A stretch of DNA of 60,205 nucleotides from a virus: positions 1 to 60,205 of the IMG/VR virus record IMGVR_UViG_3300033183_000125. One strand, 5' to 3'. The stretch's first letter is position 1, and every line of letters starts with the position of its first letter. The position numbers and the translations under genes are program-made. The notes below the pieces were generated by a model that saw nothing but the letters and a program-made list of their open reading frames with translations, was not told the origin of the DNA and did not search any database. Below, one piece after another: positions 1-60,205 of the stretch.

Positions 1-58
1 ATTATTATTATTATTCACGGTTTCAAAGCCTCCTCAACTTTGATCTTTGCGTTTGGGT

Positions 59-87
59 TTGAGTTAAACTACTGTATCAAATATAAG
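59..87 (+). promoter_or_regulatory. Sigma70-like rightward promoter
   Basis: TTGAGT at 59-64 and TATAAG at 82-87 are separated by exactly 17 bases. Transcription would start near 94 and run through a stem-loop at 127-166 into the terminator at 188-223. No plus-strand gene lies downstream, which suggests a non-coding transcript. The promoter overlaps the leftward promoter of the LuxR-type gene. Assignment is by consensus only. Confidence 0.5.
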
Positions 88-108
88 ACATATTGAAGAT
101 GTCTTCAA
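80..108 (-). promoter_or_regulatory. Leftward promoter of LuxR-integrase unit
   Basis: On the minus strand TTGAAG (108-103) and TATATT (85-80) are 17 bases apart. After circular closure this promoter lies about 50-60 bases upstream of the GTG start of the LuxR-type gene at 60082. It overlaps the divergent rightward promoter, so one bound regulator could control both. The same bases recur at 60144-60172. Confidence 0.5.
93..108. promoter_or_regulatory. Operator-like palindrome between divergent promoters
   Basis: TTGAAGATGTCTTCAA has perfect 7-base arms around a TG centre. It covers the -35 of the leftward promoter and the expected start site of the rightward one. A wider imperfect inverted repeat (74-121, outer arms GTATCAA.. 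/ ..TTGATAC) surrounds it. It looks like a regulator-binding site; the adjacent LuxR-type protein or one of the phage HTH proteins are candidates. Confidence 0.5.
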
Positions 109-223
109 GTTATATTGATACGGCACAGAAGTTGCATTATGTTAGGGTTATCGGCGTGCAACTTCTCTTTGTGCGTTGGTGTGTGTTGGGGTAGAGGGTG
201 GTTCCTCTACCCCTTTTTATTTT
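94..223 (+). ncRNA. Candidate small RNA at the genome junction
   Basis: A predicted transcript of about 130 nt runs from the promoter at 59-87 to the terminator at 188-223. It contains a stem-loop with a perfect 10-bp stem (AGAAGTTGCA at 127-136 with TGCAACTTCT at 157-166). No plausible plus-strand gene with a ribosome binding site is visible. It could be a regulatory or antisense RNA, or an untranslated leftover. The call is inference from promoter, fold and terminator. Confidence 0.4.
188..223 (+). terminator. Strong rho-independent terminator
   Basis: GGGGTAGAGG (188-197) pairs perfectly with CCTCTACCCC (204-213) around a 6-base loop, followed by TTTTTATTTT. The U tract is on the plus strand, so it stops rightward transcripts, although no plus-strand gene lies upstream. 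The hairpin could also mark the 3' end of the leftward operon, but it lacks a U tract in that direction. Confidence 0.8.
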
Positions 224-232
224 ATGCGGCCA

Positions 233-679
233 TCACTGTAGTAGGTTGTTAGCGACAGCATCGAACACGGTAGGGAAAACCTTGTTGGACTTGTCGGTAT
301 TGCGAACGTCGTTGATGACATAGCCATTCGGCAACTCAAGACTGTCCCCTGGGGAACGCTCGACGACCATGTAGCAAGGCTTCTGGTCAGCGCCCTTCGT
401 CGTCAGCAAACATGGCTTGCCGAACTTCACGATGTCGTTGACCCAGTTGGTATTCACGTGCTTAAAGGTCTTCATGCTGTCGTCGCAGGGGTAAGGTAAC
501 TGCTTGCAGTAGAACGACCGATAGCTTTTCTTCTTTCGTGGTGTGTGTTCCTTCGGTGCGTTCTGATGAACAGGCTCACCCAAAGCGGCAAGCCTGTCGT
601 TACACACTACGATGAGTGTCCGAACTTCCTTCGCATCCATAGTGGCTACGACTTTCTCAATCATGGTTAGCTTATCCAT
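233..679 (-). CDS. Hypothetical protein, last gene of the leftward operon
   Basis: 148 residues, not recognised. I start it at 679 because that ATG overlaps the stop of the upstream gene by 8 bases, the habit of this operon, with a GGAG about 10 bases upstream; a start at 718 is also open. A basic linker (PRKKKSY) separates a short helical N-terminal part from a C-terminal domain of about 75 residues rich in aromatic and Cys residues. No signal peptide or membrane segment. It ends the operon of small genes around the MoxR-vWA pair. Confidence 0.6.
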   Translation of the reverse strand: MDKLTMIEKVVATMDAKEVRTLIVVCNDRLAALGEPVHQNAPKEHTPRKKKSYRSFYCKQLPYPCDDSMKTFKHVNTNWVNDIVKFGKPCLLTTKGADQKPCYMVVERSPGDSLELPNGYVINDVRNTDKSNKVFPTVFDAVANNLLQ

Positions 680-875
680 TGTCTGCAATCTCCTCTGCAT
701 CCTGTGTGAAATAGTCACGGGTTACTGTGTCGGCGTTGTATTCTGATGGGTATTCAGACCCAGCATGTAACTCGGCGACGATGTGAGCCTTCGCTTCGGC
801 GTCGGCTTCGTTGTCGGCATCGACCTCAATGACGACACCCTCTTCAAAACAAATAGCTACTCTGTATCTCGGCAT
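672..875 (-). CDS. Small acidic hypothetical protein
   Basis: 67 residues, strongly acidic, with alternating beta-like and Ala/Glu-rich helical stretches (ADNEADAEAKAH). The ATG at 875 has AGGGAG about 8 bases upstream; an in-frame GTG at 881 sits too close to it. Its stop overlaps the next gene by 8 bases, suggesting translational coupling. Function unknown. Confidence 0.6.
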   Translation of the reverse strand: MPRYRVAICFEEGVVIEVDADNEADAEAKAHIVAELHAGSEYPSEYNADTVTRDYFTQDAEEIADNG

Positions 876-888
876 ACTCACTCTCCCT

Positions 889-1410
889 TTACTTTACTGT
901 GATGATGTAGTTGCGACCCGACGCATCACGAAACACGCCGTTGTCTTTAATGAACGTAGCTATGTGATCAACCAAAGCACCACGTTCCAGCGACCACTCG
1001 TGGCCTGACTTCCACTTGAGACCACGAGCATCCATTGCCTGACCGATATACTTGGCGATGGTCTGCGTGAACTCATCCCATTGCTGTCTGCCTATCTCGG
1101 CATCAGCCTTTGAATGTTGCATCTTGAACGCATCGTCTTTGATCATGCGCTCTAACTCTGCGGCACGAACACCCATCTTAATCTTCATAGTCTCGATTGG
1201 ATCTTCGTGGTTGGACTTGACTGTCTTGCGCTTGAGGAAGTCGGGGATGTCTGGCATATCAAACATCTCCGTCTGCGTAGTGGGGTTCTTAGTCTGCACA
1301 GTCTTGAACACTGGCTTGGGTGCTGGCTTCGGCTTCTCACCGATACCATACTTGGCTAACTCTGCGTCAGCGATTGTCTTAGCGATGTCATTGTTAGAAT
1401 GGTTTGTCAT
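889..1410 (-). CDS. Hypothetical protein with Lys/Pro-rich linker
   Basis: 173 residues. The start at 1410 has AAGGA upstream and overlaps the preceding stop by 17 bases; a longer frame to 1515 runs back into the neighbour and is unlikely. Residues about 20-45 are a flexible linker containing KPKPAPKP; the rest is predicted helical, with a charged segment around residue 90 and a C-terminal domain ending in hydrophobic strands. Not recognised. Its place beside the vWA gene suggests it works with, or is co-regulated with, the MoxR-vWA pair; that is inference. Confidence 0.6.
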   Translation of the reverse strand: MTNHSNNDIAKTIADAELAKYGIGEKPKPAPKPVFKTVQTKNPTTQTEMFDMPDIPDFLKRKTVKSNHEDPIETMKIKMGVRAAELERMIKDDAFKMQHSKADAEIGRQQWDEFTQTIAKYIGQAMDARGLKWKSGHEWSLERGALVDHIATFIKDNGVFRDASGRNYIITVK

Positions 1411-1606
1411 AATCAATTTCCTTCTTGATAGGGTAGGGTTCTGCCAGAGCGATTGCTCTGACCTTGTTGAAATCACGCACTCGAACATTCGCGTCTTTGA
1501 CACGACGACGAACACGTTTCCAAAAGCTGAGTGGGCGGCCAGGAATAAGACCGAACCACTCAGCAGGGATACGTAGTCCCCTTAGTTTAGCGGGCTGTCT
1601 GGGCAT
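1394..1606 (-). CDS. Small Arg-rich hypothetical protein
   Basis: 70 residues, very basic in the middle (FWKRVRRRVKDANVRVRD), which would suit nucleic-acid or acidic-partner binding. The ATG at 1606 overlaps the end of the vWA gene by 20 bases and the stop overlaps the next gene by 17, so it is embedded in a coupled run. An upstream in-frame start at 1657 would overlap the vWA gene by 71 bases and is less likely. Unknown function. Confidence 0.55.
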   Translation of the reverse strand: MPRQPAKLRGLRIPAEWFGLIPGRPLSFWKRVRRRVKDANVRVRDFNKVRAIALAEPYPIKKEIDYDKPF

Positions 1607-3761
1607 CACGGCGTCCTGTGGCGATGAGATCTGAGTTGTCAACGACGAAGCGTTCACCTAGCAACATCTTGCCAAGCTGATCCATGACGTGCTTGCTGAG
1701 ATCATCAAGCCGTTGCACCACAACGTAACGTGGGAAGAACTGCTTGACGCAATCATCACCGATGCCGATACCCACAACGTCAACACCGTTGAGCGTCATC
1801 CATTCAACAACGTCACGAGTATGCTTGTAGCTACTCTCATTACCGTAGTCGTTACGATAGGCTGGCCTACCGTCAGACATGGCAATGAATATCTTGCGTT
1901 GCTCTGGGCGTTGAAGCAGTCGGTCAACAGCATAGACCCACGCATCACCGTCAGCGTTGGATGCGCCTGCGGAGTAGGGCATCTGACCGAGTGCGCCTCT
2001 GGCACGTTGCAGTGGGGTATCGAATGACTTGAACATAGTCATGCGAATGGCACTTTTGCGGTGATACTTACGACCAGTTTCACTACGATACATGACGGTT
2101 GCGCCAGCCGTATTGTGGCCAGTGATTTCTAGCTCAACGCCAGTTCCTTGCAAGGCTTCGGCGATGGCGATAGAGCAGTCAGTAGCAAGGCTTATTTCAC
2201 CGCCGCGCATTGAGCCAGACAAGTCAACACAGATAGAGACAGCGGTATTGATGCTGTCATCCATGACTTTGTGACGGAAGACGAGAGGATCAAACCTGAT
2301 GATACTGGTCAGCTTGTTTGTGTCTAGCCTACCGTGTCGCTTACGTGGTGCGTAACGACTACGTTTCTGTGACACCAATGCTCGCTCAAGTTTGCGACGC
2401 ATCGTGCCTATCTTGTTACCCATCTGCTTGAGACGATCACCATACTCAATGTCGCCACTCTCAAGGTTCTTGGTCTTCGTTACCTTGATGCCATCATTGA
2501 ACTTGGTCTTGTCTTTGGGGGCCACTTGCCAGCAGTCAGCGTCACGAGTGAGGACAAGATACTTACCCCCCTCAACACGTTGGCTGTGTATGTCTGCGAC
2601 TACTTTGTCGAGAGCCTTGACCAACTCACCAGTGATGACACCCTTGCAGTTATCCCGTTCCCACGCCGTTTCGATAGCGTCGCTAGACTGTTCGTAGGTA
2701 GTGGGCTTGTCGTCACCAGAGCGAAGGTCGCCACGGCTTACGTCTTGGTGGCTGGGTTCAGTTCCGCTATCTGTTTCTTGAGTGCGGTTATCTGATTGTC
2801 CCTCGCCAGAACCTTGATCGCCAGTTCCAGTAGGGCTTGTTGGATCTGCATCTGAAGAACCTCCAGAAGTTCCTTTATCTCCCTCTCGTTGAGCATCGCC
2901 ATTGTCTTGGCTATCTGCGGTGCGCCCTGTTCTTCTAGTAGCTTGCTCATTATCTGCGGTAAGGTCGAAGTCGATGTCGTTTCCGTTTCCGCCTCCACGA
3001 CGTTGAGTTTGGTAGTCATCTGCAATCCTCTCTGCAAGTTTGTGTAACTCTCTGCAACCACGATACGCGGCCTCAGTATCAATGTCGCCCATACCACGAA
3101 CGCCAGTCTCAAGGTGCTGAACAGCATCAACGATGGTGTTAACCTTGCGACGAACGTCATCGGACAACAGGTCTAAGCATTTCTGCATGGTGTCGGATGG
3201 ATAACCTAGCCGACGACGACCCTCCCATGTGATGGCAACAGCCCCGATCTGGCCGAAGTCAGACACAGCATCGGCAGGGATGTTACCACTAGCGTAGTTG
3301 TCCAAGAACTGTTGGTTGACCTCGTGACTGGTATGGTCAATCGCTTTGGGCAAGCCGTTGTATAGGTCACGGCCACCCATCTCGATACGAACGTCCTCCA
3401 TAGCGTTGGCTAGTGCAGACGTAAGCTCTCGGCCATCTCTGTTCCAGCGACGACACATCTCTTCAGTCTCACCGTCGAACTCGGTAAGGACATTGTGTAA
3501 CATCTCGTGGTTGGCAAAGCCGCCAGTCACAAGACCCTGACGCTTAGTGATAGTGGCGTTGTCAGGTAGTGCAGGAAGCACTACATGCTGGCCATCAGTG
3601 TAAGCCTCGTCGCCAGCAAAGGTAACGGTAGCTTTAGCATTGCGCGACAACGTAGACACAACAGCTTTGGTTGCATCCATTAGGTCACGACCCGAACAGT
3701 AGGCTGTATCTAACTCGCCACTGTCAGGGATGTATGTGATTTTGCGTTGTGATTTTCTCAT
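1587..3761 (-). CDS. CobT-like von Willebrand factor A protein with HExxH motif
   Basis: 724 residues. Three parts are visible. The N-terminal region has HEMLH at residues 85-89 and a conserved-looking EDVRIE at 122-127, together resembling a zincin-type metal site. A long low-complexity Asp/Gly/Ser/Thr-rich linker follows (about 265-355). The C-terminal vWA domain has a MIDAS DLSGS motif (D513, S515, S517) and a later SDGRP. CobT-like proteins pair with MoxR/CobS-type AAA+ ATPases; the partner lies 11 bases upstream in the same operon. An AAGGGAG ribosome binding site supports the start. Cobalamin synthesis is unlikely because no other cob genes are present; a chaperone-like or metal-insertion machine is more plausible, perhaps with proteolytic activity. 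Confidence 0.85.
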   Translation of the reverse strand: MRKSQRKITYIPDSGELDTAYCSGRDLMDATKAVVSTLSRNAKATVTFAGDEAYTDGQHVVLPALPDNATITKRQGLVTGGFANHEMLHNVLTEFDGETEEMCRRWNRDGRELTSALANAMEDVRIEMGGRDLYNGLPKAIDHTSHEVNQQFLDNYASGNIPADAVSDFGQIGAVAITWEGRRRLGYPSDTMQKCLDLLSDDVRRKVNTIVDAVQHLETGVRGMGDIDTEAAYRGCRELHKLAERIADDYQTQRRGGGNGNDIDFDLTADNEQATRRTGRTADSQDNGDAQREGDKGTSGGSSDADPTSPTGTGDQGSGEGQSDNRTQETDSGTEPSHQDVSRGDLRSGDDKPTTYEQSSDAIETAWERDNCKGVITGELVKALDKVVADIHSQRVEGGKYLVLTRDADCWQVAPKDKTKFNDGIKVTKTKNLESGDIEYGDRLKQMGNKIGTMRRKLERALVSQKRSRYAPRKRHGRLDTNKLTSIIRFDPLVFRHKVMDDSINTAVSICVDLSGSMRGGEISLATDCSIAIAEALQGTGVELEITGHNTAGATVMYRSETGRKYHRKSAIRMTMFKSFDTPLQRARGALGQMPYSAGASNADGDAWVYAVDRLLQRPEQRKIFIAMSDGRPAYRNDYGNESSYKHTRDVVEWMTLNGVDVVGIGIGDDCVKQFFPRYVVVQRLDDLSKHVMDQLGKMLLGERFVVDNSDLIATGRRDAQTAR

Positions 3762-3772
3762 TGATTACTCCC

Positions 3773-5806
3773 TTATGAAAACACGCGGTCAGCCATTTCG
3801 ATAACAGTGCGAGTGCTATCTGCTGGCGCACGATCAGTGATGACAACCTCAAGGGCTTTCTTGAGTGCTGTCTTGCGGTCAGGCATGAGGTCAGACATGT
3901 GTAGGAAATACATGACCAGACTATCCATGCCGCGAGGCGATATAGTGGTGGACAACTCGCCAGTCTTGAACGCTTGCCGAACCTCGACTGCGAACTGTGA
4001 CATCTCTTCGGCGTCAGACTGCTTGAGCGTCGGATACTTGTTGGTAAGTAGCTTCTGCTCGGTGGCTTTGTCTAAGTAGTCAACCTCAATGAACACACCG
4101 AAGCGGTCAAGCGTAGCGACGTTCATGGGGCGGACACCCTGATACCAGCCATACTCGTCACCCTGACCACGAGAGTTAGCGGTTGCGACGAAGCGGAACA
4201 GGGGATGAGACTGAACCACTCGGCCACCGTCCTCTGTAAGCACGAGACCTTTCTTCTCTAGCGCACGTTGGATGGTGAACAACACGTCAGCTTGGCCAGC
4301 GTCCATCTCGTCGAGTATCAGGAACGATGGCTGTTGCATGGCTCGTGGTAGGATACCCTCGACATACGTCGTGACAGGCACACCGTTCTCGACTGTCAAC
4401 TCTTTCGAGCCAACCATGTCACTGCGTTCGATGTTACTGTCGAGGTTGAGACGGTGAACAGGGAAGCAAATGCGAGCCGCGACTTGCTCGGCTAACGTAG
4501 TCTTGCCAGTGCCAGTGTGACCATGAAGCCAGAGGTTCTGACCGAACAAGTGGCCAGACAGGAACTTGATTAGGTGGTCAGGTCTGAACTCGTAGTTGTC
4601 ATCGACATCAGGACACAGTGGATGACGCACCTCGTCACCGTTAGCGTTGCGCCACAGCAGGGTAGGTATGTCAAAGTTGAGAGCCTTGACCTTGCGTCCG
4701 AACACCTTGCCAGCGTTCTGCTGGACAACCTCGTAGGTAAGGTCATCGTCAACGCCAGCGGTCGGTATGGTAGGGACATTGCTTGCAGACTTAGATAGCC
4801 TGTTAACTTGGTTGGTTAATTCCAAGACTTTGGATACTTGCTCATTGTATTGGTCAACCATCTGGTCGAAGGTCAGGTTGTTGTTCTGTTTGAGCAGTGC
4901 ATCAATGGCTGGCTTGAGCGATGGGTCAATAGACCACGAAGGCTTTGCCTGTTCCTGGGGCTGTTCCTGGTCAGGCTCAGTGTTAGTAGTCATCATCTGC
5001 ATCTGCTTGATGGCCACAGTATCAAAGTTGTCTGGGTTGGTGGCATCGCATAGCAGATGGTCGATGGTTTGCCAGTCATTGCCAAGCGACATCAGTTGCA
5101 CAGATGCAGACACAGCCTCAATGAACCTGTCAGGGTCACTCATCGAAGCCATTTTGGTTGCGTTCATCTGGCTCATTATGTTTTTGACAGCATCGTGGTC
5201 AGGGAATTGTGGTGCGTCGGTAAGTTGCGCCAAGCCCTGATCGACTAGCTCTTGGTTAAGTATTGCGATGCAAGTGTTAGCGTATAGAACTTCACTCACG
5301 ACTTTCTCTCCTGTGTTGGTTGGTGTGGGGTTAACCCTGTCCTTGTAGGTCAAGGGTTCGTTGTGGTCGAACGGGAACGGGGTAAGTTCACTGTCTATTG
5401 CGTTGATGAGGTCAATATCGTTGTTAGATATTCGAGCGTGAAAGCCGTGCGACTTGCCACTGCCTCGTCGTTTGAAATGACATTTGCTCTCGTCTTTGAG
5501 CGCCTCAATACACAAGTCTAACCACTCATCTCGTCTGTCGTGGACAAACTGTCCGCTGTGCTTAGACTTCTTGTAGTCAATGAGTGCGGAATGAATGAGG
5601 GACAGCAAGACACAGCGGTCAACACTGTCAATCCACTTGCGTAACTTAGTGCCAGCGGCGGTTGTCAGTGAGTGTCTTGCGTTCGAGTTCTCGACTAGGC
5701 TGTCCCAGTTATCGGCGACGAACTTTCGTAGTAGGTTGCGAGATGCGTTGCCATCCAGCCGCCTGTAATAGACAATGAAGTCTACGATTTTTGCTTTCGT
5801 AAGCAT
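3773..5806 (-). CDS. MoxR/CobS-like AAA+ ATPase
   Basis: 677 residues from the ATG at 5806, chosen for its GAAGGGA ribosome binding site; an upstream in-frame start at 5857 exists but overlaps the neighbour. The AAA+ core lies in the C-terminal half: Walker A GHTGTGKT at 429-436, Walker B ILDEMD with D499 and E500, a sensor region FVATANSRGQG, and an arginine-rich DRFG segment. Residues 1-280 are a mostly helical, unrecognised extension. MoxR/CobS ATPases remodel targets together with vWA partners, and the vWA gene follows directly. Phage copies are often named cobS, but the substrate is not evident here. Acts in the cytoplasm. Confidence 0.85.
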   Translation of the reverse strand: MLTKAKIVDFIVYYRRLDGNASRNLLRKFVADNWDSLVENSNARHSLTTAAGTKLRKWIDSVDRCVLLSLIHSALIDYKKSKHSGQFVHDRRDEWLDLCIEALKDESKCHFKRRGSGKSHGFHARISNNDIDLINAIDSELTPFPFDHNEPLTYKDRVNPTPTNTGEKVVSEVLYANTCIAILNQELVDQGLAQLTDAPQFPDHDAVKNIMSQMNATKMASMSDPDRFIEAVSASVQLMSLGNDWQTIDHLLCDATNPDNFDTVAIKQMQMMTTNTEPDQEQPQEQAKPSWSIDPSLKPAIDALLKQNNNLTFDQMVDQYNEQVSKVLELTNQVNRLSKSASNVPTIPTAGVDDDLTYEVVQQNAGKVFGRKVKALNFDIPTLLWRNANGDEVRHPLCPDVDDNYEFRPDHLIKFLSGHLFGQNLWLHGHTGTGKTTLAEQVAARICFPVHRLNLDSNIERSDMVGSKELTVENGVPVTTYVEGILPRAMQQPSFLILDEMDAGQADVLFTIQRALEKKGLVLTEDGGRVVQSHPLFRFVATANSRGQGDEYGWYQGVRPMNVATLDRFGVFIEVDYLDKATEQKLLTNKYPTLKQSDAEEMSQFAVEVRQAFKTGELSTTISPRGMDSLVMYFLHMSDLMPDRKTALKKALEVVITDRAPADSTRTVIEMADRVFS

Positions 5807-5827
5807 ACGGTTTTCCCTTCGTAATGG

Positions 5828-5838
5828 TTGGTGTGTGT
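5828..5838 (-). promoter_or_regulatory. ACACACACCAA leader element upstream of the AAA+ gene
   Basis: The minus strand reads ACACACACCAA 22 bases upstream of the ATG at 5806 and 8-18 bases before the GAAGGGA ribosome binding site. Near-identical elements precede starts at 8395, 58316 and 59616, and one lies at 176-186. It may be a leader or processing signal; function unknown. Confidence 0.4.
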
Positions 5839-6047
5839 TAGCCACTGATAGCCTCATCTATCGTGGTGAGTTGGTTGTTAATGACTATCCAACTGGTCAG
5901 GTTGGGGGCGAGTTTGCCGTTCAATTCGGTTACGAGTGAAGCGGCGAGTTGTTCAACCTCTTCGTAGCCTACGCTGTCACCATTGACATCACAGGCATGA
6001 TGGGGTTGACGATTTCTGTCGATGAGCCAGACGCTATACATACGCAT
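5838..6047 (-). CDS. Small hypothetical protein
   Basis: 69 residues with one short beta-rich start (MYSVWLIDRN) and an acidic helical body. The start at 6047 overlaps the upstream stop by 14 bases; an ATG at 6041 has an equally good GAGAGA upstream, giving 67 residues. No recognisable domain. It is part of the coupled run of small genes that lead into the AAA+ gene. Confidence 0.5.
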   Translation of the reverse strand: MRMYSVWLIDRNRQPHHACDVNGDSVGYEEVEQLAASLVTELNGKLAPNLTSWIVINNQLTTIDEAISG

Positions 6048-6516
6048 CTCTCATATCTTCGACTGCCTTGATAAAATCATCCAACTGGTCGAGGCTGTAG
6101 AATATATGCTGGTCTGGCCTTGTGCCTTCGGCCTCTGTCATTCCCTCAAAGTGCCGTTGTTCGTCGGCGTAATACGATGCTCGTATCTCGTCGAGGTGAG
6201 GCATGACATCAATGAGAGCGTTGTTTATGTGGTCGAGTTGCTCCCGTAGTCCGATGACTGATGCTATCAATTCACCGCCAACTGTATGGGGTTGGCAACT
6301 GAACTCGTTGGTCAGCCTGTATTCGATGTCGTTTAGACTACAGGCCATACCATATAGGGGGCTGTCTTGTTGAACTGCCATCCGTTTCTCCATGATTAGT
6401 GAATACTGCGAGTGATGAACGCTTGGTGGGAATGTCGCAGATACCACCCACCCATTGCGAAAGTAGTCATGCACTTGGGCATAGACTACATATCGGAATG
6501 TTCTTACCCGTTGCAT
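6034..6516 (-). CDS. Conserved-type phage hypothetical protein
   Basis: 160 residues from the ATG at 6516, which overlaps the stop of a 29-codon gene by 13 bases. The first 45 residues contain YRNGW-like and HHSQYSLIMEK patterns seen in small phage early proteins; the remainder is helical and acidic. It may be two small modules joined. An upstream in-frame start at 6552 would place the gene wholly across the 29-codon gene. Function unknown. Confidence 0.55.
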   Translation of the reverse strand: MQRVRTFRYVVYAQVHDYFRNGWVVSATFPPSVHHSQYSLIMEKRMAVQQDSPLYGMACSLNDIEYRLTNEFSCQPHTVGGELIASVIGLREQLDHINNALIDVMPHLDEIRASYYADEQRHFEGMTEAEGTRPDQHIFYSLDQLDDFIKAVEDMRDAYV

Positions 6517-6593
6517 GGACACATAGCCCATGCAAGGAAGATGATGACGCATACCTCAACGGCGTAGCGTTTGATTTGCGTGGTGTCATTCAT
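6504..6593 (-). CDS. 29-residue single-span membrane peptide
   Basis: Reads MNDTTQIKRYAVEVCVII followed by FLAWAMCPCNG: a short charged head and one hydrophobic segment of about 14 residues. GGAG lies 8 bases upstream of the ATG. It starts 2 bases after the preceding stop and its own stop overlaps the next start by 13 bases, exactly the spacing used by the rest of the operon. Too short for default gene callers. Function unknown. Confidence 0.5.
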   Translation of the reverse strand: MNDTTQIKRYAVEVCVIIFLAWAMCPCNG

Positions 6594-6595
6594 TA

Positions 6596-6994
6596 TCAAT
6601 ACTCCGCTTGAGTATTTGGTTTGTTGCCAAACTCTGCCTCTGCTTTGCCGTATATTTCATCCAGGTCTACATAAATGACACGCCCGTCGTGGTTGATTGC
6701 CACAGCAATTCCTTTGACATAGCGCATTTTCTCACGGCCTATCTCGTAGATAACAAAGACCTCGCCATCTGCCAGATGACTTGGCAGACGCTTGTCCTCG
6801 TCTATTGTGCCTAAGTAGTCACCATCGTCAGAGACTAGGCTTGGGATGCCAAAATGGTCGTTGGACAAGAAGCCAATACGCTTCTCGTTATCTTCGATGA
6901 TTTGCACATCGTATTCGGACAAGAACTCTTTGAACTTCTCAGGGTTCTTGGCTTTGATGTAATTGGAACGGCAATCTGCAATGTAATCTGCCAT
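6596..6994 (-). CDS. Conserved phage protein of unknown function
   Basis: 132 residues. It begins with a pattern (DYIADCRSNYIKAKN..) that I recognise as recurring in early regions of unrelated phages, followed by an alpha/beta domain with VIYEIGREKMRYVKGIAVAIN and a final strand-helix. No catalytic signature is evident. Its start overlaps the previous stop by one base (TAATG). It may belong to a family of host-takeover proteins, but this is not established. Confidence 0.65.
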   Translation of the reverse strand: MADYIADCRSNYIKAKNPEKFKEFLSEYDVQIIEDNEKRIGFLSNDHFGIPSLVSDDGDYLGTIDEDKRLPSHLADGEVFVIYEIGREKMRYVKGIAVAINHDGRVIYVDLDEIYGKAEAEFGNKPNTQAEY

Positions 6995-7164
6995 TAGTCG
7001 TCTCCCTTCTCTATGTTATTGGTGACGAGGATTTCTTCTGCTTCGTCTATGCACTCGGCAAGCAAAGCATCTCTATCAGGCCAAGCGTCACCGCCTTTGG
7101 CCTCATACAATGCGCCGCCAATCTCATTGATGATGGCGACGAATGTTGGTGTCGGTATCTTCAT
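6994..7164 (-). CDS. Small hypothetical protein
   Basis: 56 residues, mainly helical, with an acidic tail (IEKGDD). The ATG at 7164 forms an ATGA overlap with the upstream stop, which is why I prefer it to the in-frame start at 7206. Its stop shares one base with the next start. No domain recognised. Confidence 0.6.
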   Translation of the reverse strand: MKIPTPTFVAIINEIGGALYEAKGGDAWPDRDALLAECIDEAEEILVTNNIEKGDD

Positions 7165-7367
7165 GTCAGCACTCCGTCTGATGGCAATGGGGTTTCTCCT
7201 TCCCAACCAAACTCACTTTCTTCGACTACATGAAAGTCCCAACTGGTGAGGTCGCCACTCTCAACGCACTGCTTCATGTGGTCGAGTATGGCATCGTAGA
7301 CATTCTCACCGACCTCGAAGTCATCAGTAAGTGAGACAGTCACAGGCTTGTAATGCTTAGTCGTCAT
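7161..7367 (-). CDS. Small acidic hypothetical protein
   Basis: 68 residues, acidic, with a Trp-containing C-terminal half (SWDFHVVEES). Start ATG overlaps the upstream gene by 11 bases and the stop makes an ATGA overlap downstream. No membrane segment or recognisable motif. Confidence 0.6.
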   Translation of the reverse strand: MTTKHYKPVTVSLTDDFEVGENVYDAILDHMKQCVESGDLTSWDFHVVEESEFGWEGETPLPSDGVLT

Positions 7368-7569
7368 CGTTTTCTTTCCTCTCTACAAAGATATGAAGCG
7401 ACCACATTGGCGGCTCGTATGGAACATCGCCTATAACTGAACGCCACTCCCACTGGAAGTAGTGACCAAGATGCTTTTGCAGACTGGCCTCAATGTCATT
7501 CAAAGCCAGTGTGCTGTTGTTGATAAGCTGGTTTTGAAGATAAGGTTTGCAGGGTTTGTATTGATTCAT
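7357..7569 (-). CDS. Small hypothetical protein
   Basis: 70 residues from the ATG at 7569, which makes an ATGA overlap with the upstream stop and has AGGGAG about 8 bases before it. Contains a WEWRSVIGDVPYEPPMW aromatic stretch and ends in an acidic tail. Function unknown. Confidence 0.6.
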   Translation of the reverse strand: MNQYKPCKPYLQNQLINNSTLALNDIEASLQKHLGHYFQWEWRSVIGDVPYEPPMWSLHIFVERKENDDD

Positions 7570-7811
7570 TTCCATCTCCCTTCGACTGGTGTGTATGGTA
7601 TGAACAGGCACTCGTTGGTGTAGTAAGTGCCATCAGCGTTGTAAGTGGTCGTGCCACAGCCAACCATGAACTCAAAGGCGACTAAGAGTATGATTGCGTA
7701 GGTAATGATGGCGATTGAGATGTAGCCAAGAGCCTTTGCAACACGAACTCTTAGTGATGGTCGTTCGTAGTTGAAAGGGATGTCGATTTTTGTGCGGTTG
7801 ATGTGTGTCAT
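7566..7811 (-). CDS. Small membrane or lipoprotein-like protein
   Basis: 81 residues with a basic N-terminus, one hydrophobic span at about residues 30-52 (ISIAIITYAIILLVAFEF) and a following GCG that could be a lipobox-like site, though it lies late for a classical signal peptide. It starts one base after the stop of a 32-residue membrane peptide, so two membrane proteins are made together. Could influence host envelope or superinfection; that is inference. Confidence 0.65.
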   Translation of the reverse strand: MTHINRTKIDIPFNYERPSLRVRVAKALGYISIAIITYAIILLVAFEFMVGCGTTTYNADGTYYTNECLFIPYTPVEGRWK

Positions 7812-7812
7812 G

Positions 7813-7911
7813 TTATGCTCCCCAACCGACCATGAAGATGTCGGTTATGATTGCGGTGATGCCCAAGATGGCATCGCCAATTAGCAAGAGTTGGTCTACT
7901 GGTATTTCCAT
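7813..7911 (-). CDS. 32-residue membrane peptide
   Basis: Sequence MEIPVDQLLLIGDAILGITA then IITDIFMVGWGA: one hydrophobic helix over most of its length. A perfect AGGAGG lies 5 bases before the ATG, the best ribosome binding site in this region. Its stop is one base before the next membrane-protein start. I prefer it to a 65-codon overlapping frame on the same strand, which lacks a good binding site. Function unknown. Confidence 0.65.
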   Translation of the reverse strand: MEIPVDQLLLIGDAILGITAIITDIFMVGWGA

Positions 7912-7952
7912 CTGAGCCTCCTGTTAGATGTGTAGCAGATGTGTGACAGATG

Positions 7953-8207
7953 TCAAGCAGATTGCTTGAGTTGTGTATCGTAGAAGCGACGACGATAGTC
8001 ATCAACCTCTATCGGTGCGAGGATGTTACGAGACGAAATGCTTTCGCAGATAGCCTCAAACTCACAGGTCATTTGGTTGAACAAGAACTGCTTGCTCTCG
8101 CCATCCATTAACTGTGAACAGGTGACTGCCCTCTCAATCCAGTAGGCGAGAGAGGCACGAGATACTTCGACAAGCGTGTTGGCCATCGGCTTGCTGATGT
8201 GACGCAT
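7953..8207 (-). CDS. Small hypothetical protein
   Basis: 84 residues, helical, with a hydrophobic-aromatic middle (SLAYWIERAVTCSQLM) and a charged C-terminus (DDYRRRFYDTQ). Start is coupled by TAATG to the preceding stop. No recognised domain. The 41-base gap downstream holds TTAGATGTGTA (7924-7934), identical to part of the operator repeats near 52222. Confidence 0.6.
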   Translation of the reverse strand: MRHISKPMANTLVEVSRASLAYWIERAVTCSQLMDGESKQFLFNQMTCEFEAICESISSRNILAPIEVDDYRRRFYDTQLKQSA

Positions 8208-8395
8208 TACACTGCCTCCTTGATTGATTTCCAGTTAACAGTGACGCTGGCATCGTTGTGGGCGTGCCACTCGCCAATGACACGACGAGTAATCCTCTCG
8301 ACTACTACGCCACTGGCGTTGCCGTGAACTGCCTCGTCTTTATCGACATCGGCAAGGAATGAACTGAATGTTTTGTAATGTGTGAACTGTTGCAT
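8207..8395 (-). CDS. Small hypothetical protein
   Basis: 62 residues from the ATG at 8395, chosen for its GGAGG binding site; an in-frame start at 8488 has none. Contains a helical start and a beta-rich C-terminal half with HAHNDASVTVNW. An ACACACACCAA element (minus strand, 8411-8421) lies just upstream, so this may be the first gene of a sub-operon. Confidence 0.6.
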   Translation of the reverse strand: MQQFTHYKTFSSFLADVDKDEAVHGNASGVVVERITRRVIGEWHAHNDASVTVNWKSIKEAV

Positions 8396-8599
8396 AACAG
8401 CCTCCGTTGGTTGGTGTGTGTAGGAAAGAGTTATTGCGAAAGGGTCATAAGCGTGGGTTACGAAATCTCCCCGACCAATGCGGTTCAAGAAAATCGCTAA
8501 TGTCCAATGACTTGTTATGCCCTGTTTCGCAGTAACTCATCAGGTATGACTACTAGCGTCATACGACAGGGAAGGGGACACCGAAGCGTCCCCTTGTGT
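8396..8599. other. Intergenic stretch with two hairpins
   Basis: No convincing gene. Two perfect inverted repeats are present: GTATGAC (8544-8550) with GTCATAC (8558-8564), and AAGGGGAC (8572-8579) with GTCCCCTT (8588-8595). Neither is followed by a U tract. The second follows the stop of the gene at 8600 and may stabilise or end its mRNA. An ACACACACCAA leader element sits at 8411-8421. Confidence 0.5.
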
Positions 8600-8893
8600 T
8601 CAGTCCCAGAAGTGACCGAGGTTTTGTGCGACGAACAGCATGGCTGACTGCGCTCTGAGGTGGAAGTCAACCGTCGGCTTGTCGTCATGGTCGAGCCAAT
8701 GGTCATGGTATGCCAGCAGTGCGCGGCCATGCTCTGCCAAGCGTGCCGTCCAACTAATGTGGTCGTAGTCGGGATGGTAAGAGTTGGTGTGTTCGGACAA
8801 GAAAATCATCCGTTCACCGAGCCACTTGCAAAGCGTGATGTCGAGTGACACGCAATCCTTACCCATTGGCGTTTCCCAAACTGATGTGTTCAT
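8600..8893 (-). CDS. Hypothetical protein
   Basis: 97 residues from the ATG at 8893, with GGGAG about 9 bases upstream; an in-frame start at 8944 lies within the upstream terminator and is rejected. His-, Asp- and Trp-rich middle (YHDHWLDHDD) and a helical C-terminus. Not recognised. It lies between two hairpins, so it may be transcribed as its own unit. Confidence 0.6.
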   Translation of the reverse strand: MNTSVWETPMGKDCVSLDITLCKWLGERMIFLSEHTNSYHPDYDHISWTARLAEHGRALLAYHDHWLDHDDKPTVDFHLRAQSAMLFVAQNLGHFWD

Positions 8894-8944
8894 GTTGATG
8901 CTCCCTTCGTTGGTTGTTTGTGGAAAATGAACTAAAAAATGCAC

Positions 8945-8977
8945 AAAAAAAAACGAGGACAGCCGAAGCCATCCTCG
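8945..8977 (-). terminator. Rho-independent terminator with UUCG loop
   Basis: Read on the minus strand, a 10-bp stem (CGAGGATGGC with GCTGTCCTCG, two G-U pairs) closes a TTCG tetraloop and is followed by nine T. It ends the gene at 8994-9365, isolating it from the rest of the leftward operon. Confidence 0.85.
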
Positions 8978-8993
8978 CTAGTGGTTGGTGATG

Positions 8994-9365
8994 TTAGGCT
9001 ACCATAGCCTGGCCGATTGCAACGATAGCCTCGTAGCAGTCACGGTTGGCTTTGGCTTTCTTGGTGTAGTTAGCCTTGAGAGCGTTGGGGCATTTGCCAG
9101 ATGCTCTTGCATAGGCATCACAAACGGCTTTGGAAGTGTATTTCAGCCGCTTGTATTCGTTGTCCCTTGCACGACGAAGCACAAAGGTTGCGATGTTCCG
9201 AAGGTCTTGGATGTCAACCTCGAACTTGCCGTTGAAGAACGCTTTGATGTCGTCGGCAGAAGTGCGGTTGAGGTCGTAGGACTTACGGCCAACCTTGACA
9301 CCGACGGCAACAGGGTTGGTGTAGTTCTTGGAAGTGAAGGTCTTGGTTACGGTAATTTTCGCCAT
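8994..9365 (-). CDS. Basic hypothetical protein, first gene of the leftward region
   Basis: 123 residues, rich in Lys, Arg and Ala, with a beta-rich N-terminal third and a helical basic C-terminal half (KANYTKKAKANRD). The ATG at 9365 has AAAGGAG 8 bases upstream. It is promoter-proximal and followed by a strong UUCG terminator, so it is probably expressed at high level and separately. Charge suggests nucleic-acid binding, but no family is recognised. Confidence 0.65.
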   Translation of the reverse strand: MAKITVTKTFTSKNYTNPVAVGVKVGRKSYDLNRTSADDIKAFFNGKFEVDIQDLRNIATFVLRRARDNEYKRLKYTSKAVCDAYARASGKCPNALKANYTKKAKANRDCYEAIVAIGQAMVA

Positions 9366-9774
9366 GAGGTTATCTCCTTTGAGGCAGGGTTGATTTGTTC
9401 CGCCGAGCCACTGCGGCAACGGCGACACCATTTACTCCCCCCTACCCCCTTTGGGGGCTTCGACGACGAGGCCAAGTATCTGAAATGATTACCATTACCC
9501 TCTATACCCCTGATTAAATGCTGATATGTCAGAGCATTTCCTAAACATCGTAGGATAGAACACCAGATATAGCCCTCAGAAGGCTACAGAACTATAACAA
9601 AAACAACGACTTAGCTAGACCAGTTGTCACTTATCTGACAGATTGTTGGGGTGGGGGGCGGCAAGGCCGCCCCGCCGACGGCTTCCTGGTTTGCCAGTCA
9701 CCACCATTCCGAAATTTCGTACCTAATTTTGAAAACACTGTCTTATTTTTTAGACAGGGACGATTTGCTTACGC
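9366..9774. other. Divergent control region between leftward and rightward genes
   Basis: 409 bases without a convincing gene. Visible structures are an imperfect palindrome AAATGCTGATATGTCAGAGCATTT-like at 9516-9539, a very stable hairpin GGGGCGGC-AAG-GCCGCCCC at 9655-9673, a CCCCCTTTGGGGG hairpin near 9443, and CTGTCT/AGACAG arms shortly before TerS. Promoters for both directions must lie here, but no pair of boxes is clean. Being next to TerS, it could also hold the packaging start site; this is speculative. Confidence 0.5.
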
Positions 9775-9816
9775 ATGTCGCGTTATCGTTACATCTCAAC
9801 AGTTCATGGGGAAGTA

Positions 9817-10242
9817 ATGAGCGTAGTTAAGAAAAACCCTCACCCAACAAAGGGAATGGGTCTTCCAGCCGTAACGCCGCAACAAGTTGACAGAGTTCGG
9901 CGTAGCGTTCTCGACGTGGTTCGTAAAAACATACCAGCAGTGCGTGAGGTCTTGGAGGGCAACCGTAAATGGGACAACCAACAAGTTAGGTTATTTGGCA
10001 TGATGCTTAACAAAGTCATGCCCGACCTACACCACAGTTTCAATCAGCACACAGTAGAAAACAAAAGCGTCGATGAACTGACAGTCGATGAGCTTATGGA
10101 AATTGCACGTCAGGGCGAGATAATCGAAGGAGAAGTAGAGGATGGCGATAACGAGAGCGGAGGCGGCGAAGAAACTCCTACAGATACAGGAAGTGAAGAC
10201 GGGTTTCAGGGGGTTCGTGAAAGCGTTAGCGCCGAAGTTTGA
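9817..10242 (+). CDS. terS: Putative terminase small subunit
   Basis: 141 residues from the ATG at 9817; an upstream in-frame ATG at 9775 would add 14 residues and neither has a strong ribosome binding site. A helical, basic N-terminal part (residues 15-90) is followed by a very acidic, Gly-rich tail. Position directly before the large terminase subunit and this composition fit a small subunit that recognises phage DNA. No family motif is obvious. The last 101 bases overlap the large-subunit gene in another frame. Confidence 0.6.
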   Translation: MSVVKKNPHPTKGMGLPAVTPQQVDRVRRSVLDVVRKNIPAVREVLEGNRKWDNQQVRLFGMMLNKVMPDLHHSFNQHTVENKSVDELTVDELMEIARQGEIIEGEVEDGDNESGGGEETPTDTGSEDGFQGVRESVSAEV

Positions 10243-11764
10243 GTTAGCACCATTCCAAGAGGAGCTTGTAGATGCGCTTGACCAGCTTGAGAGAGGGACG
10301 CTCGGCCCTCGACGACTACTTATTACTATGCCACCTCGACATGGTAAGTCGTGGCTTGCGTCTACACTTTTCCCAGTCTACTACCTCGCACGGAAACCAA
10401 ACCGAAATGTCCTTGCCACCTCATACAACCAAGATCTCGCCAAGACATTTGGTCGGCAGACACGCGACCATGCCCGTGAGCCTATCATCGGCCAAGCGTT
10501 TTCTGATTTTGTATTGTCTGAGGAGAGCCGTGCTGTTGACGACTGGCGGACTACGATGGGCGGAACATATTATGCAACTGGCATCGGCGGCTCTACGACG
10601 GGTCGTGCGGCGACGCTCCTCCTAGTAGACGACCCGATCAAAGCCCGCGAAGAAGCCGACAGCGCCACACAGCGCAACAAAACATGGTCATACTATGTCT
10701 CCGCACTTACCACTCGTAAGCAACCAGAGCCAGACGGCACACCTGCCATAGAGATAGTTATCCTAACTCGCTGGCATCCTGACGACGTGGCTGGCCGTCT
10801 CATGGACACGGACGATTGGCGAGAGGGTGCATGGCATCATATTAACTTTCCAGCCATCCGCAAGGTAGATACACATGTCAAGAAATCTGTGGCAGAACTC
10901 CCAGAAGATGACCCGCGCTTCATTCCGCAGGGCCAACTCAGTAAGGTCGCCCCATCAAAAAGACACTACTATGATGAAAGCGAGGAAGCTCTCTGGCCTG
11001 AGAGGTTCCCACTTGAAGAACTCAAAAAGCGAGAAAGGCTAGACCCCCGCGAGTTCGCATCCCTTTACCAGCAGTCTCCGTTTATACAGGGCGGTAACAT
11101 TATCAAGGATAGCTGGTGGCAATGGGACGACGACAAGCCAGACTGCACCCAACTAATTATCGCGGCTGACACCGCGTTCAAGAAAACGGAGCAGGCCGAC
11201 TACTCCGTACTCCTAGTCATGGGGCTTGACCGAAACGGAGACATGCACGTTCTTGATCTTATCAGGAACAAGTACGACTTCCCCGAACTGAAGCGTGTCT
11301 GCGTCCAGGTCAATGCCCGATGGCGCGGTCACGGTCTGCGTGGCCTATACATAGAAGATAAGGCCAGCGGCCAATCTCTGATCCAAGAACTGCGTAACCA
11401 AACGGGCGTAGCCGTAATACCGTACAAGGTCAGTACCGACAAAGTGTCGCGCCTGAACGCTGTAACACCGCTTATAGAAGGTGGCAGAGTATTCCTCCCG
11501 CGATCAGCCCATTGGCTCGACGACTTCATGCTTGAGTGCCAAGCGTTCCCTAACGGCACAAATGATGACCAAGTGGACGCATTAAGCATGGGCCTTGATG
11601 TATTATCACGAATGGGTGGTGCTGTTAGCGACATGTTCACTAGCTCATTAGACATCGGTTCGTCGCTAAATAATCAGTTCCAACCGCCGAAAGACGGCGA
11701 CCAATGGTGGCAACAAGCCGCCAAAAAAGAGGATAAGTGGATGAAGTCTTGGGGTGAACTCTAA
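10142..11764 (+). CDS. terL: Terminase large subunit
   Basis: 540 residues, a normal length. N-terminal ATPase: Walker A PPRHGKS at 64-70 and Walker B TLLLVDDP with D163-D164. C-terminal RNase H-like nuclease: first acidic residue D343 in IIAADTAF, with later acidic residues near DDQVDALSM. The motor packages DNA through the portal, whose gene follows immediately. GGAG precedes the ATG at 10142, so the long overlap with TerS is probably real. Confidence 0.95.
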   Translation: MAITRAEAAKKLLQIQEVKTGFRGFVKALAPKFELAPFQEELVDALDQLERGTLGPRRLLITMPPRHGKSWLASTLFPVYYLARKPNRNVLATSYNQDLAKTFGRQTRDHAREPIIGQAFSDFVLSEESRAVDDWRTTMGGTYYATGIGGSTTGRAATLLLVDDPIKAREEADSATQRNKTWSYYVSALTTRKQPEPDGTPAIEIVILTRWHPDDVAGRLMDTDDWREGAWHHINFPAIRKVDTHVKKSVAELPEDDPRFIPQGQLSKVAPSKRHYYDESEEALWPERFPLEELKKRERLDPREFASLYQQSPFIQGGNIIKDSWWQWDDDKPDCTQLIIAADTAFKKTEQADYSVLLVMGLDRNGDMHVLDLIRNKYDFPELKRVCVQVNARWRGHGLRGLYIEDKASGQSLIQELRNQTGVAVIPYKVSTDKVSRLNAVTPLIEGGRVFLPRSAHWLDDFMLECQAFPNGTNDDQVDALSMGLDVLSRMGGAVSDMFTSSLDIGSSLNNQFQPPKDGDQWWQQAAKKEDKWMKSWGEL

Positions 11765-13657
11765 ATGAGATACAAAGACGTAAAGCTCGACAAGAACGAC
11801 TTAGTAGTCGATCTGTCAAATCTGGCACAGCCACTGATGAACTACGAAGACATCTCTGACATGCTCTCTGACGAGCAGGAGATCAAACTTGTAGACTATG
11901 TGCGTGCCTTAACCAAAATGTCTTACGAGCGCATCAGCCGTCGCTACGACCATTGGCGCGACGCAGACCGCGCTCACGACGTATGGGTTCCAGCAGACAG
12001 CACCAAGTTCAGGGAGAAGGCGGTAGTTGCAGACACCCGCGCAATCGCCGACACAGTTCTGACCTACCTTATGGCCGCCCTAGCTGGCCGTAACCCTATG
12101 TTCCAGCTTGAAGGTCTTAACAGAAGGTCTCGTAAAGCCTCACTTATCCTGGAGCGCTTACTACACCAGCACATGCGCCGCACAGCAGGCGAAGCCCGCA
12201 TCGCGCAAATGCTAATGGACAGCATACGCTACGGATTTGCGCCAACTAAAGTCATCTGGGATCCACAGTCAAATACCAACCAGATCATCAACTTCGACCC
12301 ACGTAAATGCTTCCCAGACCCACGAGTTCAGTGGGGCGACTGGGATCGTATGCAGTACGTCGTATTTACAGACCACATCTCAACCAACGCCCTCTACGGT
12401 TCAGGCCACTATCCTAAACTACACAAATACCCTGGCCTCCGCAGTAAGCACACCACCAACTTTAAGTCTGGATGGGACGCACACCGCTGGGTGAAAGAAG
12501 AGGGTAAGGGTCTCAACATTAACCCAGAAGATCCACGCGGCGACGAGAACGGCTACCACTTTACCCTAGACGACACACGCATCGTAGACGAAGCGTGGGT
12601 TCGCTTGAACGGATATGAAGTCGGACTGCCCAACATCGAACAGCTTTGGGTTCTTATAACCGTGCTAGACGAAGACGCTATCATCCGTATGCAACTAAAC
12701 CCATACGGAAGACAGTTCCCTGTAGCCTTTGGCGGTCTCTACAACGACCAGCATAAGACCTACAGCCAGTCCTTATACGACCTTCTTTTACCAATGCACG
12801 AGATTAGCACATGGCTCTTGCGCTCCCGTATCGACAACGTACAGGCCGCTCTAAACAATCTTATCTTCGTAGATCCGACATCCGTAAGCGTACCAGACCT
12901 TATCGACAGAAACCCGTGGGGAGTTGTCCGAACGCTACCAGGTACAAAGCCAGGCGACGGTATATTCATAGCAGAAGTACCAGACGTAACTCGCGGCCAC
13001 TGGAACGACATCCAAGCGATGTCAGACCTCAAACAGAGGGTTAGTGCCGCTTCAGACGCCCAGCAGGGCGTTCCAACAGCCGACGGCATACGAACCGCCA
13101 CAGAAATCCAAAGGCTCACTCAGCTAGGATCACAGCGCCTCGGCGTTCTTGCCAGAGTTCTATCGGCACAGTCAGTTCGGCCACTTGTCCGAATGATGAC
13201 TGCAAACCTACAGGACGCTCTCGAATACGAAGGCTCTCTTCGTATGATGGACGGTCAGGCTCCTGGCGAACTTAGCCGCATGGTCAACGACGGGTATTTA
13301 GACTTCGATGTCTCAATGCTCCAGGGGGACATCGACTACTTAGTAGTAGACGGCACTCTGCCAGTTGAGCCGACCAGAAATGCCGAAACTTGGATGAACA
13401 TGCTCCAAGCCGTTGGCCAGTCTGGGCTTCAGATGGAATACAAGACAGGACGCATCATTGAAGAAGCCATCCGTGCGATGGGCGTATCTGACGTAGACCA
13501 ATTCAAAATCAGCAAAGAGGAGGCCGCACAAGGCCCAACACCATCACAACAGATGGCACTGATGGAGAAAATGCGTGGCGCTTCTGTAATGCCAGAAGAA
13601 CAAATGCAACGTGAAATCGAAAAAGGAAATCTCAGACCAGCAAGGGAGGCCGCATAA
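11765..13657 (+). CDS. Portal protein (head-to-tail connector)
   Basis: 630 residues with the shape of podovirus head-tail connecting proteins: an N-terminal DRAHDVWVP segment, the SRKASLILERLLHQHMRR helix, a conserved FDPRKCFPDPRV stretch, and a long helical stem and crown region after residue 430. It forms the dodecameric ring through which DNA is packaged and ejected. It starts one base after the TerL stop and its stop overlaps the next start by one base. Confidence 0.9.
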   Translation: MRYKDVKLDKNDLVVDLSNLAQPLMNYEDISDMLSDEQEIKLVDYVRALTKMSYERISRRYDHWRDADRAHDVWVPADSTKFREKAVVADTRAIADTVLTYLMAALAGRNPMFQLEGLNRRSRKASLILERLLHQHMRRTAGEARIAQMLMDSIRYGFAPTKVIWDPQSNTNQIINFDPRKCFPDPRVQWGDWDRMQYVVFTDHISTNALYGSGHYPKLHKYPGLRSKHTTNFKSGWDAHRWVKEEGKGLNINPEDPRGDENGYHFTLDDTRIVDEAWVRLNGYEVGLPNIEQLWVLITVLDEDAIIRMQLNPYGRQFPVAFGGLYNDQHKTYSQSLYDLLLPMHEISTWLLRSRIDNVQAALNNLIFVDPTSVSVPDLIDRNPWGVVRTLPGTKPGDGIFIAEVPDVTRGHWNDIQAMSDLKQRVSAASDAQQGVPTADGIRTATEIQRLTQLGSQRLGVLARVLSAQSVRPLVRMMTANLQDALEYEGSLRMMDGQAPGELSRMVNDGYLDFDVSMLQGDIDYLVVDGTLPVEPTRNAETWMNMLQAVGQSGLQMEYKTGRIIEEAIRAMGVSDVDQFKISKEEAAQGPTPSQQMALMEKMRGASVMPEEQMQREIEKGNLRPAREAA

Positions 13658-13947
13658 TGGCAAGTCCAGCACCAGAAAGTCTAGCCAGTGCCGCAAACTT
13701 TACAGGCGCTCAAAAAGACTACGTAAGAGCAGAAGCCCAAAAGATAGCAAAGTTATTGGTAGCAGAGCTTCGCGCTGAGTTAATTCAACACATCGGCGAT
13801 GCCGCCACTCCAACAGTAGAAGACAGAGTGTTACTAGACCTCGCAAAGCGAGTGTCTAACTTGGAAGAGCGCTACCAAGAGGACGACAGGTACGCCCTTA
13901 CTTCTGCTAAATTGAAGCATCTTATGAAGAACATGGGGATAAATTAG
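13657..13947 (+). CDS. Small helical protein after the portal
   Basis: 96 residues, almost entirely helical and charged, with a heptad-like run LAKRVSNLEERYQED. It is coupled by TAATG to the portal stop. Such proteins after portals are often minor structural or assembly components; nothing specific is recognised here. Confidence 0.6.
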   Translation: MASPAPESLASAANFTGAQKDYVRAEAQKIAKLLVAELRAELIQHIGDAATPTVEDRVLLDLAKRVSNLEERYQEDDRYALTSAKLKHLMKNMGIN

Positions 13948-13948
13948 G

Positions 13949-15052
13949 ATGGCTTACACCCGCCCTACTGGTGAGCAGATAAGTTTCCGCTCATTAACCA
14001 CAGGAACTCATCTTTTAGACACCTACCTAGAGAACTGTGAGCTAGGCGGGAGAACCCTGTACGACCTATTGGGTGACATCTTTGACACTAGCGGCAACCC
14101 TGACCCTAACATTTTTGCTTTCCGTATTGAGCCATCAACACAAAAATTCCAAGTCCGCGTCGGTACAAACCCATCTGCGCCGTGGAACGACGTGCCTGAC
14201 GGCACATACTTCCGCCCAACAGGACAATACCAGATAGGCTACGCCTACCAAAACCACGACCTATTCACATACAACGACAGCCTTTACATCGTAAACGGCG
14301 GCCATACATCAGGCACTATCCCAGACCCTAACTACACAATGCTGGCAGTGGCTGGCGTAAACGCCTCTGTTCCGACAACAAAAGTTCAAACAGCAGGGAA
14401 CTACAACTCATACATCAAGTTGAACAGCACTGCATCAGCCTATGAGATTACGTCATTTGCAGACAGCAACATCTTCTACGGCTTGAACACAAACGGCACT
14501 ACCATCGAACTTACAACTGTCGGTAAAGACACAGTTCTTTCCGACTACGCTCTAGTGCAGAGCCTGTACAACTACGCCAACAGCATCACCGACCCACTGG
14601 TGACAGACGGTTTTTGGGACAGAGTATACTCAGCGCCTTTGCAAACTGGGACTGCCCAGAGGGATTTTATCTACGGAGATGTAAATCAAGACGACATGGA
14701 CAGCGGTGCGCCATCATTCACACATGCCACGCCAGATACCGACGACGTAAATGAGCTTGCAAACATCTTACAAACACAGCCTGCACACGTATACGACGGC
14801 ACAGGAACTACACACCCGCAGGACTATTACTGGTTCTGGCTAAACACAATTAAGCCTTACATCACCAGCAACCTAGCCACATACGAGAACATGCTTATCC
14901 CAGATGGCACAGGGACAACCCCCCTATTCAGAGAAGTGGCCACCTCTACGTCAACATCATACGACGTTGACAACTACGACGAGTGGGTAATGGCCAACGG
15001 GAACCTAGACCTAGCGGTGGTCGATAATAAATTAGTGGTGAACATACTATGA
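13949..15052 (+). CDS. Short tail-fibre-like protein
   Basis: 367 residues. The first 90 residues (ELGGRTLYDLLGDIF, then a beta-rich KFQVRVG segment ending in a Trp) resemble the N-terminus of the tail fibre encoded at 24964, which suggests a shared virion-attachment module. The rest is Thr/Asn/Tyr-rich and beta-like, typical of fibres. Its stop overlaps the first RCC1-repeat protein by 4 bases, so the three genes 13949-19014 form a cluster of receptor-binding candidates. Confidence 0.6.
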   Translation: MAYTRPTGEQISFRSLTTGTHLLDTYLENCELGGRTLYDLLGDIFDTSGNPDPNIFAFRIEPSTQKFQVRVGTNPSAPWNDVPDGTYFRPTGQYQIGYAYQNHDLFTYNDSLYIVNGGHTSGTIPDPNYTMLAVAGVNASVPTTKVQTAGNYNSYIKLNSTASAYEITSFADSNIFYGLNTNGTTIELTTVGKDTVLSDYALVQSLYNYANSITDPLVTDGFWDRVYSAPLQTGTAQRDFIYGDVNQDDMDSGAPSFTHATPDTDDVNELANILQTQPAHVYDGTGTTHPQDYYWFWLNTIKPYITSNLATYENMLIPDGTGTTPLFREVATSTSTSYDVDNYDEWVMANGNLDLAVVDNKLVVNIL

Positions 15053-16794
15053 AGATAGACGTATCAAAACTTGGCTACCGATGGAAGGGTAGAATTAACA
15101 CATCGTCTTCTTACAAGAAAGGTGATGTTGTCCGCGTTGGCGACCAAGCACATGTCTTTACGTCTGACAGCACGTCCAACCATGACGTAAGCAAATCCAC
15201 ATTTGCAGTAGGGCAACTGCAAATGGACACTAAAGGTCAGGTGGCAATAGATAACCCAGTCTTCCCAGCAGGAAGAGAGGGCATGGAGCTACGCTCAAAG
15301 GCCGACACCATCGGCGGCACAGCAACATTTTCAGCAGAGTTCCGCCATTCTCAGGACAGGCAAGGCACAAAGGCAGTAGCCCTTCCTAAAGTGCAAAGGC
15401 ACAAGCGTTACGGGCCGCAAGGCGTCTACGCTATTATGACAGACGGCACTGTTAGGTATGCTGGCCCAAATTACTACGGCGTGAACGGCACTATGGACAG
15501 CAGTACAAACTTCCCAATGTACACTGGCGGCCACGTTCTACCCTTGCCTAAAGGCGTAGTCGCAAAGAAGATGTGGAGCATGTATCTCAGCAACTTCGTC
15601 TTAGACCAAAACAACGAGTTGTGGTCTGCTGGGTACTACTGGCAGGGCGGTACACAGGCCAATTACGGACAAGCCACCGTTCAGCCAGTGTGGCAACGCA
15701 TAGCAAGCACATCAGACATCGGCGACGACGAAATTGTAGAGATGACTGGCGGGTATTGTGTGAATTGCTACGCGGCTGGCACAGTCTCTTATTTCGCACT
15801 CGGTAGGTCTGGCAAGGTATACTCCTGGGGTGACAACACGCAATACATTCTAGGTCATGGCGACAATACAGCCAGGTACAATCCGACACTCATAGAGTTC
15901 ACCCAAGACCACCCAATGAAGTATGTCCACCATTTGGCTGGCCCTTCTCCTTCATGCACCATGATCGACATCGAAGGGAAGATGTGGACAAGTGGTAACA
16001 CACCACAGAACTTTGGCCCAGCAAACAAGACGCAGTTCAGCAAGTACGACCCCTGGGGTTCTGAAAATGCAAAAGTAAAAGAAGCTGGCGCTCTCCATAA
16101 CCAGACAAACTCCTCTTACACAGGAAACTACTACTATATGTATGTAGTTCTGGAGGATGGCCGCCTTTTCCTATCTGGTAATCAGTCTGGCGTTTACGTC
16201 TACTGGAACGGTTCTATAAGAGCAAACGGCTGGAGACTGGAAAGCTATATAAACCCTAACCTCCCAATACTTGAGGGAGTGTCAACGTATGCTGGGTTCC
16301 CTGGTAGTTACACAAACTTCGCCGCAGTCATGCAGGATGGCCGCGTAAGAACAGCGGGTCACAGCCCTATGTGTTCTGGCGGCGCAAACGACGTAGTAAA
16401 CTTTAATTACCTAGTGGACTACAACGGCAATGACATAACCAACGTCGTGGATATTCAACATATCGGAGGTCGTTACGGGAACGCTTACGGCTTTAGGACG
16501 AGCGACGGCGAGATCTATAGTATTGGTTATAATGGTAGTGACTACTTGCGCGGAGATGGCACTAGCAATACAGGCGCGACACAAGCCGTAATGTATCCAG
16601 CAAGGGTTCCTGGAAAGGTAGTAGACTTCTACTATGGAGGCTACAAGACAGTAGACGGAGGTTCTGAGCAGACTTTTGGTGTAGCATTGGCTGAAAATGG
16701 GAATGTGTATGCGTGGGGCTACAACGGCGCTTACAACATCGCAGACGGGACAGGCACTACCAATATTGCTGGGCCAGTCCAGATAAAATTTTAA
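15049..16794 (+). CDS. RCC1-repeat beta-propeller protein, receptor-binding candidate
   Basis: 581 residues. Residues 1-45 look like a small carbohydrate-binding-type domain (WKGRINTSSSYKKGDVVRVG). From about residue 120 there are repeats of roughly 50-70 residues with the RCC1 signature: aspartate/Gly turn, then SWGDNTQ.., SIGYNGSD.., AWGYNGAY.., each followed by a Gly-rich loop, enough for about seven blades. RCC1 propellers are mainly known from eukaryotic proteins but occur in bacteria and phage. Given neighbouring fibres, host-surface binding is the likely role. Paralogue of the next gene. Confidence 0.75.
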   Translation: MKIDVSKLGYRWKGRINTSSSYKKGDVVRVGDQAHVFTSDSTSNHDVSKSTFAVGQLQMDTKGQVAIDNPVFPAGREGMELRSKADTIGGTATFSAEFRHSQDRQGTKAVALPKVQRHKRYGPQGVYAIMTDGTVRYAGPNYYGVNGTMDSSTNFPMYTGGHVLPLPKGVVAKKMWSMYLSNFVLDQNNELWSAGYYWQGGTQANYGQATVQPVWQRIASTSDIGDDEIVEMTGGYCVNCYAAGTVSYFALGRSGKVYSWGDNTQYILGHGDNTARYNPTLIEFTQDHPMKYVHHLAGPSPSCTMIDIEGKMWTSGNTPQNFGPANKTQFSKYDPWGSENAKVKEAGALHNQTNSSYTGNYYYMYVVLEDGRLFLSGNQSGVYVYWNGSIRANGWRLESYINPNLPILEGVSTYAGFPGSYTNFAAVMQDGRVRTAGHSPMCSGGANDVVNFNYLVDYNGNDITNVVDIQHIGGRYGNAYGFRTSDGEIYSIGYNGSDYLRGDGTSNTGATQAVMYPARVPGKVVDFYYGGYKTVDGGSEQTFGVALAENGNVYAWGYNGAYNIADGTGTTNIAGPVQIKF

Positions 16795-16803
16795 GAGGGC
16801 AAC

Positions 16804-19014
16804 ATGGCGACTATAAATCTTGGAACAATCGGGTTTACTTACAGAGGGGTGTATGATGCGGCCACAACTTACAGTAAACAGGACATTGTAAAAGAAGGCT
16901 CTGACACATACGTCAGCCTAGTTGACAGCAACACAGGCACAACGCCTGGCACTGACCCTACAAAATGGGAAGTGTTCACTGCTGGCATTGGTCAAGGAAC
17001 TGGCACACCAGCAGGCGGTATTTGGTACTACGATGGTTCAGGGGTGCAAGTTGCCGCGCCTACTGACGCAAATCAAGTTCTCCGCATTGACGAAACCACC
17101 AACTTGCCTGTTTGGACTGCTGACGACCAACGCTCTGGACAACGTGTTGCCAACTTGCCATTCCCAATGACCAACACTTACAGGTTCGGTTTCTGCATTA
17201 TGGAAAACGGTTCATGGAGAAGCTGGGGGTATAACGGTTATGGTCAACAAGGTCATGGAGCGCAAACAGGCAGTAGAAATATGCCCACAAACGCTATCTT
17301 TCCGAAAGATTTTGTAGGAATAAAGCTGTCCAAACGCAAGCTCGTCAACCGTAACAAGAAGACAGTAACCCTCGCTGTAACACAAGGTACAGACGGCGGC
17401 GGCAATCCTATCTTTATTATTGACGGCGTAGATAACCCTAATATCGACATGACTAACGGGAATATTTACAAGTTCGACCAAACAGATAGCACCAACACCG
17501 AAGACCTAGTGTTTGAAGAAAGCACAGATGGCGGCACAACTTGGGCTTCACTAACCATTGCTGACATTGGAGACCGCTTAAAGACAAGTGTTTACACAGC
17601 GCCTGGCCTAACCGTTGGCACAGACCGTGTGACATACATTCGTATCGGCGACAATGAAACTAACATGTATCGTTACGTCGGCTCTACAACTGGCTCTGCT
17701 ATGGGTAACACCATAACCCTGAACAAAAACGGCTTTGTCTACGACTACGAAGACAAGGGCTGGTACTTCATGGCAAGCTACCAAGTAGATAGCGCTATCA
17801 TCGACAACGACGGAAAGCTGTGGACATGGGGTCGCAACAACGTAGGTGAGTGCGGCACTGGCGGCACATCAGTACAGTATTTCCCTTACTGTGCATCAGA
17901 CAACGCATCAAATAGCATCAACGGAAAAAATCTTATTAAGATTGCTAACATGCCCGCAAACGGAACTAGCACTCAAGGTATCCTAGTTCTCGCAGACGAT
18001 GGCACAATCCACTACGCTGGCGATGGCGGCTACGGCTTGCCAGCTAACAGTTCGACTACAGACCAGTACAACTTTGTGCAAGCCAACGTACAGTTGGGTA
18101 TTTACCAAACAGGATCTCTAAACTCTTTCGTAGATGTATGGGGCGGTAACACAGAAGCTGGCTTTGCTATAGCACTTGGTAAGGACGGCACTTTGTACCA
18201 TACAGGGTACACAGGCCACTACACAAAAGGCACTATTGCAAACACCACACAGAACAACACATACACAGCCATTACTAACGTCACTGTCCCTGTAGCAGAA
18301 ATCCTTTGTGTCGTTCCTCGTGGTGTGTGGGTGCGTGACATTAACGGAGACTGCTGGAACTGGGGTTGGGACAACAACTCAAGCTACGCTGGTGCATTGG
18401 GGCGCGGCTCTTATAGCTATTTTGACCCTGCTATTGTATTCACTAATACAGCTAACGGTGACAACTCCGTCTGCGAGGTAATTCACACGGCTTATAGCGA
18501 CAACTATATGTCATCCCTTGTTCGCACAGCAAGCGGTCATCTACACTCATCTGGATACAACGGCTATGGCGGTTGCTTAGACGGCAGTACCTCGGTGAGA
18601 AATACATTCCACAACATCACTACCTATGCCCCGACTGTTGTTTATCCAGGCGACCACGAGCCTACTGGGTATCCATCATTCCCTACCAACATCAAGCGCA
18701 TGGTAATTAGCGGGAATGCGTCGGCACATACATTCCTTTGCCTAACCGACGACGGCGAAGTTTTGGCATGGGGCTACAACGGTCACGGACAAAACGGTTC
18801 TGGCGTAACCACCAATCACTCAGCAAGTGGCCAGTACATGTGCGTGCCGATCCCGAAAGAAGTAATCGACATAGGCGCCTGGGGATACGGTAGCGAAGAG
18901 ACATGCGCCGCACTAACTGAAGACGGCACAATGTACACATGGGGGTATTCAGCGGATGGGTCTATAGGAAACGACAACCAATACAGGTACGGCCCTGTTA
19001 GCTTGATTTTCTAG
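16804..19014 (+). CDS. RCC1-repeat beta-propeller protein, second copy
   Basis: 736 residues. An N-terminal 55-residue domain (TYRGVYDAATTYSKQDIV..) has the pattern of chitin/carbohydrate-binding modules found in tail proteins. RCC1 units follow: SWGYNGYGQQGHG near residue 140, TWGRNNVGECGTGG near 340, SGYNGYGG, AWGYNGHGQNGSG and TWGYSADGSIGND at the end. An insertion of about 150 residues (180-330) interrupts the first and second units. AGAGGG lies upstream of the ATG. Likely trimeric or monomeric receptor-binding protein. Confidence 0.75.
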   Translation: MATINLGTIGFTYRGVYDAATTYSKQDIVKEGSDTYVSLVDSNTGTTPGTDPTKWEVFTAGIGQGTGTPAGGIWYYDGSGVQVAAPTDANQVLRIDETTNLPVWTADDQRSGQRVANLPFPMTNTYRFGFCIMENGSWRSWGYNGYGQQGHGAQTGSRNMPTNAIFPKDFVGIKLSKRKLVNRNKKTVTLAVTQGTDGGGNPIFIIDGVDNPNIDMTNGNIYKFDQTDSTNTEDLVFEESTDGGTTWASLTIADIGDRLKTSVYTAPGLTVGTDRVTYIRIGDNETNMYRYVGSTTGSAMGNTITLNKNGFVYDYEDKGWYFMASYQVDSAIIDNDGKLWTWGRNNVGECGTGGTSVQYFPYCASDNASNSINGKNLIKIANMPANGTSTQGILVLADDGTIHYAGDGGYGLPANSSTTDQYNFVQANVQLGIYQTGSLNSFVDVWGGNTEAGFAIALGKDGTLYHTGYTGHYTKGTIANTTQNNTYTAITNVTVPVAEILCVVPRGVWVRDINGDCWNWGWDNNSSYAGALGRGSYSYFDPAIVFTNTANGDNSVCEVIHTAYSDNYMSSLVRTASGHLHSSGYNGYGGCLDGSTSVRNTFHNITTYAPTVVYPGDHEPTGYPSFPTNIKRMVISGNASAHTFLCLTDDGEVLAWGYNGHGQNGSGVTTNHSASGQYMCVPIPKEVIDIGAWGYGSEETCAALTEDGTMYTWGYSADGSIGNDNQYRYGPVSLIF

Positions 19015-19024
19015 GAGAGTTTCA

Positions 19025-19276
19025 GTGACCCAAGTAACAATGACAAAACTTGAGTTAGAGCAACTCGTCGAGCGTTCCGCTCGACGTGGTGCAAAAGAAG
19101 CTCTGGCTAGTATTGGACTGCACGACGAAGATGCTGGAAAGGATATACACGACTTGCGTCAGCTTATTGATGGATGGCGCGACGTAAAAAAGTCCGTCGT
19201 CAACACATTCGTCAAGTGGCTCGTGCTTGTAATTCTTGGTATACTCTCAGTAGGGGCTTGGACTAAATTTGACTAA
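19025..19276 (+). CDS. Small membrane-anchored phage protein
   Basis: 83 residues starting with GTG, with AGGAGAG 3-9 bases upstream. Residues 1-60 are helical and charged; the C-terminus has one membrane span (WLVLVILGILSVGAW). This shape is common among phage holin-like or spanin-like proteins and resembles a domain of unknown function found in phages. It overlaps the next gene by 8 bases. It lies far from the lysis genes, so a structural or anti-superinfection role is also possible. Confidence 0.6.
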   Translation: MTQVTMTKLELEQLVERSARRGAKEALASIGLHDEDAGKDIHDLRQLIDGWRDVKKSVVNTFVKWLVLVILGILSVGAWTKFD

Positions 19277-19538
19277 ACAAGAAGAAGCAAGGGTTCTTGA
19301 AGAACTCCTGTCTTCCAACGGATGGGGTATCCTCCAGCGGAAGATGCAAGACGAAATTCTCTCAGCGGCTTACCAACTAGCTGAAAACAAACAGCTATCC
19401 GTTGATGAGATAAACTTCCGTCGTGGCGCAATGTGGGCGGCGCGTCGGATGATCGAACTGCCAACTAATATTAAGATGATTATTGAAAACGAGTTGCTGA
19501 TGGAAGCGGCAACGGAGGCAGAACTTAAAAAGCAATAG
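19269..19538 (+). CDS. Small hypothetical protein before the scaffold
   Basis: 89 residues from a TTG at 19269 that overlaps the previous gene by 8 bases; no better start is visible. Helical, with an RRGAMWAARRMIELP segment. Its position between membrane protein and scaffold suggests head assembly, but nothing specific is recognised. Confidence 0.6.
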   Translation: MTKQEEARVLEELLSSNGWGILQRKMQDEILSAAYQLAENKQLSVDEINFRRGAMWAARRMIELPTNIKMIIENELLMEAATEAELKKQ

Positions 19539-19588
19539 AGCGCTACGGCCCTCACAGATAAGCCCGCTACGGCTGGCAGGAGAACAAA

Positions 19589-20668
19589 ATGGCTACTGAA
19601 CAAGATAAAGCCTTAATCGACCAGATGGCTGGTCAAAAACTCGGTGACGCAAACGCACAAGCTGGCGGACAACAAGTGCCACAGCAACAGGCGGATACGC
19701 CACCAGAACCAAAGGATGCACCGCCAACAGACCAAGAAAAGGCGCAGGCGGCATTATCCCCCACTACAGAAGCTGACAACTCTCTGGAGCAGAGCGTCAA
19801 GATGTTTGAAGTGGACTTCGACGGTCAGAAGCGCAACCTAACAGAAGCGCAGATCCGCGAAACATTTAATCGCTACCGCGACTTAAACTACCGACATGCC
19901 AATGAGATCAAGCCTATTGAACCTGCTGTGAAATTTGTGCAGGACATTATGGCTCGTGCAAGGCAAAGCGGTAAGGACATAAGCGGCGACGATATGGCTC
20001 AGTTCTTACAAGCCGCTACACAGGCGTTTGTAAGCAACCCGACTATGGGTGGTCAAAAAGATCCTACCCCAGATAGTCAAGGACAGCGTGTAACCAGTCA
20101 GCGCAACTTGCAATCTGAAATCGAAGACCAGATTAGGCGTTGGGAGGAAGAAAACGCTGTAACCTTACCCCCTATGTACCGCGATGGCTTTGCCCAGTTG
20201 CAAGCAATGCAACAGGAAAATGCTCAGTTGCGCCAAACTATGAACCAGTTTTTGGCATCAGCGCAGGGAATTAACCAAGATGCGGCGAAGGCCGCTATGA
20301 CTGCTGAACAGAACCAGCAACAGGCATACCGCACAACAGCGGCAAACAACCTGAACAGCGCCCAGCAAAAATATGGGCTACCAGACGCAGACGAAGACGA
20401 TTTCTTTAACTTCGCCTTCGAGCGTGGCTTCACCATCGAAGACTTCATTGACCGCGACCTGACTGAAAAAGTTATGGGAGACTTCGCCGCAGTCAAAAAC
20501 ACGCCTGAGATGGAAAGACTACGTAGCCTTGCACAACGTCGTCAGGCGTATACTGGCGCTAACTCATCCTCCCCAGGCTCGCCAGGCACTACGGCCAAGC
20601 CAAATGCCGACCAAGAATTTATGAACACGGTGGCAGAAGCGGCGATGCGAAAACGAAATATGTTATAA
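19589..20668 (+). CDS. Putative scaffolding protein
   Basis: 359 residues, rich in Gln, Ala, Asp and Glu, with a disordered N-terminal 60 residues (QQQADTPPEPKDAPPTD) and long helical stretches afterwards. This composition and the location immediately before the major capsid gene are typical of internal scaffolds that shape the procapsid and then leave. AGGAG lies upstream of the ATG. A terminator follows. Confidence 0.75.
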   Translation: MATEQDKALIDQMAGQKLGDANAQAGGQQVPQQQADTPPEPKDAPPTDQEKAQAALSPTTEADNSLEQSVKMFEVDFDGQKRNLTEAQIRETFNRYRDLNYRHANEIKPIEPAVKFVQDIMARARQSGKDISGDDMAQFLQAATQAFVSNPTMGGQKDPTPDSQGQRVTSQRNLQSEIEDQIRRWEEENAVTLPPMYRDGFAQLQAMQQENAQLRQTMNQFLASAQGINQDAAKAAMTAEQNQQQAYRTTAANNLNSAQQKYGLPDADEDDFFNFAFERGFTIEDFIDRDLTEKVMGDFAAVKNTPEMERLRSLAQRRQAYTGANSSSPGSPGTTAKPNADQEFMNTVAEAAMRKRNML

Positions 20669-20675
20669 ATATAAT

Positions 20676-20710
20676 AAAGGGGGACGACAGGGGTTCCCCT
20701 TTCTTATTTA
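20676..20710 (+). terminator. Terminator after scaffold gene
   Basis: AAAGGGG (20676-20682) pairs with CCCCTTT (20696-20702) and is followed by CTTATTTA. It probably separates scaffold from capsid transcription, at least partly. Confidence 0.6.
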
Positions 20711-20794
20711 ATGAGATTGTACAGCCGACGCTACGGCCTCACACAAGCTGTGCAAAAGGGTAAAACAAGAACCATCGTGCTGTACGCAGAGAGT

Positions 20795-20823
20795 TTGTAG
20801 TAGCCCAACCGACATCTTATGTA
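20795..20823 (+). promoter_or_regulatory. Candidate promoter of the major capsid gene
   Basis: TTGTAG (20795-20800) and TATGTA (20818-20823) are 17 bases apart, about 28 bases before the capsid ATG. With terminators on both sides of the capsid gene this would make it an independent unit. Consensus match only. Confidence 0.4.
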
Positions 20824-20851
20824 ACCATCTAGCAAGTCTAAGGAGATAGAT

Positions 20852-22030
20852 ATGACTGCTATTACTGGATTGCGTGGGACTGGTCAGTTTACTACCGACT
20901 TCCGTCCTACTAACTACCGTGAATTATTCACGCTTTTGGAACCAAACGGTACTGCGCCACTTCAGGCTCTGCTTTCAATGGCAGGCTCAGAAAGCACAGA
21001 TGACCCTAAGTACAACCACTTCCGCGATGAGTTGCCTGACCGCACTCTGACTGTTGACGGTGCTATTGCATCACCTTCAACGAGTTCTGTCGTAGTCGAT
21101 GCCGACGACGATGAGAGCTTCGTTGTAGCTGGCGCGATCCTCCAGAACCAGTCAACTGGTGAAATCATGCACGCAACCGCTGATGCCAACACCACAACAC
21201 ACACACTGACTGTTACTCGTAACATCGGTGGTACTAGCCACAACATTGCTGATGGCGACGTACTGGTGATTGCTGGCTTTGCGGATCAGGAAGGTGGCAC
21301 TAGCCCAACAGCTATTAGCTTCGACCCAACTCTTGATTACAACTATACGCAAATCTTCAAGACTGCCGTACAGGTTACAGGCACATTGCAGAACACCTAC
21401 TTGCGTACAGGTGATAAAGAGCAAGAAGCTCTTACCAAAGCTCTCAAGTTGCACATGGGCGACATTGAGCGGGCTATGTTCTTCGGCGTTCGCAACGAAG
21501 CTAACGGCTCGACTGCTTCACCAACCCGCTACACTGGCGGTCTGCAAAGCATGATCACCAGCGTAACCGACGGTGCAACATTCGGCGCATCAGCAAACGT
21601 GATTACTGAAAAAGAGTTTGACCGTCTGTTGATCGAAGACATCTTCGCTTATGGTTCATCTGAAAAAGTTGCTTTCTGCGGCGCTCGCGTAATCTCCAAC
21701 TTGATGGAGATCGGCAAGAACCGTTGGCAACCAACTCAGATCGACAACGCTTACGGCGTTTCACTGACCCGCTACACCACATACGCTGGTGATCTGCTGG
21801 TGTACATGCACCCAATGTTCCGTCAGACAGGCTTGTCTGAAGAAATGTTCGTTTTGGACATGGCTGAACTGAAGTACCGCTACCTGCAAGGCCGCGATAC
21901 CCAGCTTGTCCGCGACATTCAGACACCTGATTTCGACGGCGTGAAGCACATGTACATGACAGAGTGCGGCCTAGAAATGACCCAAGCTAAAGTACACCAC
22001 CGCATCAAAGGCTGGAACGCTGTTAGCTAA
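20852..22030 (+). CDS. Major capsid protein
   Basis: 392 residues, similar in length and pattern to the SU10-type (DUF5309-like) HK97-fold capsid proteins: the N-terminal TDFRPTNYRELFTLL, a beta-rich insertion around residues 60-130, the helix EALTKALKLHMGDIERAMFFG and a final domain with AGDLLVYMHPMF. A strong AAGGAGAT ribosome binding site precedes it. It is flanked by its own promoter and a strong terminator, as expected for the most abundant virion protein. Confidence 0.9.
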   Translation: MTAITGLRGTGQFTTDFRPTNYRELFTLLEPNGTAPLQALLSMAGSESTDDPKYNHFRDELPDRTLTVDGAIASPSTSSVVVDADDDESFVVAGAILQNQSTGEIMHATADANTTTHTLTVTRNIGGTSHNIADGDVLVIAGFADQEGGTSPTAISFDPTLDYNYTQIFKTAVQVTGTLQNTYLRTGDKEQEALTKALKLHMGDIERAMFFGVRNEANGSTASPTRYTGGLQSMITSVTDGATFGASANVITEKEFDRLLIEDIFAYGSSEKVAFCGARVISNLMEIGKNRWQPTQIDNAYGVSLTRYTTYAGDLLVYMHPMFRQTGLSEEMFVLDMAELKYRYLQGRDTQLVRDIQTPDFDGVKHMYMTECGLEMTQAKVHHRIKGWNAVS

Positions 22031-22069
22031 GTCATAGGGACGACTGTAATGTCCTAAACCACATACACT

Positions 22070-22094
22070 AAGGGCGGGGCAACCCGCCCTTTTT
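22070..22094 (+). terminator. Strong terminator after major capsid gene
   Basis: AAGGGCGGG (22070-22078) pairs with CCCGCCCTT (22083-22091) around a GCAA loop, followed by a T run. Classical rho-independent terminator. Confidence 0.9.
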
Positions 22095-22111
22095 GTATTT
22101 GGAGCAAGTTG

Positions 22112-22405
22112 ATGGCAGTAATTAAACCAGTAGATAAGGTAGCGGCGGTCAAAGCTGTGAAGAAGACTTTGGCAGAAAAGGCAAAGCCCGCACCTAAAAA
22201 CGAACAACGTAAAGACAACCAGCTATACGTCTCATCAGACGAGGAAGTGGTAAAGCTGGAAATGGTTGTCAGAGGTGAGCGGTATCGCTCTTACTGGGAC
22301 GAAGAGCGCGAACATCTCTTTTTCTCTATCAGGCCAGAACACATTGAAGCATTTGAAATGCACACATGGTTCGTAAGAGGTCGCTTCGTCAGACACGAGG
22401 GGTAA
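22112..22405 (+). CDS. Small hypothetical protein after capsid
   Basis: 97 residues from the ATG at 22112 with GGAG 7 bases upstream; a TTG at 22109 is also open. A basic Lys/Ala-rich head (about residues 10-35) is followed by a compact domain with RGERYRSYWDEEREHLFFSI. Position suggests a minor head or completion protein. Not recognised. Confidence 0.6.
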   Translation: MAVIKPVDKVAAVKAVKKTLAEKAKPAPKNEQRKDNQLYVSSDEEVVKLEMVVRGERYRSYWDEEREHLFFSIRPEHIEAFEMHTWFVRGRFVRHEG

Positions 22406-22408
22406 AAC

Positions 22409-23050
22409 ATGGCTATCGAAGTCCCACGCACTTATGACAAAATCGCTGGCGACAGACCAGCCAATACCGACGTAAAACACTACGACCCAGGTACTGGCCG
22501 AACAGACATGCCAGGCGCACGAGACTTGCGTGATACTCTTGATGCCAATACCAAAAACGATATTGAGCAGAAGTGGCGTGAGCATTGGGACGGTAAAGAA
22601 GGCCGTAACCGTTACTCAGTCAACAACCCGCATCTCTCTGAGCCGTACTCAAACCTAGAGGCACTGATCTTCCAAGCGCTACGTCGTTATGGTGACATGC
22701 ACCCAGGCACAGTTGACGGCGAAGTTATGATGATGTTCGTCGAATTTGCCAATCTCGTGATCGAAGACTTGCGTGGCCATCCTTACTGGGATAACCCAGA
22801 AATTGATTACTACACGCATCCGTCAGAACAACGCGAGATACCAGATAGCGTCATAGTGTCTGGTCTCTTGTACCACTATTCAGTCCAGCAACAGTCCAAC
22901 AAGATTGAGGCGTATGGGCCAATGTATTTCAAGATGATGAACCGCATCCTATTCCAGCGCAAGTTTGGCTCTGGCAAAATTGAGGTTTCTCCTATGGATA
23001 AATCGCAAGCCCCAAGCGGGACGCAGGGATACGACGCTAGGAGACGTTAA
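22409..23050 (+). CDS. Putative head-tail adaptor (tail tubular A-like)
   Basis: 213 residues. Helical, acidic, with YSNLEALIFQALRRYGDMHPG and a LIEDLRGHPYWDNPEI segment. Its position between capsid gene and the nozzle-like protein matches gp11-type adaptor rings of podoviruses, which sit under the portal. Its stop overlaps the next start by one base. The assignment rests mainly on gene order. Confidence 0.6.
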   Translation: MAIEVPRTYDKIAGDRPANTDVKHYDPGTGRTDMPGARDLRDTLDANTKNDIEQKWREHWDGKEGRNRYSVNNPHLSEPYSNLEALIFQALRRYGDMHPGTVDGEVMMMFVEFANLVIEDLRGHPYWDNPEIDYYTHPSEQREIPDSVIVSGLLYHYSVQQQSNKIEAYGPMYFKMMNRILFQRKFGSGKIEVSPMDKSQAPSGTQGYDARRR

Positions 23051-24963
23051 TGTCTACTACTTATGCGCCTTCAGGCGTTAAGACCAAAGTATACCCTTAC
23101 GAGGATTTCCAGGGCATTGACGCATCACGCGACAAAGGCGCTTTGGACACTGGTCAGAAGCAACACTTGTTGGACATATCCAACGGCTTCGCTGATTGGC
23201 GAGGCTCTATCGTGCGTGACCCAGGCGCTACACAGCGCACACCTGGCGACGCCGTTATAACACATGTTACATTCTTTGGTAGAGATCTGGCCGTATGGGC
23301 GCAGAAAGACGGCGGCGGCACAAGTCTAAAGTCTGAGAGATCCATTGATAACCCACAGAGAACTATTGAGGTCGAGTGGGATCCAGTTACGCAAACCATA
23401 GTTGATGACACAACAGGTAACGCAAGGCCGACAAGCACTTTCAGATACTACGATGTTTTGTTTAAAGACATCCCGAATTACCCAGACATGACATCTCTTG
23501 CATGGGGAGATGACGCGACAGGAACGCCCGTTTATGTGCTTCGCATAGCCGTAGACAACGCAGAAGTTCTTGTACCCACAGACGATGGTGGGTCTCCAGC
23601 CACGATAGAAGTAGCTGTAGATGAAGTCTTTAACAGGGTAACTGTTTCTTCAAGCGGGTCAGCCGCTGGCGACCTTACATACTTCAACGATTTTTTAGAC
23701 GCACAGTCTATAGACTACTATCTGTACGCAAACAGAACAGACGTGAAGCCACAGTCTAACGGACACGAGGCTTTTGAGGTTTACCCGCAGACATCAATCG
23801 TCACATCAACCATCTTCAATAACAAGGTGGTTTTCGCTTCACGCGACTACCCTATGTATACATACGACGGTTTCAAGTTCGAGCAAATTGAGGCAGACAG
23901 TGACCCACGACCAGCTTACGTAGTCGCTGTGCAGAGACGACTTGCAACTGCTGGACAGCCAGGTCGGCGGACGCTCATAGACTTTAGTCGTGTGGATAAG
24001 GAAGACATCTACACCTTAGACGAAGACCCAGCCGCAGTTCAGGTTACACAAGCCTCAGACATCGACGTGGCCAACGTGATTGGCACAGCCGACGAAATCC
24101 GTGGGCTAGGCGTGTTCGAGAACAGCCGCCTTGCCGTGTTCACGTTTGACCAAACACTTGTATATCAACTGCACCCTGACTACACGCTTTGGCAGATTGA
24201 CGATAAAGCAAACATCAAAGTGGGCACTATCTCGCACAACACCATTTGCCAGGCTGGCGCTGACCTTTTGTTCTGTTCACGGGATGGGGTTCACTCTCTA
24301 CGTCGTTCAGAGACAAACGGTGTGACCATCTTTACCATTCCCATGTCTAACAAGATTGACTTGCTATACCGCTCATACGTCAGGAGCGTGGATGATACTG
24401 AGCAAATATCTGCATACTTTGACCAAGACGAAGGCCAGTACCACATATACTTCCCAATATCTGACCTGATTTCCAAGAGGCTTACACTAACCCTCAACCC
24501 AATGGCGGGTGGAGAAAGTAAGTGGTCTTCAGGAGACTTCCTGAATGTACGTTGTGGGAAGACGCTTGGAGGCGTGACGCTTCTCGGCACACCTGGCGGC
24601 GTATGGGAGCAAAACAAAGTCGAAGAGGTTGTCGAATACAGCCCAGAGATGGTGGTTACTACACCTATCTTGTGGCAAGGCGCTATCAACGACATAAAGG
24701 AAAGTTACAGTTTCATCCTGCAAGCAACTGGTAAAGGTGAGCTACAGGTGGAAGCCTTCGATGAGCGTGGAAGATATATGTCATCCATGCAGTTCCTCAT
24801 CGAAGATGACGGGGTGGACGACAAATTCCCCGATGTCCCGTTAAGTAGACAGTATGAAAGGAAGTTCGAGCATCGTTATCGTGGGGTGCAGTTCCGCTTT
24901 ACTACAAGAGGTAAGGGGCTTCTAAAAATAATTGGCTTTGCCGTTACAGTGAGGACAGGATAA
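23050..24963 (+). CDS. Putative tail nozzle/stabilisation protein
   Basis: 637 residues, beta-rich, opening with YPYEDFQGIDASRDKGALDT and a FADWRGSIVRDPG segment typical of podovirus nozzle (gp12-like, stabilisation) proteins. Many beta strands and several WGDD/VWEQ turns suggest a propeller-like body. It is followed directly by the tail fibre gene, as in related phages. Forms the distal tail tube in the known family. Confidence 0.7.
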   Translation: MSTTYAPSGVKTKVYPYEDFQGIDASRDKGALDTGQKQHLLDISNGFADWRGSIVRDPGATQRTPGDAVITHVTFFGRDLAVWAQKDGGGTSLKSERSIDNPQRTIEVEWDPVTQTIVDDTTGNARPTSTFRYYDVLFKDIPNYPDMTSLAWGDDATGTPVYVLRIAVDNAEVLVPTDDGGSPATIEVAVDEVFNRVTVSSSGSAAGDLTYFNDFLDAQSIDYYLYANRTDVKPQSNGHEAFEVYPQTSIVTSTIFNNKVVFASRDYPMYTYDGFKFEQIEADSDPRPAYVVAVQRRLATAGQPGRRTLIDFSRVDKEDIYTLDEDPAAVQVTQASDIDVANVIGTADEIRGLGVFENSRLAVFTFDQTLVYQLHPDYTLWQIDDKANIKVGTISHNTICQAGADLLFCSRDGVHSLRRSETNGVTIFTIPMSNKIDLLYRSYVRSVDDTEQISAYFDQDEGQYHIYFPISDLISKRLTLTLNPMAGGESKWSSGDFLNVRCGKTLGGVTLLGTPGGVWEQNKVEEVVEYSPEMVVTTPILWQGAINDIKESYSFILQATGKGELQVEAFDERGRYMSSMQFLIEDDGVDDKFPDVPLSRQYERKFEHRYRGVQFRFTTRGKGLLKIIGFAVTVRTG

Positions 24964-26805
24964 ATGGCACGACTTAGACAACAGCACCCGCAAAACTACG
25001 TTAATAGCGGGAACATCCATACAGATTTTGAGAACTTGATACGATATATCAACTCAGCGGAGCTTGGAAACAAGACAATAAGCGAGTTGTTTAGCATCTT
25101 GTTCAACGAAGAAGGCGTATTCAGAGGCCCAGTCCAGATGCGTTTGGACGCACAGGTAGGTATTCAGTACCGCATTGGCCAGTACAATGGTGAAGAAGAG
25201 GGGTGGGCAACCATCGCTGACATCGGCGACTTGCGTGGCCCTGCTGGTGCATCAGTCGGTAACGTCGAAGGCCCGTTCTTCTTCAACCGTCAGGACATTG
25301 AGATCGGCGCACCTATCGCATCCGTGACTGTAACTGCCCCTGGCTCTGGTTATACAGCCGCGCCAACAGTTACATTCAGCGCACCTAACGATCCTGCTGG
25401 CACACAAGCCACTGGTACAGCCACGCTGGGCGGCACACTAAACGACGAAGTAGTAGCCGTAACAATCACGAACGCTGGCACTGGGTATTCCTCTGCCCCA
25501 ACTGTCACGTTCACAGGCGGTAACGGCTCTGGCGCTACAGCTACAGCCACTCTTGGCTCACCTGTATCTGTTGTTGACTACTCATTCGATCCAGGGACAG
25601 CAGACATCGTAGTATACCTCAACGGTATTTTGTTACACGACCTGACCTCTGCTGGTACTGCGGCGCAGTATACATTTAATACCACCAACAACACCGTCAC
25701 TGTCCAGAATGTAACCCCAGCCCTAGCCAATGGCGACAAGGTTACTATCTATTCTGTGCGCTCACAGGCGGTAACAAACTTCCGCCGCGACGACCAAGAG
25801 ATTAGTGGTACAACTACCCTGATCTCATTCGTGCATACAGCAGACGAGAAGATCCTCGTATGGCGTAACGGTGTTTTGCAAGAAGAAGGCGGTAATGCCG
25901 ACTACTTGGCATCAGCAACAGCGAACACAATCACCTTCCTCGACCCAAATAACCCGCTTGTTTCAGGCGACAAGGTTACTGTTATCACAGTCGAGAACCA
26001 GTCACTGAAGACCGTTGCTGGTTTAATGTTCGAGGATGAGTACACAGACGCTAACGGCTTTATTAAATATTCAAAGCTGTCCATCGACAACGATGACATC
26101 CCACAGTCCAAAGTAGCCAATTTGGCTACCTCTCTTGCGGGCAAGGCAAACATCACCAACTCACTAACGTCACCTACATCGCCAGTAACTGGGGACTTAT
26201 GGCTGGACATCTCACAGGTTCCAGCAGTTCTGAAGTTCTATGACGGCGTGCAGTGGCTATCAACATCACCAGAAAGCTCGCTACCAACATTCGTCCAGTC
26301 CAACGCTGGGCAGTATGTTCGTGTAAACGGCACAGGCACATCGCTTGAATATGGTGACATCGACTTCTCCTCACTCGTACCAAAGACATATATGGGTGCG
26401 GCAAACGGTGTGGCCACGCTGGATACATCTGGTAAGTTGCCAGTAAGCCAGTTGCCAGAAACATTCTCTACTGTAACCATTCCATTCTTTAGCGTATGGG
26501 AGGACAGTTCTGCTACCGTAACCAACAAGACTTACTTCATCACACGGCTCTGGAAACAGACAATCCGCATCGACGGCATCAGCTTCAAGTTGGCTGGCGG
26601 CTCTTGCACAATCCAGCTTGCGGTTGATGGCTCGGTTGTAGGTAGTACATACAGCGTATCATCGACAGCCCAGTCTATATCTCTGGCTACGATCATTGAG
26701 ATTGACGCGACAACAGCAGGACGCAGACTTGAGCTTGTTGTGACAAGCGCCACATCCGCAACCTCACTTGAAATGGGCATCGCGGCGGCAACTGTCAACG
26801 TATAA
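24964..26805 (+). CDS. Tail fibre protein
   Basis: 613 residues. An N-terminal module (ELGNKTISELFSILFN..) shared with the protein at 13949; two copies of a GYxxAPTVTF beta repeat at about 120-195; two T7-fibre-like domains each with a YLNG/WRNG turn and GDKVT (200-345); and a C-terminal beta domain (about 515-613). A GPAG segment at about 95 is collagen-like. It likely recognises the host surface. It starts directly after the nozzle-gene stop. Confidence 0.8.
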   Translation: MARLRQQHPQNYVNSGNIHTDFENLIRYINSAELGNKTISELFSILFNEEGVFRGPVQMRLDAQVGIQYRIGQYNGEEEGWATIADIGDLRGPAGASVGNVEGPFFFNRQDIEIGAPIASVTVTAPGSGYTAAPTVTFSAPNDPAGTQATGTATLGGTLNDEVVAVTITNAGTGYSSAPTVTFTGGNGSGATATATLGSPVSVVDYSFDPGTADIVVYLNGILLHDLTSAGTAAQYTFNTTNNTVTVQNVTPALANGDKVTIYSVRSQAVTNFRRDDQEISGTTTLISFVHTADEKILVWRNGVLQEEGGNADYLASATANTITFLDPNNPLVSGDKVTVITVENQSLKTVAGLMFEDEYTDANGFIKYSKLSIDNDDIPQSKVANLATSLAGKANITNSLTSPTSPVTGDLWLDISQVPAVLKFYDGVQWLSTSPESSLPTFVQSNAGQYVRVNGTGTSLEYGDIDFSSLVPKTYMGAANGVATLDTSGKLPVSQLPETFSTVTIPFFSVWEDSSATVTNKTYFITRLWKQTIRIDGISFKLAGGSCTIQLAVDGSVVGSTYSVSSTAQSISLATIIEIDATTAGRRLELVVTSATSATSLEMGIAAATVNV

Positions 26806-26815
26806 GGGGGCTTAA

Positions 26816-28021
26816 ATGGCTGACAGAAAAAATACCACAATGAGCGGCCAGCCTCGTGATGAGGAGAACTACGGCCTACGTGAGTTTTTGGATGATTACG
26901 GCCCGATGTCCATCATTACCCGTATGCTACAAGGCCACGACGACGAGATACCATCAATGCCTTCTGGTCTTGGTGGTCTTGGCTTTGATGCTTTAAGCAC
27001 TGACCCAGATGCGCCGTCTATCAGAGACTACCAAGAGTACGAGCAGAAGCATTTTGATGAAATACGCAAGAAGCGTAATCAAATCAGCGACGACATTATG
27101 AACTCTGGCAACGACGGGTTTGGCAAGCTCATGGATGCTGACGAGTTGCTGGGACACTACTCTTCAATGAAAGGCGGCGACGACACCCTGCTATACGGGC
27201 AGTCTGGTGAAATGGTTATTCCGAACCGTGTTCAGCAAAACTTCCCAGAACTTGCTATGGCCGTACAGCTTGCCACAGCAAAATCAGGGCTAGACCCACA
27301 GCGCTACGTCGTCGGCAGTGAGCGCGGAAGTTATAACGAAGATACTAACATCCAGCAATTCAACGACCCCTGGTATATAGACCTTTGGAACTGGGGTAAA
27401 GATGTAGCGACAAACGCATGGGATAGCTCTAAAGACACAATCAACCAAGCCGCACAGGACTGGGCCAACGACCCACTAGGTAGCGACCTAACTCAGTCAG
27501 CCCTGATGGGTGTTGGGACTTACGGTGCGGCTAAACTTGCTGGTGCTAATAATGACCAAGCGCTTCAGGCCGCAATCGGCGGTGCGGCTGGTTATGGTCT
27601 TGCGGGCATGGGTTCTGACGCAGAAATCTCTACAGCACAGAAATTTCTATCTGGGGCTATGGGCGGGTATGGCGCATACAACGCCTATCAACCACCACCA
27701 GACCCGCAACCGACATACACGCCGTCTAACCCTCTGCCAAACAATTACGGTCAGATACTTGATAGCGTTCCTGTCGGATACGGCGCTGACAACGAACAGG
27801 CTAACCTGTCAATGACACTGCCTGCGGCCACTCCCCCTGCTTACACTGGGGCGCAGAAACCAGAAGGCGTCACCTACTTAGACGAAATTGATAATAGGGA
27901 TGGCGGCACAAGCTACGTCGATGCTGGGCCTCAATACAGTCCGACCTTCGGCAAAAGCATCTCAGCACAAAGCCGTCGGAGTGACTTAAGTGGTTTCGGT
28001 AGCAAGGTTCTATACATGTGA
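26816..28021 (+). CDS. Virion-associated protein with C-terminal SGFG motif
   Basis: 401 residues. N-terminal 130 residues are acidic and charged, followed by DTLLYGQSGEMVIPNRVQQN, a pattern recurring in marine podovirus structural genes. A Gly/Ala-rich hydrophobic region (about 215-290) could insert in membranes. The C-terminus ends SGFGSKVLYM, similar to the ends of three other proteins in this cluster. AGGGGGC precedes the ATG. Likely an internal or tail component; exact role unknown. Confidence 0.6.
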   Translation: MADRKNTTMSGQPRDEENYGLREFLDDYGPMSIITRMLQGHDDEIPSMPSGLGGLGFDALSTDPDAPSIRDYQEYEQKHFDEIRKKRNQISDDIMNSGNDGFGKLMDADELLGHYSSMKGGDDTLLYGQSGEMVIPNRVQQNFPELAMAVQLATAKSGLDPQRYVVGSERGSYNEDTNIQQFNDPWYIDLWNWGKDVATNAWDSSKDTINQAAQDWANDPLGSDLTQSALMGVGTYGAAKLAGANNDQALQAAIGGAAGYGLAGMGSDAEISTAQKFLSGAMGGYGAYNAYQPPPDPQPTYTPSNPLPNNYGQILDSVPVGYGADNEQANLSMTLPAATPPAYTGAQKPEGVTYLDEIDNRDGGTSYVDAGPQYSPTFGKSISAQSRRSDLSGFGSKVLYM

Positions 28022-28473
28022 TTAGGTTTGCGGAAGAAGAAGATGTGGGGCGTTGTGTTGATTTGGCTGAACGGTTCCACCAGTCATCGTACTGGAACTG
28101 GATACCATTCTCAAAAGAGAGAACTGAGGAGTTTGCAATGCGAGTTATTGCAGACCCGAACAGGCTCGTCCTCGTTGCCGAAGACCTGTCTAGCAATGAG
28201 ATCTACGGGTTCTTTGTGGCTGTCGCTTCTCGGATGTATTTTGCCGAAAACCACAGATGCTCTTCGGAAGAAATCATGTTCGTGTCGCCTGAAAAACGCG
28301 GAGGTGTAACCGCTCTAAGGTTTATGAAGGCTTGGCAAGAATGGTGCAGGGATATGGACGTATGCCACATGGCGTTTAACCCAACCTCTCACGGGCAGGG
28401 CGACAGGTGGGACGGTTTTATGAAGAAACTAGGGTACACTAAAGCTGGCGAATGTTTTAGGAAGGTTATTTAG
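28018..28473 (+). CDS. GNAT-family acetyltransferase
   Basis: 151 residues starting with GTG, overlapping the previous stop by 4 bases. It has the GNAT layout: IRFAEEEDVGRCVDLA at the start, a central beta strand LVLVAEDLSSNEIYGFFVAV, then the acetyl-CoA loop region VSPEKRGGVTALRFMKAWQEWC, and GYTKAGECFRKVI at the end. GNAT enzymes acetylate amines using acetyl-CoA; target unknown. Similar genes sit among tail genes of T7-like marine phages, where they may modify virion proteins. Confidence 0.8.
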   Translation: MIRFAEEEDVGRCVDLAERFHQSSYWNWIPFSKERTEEFAMRVIADPNRLVLVAEDLSSNEIYGFFVAVASRMYFAENHRCSSEEIMFVSPEKRGGVTALRFMKAWQEWCRDMDVCHMAFNPTSHGQGDRWDGFMKKLGYTKAGECFRKVI

Positions 28474-30354
28474 ATGTTTGGTAATTCTATGAGAGTTATG
28501 GGGCCGCCCCCACGTCGCACCCAGATCAAGGGTCAAAACCACATGCTCGCCTACATCAACGACAAAGAGGCGTCGCTCCTTAAAGCTCTCGGCGGCGCGG
28601 GTAAACCTGTGCATGGTGTTCCTGCCTTCTACGACGAAGGTGACGTCTACACTGGTGTAGGCGGCGACCAGTCAGCAGGCGCTGACGGAACACAGGGTTC
28701 TGGTAACAACAACGCCAGCAACACTGACGACGCATACGACAACCAGCAAACCAGCAGTAACAACGCACCCAACGACCCAAGCGAAGAGAGTTGGGACAAC
28801 TGGGAATTTGACGCTTACGAGCCGCCCAACAATAATTATCAAATTGATGATGCCGCCCCTATACCAACCAATGACCCTTACGGCGACAACGAACCCTTGA
28901 CCAAAAAGGATCAAGACCTCGTTGATGCCATACAGTATTTTGTTGACAATGGTCGGATTAACTATAATTCAGACAGCACTAACCAGCAACTATCTATCAT
29001 AGGGTCTGGCTTAATCCCTGGCGTATCCGTAGAGGACAGGGTTGCCGCCTTAGAACAGCTAGGCGCAAGAGTTGCCGCAGGCGAGCAAGAGGATGAAAAT
29101 GGCAATAAATCCTATGACCTAAGTTTCTTGGGTGGTGGCAACTTTAAGGACTGGAAGAACTTTAACACGTCTGACGAAATTACCAACCAACAGATGGCCG
29201 AAGCGTTTGCAAAAGGCTTCAACAGTCAGACGGGTGCTAAAGGGTGGGATCCATTCGGCTATGACTTGAACGTAGGTAAAGGCTTGGGTGGAACACGCTT
29301 GGGCATATTGCCGAATGGCGACTTGACTATCCAATCTGGCGGTAAATACGCCGCGCAGAACTTGGCAAACCTCAGTTTGATGGCTGGCGGGGTCTATGCT
29401 GGCGGCATACCTGGTAGTGCTTTAACAAACACGTCAGTCAACCTTGGCGACCAGATAGGTGGTTGGAACAAGTTTGGCCCCAACGCCCCTAGATCAAACA
29501 ACCTCGACGTAAATTTTGATACTCTTGGCTTTGCTGGTTCGCAACTTCTAGGCCCACTTGTCGGTAAGCCTATCGGCCAAACAATTTATGATCAGACCAA
29601 CAACCCATATCTTGCTGGCACAGGAGCCGCCGCTAGTGCGGCATTCGTCAACAAGGCGATCAAGGACAAACTTGCAGACGCTGGCGTCGATGGCACTGTG
29701 AACATGACTATCGACTTGAATAATGGGCAACTGAACTCGAACGTAAACACGGGTAAAGGAACTGCGCCTAAAGGTACAGCCACAACAACAGTTCAGTCTG
29801 ATCTGGCCGCAGACCCAGTCACTGATGGTAGCGCACAGAACTCAGCATCGCAGTCTGGCGGCTCATCATTTTCTTCGTCCGTAGGTAGTGGCGACCCATC
29901 AACAAATTTCTTTCAAGATGCGAAGGCAGAGCTTTCCAAGAACTTGGCCGTAGGAGACCAGAAGATAGGAACCACTACTGGTGACGGCTCAATGAAAGAT
30001 GGGACATCTAGTGCAGATTACTCAACATTCGCTGATAAAGCGTCGTCCAACAACAATAATGGCGGCGCTAACAACGACGATGGTAATAACCAGTCGACAG
30101 GCACTGGTACAAAATGGAACGCACTCTATAGCAATATCAAGAACATCGTTGAAGACGGTCAAAACACAACAGGCCAGAGCTACCTTTCCCCGATTTCCTA
30201 TCTCTCGCCAGCAACTAGCGGCAGGGGTTTCGGTAACTACTTGACGCAAGGGAAGAATAGAGACTTCGGTTCTGCTACATTTAGAGCATCTACTAAAGGT
30301 GAGATAGACAGATCTAAAAGACGTGGCGGTTTCGGCAACATAATGTTTGCATAA
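28474..30354 (+). CDS. Large Asn/Gly-rich virion-associated protein
   Basis: 626 residues. The N-terminus holds NHMLAYINDKEASLLKALGG followed by GVPAFYDEGD, a pattern recurring in podovirus structural clusters of marine origin. The remainder is low in complexity, rich in Asn, Gly, Ser and Asp, with a hydrophobic Gly/Ala part around 295-400. It ends RRGGFGNIMFA, matching the GFG end of its neighbours. Likely structural, perhaps internal. No enzyme motif seen. Confidence 0.6.
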   Translation: MFGNSMRVMGPPPRRTQIKGQNHMLAYINDKEASLLKALGGAGKPVHGVPAFYDEGDVYTGVGGDQSAGADGTQGSGNNNASNTDDAYDNQQTSSNNAPNDPSEESWDNWEFDAYEPPNNNYQIDDAAPIPTNDPYGDNEPLTKKDQDLVDAIQYFVDNGRINYNSDSTNQQLSIIGSGLIPGVSVEDRVAALEQLGARVAAGEQEDENGNKSYDLSFLGGGNFKDWKNFNTSDEITNQQMAEAFAKGFNSQTGAKGWDPFGYDLNVGKGLGGTRLGILPNGDLTIQSGGKYAAQNLANLSLMAGGVYAGGIPGSALTNTSVNLGDQIGGWNKFGPNAPRSNNLDVNFDTLGFAGSQLLGPLVGKPIGQTIYDQTNNPYLAGTGAAASAAFVNKAIKDKLADAGVDGTVNMTIDLNNGQLNSNVNTGKGTAPKGTATTTVQSDLAADPVTDGSAQNSASQSGGSSFSSSVGSGDPSTNFFQDAKAELSKNLAVGDQKIGTTTGDGSMKDGTSSADYSTFADKASSNNNNGGANNDDGNNQSTGTGTKWNALYSNIKNIVEDGQNTTGQSYLSPISYLSPATSGRGFGNYLTQGKNRDFGSATFRASTKGEIDRSKRRGGFGNIMFA

Positions 30355-30366
30355 AGGAGATACAAA

Positions 30367-31182
30367 ATGGGTAATAGTCCAACAGACGGAGGCGGGGTTA
30401 TGTACAATGAGCCACACGGCCCGCCACGGGGTTATGTGCCAAACACAAATAAAACTGTTCGATTCGGCGGGCCAAAAAATCCGAACAATATTACAGGCGA
30501 TGACGGCAACGGCGGCGTCGGTGACAGCAATTACAACCCCAACGGCATGAATGTCCAAACCGACAACCCTAACAACAAGCCTAACTTTAAGTACATCACC
30601 AACTTCTTGAGTGAAAGTCAGGCGACGGAATTTCGTGAGGGTGAACGTAAAGACGTAGGAGACCCGTTCGGCGAAAAGAAATTTATCGGCGACGCTTCAT
30701 CAATTCTTGGTGACAGCACCGTATTGTCTGGCGCATCGCCGTTTGCTGAAGGTAAACGTGGTCGGTTCTTGAAGGGCGTTGGTAAAGGCTATGCAAGCGA
30801 AACGCCTATGGATCAAGTTGTGGAACAGCAGATGGGTTCTGCCGTACCAGGCGGTGAGCCAGGTGTGGGACAGCAGGGGTTTGGCGCAAGAGCGCTAGGG
30901 GGTAGTGATCAGGTTGTTGAAAACCTACCGCCACCAGGCGCTGAACAAACCGAAACTCCCGTAGCTCAAGCGCAGTCTGACCTACAGCTAGACCCTAATA
31001 TTCCGCCACTAGGGCCAGGTCAGTCGGTTGTGCCAGACGTAAACTACGTTCTGCCAACTTCTGGTCAGCAACAGATTATTGCGTTCTCTCCGAACGACCC
31101 ACAGGCGATGTACACCGCTCGTGGCCCACTGTCCAGAAACCTGACTACTGCAAGGAGTGGGTTTGGGATGAAGTATCTGTAG
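30367..31182 (+). CDS. Virion-associated protein with C-terminal SGFG motif
   Basis: 271 residues, Pro/Gly/Asn-rich and largely disordered-looking, with a short helical segment NFLSESQATEFREGERKD and the C-terminus RSGFGMKYL. AAGGAGAT lies before the ATG. The shared terminal motif groups it with the proteins at 26816, 28474 and 34448. Probably structural. Confidence 0.55.
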   Translation: MGNSPTDGGGVMYNEPHGPPRGYVPNTNKTVRFGGPKNPNNITGDDGNGGVGDSNYNPNGMNVQTDNPNNKPNFKYITNFLSESQATEFREGERKDVGDPFGEKKFIGDASSILGDSTVLSGASPFAEGKRGRFLKGVGKGYASETPMDQVVEQQMGSAVPGGEPGVGQQGFGARALGGSDQVVENLPPPGAEQTETPVAQAQSDLQLDPNIPPLGPGQSVVPDVNYVLPTSGQQQIIAFSPNDPQAMYTARGPLSRNLTTARSGFGMKYL

Positions 31183-31191
31183 GAGGTCTTA

Positions 31192-32115
31192 ATGGCTAGT
31201 GGTTTTGGTGAGTGGCTCGGTAAGGGCTTAAATGCCCTATATGGCACAAATGCGAATGGAGACCCGACCCGCGCTGGTATGTGGGCGCAAACTCTTGGCG
31301 CTGGCTACGACGTATATGAAGCTCAGAAGCAGGCTGACAGAGACAGGGAAGCATACGAAAACGCCCTAGCTCAACAGCAGATGATAGCTAACCAACAGCT
31401 ACGGGTAGCGGCTCAGAGGGCGGCTGAAGAAAGCGCTATACGTGGCGGTATTGTGAACCGTTCACAAATGCTTGAAGCCGCAATCAACCAAGCTCGCCAA
31501 GCTATGGGGCCAATGCCTACGGCCACTCAAGGCGACATCAACACGAACTACCAACAGATACGCCAGATGTATATGGACGACCTGAACAACACAATCGACA
31601 GGGTTAGTTCGCAAGGATACGCCGACGCTATATCCAAAGGCATGGATGGGTCGGACAGATTTAGAGATACACAACGAGACTTGTCGCAAGAGTACGCAAG
31701 TCAACTGCGTAAAATTGACCAGGAGGCATACAATGCCGCTATTAACAGAGTTGGCGCTAATCAAAAGACGCTTATGGAGGGACGCGAGAACGTCTATTCA
31801 GACTTGGGTGCAGGCTATCAGAGTGGGATTGATAACCTCAAGGGTGTGCTACCTACGAACGCGGGTACAGTTTACAATAATGCTCAGACAGCGGCGCAAA
31901 ATTTACGCACAGAAATGGGAGAAACTGCGGTCGATAGTGCAGGCAACGTGGGAACGACACAAGCAAACCTTGATAAGTACATGGGCAACATGGACTACAT
32001 GCTTGGCAAAAGCACTTACACAAATCCTCTACAGAAACAGGTAGACGACTTAAAGACACAAGTGAATGATTTGACAGCACGTAATAACGCACTGACTGGC
32101 AAGAACCAGACCTAA
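31192..32115 (+). CDS. Putative internal virion protein (gp14-like position)
   Basis: 307 residues. A short Gly-rich head (GFGEWLGKGLNALYG) is followed by long Gln/Ala-rich helices (about 45-130) and a C-terminal coiled coil (LQKQVDDLKTQVNDL). Such helical, Gln/Ala-rich proteins before two larger ones match the order of T7 gp14-gp15-gp16 ejection proteins. AGGAGG lies before the ATG. Role by analogy: pore through the outer membrane during ejection. Confidence 0.55.
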   Translation: MASGFGEWLGKGLNALYGTNANGDPTRAGMWAQTLGAGYDVYEAQKQADRDREAYENALAQQQMIANQQLRVAAQRAAEESAIRGGIVNRSQMLEAAINQARQAMGPMPTATQGDINTNYQQIRQMYMDDLNNTIDRVSSQGYADAISKGMDGSDRFRDTQRDLSQEYASQLRKIDQEAYNAAINRVGANQKTLMEGRENVYSDLGAGYQSGIDNLKGVLPTNAGTVYNNAQTAAQNLRTEMGETAVDSAGNVGTTQANLDKYMGNMDYMLGKSTYTNPLQKQVDDLKTQVNDLTARNNALTGKNQT

Positions 32116-32126
32116 CAGGTTAGAGC

Positions 32127-34376
32127 ATGGCAAAGTTTTTTCAAGCGGCGACCGACGCCTTCAACAAGCAAGAAGACCGTATCTACGATAAGCGTAAGCG
32201 AAATCGTGAAGACTTTTTAGCTTACCGCAAGATGAAGGCGGAAATGGGTGAGGATGTCACGGCAGAAGAGCTAGACAAGTATCGTCGCGGCCTAGCTGGC
32301 AGTGACGCCTTCTTCCTGCACGACCTCCCGTCAGGCGCTATGATGAGTTCTCTAGCCGACCGTACTAATATGCGTGCGCTAAATACTCGGCGCGAGGAAG
32401 AAGCCGCAGAAGTCAAACGCCAGAAAGATGAACAAGAGCGCTGGGACAGCTTCCTAAACTTCCATCTCGACAAAGACGTAACCAATGGCAAAGACAAGGA
32501 GTTGATGCGCCAGGACTGGATGAAGAGCTTTCAGGATCGGCCAGAGCTTGGTCAAAGTTTGTGGGATCGTTGGTCAGCCAACATCCTAGAACAGCACTCT
32601 GCCTTGAAAACCCAATCCGCTTATGATTTTGCAAGTACAACACTGAAAGACGTGGACGACTTAGGCCAAGCAAACACTATCATGGGCGCACACAACCTAC
32701 CAACATGGAAGCAAAACATGGTAGGCACTTTGATCCAGCAACGGCAGGACAGCAAAACAGCCGAGGCCACAGCGAAGGCCAACCAACTTGTGGTCAACTA
32801 CAGTGGCGACAAGTTACGCGGGCTAGATGATAAAGGACTTGAAAAGATAGCGGCAGAAATCATTGCTGGTGCTGAATATAACATGCCAGTTAACAGCACT
32901 GAGTACAAAGCACTACTCACAGCCGTTAAAGCATCTCTATTAGAACGACAAAAACAATCAGACTATCTCTTTGTTGAAGGGAACACGAAGGAGTTTAGAA
33001 CTCACATCCTTTCTTCTGACAGCGAGTTTATTAAAACAGTCGCCGCTAAAGGGTTTGATGACGAATCCGTGCTTGCCGCTTTCAATATGGCTAGAAAGAG
33101 GTTCTTCCTCGACGAAGTGACAGCCGATAGTGACGAGTTCAAATTCTGGATCGAAGCGGCAGAGAGGGCTATAGGCAACCAGTACGAAGCTGACTGGAAT
33201 GAAGAGCAGTCCAAACTAAATGCAAAAGCAGAAGCGGCAGTAGAGGCCGCCAAAGGCCAGGTAGACGCACTTGCTGGGATGTCCTTGTTTGAGGAAGGCG
33301 GTGCTGGTTACGCCGTAATGAGCAGTTTGAAACAAGGCTTTGTCTTGACCCAAGATGCGTTTCAGGTTGCAAATGCTTTACAGCAGAGGTTTGGCACAGA
33401 AGTTGTGCAGAAGGGATCTGCTGAAGACGCGGCAATAATGAAGAACTGGCTCCTCTCAAATGGCTACGCTATGAGCGAGCAGGCGTTCCAGACGAAGTTT
33501 ATGCGCGAAAACGGTACAAACCATATACCACCAGGTAAGAACCTAGACGTGTACATTGGGGAACAAAAAGAAGACTGGACACCCAGGCTCAATGCTTTCG
33601 TGGAGGAAATATTTACAGGCGTGGCCAAAGACGAAAATGGCCAGCCTTTACTGCCGTTCGACGCCACTCCAGATAAAATTATTGGCATTAAGCAACAGAT
33701 TATTAACGACGTTGAAGAGCAATTAGATGCTGACTTAGAGGTCGCCATAGAGAGTAGAGGGGCGTTCAGAGGGCTAAGTGAGGCTGAGATAAAAAGCAAG
33801 CATGATGGTCTCAAAAACACCATTCTTAAACAGCTTGAGGAAATGCTCCAAGATCCGAAGAACAAAGGCCCACGTCCATCTACGATTAACTCGCCCGCTT
33901 TTATCCTACAAGGTTCGACAGGTAACTTATACAAGGCTCAAAACGGCGCACAAAGCTATAAGGACACAGATGGTCAGGCTCTCGTCGTTGGGGAAATGTA
34001 TCGTTGGGACGCAGACAAAGGAACTTTCACAAAACAGTCTGCGGCGCAACTCCGTCCTATGCCTCCTCTATATTCAGGCCCGCAATCAAATCAAAGGCCA
34101 AGTCCTACAATCAACAACGCGGGGTGGATGCTTGGCAACATGCAGAGCAAAAACGACGCAGTGCTTGGGTTCCTCCCAGACCCTGCTATTGGCGTGCGAC
34201 CTGGCGGGCCGTTTGATACGCCAAGAGATTGGATTAGTAGTATAATTATGCAGATGGGCGCACAGTATAGAGCGCAGGGCCAAAACATAAGTGACAGGCA
34301 ACTGTTCATCCTACTTGGTCGTCCAGGGTCTTCGGGCGGAATAGGCGCACTGAATGACGGCGACTTTCAAGGATAG
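32127..34376 (+). CDS. Putative internal virion protein (gp15-like position)
   Basis: 749 residues, almost the length of T7 gp15 (747), and strongly helical over residues 1-560 with many charged heptads. It lies between the gp14-like gene and the giant gp16-like gene. No sequence signature of gp15 is claimed; the call rests on size, helical content and order. It would form part of the periplasmic ejection channel. A terminal segment from about 640 is Pro/Gly-rich. Confidence 0.5.
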   Translation: MAKFFQAATDAFNKQEDRIYDKRKRNREDFLAYRKMKAEMGEDVTAEELDKYRRGLAGSDAFFLHDLPSGAMMSSLADRTNMRALNTRREEEAAEVKRQKDEQERWDSFLNFHLDKDVTNGKDKELMRQDWMKSFQDRPELGQSLWDRWSANILEQHSALKTQSAYDFASTTLKDVDDLGQANTIMGAHNLPTWKQNMVGTLIQQRQDSKTAEATAKANQLVVNYSGDKLRGLDDKGLEKIAAEIIAGAEYNMPVNSTEYKALLTAVKASLLERQKQSDYLFVEGNTKEFRTHILSSDSEFIKTVAAKGFDDESVLAAFNMARKRFFLDEVTADSDEFKFWIEAAERAIGNQYEADWNEEQSKLNAKAEAAVEAAKGQVDALAGMSLFEEGGAGYAVMSSLKQGFVLTQDAFQVANALQQRFGTEVVQKGSAEDAAIMKNWLLSNGYAMSEQAFQTKFMRENGTNHIPPGKNLDVYIGEQKEDWTPRLNAFVEEIFTGVAKDENGQPLLPFDATPDKIIGIKQQIINDVEEQLDADLEVAIESRGAFRGLSEAEIKSKHDGLKNTILKQLEEMLQDPKNKGPRPSTINSPAFILQGSTGNLYKAQNGAQSYKDTDGQALVVGEMYRWDADKGTFTKQSAAQLRPMPPLYSGPQSNQRPSPTINNAGWMLGNMQSKNDAVLGFLPDPAIGVRPGGPFDTPRDWISSIIMQMGAQYRAQGQNISDRQLFILLGRPGSSGGIGALNDGDFQG

Positions 34377-34394
34377 GGACGACTAGCTACTGCA

Positions 34395-34441
34395 ACTCCA
34401 GATATTTTAGTGGTTCAAATAACCACTGAGAAAACTGGAGT
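34395..34441 (+). promoter_or_regulatory. Nested hairpin covering the ribosome binding site of the giant gene
   Basis: Outer arms ACTCCAG (34395-34401) and CTGGAGT (34435-34441) enclose an inner hairpin AGTGGTT (34409-34415) with AACCACT (34421-34427). The only Shine-Dalgarno-like GGAG before the GTG start (34448) lies inside the right outer arm at 34437-34440. Folding would hide it, suggesting translational control of the 3896-residue protein. Confidence 0.6.
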
Positions 34442-34447
34442 ATCGCA

Positions 34448-37400
34448 GTGCCATACGAACATAAAGGCAAAGGTCTTAATAAGTACACTGGAAACACAGG
34501 CCGCACAGAAGGCTATACTAGCCAAGACTACGCATCAAACCTCAACGAAGATACAGCAAAAAACCTTTTGGGCGACAACAGGTTCTTAAAAGACCTGTAC
34601 GACTACTATGGCCAAAGAGACGGCAAGTCTTTCTCGACCTCAGACGAAGCAATCGAATACTACCTAAACGACAGACGCTGGCGTAACAACAACACCATCT
34701 CTATAGGCCGAGATGTGTATGACGCTTACAGCGCGAACGACGCACAGGCTATGAGACTAGCCCGCATCCAACAGGTATATGATGCGCTTCCATTCGGTGT
34801 TGATGGTGGCTTAGAAGCGGTTGCAGAGACTGGCGCGGCAATGCTCTCTGACCCCCTGAACCTTATCGGCTTCGGTGCTGGTGGGCAGGCCGCTCGCCTT
34901 GCCGCTGGTACAGCCGCAAAGCAGGCTGGTAAACACATAACTAAAGGCGCTATAACGAGGCAAGCGCTAGGTAGCGCGGCCAAAGCAGGCTTCGTCGGCG
35001 AAGCCGTCGCGGGCGGTATCACAGAAGGTATCGCTGACATCGGTATCCAAAACAGAAACGTAGCACTCGGATTGCAAGACGACGTATCTCTCTTACGGGC
35101 AGGCGGCGCGGCTCTTCAAGGTGCGGCGTTTAGTGGAGCGATTGGTGTTCCTATGGGTCTTGCTGGTGCGGTAGCACCTACTGGACTACTTGGCAAAGCC
35201 AGAGATGGCAAGATTATGGGTTCTGTCTTTGACGACAAGAACGCAAGAAAGGCTGGAAAACAAGGCGTAGCCCAACTCAGCCGAGAAGGCTTGGAGCAGT
35301 TAAGCGAAAAAGTCGGCACAAACATGGACTTGAACTCCATCCGTCGTGGCATGGCTGACGCGGCTGTCAACCGCACAGGAAGAGTAACTCCAGATGGTGG
35401 ACTACAGTTAAAGCCTAGCGTTCGCGGCGACTTGTCAGAAACAGAAGCAACTCCTGATTGGGGTCAGGCTGGCGAAGCCGAAGTAATGTCTGGCATTGAG
35501 GACAAGGTTAAGCAAGAGCTTGAAGAACATAGAGCGGCGCGGGAAGAGGCCAGGCAGGAAGGTAACACTCAAGAAGCCGATAGGATCGAAGGCGAAGATA
35601 TTGGCGCGGCACAGCGTAAAATCGACCGTATCAACTGGATCAACCAGTGGCCTAGAACAAGAGAAAAACTGCAAGCGCAGGCGAATGAGCTTACGGCTAA
35701 CCTACAAGCAGAAGGTAAGACTGGATCTACCCCAGAACTAGACGACTTAAACAAGCGCATCAGAAACGGTGATAACGCTTACGGAGACTTCGTAGCACAA
35801 AGCCGCACTGAGCTACAAAACGGCGGCTCTATGGCCGCAGACAGAATTGATAGTATTCTCGAAAGCCCGAACGAATTACTGGACGAGGCAGTACAGGGCG
35901 AAGGCTTTACAGTCGCGCCAGTCGCAACAACAGGCACTGGGCAACGTGTATCACTGGATCAAGACACACGTCCTGGTCAGCAAGAACAGTTCCGTCCACA
36001 GCCTCAAGAGCAGGACGCACAAACAGCAACGCCAGAACCTGAACAAGAAGCACCAACTGGCGGCGCACAGGCAGAGCCAGAAGCGCCAACTACTGACGAG
36101 CGTCTTGCACAAATTAACTCACGCTTAGACGGACGCAAGAAGGGTAGCATAGCTTACGAGCGTAAACGCCTTGAGCGTGAGATGGCTCAAATGCCAGAAA
36201 CTCTTGAAGACGGGACGCAGAACCCAGAGCGTCTTACCCTTCAAAATCGTATGGACGCTATAGAGCAGGAGGCTATTTCTCTAAAAGAAGAGCAACAGTC
36301 TCTGGCCACTCGCCAAGCTGAAGAAGCAAAGCAGGCCAACGACGACATCCTAAACGAAAACCCAGAGCAACCCGCACAAGAAACCGTACTGGCTGAAGAT
36401 ACAGCGCAACCAGAAGCGGCGCAGGCTCAGACTACACAGGCTCCAGAACCAGTAATAGATGTTAATACACAAATCACAGACTTCATCGACAACGAGTTCG
36501 AGCCAACACTGGCTAATATTCGTTTTGAATTTATTAGCCTCGGTATGGAGCGCCCAGCCGTAGACGCTATCATTGCGTCACTTCCAAGAGGCAAAAGTAA
36601 AGCCGCCACAGAAGCACGCAGAGAGGTATTCAGAGAGACAGTAAACATCGTTCGTGGTCAGCGCGAATGGCAGGGCATACTGAACCGCTCTCAAGGTCTG
36701 ACTGGTGCAGGCGACGAATTGTTTGATGAGACAATAGCTGACGCCCTGATCGAAAGCACAGTAGGTGAAGCTCTCAGCGAGCCTACCAAAAACGCTCACC
36801 GTGAATGGCGCAAGCGTGGCGTTGCTCGCTATGCAATGGACATCGAAAACGAGTTCATGGGCATGGCTACAATCGACGAGATGTTGGAGGTTGTACGCAA
36901 CCGACACGGTGAAGGTGGGTTCTATGACATGGTTGCCGAGTTCTGGGCTAACGCACAGAAAGGTATCCTGCCATCACCAGATGACGGTATGCCGCAGTTC
37001 GTCCGCCAACAGATCGCTACCTTGCCGAAAGAAATGCAAGTTGAGTGGACTGCATTTAGAGAAGCCGCCGTCCGCAACCTTATGAAGACTGGCAAGCTGT
37101 CAGAGCAAAGCGCGAAAAGACTTATCGCCACTCAGATGGATGCGATGCTTGACCGCTTCTTGCAGATGCAGGCGTATCAAGCAACCGACCCGCTTGGCAA
37201 TGTATACAGCACACGGATGCTGGCAACACGCGGTATGCGGGCTATAGACATTGACGAGAAAGCCATTAAAGAGGGACACGGAGATCACATTGGCCGTGTA
37301 CAGCATAACCTCCGCAACGTAACTATGGGCAATGGGCGTCCAGGTTCTGGTCGCAACATAAGCGACAAGATGGTTGGCCGTATCCAGTCCTTCCTGCGCG

Positions 37401-40400
37401 AAGTGCCAGAGGGGTTCAGTGGCCGCACTTTCACAACAATACGCACCGTAAAAGATGGCAAGACATTCTTATACGACGCATCTGAAAGCGCACGCATCCA
37501 GCTTGACGTATCTAAGCTAGAAAACAACACCTCAAAGGCTCGTGCTTTTGATGAGGAGTTAAGAGATCGTAGCATCGAAGCGGCTCAACGTGCCAAAGAC
37601 GAAGGCAGAACCAACGTACTAGACCCACGAGAGCTTGAGGAAGTCACAAAAGAAATTCGTCTTGCGGAAGGCGCAGTTGCTAGAGCAACCAAAGCATACG
37701 ACCAGCAGATTGACGACGGAATAAATATCGACACACCTGGTTACATTGAAGCTGTCCAGAGAATGGAGGACAACCCAGACGGCCCACAAGACTTGCTGTC
37801 TGACCTCGAAGACCAAGTGCTTTCCAAGTACAGCGACAAGTTGGACGAAGCTAATGACAGGCTAAAGGCGGCTCTAAAGCGTGCAAAAGCCCTGACTGGC
37901 TCGAAAGGGACAGACGCAGAAACTATCAAGCTGGACTTGAAAGAGAAGTATGAGCCTCTCGTATACACAGACAAGGCCACAGTAGTAGCTAACAAAATCG
38001 AAGCTGACCGTTCGTCTCATGTACGCCGTTACGCAGAAGTGCAGGCCCGCCTGCGTGGTATCAATTCCGATCTGCGTGCCGCAGAGCGTCAAGGTAATGC
38101 TGAGAAAGCTGTCGCCCTGAAGAAGGAGCGTGCCAAGCTAAACAAGCGTGCTAAAGAAGTGATGAACTTGATGACGCCTGCTGACCGCAAGCGTCTTGAA
38201 GCAGACAACGCAACTGCCGCTATTCAAGCTCTGGGCAAATTGAAGCGCGAACTTTATAAGGCTCGTAATGCAGACGCTCAAAGCAAGGCAGACATCCCAC
38301 AAGATGAGCTTATCAGAGAGACGGAAGAAATATTCAACGTCAATCTCTCTGAAGAAGAGTTGTCTCGTGCAGAGTATTACGCCAACCAGGAAGAGTTGGC
38401 CAGCCTAGCGTACCAAGAAATGCAGGGAGAACTGGCTCACTTGCATGAACACAGTCAGGGTATGCCTAAAGAAGAGGTTGCCGCTTCTGCACGTCAAATT
38501 GTTGACAACGCCAAAGACAAGATTCAGGCATCCAAGCCTGACACACGCCCTAAAGGCGAGCCAGAAGCTCACATTGTCCAGATCGGCAAGCGTGCTTACA
38601 ACTTAGCGAAAGACGTTCAGTACCAAAAAATATCTGGTGACACTACTAAGTTCTTCGTCGCTGGGCGGGAAATGGGTTCTGTCAAAGAGTTCACTTCTGC
38701 CGACGGCGAAAAGACTTACAGGATCACTCGTCGTGACGGCGACAAGATTGTGTCAGACATGGCGTCCAACAGAGTGGAACTTTACAAGAAGCTGGCACAG
38801 CAGTTGAAGAAAGAACTAGATGGAGTTCTTTCTTCAAACAATGTCCCAGAAGAACGTGGTTTTGCTTCGTCGCCTACAGAAATCCCAGACTACCACAACA
38901 CACAGCGCTACGCTTCAGTCGAAGATGCGCCTCTCCAGGCGCAGTCATCCGACCCGATCTCGGTCGCCGACACCACTAAGCCGCAAGACCGTGGTGTAAG
39001 TCAAGATATGATGCCCGAAGGCAAGCTAGTGGCAATTCAAATCATTGACCCGAAGCACCCAGATTATGGCAAAAACAAAGGCACTCGCGTCATCAATCAA
39101 ACAAGCAAAAAAGGTGCGCCTCCTCAGACATCATCGTCTCAAATTGCTGGTGGGTTGAAACCAGGCCAGTTCGTAGTCGGGTCTGTCGATAGTGTAAATT
39201 CAAACGGTGGCCCAGTTAAGTCTGGCACAGTAGCCGCCGTCAAAACATTCCGCCCACTAAACCCTGACGACGAGTTCGTAGGGTTCAGCGGCCAGCGCAT
39301 GACTGGTCGTCAGGCTGGCGAAACTGAGCCGTTGATCGCCCCAGAAAATATCGACTTACCTAGCTCTCCTCGCGCTCGTGAGAACAGGGCGACCCATGTA
39401 AATGAGTTGGACAACATAGAACTCAACATGGCTAACGTATCACCAGCCCTAACACGGAATGGGATGCCTGCAACTGTTCGCACTGCTGGAGACTTACAGC
39501 GGTTCCTTGCTGACATGGAAGACGTGCAGTGGGATCGCTTCGAGAACATTGACCAGTTCGATACTTTCACAGAAGCGCTTGCGGCTGGGTATGAAACCCT
39601 AGCTATGTATGCGCCAAATGGTGTGAAGCTACCTAATCAGAAGCGCTCGCAATCATACAAGCAACTTAACGAGATGCTTGCTGGTAAAGACCAGAGAGAA
39701 ATATCTGAAATACTGAGCATCTTCAACATGATAGCTGGCTCTGAAAACAGACAGGGCGCAATGCTTGAAAGCGCCATGCCAGTATTTGATAAGGCCGAGC
39801 GGTACGGGTTCAAGCAACCTGGCCGCCACATGGCAAAAGACAAACAGTCAAACAGCATACTGATCGGCACATCTAACAAGCAGACAGACGCCATGAACTT
39901 TGCCCATGAGATGGCTCATTGGGCTTACCAGAACATGATGACGCCAGCAGAGCGTCTGGAGTTCTGGCAAATTGCTAGAGGCTACGTCGGCACAGAAGGT
40001 GCTGACATTGGCGCACTGAAGAAGCGTTTGCCAGGCATCAGCAAAGGTGAAATCCGTAGCCCATCAGAGTTCTTCGCTAACCAGTTTGCTATGTATGTAG
40101 CCAACCGCCGTCAAATGGCGCAGGCAAGCCTGCTGACACGCCTGTTCCAAGACATCGGAAGAAAGGCTGAGAGCCTTGTTCGTCGCCTCATGGGTATGGA
40201 CGATACCCTAGACGAGAAATTGGTTCAGATGTTTGACCGCATTATGCCAGATCCGTTCGATGCCGCTGACAGCGTGTCTTCTGGCCGAAGAATGGCCAAC
40301 CAGTTTGACGAGATATTAGCCAAAGCCAACGGTAAAGGCTCTTCGTCTGCAAGGATGGCGGCACAACAGCTACATGACTTGCGCTCTATCCAGCTAGAAC

Positions 40401-43400
40401 TGGAACAAGTACTGCTAGAAGGCGGTGCTATGGGGCATGACGCACGCATCCTCGCCGACGTACTTGAGCGTGCCGCCAAAAAAATATACGGCAAGTTCGG
40501 TGGACGCCCAGGAACACGCCAGCACGCTAGTCGTACAGACATCAACGGCAACGTAGTCGAGGGCGGCAAGCGTGTCACTATGCTCGACAGCTATGACAAG
40601 GGCGGTAATCCTCTATACGACAACTCTAAAGCAGAAATCACCTTGCCAAATGGTAAGGTCGTTAAGCCGTTCAAATACATGGACAGCCGCATCGCTCGTG
40701 GCCGTATGCTCGGCATGTCTTACAAGATTATGCGGTTCCTGAACGATGAGAACTTCTCTAACGCTCTGTCAAAGCTAGACGCATCAGATCTAACAGACCA
40801 AGAGATCAATGCAGAACTGGCACGGCTGATCGCAACGCAGGAAGATGGTGGGATGATGTCAATCCCAGACGAGGTTGCCGCATTTGCGAGCGATAACAGC
40901 GGCACACTGGCAAGCTCGTTCGATACTGAAGCGGCAATTCTGCGCTCAATCTCGGAGAAGACTGACGCAGACGGTAAGCTGTCAGCGCTTATGGTTCAGC
41001 AAGCAAACGACATGATCGTTGCTCTGGACTTAGGCATTGACGAGTTTATCCGTATCTACAACACCAACTTCCGCAGTACGAATGGCGTTGCACCTAGCAT
41101 CGACAAGGTTGGCCGTGTCTACAAAAGTGGTAATGCGACTACTCAGAAGTATGTCAAGCGTGTCGAGAAAAAGGCACAGGACATGGCTATCAAGGTCGCC
41201 AACTCTATCAACGACGCTGTTGACACCGTGTTCGGAAACTCAACCGTCGCAGACGTAGACCCACCAGTGACACGTAATCTCAAGGAGATGAACAACCAAG
41301 AGATTATGATGCGTATCAATGACTTAAAGGCCAACGATACGCCAGAACTGCGTGAGCTAAAACAAGAACTTTACCATCGTATCAACGCTCGCCCAGAAGA
41401 CGCCGCGATGGAGCTAACGCCGACAACCGCCGTGATGGTTAAGCGGTTGATGGACATAGACCTATCGGACGTAGGTGCAAAGAAGAAGTTTCTTTCCGAC
41501 TACTTCTACAAAGCCCTCGACATGGGTGACTATCAACTGGCCGAAAACGTAGTCCATATGATGGTCACCTACAAGCAAGAAGCTGGTGTGCCAGTTAAGT
41601 CTAGCTTGGTCGGCAGAGCATTAGATATTGAGGCGGCGCAACGTAGCACTCCTGACATGGAGAACGGTGTGCCAGGTGATGCGCCAGCGGCTGTCAAGGA
41701 AGTCCTTACTAAGCTAACCCACCGCGACAAGCGTGTTGAGTACACAGCCCGCACCATGATGTACCGTATGCTCAACATGATGGGCAGAACTGCTACTGAA
41801 CTGGTCAGAGACAAAACCACGTTTATGACAACCGAAGACTTGTTCAGGCTTTCTGGCGAACCTATGCCAGCAGGGGCAAAGGCAGGGTTTGCGGAGGCCG
41901 CCAACCTAAAGGGTGAGCCTTTCAACACCACTCGGAAACAACTGCGGCAGTTCGCTATTGGCATTACAAACGGTTCGACAGACCCAATCGACATTATGCA
42001 CGAGATCGGCCACATGGTCAGCCGTGCAACATTTGACGACGTTGACAGAGACCACATGCTCAAAGGGTTCAACGAGGCTCTGAAGAGTAACCAGCCAGCG
42101 GCTATCGAAATACAAAAGCGCTACAGCCAAATAGAAAACTACACTGACAACGACGTTGCAGAGGAATGGTTTGTAGAAGGTTGGGGTCAGTGGATGGCGG
42201 AAAAGGTTGCGAAAGGCAACATATACGACATCCGCTTCGGCAATGGCGACATCGGCGACCTTACAGTTAAAAACTATCTGCTAGAGCTTGCCGACCGTTT
42301 GTGGGAATACGTTGCTTATGTCACGAATGGTTTGATACGCAACAAGTCTGTACGTCAGATGTACCGACAGATGCTGTATCATGGTGATATGTTTGCTGGT
42401 AAGCGCAAGGTGAACCCAGTCAAGACACTGGTAAATGCCACGCAGTTCCCAGCAGTCAACCCAGCACTGGCCAAGCCATACGCTAGACAGGTACTTAGCT
42501 CCATGAGTAACGAGAAGCGCCTGCTTCTTCGTGAATACTTAGGCGCGGGGCCAGACGAAGACTTAGCAGACTACATCGAATACCACGGCACTCCTGTCAT
42601 GGATCAGTTCGATAGAGTTCGCAACCCAGACACATACCTAATCCCTTCTGATGATGGACTGTTTGGGCCAGGGGTCTATACCACACGCAACCTAGACTAC
42701 GCTGGCGGTTACGCCGAGCGTACAGCGCCAGACGCTTACCGCAATATGGCTAAAGACCTAGAAGGTGAAAAGGCTGAAGCGGCAGAAGCAATCATAAAGC
42801 AGATAGAAGCTCTGCAAGAAAAGCTCGAAGATGCACACTGGCACGCTGAAGGGGACGCTGGGTACGCTAGGGTGGCCCACTACTCTAGCAAACTAGAGGC
42901 CGCTACAGAGGCGTTCGCTCGCCTAACTGGAAACAAAAAGTCTCCAGGCGTCATGCCTATGTTTGTCCGCACAAAGAACCATATCGACTTGCGCTCTAGC
43001 AAGCGGTTTGATTACGGGTCTGGCGAGACTAGCGACGTTAGCTCTTTACTCTCTTCAGCCCAGCGTCGTGGGTATATTAACCAGATGCAACGCCAGCAAA
43101 TAGCTGACTTCCTTGAAACAGATGGCGTAGACGGCGATGAGTTCTACGAAATCATGGTCAATGCTATGGCAGACAGCAGTGCCGATAACTTTAGGTTTGT
43201 AAAACCAGAACTCCAACCTAACGGCAGGAAGCGCTTTTCTCAGTTCCTCAAGGATGAGGGGTACGAAGGCATAATATCCAACAGCAGTGCTGGCTCTCAG
43301 TTCGAGGAAACAATTACGTTCGACCCGAACAACATGAAGCATATCGAAGCAGACTTCTTCGACAGTGACAGACGCGGCATGTACTACAGTGTGCTTGGCG

Positions 43401-46138
43401 ACGAAGGAACTGTCGGTCTTGCGGGCGATGCTCTGCAACAAATGGAACTGCGCGGACAACCAATTAACTTAGACGACATGGTTGGCGTGGCTAGACAACT
43501 GCAAGAGGCTGGTATGCCAGACCTTGTTGCGCCAGTTCGTAGAATGTTGCGTAAGGAACTGCCAACAGCAAGTGATGTAGATGCAGTCAAGAAGTCATCA
43601 ACGGTATTCGGATACTTCAGAGAGAACAGCACCAAGCTAAGAGAGGCTGGTGCAACGTGGCTTGGCGATTACATTAAACCGCAGAACGGTGCAGGCGTTT
43701 ACGAGCGTCACGACGTAGACCTTGCAGATAAAGTCATGCCTATAATGAACGCCCTGAAGCAACTGCCAGATAACAAGAACTGGGCTACTAGATGGTCTCG
43801 CCGTTCACTGGCATTTCTGCCAAACAGGATTACAGGCAAGGTAAATCTCGAAAATATGCCGCCGTCTCACAAGCGTATTCTTGGCGCTATTCGTCGTGGA
43901 GAGGCAGAGGTGCGTAAGCTGGATGCACAAGAACAGCGTGCGGCTAGGTTGATCATTGCTGAGTTTGAAGCAGAGCGCCAGCGTATGGTTGCTCTCAACA
44001 TACCAGTAGGTGACGCTCGTCGCGGGCCTGGTAGTTACTATGTGCCACAGCAATGGGACATAGAGTTAATTAGGCAGAACCCATCGAAAGCAAAGAAGGC
44101 TTTTGCACAGTTCTTCTTTGAGGAAAGCCGTCGCCCAGACTTTGAAGCCAATAGGTTGGACGCCGCTGAAGCGCACAAAAAGTCCGAAGACTTTATCAAC
44201 AGCCTCATGGACAGCGATGGAGAGGTTTATGGGGATGACGTATTACGTCGTGCCGTCGGCGATCCATTCTATAATCGCGTAATCAACCTTGATCCAGAGC
44301 AGTATGACTTTATGGATGCGTTCTTGGTCAACGACTTAGAAGGGCTACTCGCAAAATACTTTGACAGCACAACGCGAAAGATTGCGTTGACTGACAGGTT
44401 CGGTGTTGCTGGTCACGGCTTCTCAGCCTACATGAACGTAGCTAAAGAAGGCGTAACAGGTGCATTAAAGACACTGCGCTCAAGCAAAAAAGTGGTCTAC
44501 AAATACCGCCAGTATCAGGAGGAAGCGCCTGTTGAGCAGATGCTAGTGCCAGCTTTAAGACTGCTGGACAACGAAGCAGACAACCTGATGAGAAGCATAC
44601 AACTGGCTCTGCAAGACGGGGCTAGGATAGACGAAGCAAAGCGGATGTTGCTGGCTCACTACGACCCAGCAGACCAAGCCGACCCAAATCTACTTATTAG
44701 GGTTGATGCAATTATCAACGGCCTCAAGGACTTCCCTCAAGGTGGGATTGACACAAACACAGCAACACTAGCAGAGCGGATGATGGACATATTGAACAAG
44801 CGTCCGCTTAAAAAGTTTGCTGAAAACCAGTTTGAGTACAAGGTATCTCGCACAGTCAAGGCATTTAACTCTGTATCATTGCTGGCTTTCACAACCCTTA
44901 CATCTTTGGGTGACTTGGGTATGCCTTTGATACGCTCTGGCAACTTCAAAGCATACTCAAAAGCTATGACCAGATACATGTCAGACCCAGACTACAGAGC
45001 CGCCGCCAAGAACATCGGCGTTGGTATTGAGAACCTACTCCATGACCGCATGGTTCAGATGGCTGGTGAAGGTTCACAGAAACTACAAAACAGCTTCTTT
45101 AACTTCACACTACTAACGCCCTGGACAAACATGAACCGTGAGATCGCAGGCATGGTAGGCTTTGAAGCCTTCAAGTCAGAGATTGCGAGAGCAAGAAAAC
45201 TGGCGGCGGCTGGACAGAAGCAAAGCCCTGCGTATCAAACCGCCGAGCGTTTCCTGAAGCGGTACGGTATGACAGGGGAAGGCGCAAGTGTGGACTTCCT
45301 ATCTGAAAACAGCCCGATGCTTGGCGACATAAAAGACACGGACATGGCGGCTAACAAGCAGTTGCGGTATGCGCTACTGCGGTTCACTAACGAAACCATT
45401 TTCACTCCGAACCCTAATGACATACCACTGTTTTTCCAGACACCGTGGGGGTCTATGCTGTTCCAGCTAAAGAGCTTCCAGTTGATGATGGCTCGCATGG
45501 GTAAGTACGTCATAGACGAGTGGAAGGCTGGCAACAGAGCGCCAGCCGCATATTTAGTAACAGCAGGCGTAGGTTTAGGCTTCGCCAGTGCGGCGTCTAA
45601 AGACTACGTTCAGTCTCGTGGTGGCGAGGACAACGAACAGCGTGCTTTGAGAGAGCGCCGCATTAGTAAGTCCGTGTTCGCGCCGATTGCTAGTGCTGTC
45701 GGTGTAGAAGATGACAGCATGACTGACGAAGTTCTAGGTAACTACCTTGAAGGCATGATGGCTATAGGTGGATTCGGTCTATTTGGCGAGCTTATGTACA
45801 ACACAGCAGAGCAGGCTGACAACGGTAAGTACGGATTTGTCAGAACAGTAGGGGCTTTCTTAGGCCCGTCTGTAGGCGTTGCCGAAGATGCTTATGACGT
45901 ATTCATCGCTGGCCCTGCTGGTTACATGAACGACGAAGAAGGGAAGAACGCTCGCCGTCGTGAGGCGGTGCGTTCAGTAGTTGGTCGTATCCCAATAGCT
46001 GGTGGCATACGTAGCTTCAAAGAGGGGGTCGTTGACAGCGTAGCTGGCGAGGCGGGAACTGGAGGCAAGAAGAAAAAACAGGCATCTAAGTTTGGAGGCA
46101 ATAGCTTCTCAGGTGGCTTTGGGAAGGATGGTTTCTGA
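34448..46138 (+). CDS. Giant polyvalent ejection protein with two metallopeptidase motifs and ADP-ribosyltransferase-like domain
   Basis: 3896 residues, GTG start; about 19% of the genome. N-terminus (FLKDLYDYYGQRDGKSF..NNNTISIGRD) and Gly/Ala-rich region to about 250 recur in large podovirus virion proteins. Long charged coiled coils follow to about 1600. First zincin-like site: HEMAH 1820-1824 with E1874. Second: HEIGH 2518-2522 with E2572/E2573. An ADP-ribosyltransferase-like domain follows: YHGT 2712-2715, GPGVY ending at Y2744, and FEET with E2953-E2954, an H-Y-E arrangement. The C-terminal 600 residues have hydrophobic segments and the end SGGFGKDGF. Domain arrays like this are described as polyvalent proteins, delivered with DNA to counter host defences. 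Its place after gp14/gp15-like genes suggests a gp16-like ejected protein. Peptidase and transferase activities are inferred from motifs. Confidence 0.8.
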   Translation: MPYEHKGKGLNKYTGNTGRTEGYTSQDYASNLNEDTAKNLLGDNRFLKDLYDYYGQRDGKSFSTSDEAIEYYLNDRRWRNNNTISIGRDVYDAYSANDAQAMRLARIQQVYDALPFGVDGGLEAVAETGAAMLSDPLNLIGFGAGGQAARLAAGTAAKQAGKHITKGAITRQALGSAAKAGFVGEAVAGGITEGIADIGIQNRNVALGLQDDVSLLRAGGAALQGAAFSGAIGVPMGLAGAVAPTGLLGKARDGKIMGSVFDDKNARKAGKQGVAQLSREGLEQLSEKVGTNMDLNSIRRGMADAAVNRTGRVTPDGGLQLKPSVRGDLSETEATPDWGQAGEAEVMSGIEDKVKQELEEHRAAREEARQEGNTQEADRIEGEDIGAAQRKIDRINWINQWPRTREKLQAQANELTANLQAEGKTGSTPELDDLNKRIRNGDNAYGDFVAQSRTELQNGGSMAADRIDSILESPNELLDEAVQGEGFTVAPVATTGTGQRVSLDQDTRPGQQEQFRPQPQEQDAQTATPEPEQEAPTGGAQAEPEAPTTDERLAQINSRLDGRKKGSIAYERKRLEREMAQMPETLEDGTQNPERLTLQNRMDAIEQEAISLKEEQQSLATRQAEEAKQANDDILNENPEQPAQETVLAEDTAQPEAAQAQTTQAPEPVIDVNTQITDFIDNEFEPTLANIRFEFISLGMERPAVDAIIASLPRGKSKAATEARREVFRETVNIVRGQREWQGILNRSQGLTGAGDELFDETIADALIESTVGEALSEPTKNAHREWRKRGVARYAMDIENEFMGMATIDEMLEVVRNRHGEGGFYDMVAEFWANAQKGILPSPDDGMPQFVRQQIATLPKEMQVEWTAFREAAVRNLMKTGKLSEQSAKRLIATQMDAMLDRFLQMQAYQATDPLGNVYSTRMLATRGMRAIDIDEKAIKEGHGDHIGRVQHNLRNVTMGNGRPGSGRNISDKMVGRIQSFLREVPEGFSGRTFTTIRTVKDGKTFLYDASESARIQLDVSKLENNTSKARAFDEELRDRSIEAAQRAKDEGRTNVLDPRELEEVTKEIRLAEGAVARATKAYDQQIDDGINIDTPGYIEAVQRMEDNPDGPQDLLSDLEDQVLSKYSDKLDEANDRLKAALKRAKALTGSKGTDAETIKLDLKEKYEPLVYTDKATVVANKIEADRSSHVRRYAEVQARLRGINSDLRAAERQGNAEKAVALKKERAKLNKRAKEVMNLMTPADRKRLEADNATAAIQALGKLKRELYKARNADAQSKADIPQDELIRETEEIFNVNLSEEELSRAEYYANQEELASLAYQEMQGELAHLHEHSQGMPKEEVAASARQIVDNAKDKIQASKPDTRPKGEPEAHIVQIGKRAYNLAKDVQYQKISGDTTKFFVAGREMGSVKEFTSADGEKTYRITRRDGDKIVSDMASNRVELYKKLAQQLKKELDGVLSSNNVPEERGFASSPTEIPDYHNTQRYASVEDAPLQAQSSDPISVADTTKPQDRGVSQDMMPEGKLVAIQIIDPKHPDYGKNKGTRVINQTSKKGAPPQTSSSQIAGGLKPGQFVVGSVDSVNSNGGPVKSGTVAAVKTFRPLNPDDEFVGFSGQRMTGRQAGETEPLIAPENIDLPSSPRARENRATHVNELDNIELNMANVSPALTRNGMPATVRTAGDLQRFLADMEDVQWDRFENIDQFDTFTEALAAGYETLAMYAPNGVKLPNQKRSQSYKQLNEMLAGKDQREISEILSIFNMIAGSENRQGAMLESAMPVFDKAERYGFKQPGRHMAKDKQSNSILIGTSNKQTDAMNFAHEMAHWAYQNMMTPAERLEFWQIARGYVGTEGADIGALKKRLPGISKGEIRSPSEFFANQFAMYVANRRQMAQASLLTRLFQDIGRKAESLVRRLMGMDDTLDEKLVQMFDRIMPDPFDAADSVSSGRRMANQFDEILAKANGKGSSSARMAAQQLHDLRSIQLELEQVLLEGGAMGHDARILADVLERAAKKIYGKFGGRPGTRQHASRTDINGNVVEGGKRVTMLDSYDKGGNPLYDNSKAEITLPNGKVVKPFKYMDSRIARGRMLGMSYKIMRFLNDENFSNALSKLDASDLTDQEINAELARLIATQEDGGMMSIPDEVAAFASDNSGTLASSFDTEAAILRSISEKTDADGKLSALMVQQANDMIVALDLGIDEFIRIYNTNFRSTNGVAPSIDKVGRVYKSGNATTQKYVKRVEKKAQDMAIKVANSINDAVDTVFGNSTVADVDPPVTRNLKEMNNQEIMMRINDLKANDTPELRELKQELYHRINARPEDAAMELTPTTAVMVKRLMDIDLSDVGAKKKFLSDYFYKALDMGDYQLAENVVHMMVTYKQEAGVPVKSSLVGRALDIEAAQRSTPDMENGVPGDAPAAVKEVLTKLTHRDKRVEYTARTMMYRMLNMMGRTATELVRDKTTFMTTEDLFRLSGEPMPAGAKAGFAEAANLKGEPFNTTRKQLRQFAIGITNGSTDPIDIMHEIGHMVSRATFDDVDRDHMLKGFNEALKSNQPAAIEIQKRYSQIENYTDNDVAEEWFVEGWGQWMAEKVAKGNIYDIRFGNGDIGDLTVKNYLLELADRLWEYVAYVTNGLIRNKSVRQMYRQMLYHGDMFAGKRKVNPVKTLVNATQFPAVNPALAKPYARQVLSSMSNEKRLLLREYLGAGPDEDLADYIEYHGTPVMDQFDRVRNPDTYLIPSDDGLFGPGVYTTRNLDYAGGYAERTAPDAYRNMAKDLEGEKAEAAEAIIKQIEALQEKLEDAHWHAEGDAGYARVAHYSSKLEAATEAFARLTGNKKSPGVMPMFVRTKNHIDLRSSKRFDYGSGETSDVSSLLSSAQRRGYINQMQRQQIADFLETDGVDGDEFYEIMVNAMADSSADNFRFVKPELQPNGRKRFSQFLKDEGYEGIISNSSAGSQFEETITFDPNNMKHIEADFFDSDRRGMYYSVLGDEGTVGLAGDALQQMELRGQPINLDDMVGVARQLQEAGMPDLVAPVRRMLRKELPTASDVDAVKKSSTVFGYFRENSTKLREAGATWLGDYIKPQNGAGVYERHDVDLADKVMPIMNALKQLPDNKNWATRWSRRSLAFLPNRITGKVNLENMPPSHKRILGAIRRGEAEVRKLDAQEQRAARLIIAEFEAERQRMVALNIPVGDARRGPGSYYVPQQWDIELIRQNPSKAKKAFAQFFFEESRRPDFEANRLDAAEAHKKSEDFINSLMDSDGEVYGDDVLRRAVGDPFYNRVINLDPEQYDFMDAFLVNDLEGLLAKYFDSTTRKIALTDRFGVAGHGFSAYMNVAKEGVTGALKTLRSSKKVVYKYRQYQEEAPVEQMLVPALRLLDNEADNLMRSIQLALQDGARIDEAKRMLLAHYDPADQADPNLLIRVDAIINGLKDFPQGGIDTNTATLAERMMDILNKRPLKKFAENQFEYKVSRTVKAFNSVSLLAFTTLTSLGDLGMPLIRSGNFKAYSKAMTRYMSDPDYRAAAKNIGVGIENLLHDRMVQMAGEGSQKLQNSFFNFTLLTPWTNMNREIAGMVGFEAFKSEIARARKLAAAGQKQSPAYQTAERFLKRYGMTGEGASVDFLSENSPMLGDIKDTDMAANKQLRYALLRFTNETIFTPNPNDIPLFFQTPWGSMLFQLKSFQLMMARMGKYVIDEWKAGNRAPAAYLVTAGVGLGFASAASKDYVQSRGGEDNEQRALRERRISKSVFAPIASAVGVEDDSMTDEVLGNYLEGMMAIGGFGLFGELMYNTAEQADNGKYGFVRTVGAFLGPSVGVAEDAYDVFIAGPAGYMNDEEGKNARRREAVRSVVGRIPIAGGIRSFKEGVVDSVAGEAGTGGKKKKQASKFGGNSFSGGFGKDGF

Positions 46139-46344
46139 TGATGTGGAAGGCCGTACTACTAGCGTGCGTCATAGGCAGTGAGACAGATTGCTTAGAACTG
46201 CATGACCAGCGCGGCCCTTACGCAACACAGGAGCAATGTGTGAAACGTATCTACGAAATGGGGCCACTTGTTCACAAGCATATGCCGCCATACGTACCCG
46301 TCTCATATAAGTGCATCCCATTACCAAACGGTAGGTTAACATGA
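46138..46344 (+). CDS. Small Cys-containing, probably secreted protein
   Basis: 68 residues. A short hydrophobic N-terminus (MWKAVLLACVIG) is followed by a Cys-rich domain with C9, C18, C34 and C59, fitting disulphides in the periplasm. Start overlaps the giant gene's stop by one base; an ATG three bases on is equally good. It opens the lysis region and may be a spanin-like or envelope protein; the family recurs in phages without known function. Confidence 0.55.
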   Translation: MMWKAVLLACVIGSETDCLELHDQRGPYATQEQCVKRIYEMGPLVHKHMPPYVPVSYKCIPLPNGRLT

Positions 46345-46559
46345 GTGACAGAATGAAGCGCCTGCTCGCGCTCAACCTACTACCAAGACTAATGATGCTA
46401 ACCAGCACCGTCATGTCATGGCGTTGTGCTGAGTGGTTCATGTCGTTGGGAGACCCAAGCGCCAGTCAGAGTGCTTTCTGTAGCGTTATCATGGGCGTTT
46501 ACACAGGCGTTTTCGGAATATGGGTAGGTCATGAAGGAAAAGGGGCCGATACAAAATAA
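46341..46559 (+). CDS. Small membrane protein, holin-like
   Basis: 72 residues with two hydrophobic segments (about 12-36 and 46-62) and a charged C-terminus. It overlaps its neighbour by 4 bases (ATGA). Such two-span proteins beside endolysin genes are often holins or holin partners. The three-span holin candidate lies two genes downstream, so this could be an antiholin or accessory. Confidence 0.6.
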   Translation: MSDRMKRLLALNLLPRLMMLTSTVMSWRCAEWFMSLGDPSASQSAFCSVIMGVYTGVFGIWVGHEGKGADTK

Positions 46560-46719
46560 GCTGGATAACAACCAGTGTCCAAGATGTTACTGCAATCTGC
46601 CAGCGGTAGAGGTGCATGGACATATACAATGCCAAGTTTGCCACCTCTACATCTCAGAGTGTTGCAACGGAGAAACAGGAGAGACAGATGTTATCTGCAC
46701 TAATCGGGCCAGTAAGTAG
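46531..46719 (+). CDS. Small zinc-ribbon protein
   Basis: 62 residues with CPRC at 16-19 and CQVC at 34-37, a spacing typical of a zinc ribbon, plus further Cys at 21, 44 and 45. It overlaps the previous gene by 29 bases and the holin gene by 32. Zinc ribbons of this size occur widely in phages; the binding partner is unknown. Confidence 0.6.
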   Translation: MKEKGPIQNKLDNNQCPRCYCNLPAVEVHGHIQCQVCHLYISECCNGETGETDVICTNRASK

Positions 46720-47107
46720 TTTACTGGACAAGTTCATACCAGACGCTGATACCAAGCAGAAGTTGGCGCACGACATAGCGACGATGGCACAAAAACATGC
46801 TCACGAAGCCGCAATGTCTCAGGTCGAAGCTAACGTAGCGCAGGCCAAGCACGCATCAATGTTCGTTGCGGGGGCTAGGCCAGCCATCATGTGGATATGT
46901 GCGCTCGGACTACTAACCAACTTCTTCATTCTGCCTCTGGCCGAGTGGGGTACGGCTGTATTCGCGCCTGATATTCCAATGCCAGAGTTTGAGCAACTGC
47001 AATCAGGTGAACTTATGAGCTTAACCCTAGCATTGTTGGGGCTTGGTGGCATGAGAAGCTGGGAAAAAACAAGGGGCGTAGCCAGGAAGAACATGAAGGA
47101 TGAGTGA
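46688..47107 (+). CDS. Three-span holin
   Basis: 139 residues from the ATG at 46688, which has AGGAGAG 5-11 bases upstream; an in-frame ATG at 46616 overlaps the zinc-ribbon gene and has none. An amphipathic N-terminal helix is followed by hydrophobic spans near 60-80 and 105-120. The layout matches the 3TM holin family associated with gene transfer agents and marine phages. Holins open the inner membrane so the endolysin can reach the wall. The endolysin gene overlaps its end by 8 bases. Confidence 0.75.
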   Translation: MLSALIGPVSSLLDKFIPDADTKQKLAHDIATMAQKHAHEAAMSQVEANVAQAKHASMFVAGARPAIMWICALGLLTNFFILPLAEWGTAVFAPDIPMPEFEQLQSGELMSLTLALLGLGGMRSWEKTRGVARKNMKDE

Positions 47108-47561
47108 CTTCAAGTTATCTGAACGCAGTCTCAACAAGCTGGAGGGCGTAGACGAGCGCCTGAAGCTGGTTGTACTTACAGCAATCAAGCACACCGACGT
47201 AGACTTCGGAGTAATCTGCGGACTACGAACAGAAGAAGAGCAGGCCGAACTTGTTAAAAAGGGTGCGTCACAGACCATGAAGTCTAAGCACCTAGAGGGC
47301 AAGGCCGTAGACCTCATGGCATACATCGGCTCTCGTGGCTCATGGGAACTCAACCTCTACGACAACATCGCTGACGCAATGAAGAAGGCGGCAAAGAAGG
47401 TCAAGGTTCCAGTCCGCTGGGGTGGTGCGTGGCATATCGCAAACATCGCTGAGTTTGACGGGACGATGGAATGGGCGGCTTCGAGTTATATTGATGTTCG
47501 TAGGGCAGAAGGCAAGCGTCCGTTTATCGACGCTCCACACTTTGAGATATGGGGTGACTAA
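47100..47561 (+). CDS. Endolysin, M15-type peptidase
   Basis: 153 residues. Zinc-binding pattern of VanY/M15 peptidases: SKHLEGKAVDL with H64 and D71, and APHFEIW with H147. These enzymes cut the L-Ala-D-Glu or D-Ala peptide links in peptidoglycan. No signal peptide, so it depends on the holin. Length is normal for single-domain M15 endolysins. It overlaps the holin gene by 8 bases. Confidence 0.9.
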   Translation: MSDFKLSERSLNKLEGVDERLKLVVLTAIKHTDVDFGVICGLRTEEEQAELVKKGASQTMKSKHLEGKAVDLMAYIGSRGSWELNLYDNIADAMKKAAKKVKVPVRWGGAWHIANIAEFDGTMEWAASSYIDVRRAEGKRPFIDAPHFEIWGD

Positions 47562-47737
47562 TGCACGTCATAAAAGGAACACGGTCAGTAGGTAATGTTA
47601 GCAAGGCTGAAAGGCCGACACATTATGCGAAGGGTGGGCAGTATGGGAACATGCTGGCAAAGCCATGCCCTTGCATACTGAACAAAAGTAAGCTGTCCAT
47701 CCGTAAGTCTCCAGCCGCAATCAAGCGAGGTGCGTAA
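47561..47737 (+). CDS. 58-residue basic protein
   Basis: Begins MHVIKGTRSVGNVSKAER and ends SPAAIKRGA; basic, with a CPC motif in the middle. The start shares a base with the endolysin stop (TAATG) and the stop shares a base with the next start, which is strong context for a real gene despite its size. Unknown function. Confidence 0.6.
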   Translation: MHVIKGTRSVGNVSKAERPTHYAKGGQYGNMLAKPCPCILNKSKLSIRKSPAAIKRGA

Positions 47738-47892
47738 TGACAAGGGGTCTTTGGGATAACATTCGTGCAAGACGTGCTTCGGGTAAAAAGATGCGGAAGA
47801 AAGGCGACAAAGGTGCGCCGACAGATGCGGCTTTTCGCAAGGCGTCAGCGTCATCTAAAAATAAAGCTACTAAAAAGACTAGGAGGACATGA
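47737..47892 (+). CDS. 51-residue very basic protein
   Basis: Begins MTRGLWDNIRARRASGKKMR, a pattern seen in tiny phage proteins, and ends KNKATKKTRRT. GAGG lies 6-9 bases before the ATG. Coupled at both ends by overlapping stop and start codons. Probably binds nucleic acid or acidic partners; inference from charge alone. Confidence 0.65.
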   Translation: MTRGLWDNIRARRASGKKMRKKGDKGAPTDAAFRKASASSKNKATKKTRRT

Positions 47893-48053
47893 TGCCAACT
47901 AAATGCACACCACCTACTATGGTCGAGAAAGCCTTTGCCGCGTTGAGTGGCACTAAGGCAAAGAGCAAGTGTGTCAAAGAGCCTGTGAAAAAGGAGATGT
48001 CTAACTCCATAGCATCTTCAATTAACTGGGCGAATAAAAACAAAAAGGGATGA
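47892..48053 (+). CDS. 53-residue basic protein
   Basis: Begins MPTKCTPPTMVEKAFAALSG and ends INWANKNKKG. A perfect AGGAGG lies 5 bases before the ATG. Third of a run of tiny basic genes after the endolysin. Unknown function. A terminator follows 15 bases later. Confidence 0.65.
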   Translation: MPTKCTPPTMVEKAFAALSGTKAKSKCVKEPVKKEMSNSIASSINWANKNKKG

Positions 48054-48067
48054 CGATAATTTGTAGT

Positions 48068-48131
48068 CCCGAACGGTGGGATTTGTGTCCTTTTAGTTAA
48101 GGATTCACCACAATCACCCCGTTCGGGTTTT
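48068..48131 (+). terminator. Long nested terminator hairpin
   Basis: CCCGAACGG (48068-48076) pairs with CCGTTCGGG (48119-48127), then TTTT. The enclosed bases are nearly self-complementary too, including TCCTT/AAGGA around the loop, so the whole element folds as one long rod. It ends the lysis transcript. Confidence 0.75.
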
Positions 48132-48154
48132 ATGTGCTAGGGTAGGAAAATGGT

Positions 48155-48601
48155 ATGGAGCCAATCACAGCCGCTGTTGCGGCCTTCAGTGCATTAAAGG
48201 CAGGCGTCTCAGCAGGCAAAGAGATCACCTCTTTGGCCAAAGAGATCGGTATACTCTGGAACTCCATCGACGAAATCACCCACCAGCACAATAAGAAAAA
48301 GTCCAGCGTCTTTCGTACTGTAGAGGAGGAAGCTCTCGACACCTTCATGGCCAAGAAGAAAGCTGAAGACTTAGAGAACCAGCTACGGGAAATAATCATC
48401 TATTCTCGTGGGATGGGTGCTTGGCAAGAGCTAATAAAACTACGAGCAGACATAAGGAAAAAGCGGCAAGAGGATGCTCTCGCCGCCAAGAAAAAACGTC
48501 AGGAAATAATAGAGATAATAGCTATTGCGGCGACCTTGATAGTCGGTTCAGTAGCACTATTTATATTCGTAACGGCTTTAATCGCCGCAAAAAACTCATA
48601 A
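48155..48601 (+). CDS. Coiled-coil protein with C-terminal membrane span
   Basis: 148 residues: a hydrophobic Ala/Gly-rich start (AAVAAFSALKAGVSAGKEI), a charged helical middle with VEEEALDTFMAKKKAEDLE, and a C-terminal span at about 118-143. I recognise this pattern as a family common in marine phages near structural or lysis genes; its function is not known. Ejection or membrane-puncture roles have been considered for such shapes. Its last 11 codons are duplicated just after the stop. Confidence 0.65.
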   Translation: MEPITAAVAAFSALKAGVSAGKEITSLAKEIGILWNSIDEITHQHNKKKSSVFRTVEEEALDTFMAKKKAEDLENQLREIIIYSRGMGAWQELIKLRADIRKKRQEDALAAKKKRQEIIEIIAIAATLIVGSVALFIFVTALIAAKNS

Positions 48602-48637
48602 GTTACGGCTTTAATCGCCGCAAGAAACTCATAAGTA
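48572..48637 (+). repeat. 33-bp tandem duplication of a gene end
   Basis: Copy one is 48572-48604, copy two 48605-48637, differing at two positions. Copy one encodes the end of the coiled-coil protein including its stop; copy two repeats it downstream, in frame and with its own stop. It also overlaps the last codons of the dNMP kinase gene on the other strand. Confidence 0.9.
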
Positions 48638-49183
48638 TAAGTTGTTACCCAACCACCAAGTATCTATAGCTCTAGTTAGTTCCACCGCATCCCAATTTCT
48701 GTTATCAAGAACAAGATCGGCTTGAATATCTGTAAGAGTTATAGTGTTCTCAGACGAGTGACCCCCGTCTTTCCCGTCGTTGCGAAGCAATACGATCACC
48801 TGGCCGCTCAACTCCTGCACCGCTTTTAATTCGTTCGGAAACCTCAAGTCGTCTACCACTACGTTGTTGTTCAAATTGAGGCTCTCTTCGACGATCCTTT
48901 TCCACCTGTTCAGCCATAAGTTTTCGCTGATCAGGGAGCGTCCCCATTCCGTTCCAAGACTTTGCATCGCCCATCTCGGTGTCTCTCCATCAAGAATATC
49001 ACAAGGCTCATCCTTCAACTCGCCCTCAATATGACGGTCATCAAGCCCCAAGCTACGCATCATGTCTTTGATTGGCTTGGCAAATTTAACTTTCATAAAG
49101 CCATACTTGGCGCATAAAAGGTCGGCGGCCAGCGTCTTCCCAGACCCAAGCCTACCAGCAAATCCTATAAGTTTAGGTCTCAT
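48629..49183 (-). CDS. Deoxynucleoside monophosphate kinase
   Basis: 184 residues. P-loop GRLGSGKT at 10-17 in the context LIGFAG, followed by KVKFAKPIKDMM and a VVVDDLRFPNE segment, as in T4 gene 1-type dNMP kinases. These phosphorylate dNMPs to dNDPs for DNA synthesis. Length fits the family. It is the last gene of the leftward recombination operon; its final residues lie in the 33-bp duplication. Confidence 0.8.
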   Translation of the reverse strand: MRPKLIGFAGRLGSGKTLAADLLCAKYGFMKVKFAKPIKDMMRSLGLDDRHIEGELKDEPCDILDGETPRWAMQSLGTEWGRSLISENLWLNRWKRIVEESLNLNNNVVVDDLRFPNELKAVQELSGQVIVLLRNDGKDGGHSSENTITLTDIQADLVLDNRNWDAVELTRAIDTWWLGNNLYL

Positions 49184-49379
49184 TGGTCATCCCTAACCTC
49201 ACCTGTAGTAGTTCCGTTTGTAAGTGACGTAGCTTGTCTATAGCTTTTCGTCGCTCGACTATCAGAGGTACGTCGTCTCCAGCTTCTGCCCCGAAATAAT
49301 GAAGCTCAAATTCGATGTCCTTTATCCTGTCCCTGACCATAGTGATGCTATGCTCAAGGTTAATTTTCTTCTTGCTCAT
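49173..49379 (-). CDS. Small helical hypothetical protein
   Basis: 68 residues, two charged helices with a coiled-coil pattern (RKAIDKLRHLQTELLQVRLG). Its stop overlaps the kinase start by 11 bases and its start overlaps the previous gene by 20. No domain recognised. Confidence 0.55.
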   Translation of the reverse strand: MSKKKINLEHSITMVRDRIKDIEFELHYFGAEAGDDVPLIVERRKAIDKLRHLQTELLQVRLGMTNET

Positions 49380-49581
49380 TGATGCGCCTCGCCTGCCTTA
49401 TCAGTTCATCAAGTGATCTGTTGAGTTCTTCCTCTCTTTTCTTCCGTGCCTGACCCTGTTGCATAAACAGTACATCACTCGCCTCGGCACAGAGTTTCTT
49501 AAATCTCTGCGTAATCCACATATCGCCACAGTTAACTATCTCTGGCGGTATTGGGCCTTCCCATCCACTACGCTTTGGCAT
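49360..49581 (-). CDS. Small hypothetical protein
   Basis: 73 residues: an N-terminal Pro/Trp-containing part with IVNCGDMWITQRFKKLC and a charged C-terminal helix. Overlaps both neighbours by 14-20 bases, as typical of this operon. Function unknown. Confidence 0.6.
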   Translation of the reverse strand: MPKRSGWEGPIPPEIVNCGDMWITQRFKKLCAEASDVLFMQQGQARKKREEELNRSLDELIRQARRINEQEEN

Positions 49582-50356
49582 GTGGTTCGTACCTCACCCA
49601 ATCCAAACACTTATCCGTACACCCCTTACTGCACGTCCACTCTGCGCTAGTAGTCGAAGCATGGCAGTTGCCACACGTCCGCATGGTTCTCTCTGGTTCA
49701 GCGCCGTGCCAACATGCGTCTCGCTTAAAGCAACCACGACATCGCCAGTCGGCTTCATCAGTAGAAATTTTCTGGCCAAGTCCATTGATAATGTCCTCAA
49801 CCTTTTGCTTCAGTGCGTTGTAAAAAAATATATCGAAGTCCACCCACTCGTGGTGGTAGTCGGATGTATTCTTATTGTAGCTAACTAAGACTGCTCTATC
49901 CATGCCAGCCAGCCCCATCAGGTATTGCATCTGGGCGAAATACATAGGGTGGCTATACTTTACGCCCTTCTTTGAGAACTCCTTGAACTTGTTATCGTTC
50001 ATAGACTTGATCTCAACTATCGCCATGCCATCATCTGTTTCGACGATACCATCCGCGTGACCCACACTGTTCCCGTGGTAGTCGGTGTACTGCCACTGCT
50101 TACCAGTCATGGGGTCTTTATCCATGACATGGACACCAGCCTTTGCCATATCACCCAAGACAACGTATTCAATACGATGACCATCTCTAAAGATGCGCTT
50201 TAACTTGGGGTCTGGGGGTGTATCGGGGTAGCCCCTATGACTGAAAGACAGCATGGCTGTGCAGTCATGGCCAACAGAACTAGCACCGATATATGATCTG
50301 GCTTTCTCGCGTTTATCTTGAGCGAAGAAGTCATCAATGAGTTTGGATATGTCCAT
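49568..50356 (-). CDS. PD-(D/E)XK nuclease, Cas4/RecB-like
   Basis: 262 residues. Nuclease motifs: H60-xx-E63, GHADG with D102, EIK with E115 and K117, then QMQYLM as the Q-Y helix. Cysteines at DWRCRGCFKRDACW suggest a metal or iron-sulphur site as in Cas4 and AddB, and a second Cys cluster (CGNC..CSKGC) near the end adds a zinc-ribbon-like tail. Such phage nucleases process DNA ends for recombination. Next to SSB-like and Sak4-like genes. Confidence 0.8.
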   Translation of the reverse strand: MDISKLIDDFFAQDKREKARSYIGASSVGHDCTAMLSFSHRGYPDTPPDPKLKRIFRDGHRIEYVVLGDMAKAGVHVMDKDPMTGKQWQYTDYHGNSVGHADGIVETDDGMAIVEIKSMNDNKFKEFSKKGVKYSHPMYFAQMQYLMGLAGMDRAVLVSYNKNTSDYHHEWVDFDIFFYNALKQKVEDIINGLGQKISTDEADWRCRGCFKRDACWHGAEPERTMRTCGNCHASTTSAEWTCSKGCTDKCLDWVRYEPHAKA

Positions 50357-50371
50357 GTAATCCTCTTAAAG

Positions 50372-50395
50372 AAGAGGGGGCTTTCGCCCCCTCTT
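50372..50395 (-). terminator. GAAA-tetraloop hairpin between SSB-like and nuclease genes
   Basis: On the minus strand AAGAGGGGGC and GCCCCCTCTT form a perfect 10-bp stem closed by GAAA, followed by CTTTAAGAGG. The U tract is weak, so this may be an attenuator or an mRNA stabiliser that sets the ratio of SSB-like protein to nuclease. Confidence 0.55.
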
Positions 50396-50408
50396 TCCCC
50401 ACCAACAA

Positions 50409-50924
50409 CTAAAAGGGAACTTCGTCGTCGAGGCCGCTCTTCACGGCTCCGTTCATCTGGTTAGCAACCGCCGCGCCTAATGGGTTCTTGATTGCTTCTG
50501 CATTGAACTCAGGGTTGATACGCTTTGGGTCTTTGTAAGAGGTAACTTTGTTGGTGGTCTTGCCGTTATAGGTATCTTCTTTGACAAAGATGCCTACCAT
50601 CAGACCCTTGAGAACAGACAAGTTTCCATCAGGAAATGGGTTGTCTGGGTCAGGATGGCCACCCCAATGACACAAAGACTTCAGTTGCGACAGCCCAATC
50701 TCAGCGTTTTTCGGATGGTTGGGATTGTGAACGATGATCCAGTCAGTGATAGTGCGAACACCATCAACCTCCTTCATAGACACAACTACTTGCTGTGCGC
50801 CAGTTCTCTTGGTCTCGCCTTTTACATCGGTGACTTCGACAACGTGGTTGCCAACGGGCAGGATGCTACCCCCATTAGACACCTCAATGTTCTTGAGGTT
50901 TAGATTGTTAAATGTGAAACTCAT
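50409..50924 (-). CDS. ssb: Single-stranded DNA-binding protein (DUF669-like)
   Basis: 171 residues. An OB-like beta-rich body (VGNHVVEVTDVKGE, VVVSMKEVDGVRTITDWI) and an acidic C-terminal tip DDEVPF (166-171), the hallmark by which SSBs recruit partners. DUF669-type phage proteins next to Sak4-like ATPases and Cas4-like nucleases act in this role. Its start overlaps the upstream stop by 4 bases. Confidence 0.8.
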   Translation of the reverse strand: MSFTFNNLNLKNIEVSNGGSILPVGNHVVEVTDVKGETKRTGAQQVVVSMKEVDGVRTITDWIIVHNPNHPKNAEIGLSQLKSLCHWGGHPDPDNPFPDGNLSVLKGLMVGIFVKEDTYNGKTTNKVTSYKDPKRINPEFNAEAIKNPLGAAVANQMNGAVKSGLDDEVPF

Positions 50925-51718
50925 GCTTCGCTCCTTTTTTCAAATTCCTCGTCATTCATATCCATCTTCTTAAACAGATTGACGATGTTTCCAGTTTGCT
51001 CGACTGCTCTCAGTCTTCGCTTTTCATCCCTGACCTTGCCTTTCCAGCCGTTGTATTCTTCTGTGACGACGTACCGCAGAACCTTACCTTCGCCTGCTGA
51101 GTGGGCGTCAGATGTGTGACGAACCCCACAGAACACGTTGTCGAAAATACCTGGAAGCTGTTGCTGTGCTTGCTTGCCAGCCACCATTGGCCAGTATTCA
51201 ACATTACCGTTGTCATCCTGTCCCTCTTTAGCTAGAGCAGTTACAAGGAAGTGGCATGGCATATCACGCATAGCCTTACACGCACCGATCAGGTTCTTTG
51301 CGTGATCGGAAAAAATCTGGAAGCCATTAACTTGCTTGCCAGCTTTCTGTGCGTCCGCTTCTGCGACCTTAGTCGCATGAGCCATACTCATGTCACTGAG
51401 TTCAGTCAGGCTGTCGATGCCTATCCACTTGTATTCACGACCTTTGAAGTCATCGGTACGCATCCATTTGAATATATCGACAAAGCTGTACTGATTTTTG
51501 TCAGGCTCGGACGGGTTGCCCCATGATGTGAACGGCAAGTAGTCAATACCAGCTTCACGAATTGAGCTAAGTCCACTCTCGCCTGACAAGATAAAACCAC
51601 TACCAAAATGTTTTTGATAGTGAATAAACTGGGTTGTCTTGCCCCAGCCGTGATGGCCATACAGCAACGTCTTTCGATACGATGTCGTATGGTCAGAAGT
51701 GTTTAGTGGTTGGAACAT
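50921..51718 (-). CDS. Sak4-like RecA-fold ATPase (single-strand annealing/recombination)
   Basis: 265 residues. Walker A GHHGWGKT at 21-28, a KWIGIDSLTELSDM segment as Walker B, and a phage AAA_24-type layout. Sak4-like proteins are short RecA-family recombinases that anneal strands with help from their own SSB, encoded next door. Its start shares one base with the upstream stop. Confidence 0.8.
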   Translation of the reverse strand: MFQPLNTSDHTTSYRKTLLYGHHGWGKTTQFIHYQKHFGSGFILSGESGLSSIREAGIDYLPFTSWGNPSEPDKNQYSFVDIFKWMRTDDFKGREYKWIGIDSLTELSDMSMAHATKVAEADAQKAGKQVNGFQIFSDHAKNLIGACKAMRDMPCHFLVTALAKEGQDDNGNVEYWPMVAGKQAQQQLPGIFDNVFCGVRHTSDAHSAGEGKVLRYVVTEEYNGWKGKVRDEKRRLRAVEQTGNIVNLFKKMDMNDEEFEKRSEA

Positions 51719-52128
51719 TACCCAAGACCCCCTGACTTTACTGTGATTTTTACTGTGCCACCCTTACGAGTAAGCGCTGGCAAAAGCTCTCGCTGTTGCT
51801 CGTCGTCGAGTGACTTGAATTTACGCTTGTCGATTGAGTAGGTGCGGCGCACGAACTCAGGTAGGCTGGTTGACGATGCGAAGATGGTCTCAAGGATTTC
51901 CTTGTCCCAAGTCCATCTCTCTTGTCGATTGAGCGTGACCATGTAAGAGCCAGCTTGCTTATCAAATTCGCCAGCATCTGCTGGGAACTCTGCCTCAATC
52001 TTCATCTTTAGGGTTTCTGCTTTTTCAGATAGGCGTTCTATCTCGGCGGCTAACTGACCATATTCTTCGGCCAGTTTAGCTAGACCTTCAGCCTCGGTCT
52101 GCCGCTCATAATCTTCCCATGTTTCCAT
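51718..52128 (-). CDS. Hypothetical protein, first gene of recombination operon
   Basis: 136 residues. An N-terminal coiled coil (about 10-50, LAAEIERLSEKAETLKMKIE) is followed by an alpha/beta part with YSIDKRKFKSLDDEQQRELLPAL. Frequently found beside Sak4-like genes in phages, but its role is unknown to me. CGGAG lies about 9 bases before the ATG, and a long leader with a stable hairpin precedes it. Confidence 0.65.
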   Translation of the reverse strand: METWEDYERQTEAEGLAKLAEEYGQLAAEIERLSEKAETLKMKIEAEFPADAGEFDKQAGSYMVTLNRQERWTWDKEILETIFASSTSLPEFVRRTYSIDKRKFKSLDDEQQRELLPALTRKGGTVKITVKSGGLG

Positions 52129-52158
52129 ACAAAATTCTCCGTATCAGTGTTGGTAGTT

Positions 52159-52204
52159 GTGGCTAGGAGGGAAGGGAGGAAACCGAAATAAACCCCCTAG
52201 CCAC
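52159..52204 (-). promoter_or_regulatory. Stable leader hairpin of recombination operon
   Basis: GTGGCTAGG (52159-52167) and CCTAGCCAC (52196-52204) pair perfectly; GGG/CCC inside extend the stem past one bulged A. It lies between the predicted promoter and the first gene at 52128. Without a U tract it is not a standard terminator; it may be an attenuator, a protein-binding leader or an mRNA 5' cap. Confidence 0.5.
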
Positions 52205-52210
52205 CTCGTT

Positions 52211-52238
52211 ACAATACCAAATACACATCTAAACACAA
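52211..52238 (-). promoter_or_regulatory. Predicted promoter of recombination operon
   Basis: On the minus strand TTGTGT (52238-52233) and TATTGT (52216-52211) are 16 bases apart. The -35 lies inside the first operator-like repeat, so repression by the adjacent HTH protein is plausible. Confidence 0.4.
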
Positions 52239-52317
52239 CTGTCTTATATGTGAGAAAATGTATGAAAACTAAGACAACGGTTGTGCCTAGATGTATTATG
52301 GTTGTATCCAGATGTAT
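52222..52317. promoter_or_regulatory. Three operator-like repeats in divergent region
   Basis: Copies are 52222-52239 (minus orientation, GTTGTGTTTAGATGTGTA), 52280-52296 (GTTGTGCCTAGATGTAT) and 52301-52317 (GTTGTATCCAGATGTAT). The last two are 21 bases apart, two helical turns; the first is inverted. They lie between the divergent recombination and replication operons, directly before a small HTH gene. This is the arrangement expected of repressor operators. Confidence 0.7.
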
Positions 52318-52334
52318 ATGAAAAGGAGATAGGT

Positions 52335-52556
52335 ATGTACACGTTCAATGTCCGTCGGTTAGTCGAGGACTGCGGGGGTGTTACCGAAGTAGCAAAAGCT
52401 ACGGGAAAGAGTAGGACGCAACCCTATAGATGGGTCAAGACCAACAGTATCACCACCGATCTACTAGCCAGAATAGTTTATGCAAACCCAACCATCAACT
52501 TACACAGATACTTAGAAGAGAACTCACATGAACGAAGAGATGAAGAAGTGGCGTGA
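52335..52556 (+). CDS. Small HTH regulator (Cro-like)
   Basis: 73 residues from the ATG at 52335, which has AAGGAGAT 7-14 bases upstream; a longer frame to 52281 would run through an operator copy. Residues 12-45 (CGGVTEVAKATGKSRTQPYRWVKTN) form a helix-turn-helix typical of Cro/YdaS-type repressors. It is the first gene of the replication operon and lies beside three operator-like repeats, so it probably binds them. Confidence 0.75.
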   Translation: MYTFNVRRLVEDCGGVTEVAKATGKSRTQPYRWVKTNSITTDLLARIVYANPTINLHRYLEENSHERRDEEVA

Positions 52557-54534
52557 AGCGCTACACAATGCGGCAGTAGAAGCCGTTGAGAGAGGGTGGA
52601 CAATCATCCCCCTTTCTCTTCAAAGTAAGAAGCCACTGATTGGCTGGAAGAAATACCAGACACAATCAACCACTATAGAAGAGGTGGATGATTGGTTCGA
52701 CAACGGTGTTCGTACAGACAACGGGAACGTGGTTGCCAATTTTAATATCGCTCTAGTAACAGGTGCGATAAGTGGGGTCATTGTTCTTGACTGTGACAAC
52801 CAGCAGTCTGTTGAGTATGCAGAGAAGCATAGCCTGACATCACCATTTGTAGTTCACACCGCTCGTGGAAAACACTTTTACTTTGCCCACCCACAGCATG
52901 GACAACGGTTCGCCAACAACGTCGGCGGCGTCACACGCAACTGGCCAGATGTAGAGGGCTTAGACCTTCGTGGTGATGGTGGGTATGTTGTCATGCCACC
53001 TTCAATCAAGATGAAGGACAACTCTGTCCAGCACATATATCACATGGAAGTTGGATATGGCCTAAGTCTTGACGACATGGAAGACTTTGTGTGGAAGGGC
53101 GCACCTGACACAGTTCAAGCACCACAAGTTGGAGAGTTTGCTTTCGGCAATCTCAGTTTGGCCAACGTAAAAATCACACAGGTAGAAGACACACTGCCAG
53201 TATACGACCAAGTGAAGCGTCGTGTAGCGCACTTGGGCCACAAGCTACGCGAAGGTGATGGCACTGATATATGGATGGTTCGTTATATAGGGCAAAAGGT
53301 ACGTCAAGGTATCATTGATGGAGCGCTTTACACTGCTGTCCGTAAGTTCCATGACGAGTTCTTCGACGACACTGGTTACACAGCAGAGCAGACAGAGACT
53401 TGGCTGACACAGAAGATACGCAGTGTAATTGATATGGATCGTCGTTCGTATCCTGGTGACTACGATGCTGATGGCAACCGCATAGTCACTGCGAAGGAAG
53501 CGCCGAAGCTAGGTCGTCTTGTCCCTATCCGTGGCAGTGACATCGACAGGTTGATTGAAACACTTGGCGAAACCAGCTACTGGTCAGACCCAGTGATCCC
53601 GTCAGAAACAATCACACAGGTTGTTGGGTACAACGGACACGGCAAGTCTTTCTTCTTACAGGGCATGTTAGTGAGCATGGCTTCTGGCAATGAGAGCTTC
53701 GGGCCTTTTGGTTCAAAGCCTGCGAAGGTATTGTATTTAGACTACGACAACCCAAGCCGCACTGTCCTGTATAGATTTCGCAATTTCCTTAACATGTTCG
53801 GGGATTGTGGTGAAAACTTTAACATGTGGTCGCCATCACTTATCTCAGCCGACGACGGTGGCGAGATGAATTTAGGCACAGAGCAGGGGTTCAGACTACT
53901 TGGTGACTGGTTGGATGTGATTAAGCCAGACATCGTAGTCATCGACACAGTTCGTAACGCCTTTGGTGGGCTGGAAGAAGCTAATGCCGCAGAGTGGTTC
54001 AAGGTAAACCACGTCGCCAAATCTGTACGGACTAAGTACAAGGCGAGCGTAGTCCTGGTTCACCACCGTAACAAGCCAGGTGAGGGCGGTCTTGGGCGTG
54101 AAGCTGGCTCGACTGCCCAGCTTACCGACATTGATACACAAGTCATGGTGACACAGGTGTTCCGTGATAAGAACGTATCGAAAACAAAGGCTGGGTTGCA
54201 CGACGCTGATGTAACTGTCCGCTCTTTTGATGGCACGGAATACACAGCGACGACTTACCTTGAGGCACAGTTAGAAGCAGACAGCCGCCTCAAGATGGTT
54301 CAACAAATTTCCTTTGGGAAAGTTCGTACTCAGACAGAGTTGCACCGCACTTACTACATAGGTTGGGCGGAACGGCTGGCGGACGGAAGCGAATATGTAG
54401 TGCATACCCCGTCGCCGAAGCAACAGGCTGTGTGGTTACACATTCACAAGTCGATGGGGGTTGAGGATGTAAGTCGTTCATTGTCTATCCCACGATATGA
54501 GGTAGAGCAATGGTTGAGGTCAAGTACAGTATAG
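52528..54534 (+). CDS. PrimPol-helicase fusion (primase-polymerase with RecA-like ATPase)
   Basis: 668 residues. N-terminal bifunctional primase/polymerase domain: VLDCDN with D88 and D90, then VVHTARGKHFYF and a YVVMPPS strand. C-terminal RecA-like helicase/ATPase: Walker A GYNGHGKS at 367-374, a VLYLDYDN strand, and VVIDTVRN as Walker B. Such fusions start replication in phages and plasmids lacking their own replicative polymerase; none is visible here, so the host enzyme is probably used. Overlaps the HTH gene by 29 bases. Confidence 0.85.
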   Translation: MNEEMKKWREALHNAAVEAVERGWTIIPLSLQSKKPLIGWKKYQTQSTTIEEVDDWFDNGVRTDNGNVVANFNIALVTGAISGVIVLDCDNQQSVEYAEKHSLTSPFVVHTARGKHFYFAHPQHGQRFANNVGGVTRNWPDVEGLDLRGDGGYVVMPPSIKMKDNSVQHIYHMEVGYGLSLDDMEDFVWKGAPDTVQAPQVGEFAFGNLSLANVKITQVEDTLPVYDQVKRRVAHLGHKLREGDGTDIWMVRYIGQKVRQGIIDGALYTAVRKFHDEFFDDTGYTAEQTETWLTQKIRSVIDMDRRSYPGDYDADGNRIVTAKEAPKLGRLVPIRGSDIDRLIETLGETSYWSDPVIPSETITQVVGYNGHGKSFFLQGMLVSMASGNESFGPFGSKPAKVLYLDYDNPSRTVLYRFRNFLNMFGDCGENFNMWSPSLISADDGGEMNLGTEQGFRLLGDWLDVIKPDIVVIDTVRNAFGGLEEANAAEWFKVNHVAKSVRTKYKASVVLVHHRNKPGEGGLGREAGSTAQLTDIDTQVMVTQVFRDKNVSKTKAGLHDADVTVRSFDGTEYTATTYLEAQLEADSRLKMVQQISFGKVRTQTELHRTYYIGWAERLADGSEYVVHTPSPKQQAVWLHIHKSMGVEDVSRSLSIPRYEVEQWLRSSTV

Positions 54535-54660
54535 TACAGAACAGTTCAGTTAAGAGACAAGCCCGTCTAGGGCTTGGCTCTATGTCTGTCATTGACCTCT
54601 GTCGAGGATTATACTGATTGGGGGGAAATAGGGTCAAGAGAGAAAATGTATGGAAACATC

Positions 54661-54681
54661 GCGCACCCCTGACGGGTGCGC
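54661..54681 (+). promoter_or_regulatory. GC-rich hairpin before a zinc/HTH gene
   Basis: GCGCACCC (54661-54668) and GGGTGCGC (54674-54681) form a perfect 8-bp stem 24 bases before the next ATG. A second perfect hairpin, CAAGCCC/GGGCTTG, lies at 54558-54576. Neither is followed by a U tract. In the same gap, TACAGAACAG occurs twice (54535 and 54685 regions). Confidence 0.45.
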
Positions 54682-54705
54682 TCCTACAGAACAGCAGAGG
54701 TGAGT

Positions 54706-55143
54706 ATGCACAAGAAGCCGATCTCGAAAAGAGATAGGCAAGCACTCTCTGAAATGCTGGATGATGGATACACATATAAGCAGATGGCCGCATACATGGA
54801 AGTCTGCACCGATACACTGAAACGAATACTCGTCCGAGAGGGGCTTGCTGAATTTGATGGAGCGAAATACGCAATCGCCCCGTCTCACAAATCACAACAG
54901 ACTACTTGGGAACGCAAGTGCCTCAAGTGCAAGAAGCCTGTCACTATGCCCAAGTGGCAATACATCTGTGACAGATGCACAGCAATCAATGAAAATCTGG
55001 GGTTGTCCGACGACTACATCTTCTCAGACGTAGCTGACACAACTCCTATGTCAGAACGCAAAGAGAGCTACGAGTTTTCTGCCTCGTCGTCACCAAAAGG
55101 CGGCAGGACAAAGTTCGTATTCGGGAAAGGTGTAAAGAGATGA
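54706..55143 (+). CDS. HTH and zinc-ribbon DNA-binding protein
   Basis: 145 residues from the ATG at 54706; an earlier GTG start would lie inside a hairpin. Residues 18-50 (DDGYTYKQMAAYMEVCTDTL) are a homeodomain-like HTH; a zinc ribbon follows with CLKC at 72-75 and CDRC at 88-91; the tail is disordered. Probably a regulator or replication accessory. Overlaps the next gene by 4 bases. Confidence 0.65.
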   Translation: MHKKPISKRDRQALSEMLDDGYTYKQMAAYMEVCTDTLKRILVREGLAEFDGAKYAIAPSHKSQQTTWERKCLKCKKPVTMPKWQYICDRCTAINENLGLSDDYIFSDVADTTPMSERKESYEFSASSSPKGGRTKFVFGKGVKR

Positions 55144-55649
55144 CTAGATCAAAGAGAAAGGGCGACGGCTACGAACGCGAGCTTGCCAAGTGGCTGAACC
55201 ACTGGCTGTTCAGCGACGAGCCAAAAGTTCAGAGAACGCCGCTGTCAGGTGGAGGAAGCAACCCATTCGGCGGTGGACTACCAGACTTGAACGGCACACC
55301 CTTTGTATGGGTAGAGGCGAAGCGCACAGAGAAGTTCAGCCCCTACGCCGCAATGGAACAGGCAGAGCGTGGCATAGAGAAGTCTCGTTCCCCCGACATA
55401 CCAGTTGTTATATCCCGCAAGAACCGAATGGACACTAGCGAAAGCCTAGTGGTCATGCGTCTTGGCGATTGGCTCCCACTATACAAGACATTCCTGTGGG
55501 AACTAGGCGTTGAAACAGAAGAGCCTACGGAAATCCACGTCGAGTTTACATCTGACATGGACGACGATGAGGGGAAGGTTGTGTCACTATCAGAGCGTAG
55601 GAAAAAACTAAAGCTAGTGGTGAATAACAATGGCGAAGAAGAGGTGTAG
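55140..55649 (+). CDS. Hjc-like Holliday junction resolvase
   Basis: 169 residues. KGDGYERELA at 7-16 with the acidic pair E12/E14, a Gly/Ser loop PLSGGGS, GLPDL with D49 and VEAKR with E59 and K61: the archaeal/phage Hjc-type PD-(D/E)XK pattern. Such enzymes cut four-way junctions before packaging. The acidic C-terminus ends GEEEV. Overlaps the next gene by 20 bases. Confidence 0.7.
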   Translation: MTRSKRKGDGYERELAKWLNHWLFSDEPKVQRTPLSGGGSNPFGGGLPDLNGTPFVWVEAKRTEKFSPYAAMEQAERGIEKSRSPDIPVVISRKNRMDTSESLVVMRLGDWLPLYKTFLWELGVETEEPTEIHVEFTSDMDDDEGKVVSLSERRKKLKLVVNNNGEEEV

Positions 55650-55896
55650 TGTTTCTCTCTCTGTTGGCCGAGGCGAAAAGCTCCCAGCAAGTAAGGGTGC
55701 TGGTCTCACGGCAAAGGGTCGTGCAAAATACAACCGAGCCTGCAAGACGAAGCTCAAGGCTCCGCAACCTGGTGGCGGTAAACGACGTAGCTCTTACTGC
55801 TCACGCTCGAAAGGACAGATGAAGATGCACGGCATCAACTGTTCAAAGACACCAGAGAAGCGCATCTGCGCGGCTCGTCGTCGGTGGAAATGCTGA
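55630..55896 (+). CDS. Small basic conserved phage protein
   Basis: 88 residues, very basic, with SKGAGLTAKGRAKYNRAC, KLKAPQPGGGKRRSSYC and a final RRRWKC. I recognise this set of motifs from many phage genomes (a DUF6321-type protein, name not certain). Five Cys and many Arg/Lys suggest nucleic-acid binding or metal. Function unknown. Confidence 0.7.
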   Translation: MAKKRCSVSLSVGRGEKLPASKGAGLTAKGRAKYNRACKTKLKAPQPGGGKRRSSYCSRSKGQMKMHGINCSKTPEKRICAARRRWKC

Positions 55897-56249
55897 TGGA
55901 AAAAAACACGGTAGCGCTAGCGAAGGAAGAGATTAGCGCTTGGCTTGCCGACACATTACAGCGGCAGGCCGACGTAATAATAACATCAGATGTTCGGCGA
56001 GTATCCGACATCTGCCAAGACCCAGAACGAGATGAGGTCACGGTGGTAGCTTGGACTGAGTTCGATGAGATGAGCGTCGCAGAGTTCTTCGACTTCATAG
56101 AAACGCTTAACTCGTCGGGGCAAGGGGTATGGGTCGAAGGCCATCACCCTGATGGTGACAGGTCTGACCTGTTTGAAACGTATGATGGACACGTCGCGGA
56201 CGACTACGCCCTGTTCTTCATACACAATTTGGAAAGCATCGCAAGCTGA
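55896..56249 (+). CDS. Acidic hypothetical protein
   Basis: 117 residues from the ATG at 55896, which makes an ATGA overlap with the previous stop; upstream in-frame starts at 55884 and 55890 are possible. Acidic, alpha/beta, with FDEMSVAEFFDFIETLNSSG and a HPDGDRSDLFETYDGH stretch. No match recognised. Confidence 0.55.
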   Translation: MEKNTVALAKEEISAWLADTLQRQADVIITSDVRRVSDICQDPERDEVTVVAWTEFDEMSVAEFFDFIETLNSSGQGVWVEGHHPDGDRSDLFETYDGHVADDYALFFIHNLESIAS

Positions 56250-56264
56250 CAAAGGAGATCTCTA

Positions 56265-56432
56265 ATGGCTTATGATCGTCGTACAACTGCGGCAAAGAAG
56301 AAGACCGCAGACAAAATGAACAAGGCCGCAAGACGTGCAGGGCGCACGACAACTGCGGCATCTTCTCGTGCTTCTGGTATCCGCAACATGGCTAATAAAA
56401 CTGCTCGTGGTCGCGGCATCCGTCGGGCCTAA
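56265..56432 (+). CDS. 55-residue histone-like basic protein
   Basis: Begins MAYDRRTTAAKKKTADKMNK and ends ARGRGIRRA: about a third Lys/Arg with many Ala, like small DNA-condensing proteins. AAAGGAG lies 7-13 bases before the ATG. Function is inferred from composition only. Confidence 0.65.
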   Translation: MAYDRRTTAAKKKTADKMNKAARRAGRTTTAASSRASGIRNMANKTARGRGIRRA

Positions 56433-56443
56433 TACCTTATCCA

Positions 56444-56995
56444 ATGGAGCGGTATGTCTGCCGCTCCTGCGGAACACTAAAAAACTCAGACGAATACTGG
56501 TACTGGAACGAAAGCAGGAGCGGTAAAAGAAGAAGAGAAACCTCGTGCAAAGTGTGTCGTGTCCAATACAGACACAACTCACAGCGTTCATTGCAAGGCT
56601 ACTTAGCACGTAAGGTTTCCCAACTGAAAAGCGCACGTCGTAAGCAAGGTGTTCAGTTCGACCTGACCCTTAAAGATTGTGTCCAACTCTACAGGGAACA
56701 GGGCGGCGTCTGCGCTATGACTGGCTTAGTCTTGTACTACGGACAGCCAGCTACCGACGATAAGTGGTTGAGCCAGAACATAAGCATAGACCGCATAGAC
56801 CCTGACGGTGCATACTGTAAGGACAACGTGCAGTTAATCTGCACATCCATCAACTTCATGCGAGGGAGATTGCCTGTTGAGTTATTTATTGACCTCTGCA
56901 CAAGAGTTGCTGGACGAAGCGATGGACGGAGTGGCCGACGTAGAGACGGACATGGTTCTAGCGATGAAGCCGACGATAGGGATTTTATCGCCTAG
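56444..56995 (+). CDS. HNH endonuclease
   Basis: 183 residues. An N-terminal zinc-binding part CRSCG..CKVCR is followed by a basic helical region, and the HNH-type core ISIDRIDPDGAYCKDNVQLIC..INFMRG (about 113-142). This resembles homing-type or packaging-associated HNH nucleases. The Gly/Arg/Asp-rich tail after residue 145 overlaps the next gene by 119 bases. Confidence 0.75.
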   Translation: MERYVCRSCGTLKNSDEYWYWNESRSGKRRRETSCKVCRVQYRHNSQRSLQGYLARKVSQLKSARRKQGVQFDLTLKDCVQLYREQGGVCAMTGLVLYYGQPATDDKWLSQNISIDRIDPDGAYCKDNVQLICTSINFMRGRLPVELFIDLCTRVAGRSDGRSGRRRDGHGSSDEADDRDFIA

Positions 56996-57173
56996 TGGTC
57001 AGGAAGCAAAGATAGTATCCCCAATAATAGAGATGTTACCCAATGGTATCGCTATCCATTTCGACAAAGAGACAAGAGTTTATCTAAGCTACATCAGTGC
57101 CGCCATGCTAGGCGACACTCTATCTTCAAGTTCATTTGAGGTGTTAGGTACACCTATTGAAGAGACTGCATAA
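56877..57173 (+). CDS. Hypothetical protein overlapping the HNH tail
   Basis: 98 residues from a TTG at 56877 preceded by GGGAGA; an internal ATG at 56922 is a possible alternative. Acidic helical head, then beta-rich IVSPIIEMLPNGIAIHFDK. No family recognised. Its end overlaps the convergent gene at 57154 by 20 bases. Confidence 0.5.
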   Translation: MSYLLTSAQELLDEAMDGVADVETDMVLAMKPTIGILSPSGQEAKIVSPIIEMLPNGIAIHFDKETRVYLSYISAAMLGDTLSSSSFEVLGTPIEETA

Positions 57174-57666
57174 CCTCATACCAGAACGGCACAGGGGTAC
57201 AGTGAACCCACTTGGCAAAGTGTGATTTCTCGTGGCAGTAATACGCCCGATAAGATGCTACGTGGTTATCAGAATGGTAAGCATCAGGCATACATAGGGG
57301 CGGCCTAGTGAGGCCGCCCTTTGGTATGTTTGGTGGTGCATCAACGAAGCAGTGCATACGATACATAGTGTTGTGCGTGGTGTGAAACCGTAGCCAATGC
57401 TCATTCATCAATCCACAAGCAAGCTGGTATGTCCATCGGTAGTTGGCTTCCGTCTCTGCGACCCACCTAGTCATGGGGTGTTTGACATGGCTCAACGGTT
57501 TGCCAGCCTTACTGTAAGGCGCACACATACCAGCCATCCAGCTATCATGTATGAAGTGTGCAAAGGACAGCATCTGGCCTGTCTCTGTAAACATCTTAGA
57601 GACGTGCTTATCGCACAGATATTTTGCCGACTTTTGTGGACACATCGACAGGTGAAATATGTTCAT
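57154..57666 (-). CDS. Conserved phage protein, possibly pyrimidine-dimer glycosylase-related
   Basis: 170 residues, rich in His, Cys and Trp. Motifs AKYLCDKHVSKMFTETGQML, HVKHPMTRWVAETEANYRW and PPLCMPDAYHSDNHVASYRAYY are ones I recall from a widespread phage family often labelled as related to pyrimidine-dimer DNA glycosylase. The label is uncertain and no catalytic residue can be confirmed here. Overlaps the upstream HTH gene by 59 bases. Confidence 0.6.
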   Translation of the reverse strand: MNIFHLSMCPQKSAKYLCDKHVSKMFTETGQMLSFAHFIHDSWMAGMCAPYSKAGKPLSHVKHPMTRWVAETEANYRWTYQLACGLMNEHWLRFHTTHNTMYRMHCFVDAPPNIPKGGLTRPPLCMPDAYHSDNHVASYRAYYCHEKSHFAKWVHCTPVPFWYEVMQSLQ

Positions 57667-57925
57667 GTTTCACTATCTCCAGCCTGTATCCCATCACCTC
57701 AAGGACAGCCTGTACGCTATCAAGCCGCGCACCGTTCTTGTCCATCCACCTCTTAATGGTGGCATAGCCCAGACCAGATGCTAGTTCCAAGTCATGCAGA
57801 TTGAAACCGCCTTCGTCTATCAGCGCAAAGGTCTGCTTGAGAATGGGATTTATTCTTAGGGTATCAGCCCCAACGGACAAGCCTGTCCGTTGTGGTCTGC
57901 CACCTTTTGGATTACTTGTTGTCAT
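57608..57925 (-). CDS. XRE-type HTH regulator
   Basis: 105 residues from the ATG at 57925, which overlaps the upstream gene by 14 bases; a longer frame to 57997 duplicates the neighbour's region. Residues 35-80 (LIDEGGFNLHDLELASGLGYATIKRWM) form an XRE HTH, followed by YRLEIV strands. Probably a repressor or antirepressor next to the integrase region. Confidence 0.7.
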   Translation of the reverse strand: MTTSNPKGGRPQRTGLSVGADTLRINPILKQTFALIDEGGFNLHDLELASGLGYATIKRWMDKNGARLDSVQAVLEVMGYRLEIVKHEHISPVDVSTKVGKISVR

Positions 57926-58316
57926 GGATGGTACAAGCGCCAAGAGTTTTACAAGCCTTGACCATCTCATCCACGATCTGACGACGCGACTTATCAAACA
58001 CGATGCAACAAGCGTCGATGTATTCCTTCGCCTTGTCGCTGATCTTCCCAGTGTTGTCGCTCACCATGACAGTAGTCTTCGCAGTGTTGTCGCTCACTGT
58101 AGATCCGTTACGCACAAATTTAGCAGAAGAATTTTTACGAATACGCACGAGGTCGGGGCGATAATTTTTAGAGTTCGGATCGAAGTTTGTGACTGTCGAT
58201 GTTGAGATGCCGAACGACTGTGCTATTGAAGACTTAGGCTCACCCATTGCAAGGCGAGACTGGATTGCAGTTATAGCGTCACCGTCAATAAAAACATGTT
58301 TTTTGTGAGTAACCAT
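57912..58316 (-). CDS. HTH DNA-binding protein, repressor candidate
   Basis: 134 residues. Residues 12-45 (DAITAIQSRLAMGEPKSSIAQSFGISTSTV) are a resolvase/MarR-like HTH; a charged linker and a C-terminal helical domain follow. AAGGAAC lies before the ATG, and a good promoter lies at 58357-58384. First gene of a two- or three-gene operon at the lysogeny region. Confidence 0.65.
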   Translation of the reverse strand: MVTHKKHVFIDGDAITAIQSRLAMGEPKSSIAQSFGISTSTVTNFDPNSKNYRPDLVRIRKNSSAKFVRNGSTVSDNTAKTTVMVSDNTGKISDKAKEYIDACCIVFDKSRRQIVDEMVKACKTLGACTIHDNK

Positions 58317-58356
58317 ATCAAGTTCCTTTTCGTTACGATTGGTGTGTGTATATCAA

Positions 58357-58384
58357 CATATATATATCTTATCATATCTATCAA
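58357..58384 (-). promoter_or_regulatory. Promoter of HTH operon
   Basis: On the minus strand TTGATA (58384-58379) and TATATG (58362-58357) are 16 bases apart in an AT-rich stretch. It would drive the HTH genes at 58316 and 57925. Two ACGTGACA direct repeats lie just upstream and may bind a regulator. Confidence 0.5.
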
Positions 58385-58465
58385 GCATTTTTGCATGTCA
58401 GATACGTGACAATAACGTGACAGAGATGTCAAAGGGGACACAACGACATGTCTTGTAACTCGTTG

Positions 58466-58500
58466 TAAAAAAACAAAAACCCACCACGAAGGATGGGTTT
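58466..58500 (-). terminator. Terminator of integrase transcript
   Basis: On the minus strand AAACCCA and TGGGTTT form the stem around a 10-base loop, followed by TTG and seven T. It lies 105 bases after the integrase stop and before the HTH operon. Confidence 0.75.
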
Positions 58501-58605
58501 AGATGTATTGTGGCTCCTCGGAGAGGACACAGTAAATGACTACTGATACCTAGCAAATTCAGAATCTTATGTCGGATTTGCAAGTTGCCGTGTGTCAAAA
58601 ACGTG

Positions 58606-59616
58606 TCAGACATGTGCGAGTTGCCGACGAGATGACAACACGAAATCCCTTGCTCTGCTTTGAACGTAGCCCCTGTACCGCATGGTCATGGATATGTCAG
58701 CATGTCCCAAAAGATATTGCAAGTCACCTAAATCTGCGCCAGCTTTGGCCGTTAAATAAGCGAAGGTGTGTCGTGCATCATGCACTCTGATAGGCTTGAT
58801 TGTGCAATATGCACAGGCTCTCTTCAGTGCTTTGTTAAGTGTGGCTGATGCAGAACGATTGTCATTCCAGATGTCCAGCCCTCGGCTCGGCCACCTATTG
58901 GCCACCATATCCTTTACGTCATCCGTCATCGGAACATCTCTGGTCAATGTCTTCTGCTTCATCTTGTTCACTCGTCTGATCTTGACGACGCCGCCGACAA
59001 ACGACGAGCGTTCCAGCTTCAGCATCTCGCCAAGCCTTGCGCCAGTATCAAACAGCAATACAAAGTGGGGGTAATACTTAGGCTCTTTCGTCTTGAAGAA
59101 CTCAAGCACAGCGATAACCTCTTCCTCATCCAGATGCACATCTCTGGCATCATCCACTTGCGGCATTGGTATCTTGCAACACTTCCAGCCATAGCTTTCC
59201 TCTGCATATTTGAGGATGGCTCGTAGTTGATTGAGGTAACGCTTCACGCTGTTAGGCTGTAAGCCCATCATGGTATCGAAGACAAACGACTGTATCTTGT
59301 TAGTAGTGATGTCAGTCAACAGCACCTTACTCCAATAGCCAGCTAGCTTGTCAATCTTCCTGTCCATATCCAGAGACAGACGACCTTCCATCTGCTTCCA
59401 CTTACGGTAATCATCAATGGCATCGCCGACAGTCTTGTTCGTCGGCTGATTGAAGTTTCTTGTGAGGATATTACGCTCAATGTCCAAGCGCATCTGCTCG
59501 GCCATACGTCTTCCATCGGGGTGGGATGTAGGAATACGGGTGCTTTGGCGCACCCGTTTCCCAGCTAGAGTTCCAGCAATGTGCCAGACATCACGACGTT
59601 TCTCCAGTTTTAACAT
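58606..59616 (-). CDS. int: Tyrosine recombinase integrase
   Basis: 336 residues, normal for phage integrases. N-terminal arm-binding strands, SAM-like core-binding domain at about 60-145, catalytic domain from about 155. Catalytic residues are visible: R194 in TGARLGEML, H279 and R282 in HDARHT, H305 in LLGH, and nucleophile Y314 in MTMRYRGY. It integrates and excises the phage at attP/attB. Its start overlaps the LuxR-type gene by 26 bases, so both are made from one transcript. Confidence 0.95.
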   Translation of the reverse strand: MLKLEKRRDVWHIAGTLAGKRVRQSTRIPTSHPDGRRMAEQMRLDIERNILTRNFNQPTNKTVGDAIDDYRKWKQMEGRLSLDMDRKIDKLAGYWSKVLLTDITTNKIQSFVFDTMMGLQPNSVKRYLNQLRAILKYAEESYGWKCCKIPMPQVDDARDVHLDEEEVIAVLEFFKTKEPKYYPHFVLLFDTGARLGEMLKLERSSFVGGVVKIRRVNKMKQKTLTRDVPMTDDVKDMVANRWPSRGLDIWNDNRSASATLNKALKRACAYCTIKPIRVHDARHTFAYLTAKAGADLGDLQYLLGHADISMTMRYRGYVQSRARDFVLSSRRQLAHV

Positions 59617-60082
59617 GGTAGCTCTCTCTTAGTTTGGTGGTGTGTGTGGGGTAGTTCTCAGGGTGGATCGCCCAATCTTTAGGGATGCCAGCATAGGTTA
59701 TGTATTCTTCTGGCGAACACTTAGACAGGGTGATCCTGTATTTGGCCATAACTTCTTGTCGGTTAGTAGCCTTGGTCTTCTGCATGACACTACGAACATG
59801 CACTTTTGCTGTGCTTTCGGTGACTTTCAGCATGTCTGCAATATACTTATTGCTTTTGCCCAGCGCTAACATCTGCATGGTGGCATGTTGCTTTGCTGTG
59901 TATTTCACCAGTTCGTTCGTTGGGCAATGCGACGTTGGTGGTGTTCCGTCAAAGAGATGTTCAGAAGCATCTCTTCGATTGTTGCGTATCACTTGTTCTG
60001 ATAGCAGTTTGCATTGCGATTCAAGCATTTCTATGCGACTTTTTAGCCTGTCAATCTCCTCGTCATTATTATTATTATTCAC
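59591..60082 (-). CDS. LuxR-type HTH regulator upstream of integrase
   Basis: 163 residues from a GTG at 60082 with GGAGG about 10 bases upstream. Five Asn codons (AAT repeated) follow the start. A coiled coil (about 8-33) and a linker precede a LuxR-type HTH at 60-118 (YTAKQHATMQMLALGKSNKYIADMLKV..). No receiver or autoinducer domain is present. The gene spans the contig junction repeat and is transcribed from the divergent promoter. It probably controls integrase or lysogeny. Confidence 0.75.
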   Translation of the reverse strand: MNNNNNDEEIDRLKSRIEMLESQCKLLSEQVIRNNRRDASEHLFDGTPPTSHCPTNELVKYTAKQHATMQMLALGKSNKYIADMLKVTESTAKVHVRSVMQKTKATNRQEVMAKYRITLSKCSPEEYITYAGIPKDWAIHPENYPTHTTKLRESYHVKTGETS

Positions 60083-60205
60083 GGTTTCAAAGCCTCCTCA
60101 ACTTTGATCTTTGCGTTTGGGTTTGAGTTAAACTACTGTATCAAATATAAGACATATTGAAGATGTCTTCAAGTTATATTGATACGGCACAGAAGTTGCA
60201 TTATG
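60065..60205. repeat. Direct terminal repeat, right copy
   Basis: Identical to 1-141. It contains the start of the LuxR-type gene (five ATT triplets complementary to its Asn codons), its ribosome binding site and the divergent promoters. Joining the ends makes a circle of 60064 bp. Confidence 0.9.

Follow-up and report, generated by a model that had tools for sequence, protein, structure and literature searches.

A giant virion-type protein of a temperate marine phage with two zincin-like domains and an ADP-ribosyltransferase-type domain between internal virion protein-like ends

Results

The giant gene and its genomic setting

The window (the whole stretch of DNA analysed, a 60,205-bp IMG/VR virus record) contains an open reading frame (ORF) at 34448-46138 on the plus strand, which starts with GTG, has no internal stop codons, encodes 3,896 residues and takes up 19.4% of the record. 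A preliminary description of the sequence had located HEMAH, HEIGH and a YHGT..GPGVY..FEET array in one gene occupying a fifth of the genome, and all of these were found at the positions it gave. The start is conserved: GTG follows CTGGAGTAT in the window and in the relatives L003, L006 and L008, and L057 has ATG; conservation extends to the ribosome-binding site. The giant ORF is uninterrupted in L003, L006/L007 and L008 at 54-69% identity to the window; it encodes 3,955 residues in L057 (39% identity) and 2.9-3.3 thousand residues in many further relatives (about 30% identity). The final set comprised 37 complete ORFs of more than 2,400 residues (range 2,423-4,014), namely that of the window and those of 36 relatives, and the C-terminal domain alone was matched in 381 viral contigs. 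Close pairs gave dN/dS values of 0.03-0.17 across the terminal, zincin and ADP-ribosyltransferase (ART) domains, with the variable linker reaching 0.26. The giant gene is real, and all of its domains are under purifying selection.

The gene lies in a late-gene setting, with genes for terminase, portal/adaptor and major head protein upstream, and genes for a holin (GTA_holin_3TM) and an M15-type endolysin directly downstream (46616-47561, plus strand). An upstream gene (32127-34376, plus strand) encodes a 749-residue protein that is similar to T7 gp15 in size and position and gave no significant sequence match. The genome also carries genes for a GNAT acetyltransferase, a Prim-Pol, an integrase and a CobS/CobT-like pair. 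This gene content matches that of CRP-810, a Roseobacter phage that serves as the type for a family of temperate marine phages (PMC11288001), and the window is accordingly a temperate phage of the CRP-810 type.

Three other loci were noted. The GNAT acetyltransferase gene (phrog_1249; 28018-28473) lies within the virion gene block, and such a gene also occurs in CRP-810 and, close to the giant gene, in Podoviridae sp. ctfjg026. The CobT (VWA) and CobS-like AAA/MoxR pair (1587-5857, minus strand) is kept in most CRP-810-type phages and seems likelier to be an AAA-VWA chaperone pair than to serve cobalamin synthesis. Two adjoining proteins with RCC1-type beta-propeller repeats, encoded in the virion block at 15049-16794 and 16804-19014, are likely tail or receptor-binding parts.

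Both ends of the protein resemble internal virion proteins

The N-terminal domain (residues 24-245; 34517-35182, plus strand), which ends in a hydrophobic segment (225-249), shares homology with internal virion protein D (IVP-D) of pelagiphages and scored 157 bits in a profile comparison with that of HTVC019P. The C-terminal domain (residues 3034-3870; 43547-46057, plus strand) is the most conserved part of the giant protein and is homologous to internal virion-type proteins of Escherichia phage TL-2011b (66 bits by profile) and Vibrio phage CKB-S2 (45 bits). Both matched proteins are encoded beside a lytic transglycosylase gene, and that of CKB-S2 is named internal virion protein 1. Behind the N-terminal domain, a charged, low-complexity and poorly conserved linker covers residues 300-1640 (35345-39367, plus strand).

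Like the genes for pelagiphage IVP-D and T7 gp16, the giant gene lies close to the end of the virion block. The giant protein is three times longer than these proteins, carries enzymes inside and, as assessed with Pfam, has no transglycosylase domain. In a comparison with a set of 11 proteins, T7 gp16 had no significant match to either end (6.4 bits). Within this limit, the T7 gp16-like placement suggested in the preliminary description was supported, the ends matching IVP-D and the CKB-S2/TL-2011b proteins. Taken by its position and by both ends, the giant protein resembles an ejection protein.

Two zincin-like domains are probable paralogues

Two zincin-like domains, Z1 (residues 1700-1960; 39545-40327) and Z2 (residues 2470-2690; 41855-42517), both on the plus strand as are all features of the window below, are separated by a helical region with no known domain (residues 1961-2399; 40328-41644). 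Z1 contains HEMAH (1820-1824; 39905-39919) and E1874 (40067-40069), its likely third zinc ligand; Z2 contains HEIGH (2518-2522; 41999-42013) and E2573 (42164-42166), likely the third ligand of that site, which aligns with E1874. By composition, 0.03 HExxH motifs are expected per such protein, and none of 5,000 shuffled sequences held two. In alignments with members down to 20-40% identity, H1820, E1821, H1824 and E1874 were among the most conserved positions of Z1, as were H2518, E2519, H2522 and E2573 in Z2, and for either motif, most relatives in which both sites could be read retain the two histidines, the glutamate between them and the distal glutamate. From the pair E2572/E2573 named earlier, it is E2573 that is conserved and E2572 that is not.

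A profile-profile comparison of Z1 with Z2 gave a probability of 90% and an E-value of 1.5e-6 over 87 columns, with both histidine pairs and the distal glutamates in register, as compared with E-values of 0.37 and 0.084 for control pairs of unrelated domains. On this basis Z1 and Z2 are probably paralogues that arose by duplication, and the two peptidases of the preliminary description look like copies of each other more than like separate activities.

In the AlphaFold model of Z1, strands lead into the HExxH helix and then the glutamate helix (pLDDT about 80-90); the Z2 model is helical. Foldseek searches of the PDB gave no significant match for the Z1 model, for which nothing usable was returned, or for a model of Z2 with the ART domain, so that the zincin fold is inferred. 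The two metallopeptidase-type domains themselves are indicated by motif, by conservation and by their profile match to each other. None of the curated Pfam zincin models scored above its cut-off, ATLF being sub-threshold at 14.7 bits against 27.4, and sequence searches of solved structures with near and diverse alignments returned nothing significant. A match to angiotensin-converting enzyme (E 0.5) was rejected, as most of the aligned stretch fell outside the HExxH helix. The MPTase domains of Schitoviridae (N4-like) vRNAPs matched Z1 at E 1e-4 with the aligned glutamate out of register, and were set aside; profile comparison of the same domains with Z2 gave no match.

Relatives lose one zincin site or the other

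Both zincin domains were matched in 56 homologues, and exclusion of two contigs that start inside Z1 left 54 that could be read. We found that 30 of the 54 keep both sites, 16 have lost that of Z2, eight that of Z1 and none both. In the alignment, IGDLMHM, VRFLSGM or MFNLMSI replaces MHEIGHM where Z2 is lost, and HAxxQ and similar sequences mark the loss of Z1. On a tree of the C-terminal domain, Z1 loss falls in one clade and Z2 requires four changes. With eight and 16 losses in 54, the chance of seeing no double loss would be about 0.05 if the rows were independent, which they are not. The reciprocal pattern agrees with redundancy of Z1 and Z2, and it is a lead rather than proof, since about five changes on the tree are too few to establish it statistically. 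In the genome of Poseidonocella sp. HB161398, a prophage copy (L099, 1370-11203) encodes a 3,278-residue protein in which Z1 is intact and the active sites of Z2 and ART have decayed.

An ART-PolyVal domain follows Z2

The ART-PolyVal domain (residues 2700-2985; 42545-43402), which has a helical insertion after its second motif, carries YHGT at 2712, GPGVY at 2740 and FEET at 2952, with H2713 (42584-42586), Y2744 (42677-42679) and E2954 (43307-43309) as the key residues of motifs 1, 2 and 3. Scans of the whole chain against Pfam, PHROGs and NCBIfam were uninformative, and the domain surfaced when residues 2690-2990 were scanned alone, scoring 33.7 bits with ART-PolyVal (PF18760) against a curated cut-off of 31.2. 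Of 21 relatives, 15 also hit ART-PolyVal with an E-value of at most 0.1.

H2713 and Y2744 are kept in nearly all homologues. Glu occupies the third position only in the window's clade; sister groups have Gln there, and Ala, Gly, Thr or Ser occurs elsewhere. The Glu corresponds to one change on the tree. The H-Y-[E/D] active site, as defined by a His of strand 1, a Tyr of strand 2 and an acidic residue of strand 5, is complete in the window and its near clade; the H-Y-E triad of the preliminary description is near-universal in its first two members, but its glutamate is confined to that clade. By its place in the motif E-T-I-T-F-D-P, we take E2954 to be the counterpart of the PARP catalytic Glu, on motif comparison. 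Some PARPs lack the catalytic Glu. By analogy, members of the wider family without it may be restricted to mono-ADP-ribosylation, or may be inactive.

The ART part of the AlphaFold model had pLDDT values mostly of 70-89. Tankyrase/PARP chains recurred among the PDB Foldseek matches of the Z2-ART model at E 0.5-2.3, below significance, and their recurrence is suggestive of an ART fold. The best match in a BFVD search was an unnamed protein (E 3.6e-4), and an ART-PolyVal phage protein appeared at E 0.22.

Discussion

Relation to polyvalent proteins

Polyvalent proteins were defined in 2017 by Iyer et al., who found MPTase and ART to be the most frequent of their domains that act on proteins (PMC5512222). 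The giant protein is likewise a very large phage protein that joins zincin MPTase and ART domains in a late virion gene setting, with at least two unrelated catalytic domains on one chain and virion/late genes adjoining. The polyvalent architecture first proposed for it is borne out by the ART-PolyVal score above the cut-off, the two zincin motifs and the location in a late/virion block before holin and endolysin. It differs from polyvalent proteins in that its ends come from internal virion proteins and its zincins fall below all Pfam zincin cut-offs; ArdC-N, ParB, primase and RNAP modules were not found in it.

The joining of peptidase and transferase, initially put forward as a candidate for a new counter-defence cargo, had already been described for polyvalent proteins. 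The vRNAP of Roseovarius podovirus RPP1 (CBX87992.1), a phage of a marine alphaproteobacterium, has been named as an ART prototype (PMC5512222), and its sequence combines two HExxH motifs and one YHGT-type ART as in the giant protein, which by its motifs is a known combination on a different scaffold. The N4-like and RPP1 vRNAPs are of comparable size (3.5-3.8 thousand residues), whereas the order in RPP1 is ART, HExxH, HExxH and that in the giant protein is HExxH, HExxH, ART. A hidden N4-like RNAP module was considered and rejected, as BLASTP, HMM and Pfam comparisons gave no significant match to the N4 or RPP1 vRNAP. The giant protein is ordinary in kind; what is unusual is its scaffold and the way its two zincins have evolved. 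We did not find "polyvalent protein" joined with "internal virion protein" in the literature searched, and the paper on CRP-810 makes no mention of polyvalent proteins or peptidases (PMC11288001).

The 3,859-residue giant protein of Podoviridae sp. ctfjg026 (MW202828, UOF82488.1) has two HExxH motifs, and the region of the first matches Z1; no ART motif was found in it, and its other regions had no match to the window protein. Its gene (L096, 3177-14756) carries the misleading annotation "reticulocyte binding/rhoptry protein".

Possible roles of the zincin and ART domains

We lean towards the hypothesis that the giant protein is a polyvalent ejection protein with a scaffold at its ends and enzymes between them; the explanation that needs the fewest assumptions is that the zincins process the protein itself and the ART modifies the host. 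Both ends, which have homologues among the internal virion proteins of other phages, would form the delivery scaffold, and the two zincin-type domains (probable duplicates) and the ART, as recognised by motif, profile and conservation, would be carried between them. According to a 2025 preprint, the N4 vRNAP is ejected and its 3,500 residues form loosely linked domains, among them a C1 domain that bears HExxH (PMC12633501). By analogy with this precedent, the giant protein may be packed in the head and injected alongside the DNA, entering the cell as a chain of loosely joined domains. The main substrate of the zincins would then be the giant polypeptide itself: their cuts, made either before ejection or after it, would release the ART and separate the scaffold from its cargo. 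Lineages may lose one zincin because either could suffice for this cutting. T4 Alt is an ART that acts on host proteins early in infection. The ART of the giant protein may modify host proteins at a similar stage.

Processing of the polypeptide by MPTases has been proposed for polyvalent proteins (PMC5512222). The N4 vRNAP, although it has a HExxH domain, enters the virion uncleaved (PMC5512222), so processing before packaging is not general. A point against self-processing is that no cleavage site was identified in the giant protein. A more specific possibility, which we put forward tentatively, is that Z1 and Z2 are a duplicated virion protease with at least one copy indispensable, i.e., a redundant self-processing (or entry) protease in an injected phage protein. 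If true, this would be a function new for phage-delivered polyvalent proteins. The natural losses of single zincins give a testable prediction on the role of polyvalent-protein metallopeptidases, which has been open since 2017.

It is possible, though rather unlikely in our estimation, that the zincins and the ART are all effectors on host or defence proteins, including counter-defence, and that the zincins do not process their carrier. Host systems have been proposed as the targets of polyvalent proteins as a class (PMC5512222), and the host-directed action of such ART domains in the T4 Alt model, along with the strong conservation of the ART H and Y, is in keeping with this. However, zincins that resemble duplicates and seem evolutionarily interchangeable are more readily explained by a single common substrate than by two targets in the host, and the third ART residue varies across the family. 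The new counter-defence cargo envisaged in the preliminary description found no backing either, as we observed no defence-related association and nothing specific to a defence target, and self-processing explains the zincins at least as well.

We regard as improbable a mainly structural or regulatory role for the zincin and ART domains, with folds kept for packaging or domain spacing and activity lost in many lineages. The persistence of either zincin domain in some lineages after its site has died, the Ala, Gly, Thr, Ser or Gln at the third ART position outside the window's clade, and the requirement of N4 packaging for the region around the MPTase domain of its vRNAP (PMC5512222) would suit such a role. 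Yet no homologue is dead in both zincins, the ART H and Y are nearly invariant, and in the window's clade neither zincin site and none of the three ART residues has been lost.

The annotated copy in CRP-810

In CRP-810 (OR671924), the stretch matching the giant gene is annotated as gp36, gp35 and gp34, under the names "internal virion protein D" and "hypothetical". Both terminal domains of the window protein, together with its Z1, Z2 and ART, align along gp36-gp35-gp34 without any change of order; unlike in the window, frameshifts place them in three ORFs. The coding sequence switches from one frame to another at the gp36/gp35 junction, and at the gp35/gp34 junction the frame is shifted by a tandem duplication of 31 bp that could be an artefact of assembly. 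Since there are frameshifts at the junctions and L028, whose DNA is 84-90% identical to that of CRP-810, runs unbroken across gp35/gp34, the sequences indicate that the three correspond to one gene, broken in the isolate or in its assembly. That the giant reading frame is instead an assembly fusion of separate genes, as the three ORFs annotated in CRP-810 and a split homologue in L083 might suggest, is extremely improbable and was ruled out by intact single ORFs in independent contigs of many samples, and by L028 being unbroken where CRP-810 has the duplication. Because the copy in the sole isolate lies broken in three annotated genes, the giant protein, which belongs to a widespread marine phage family, has been overlooked as one protein. 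The breaks in CRP-810 lie at 24061-24089 and 30065-30111 of L011 (OR671924.1). In L083, the homologue is split into two ORFs (1216-6609 and 6867-9962), with the break inside a degenerate ART domain.
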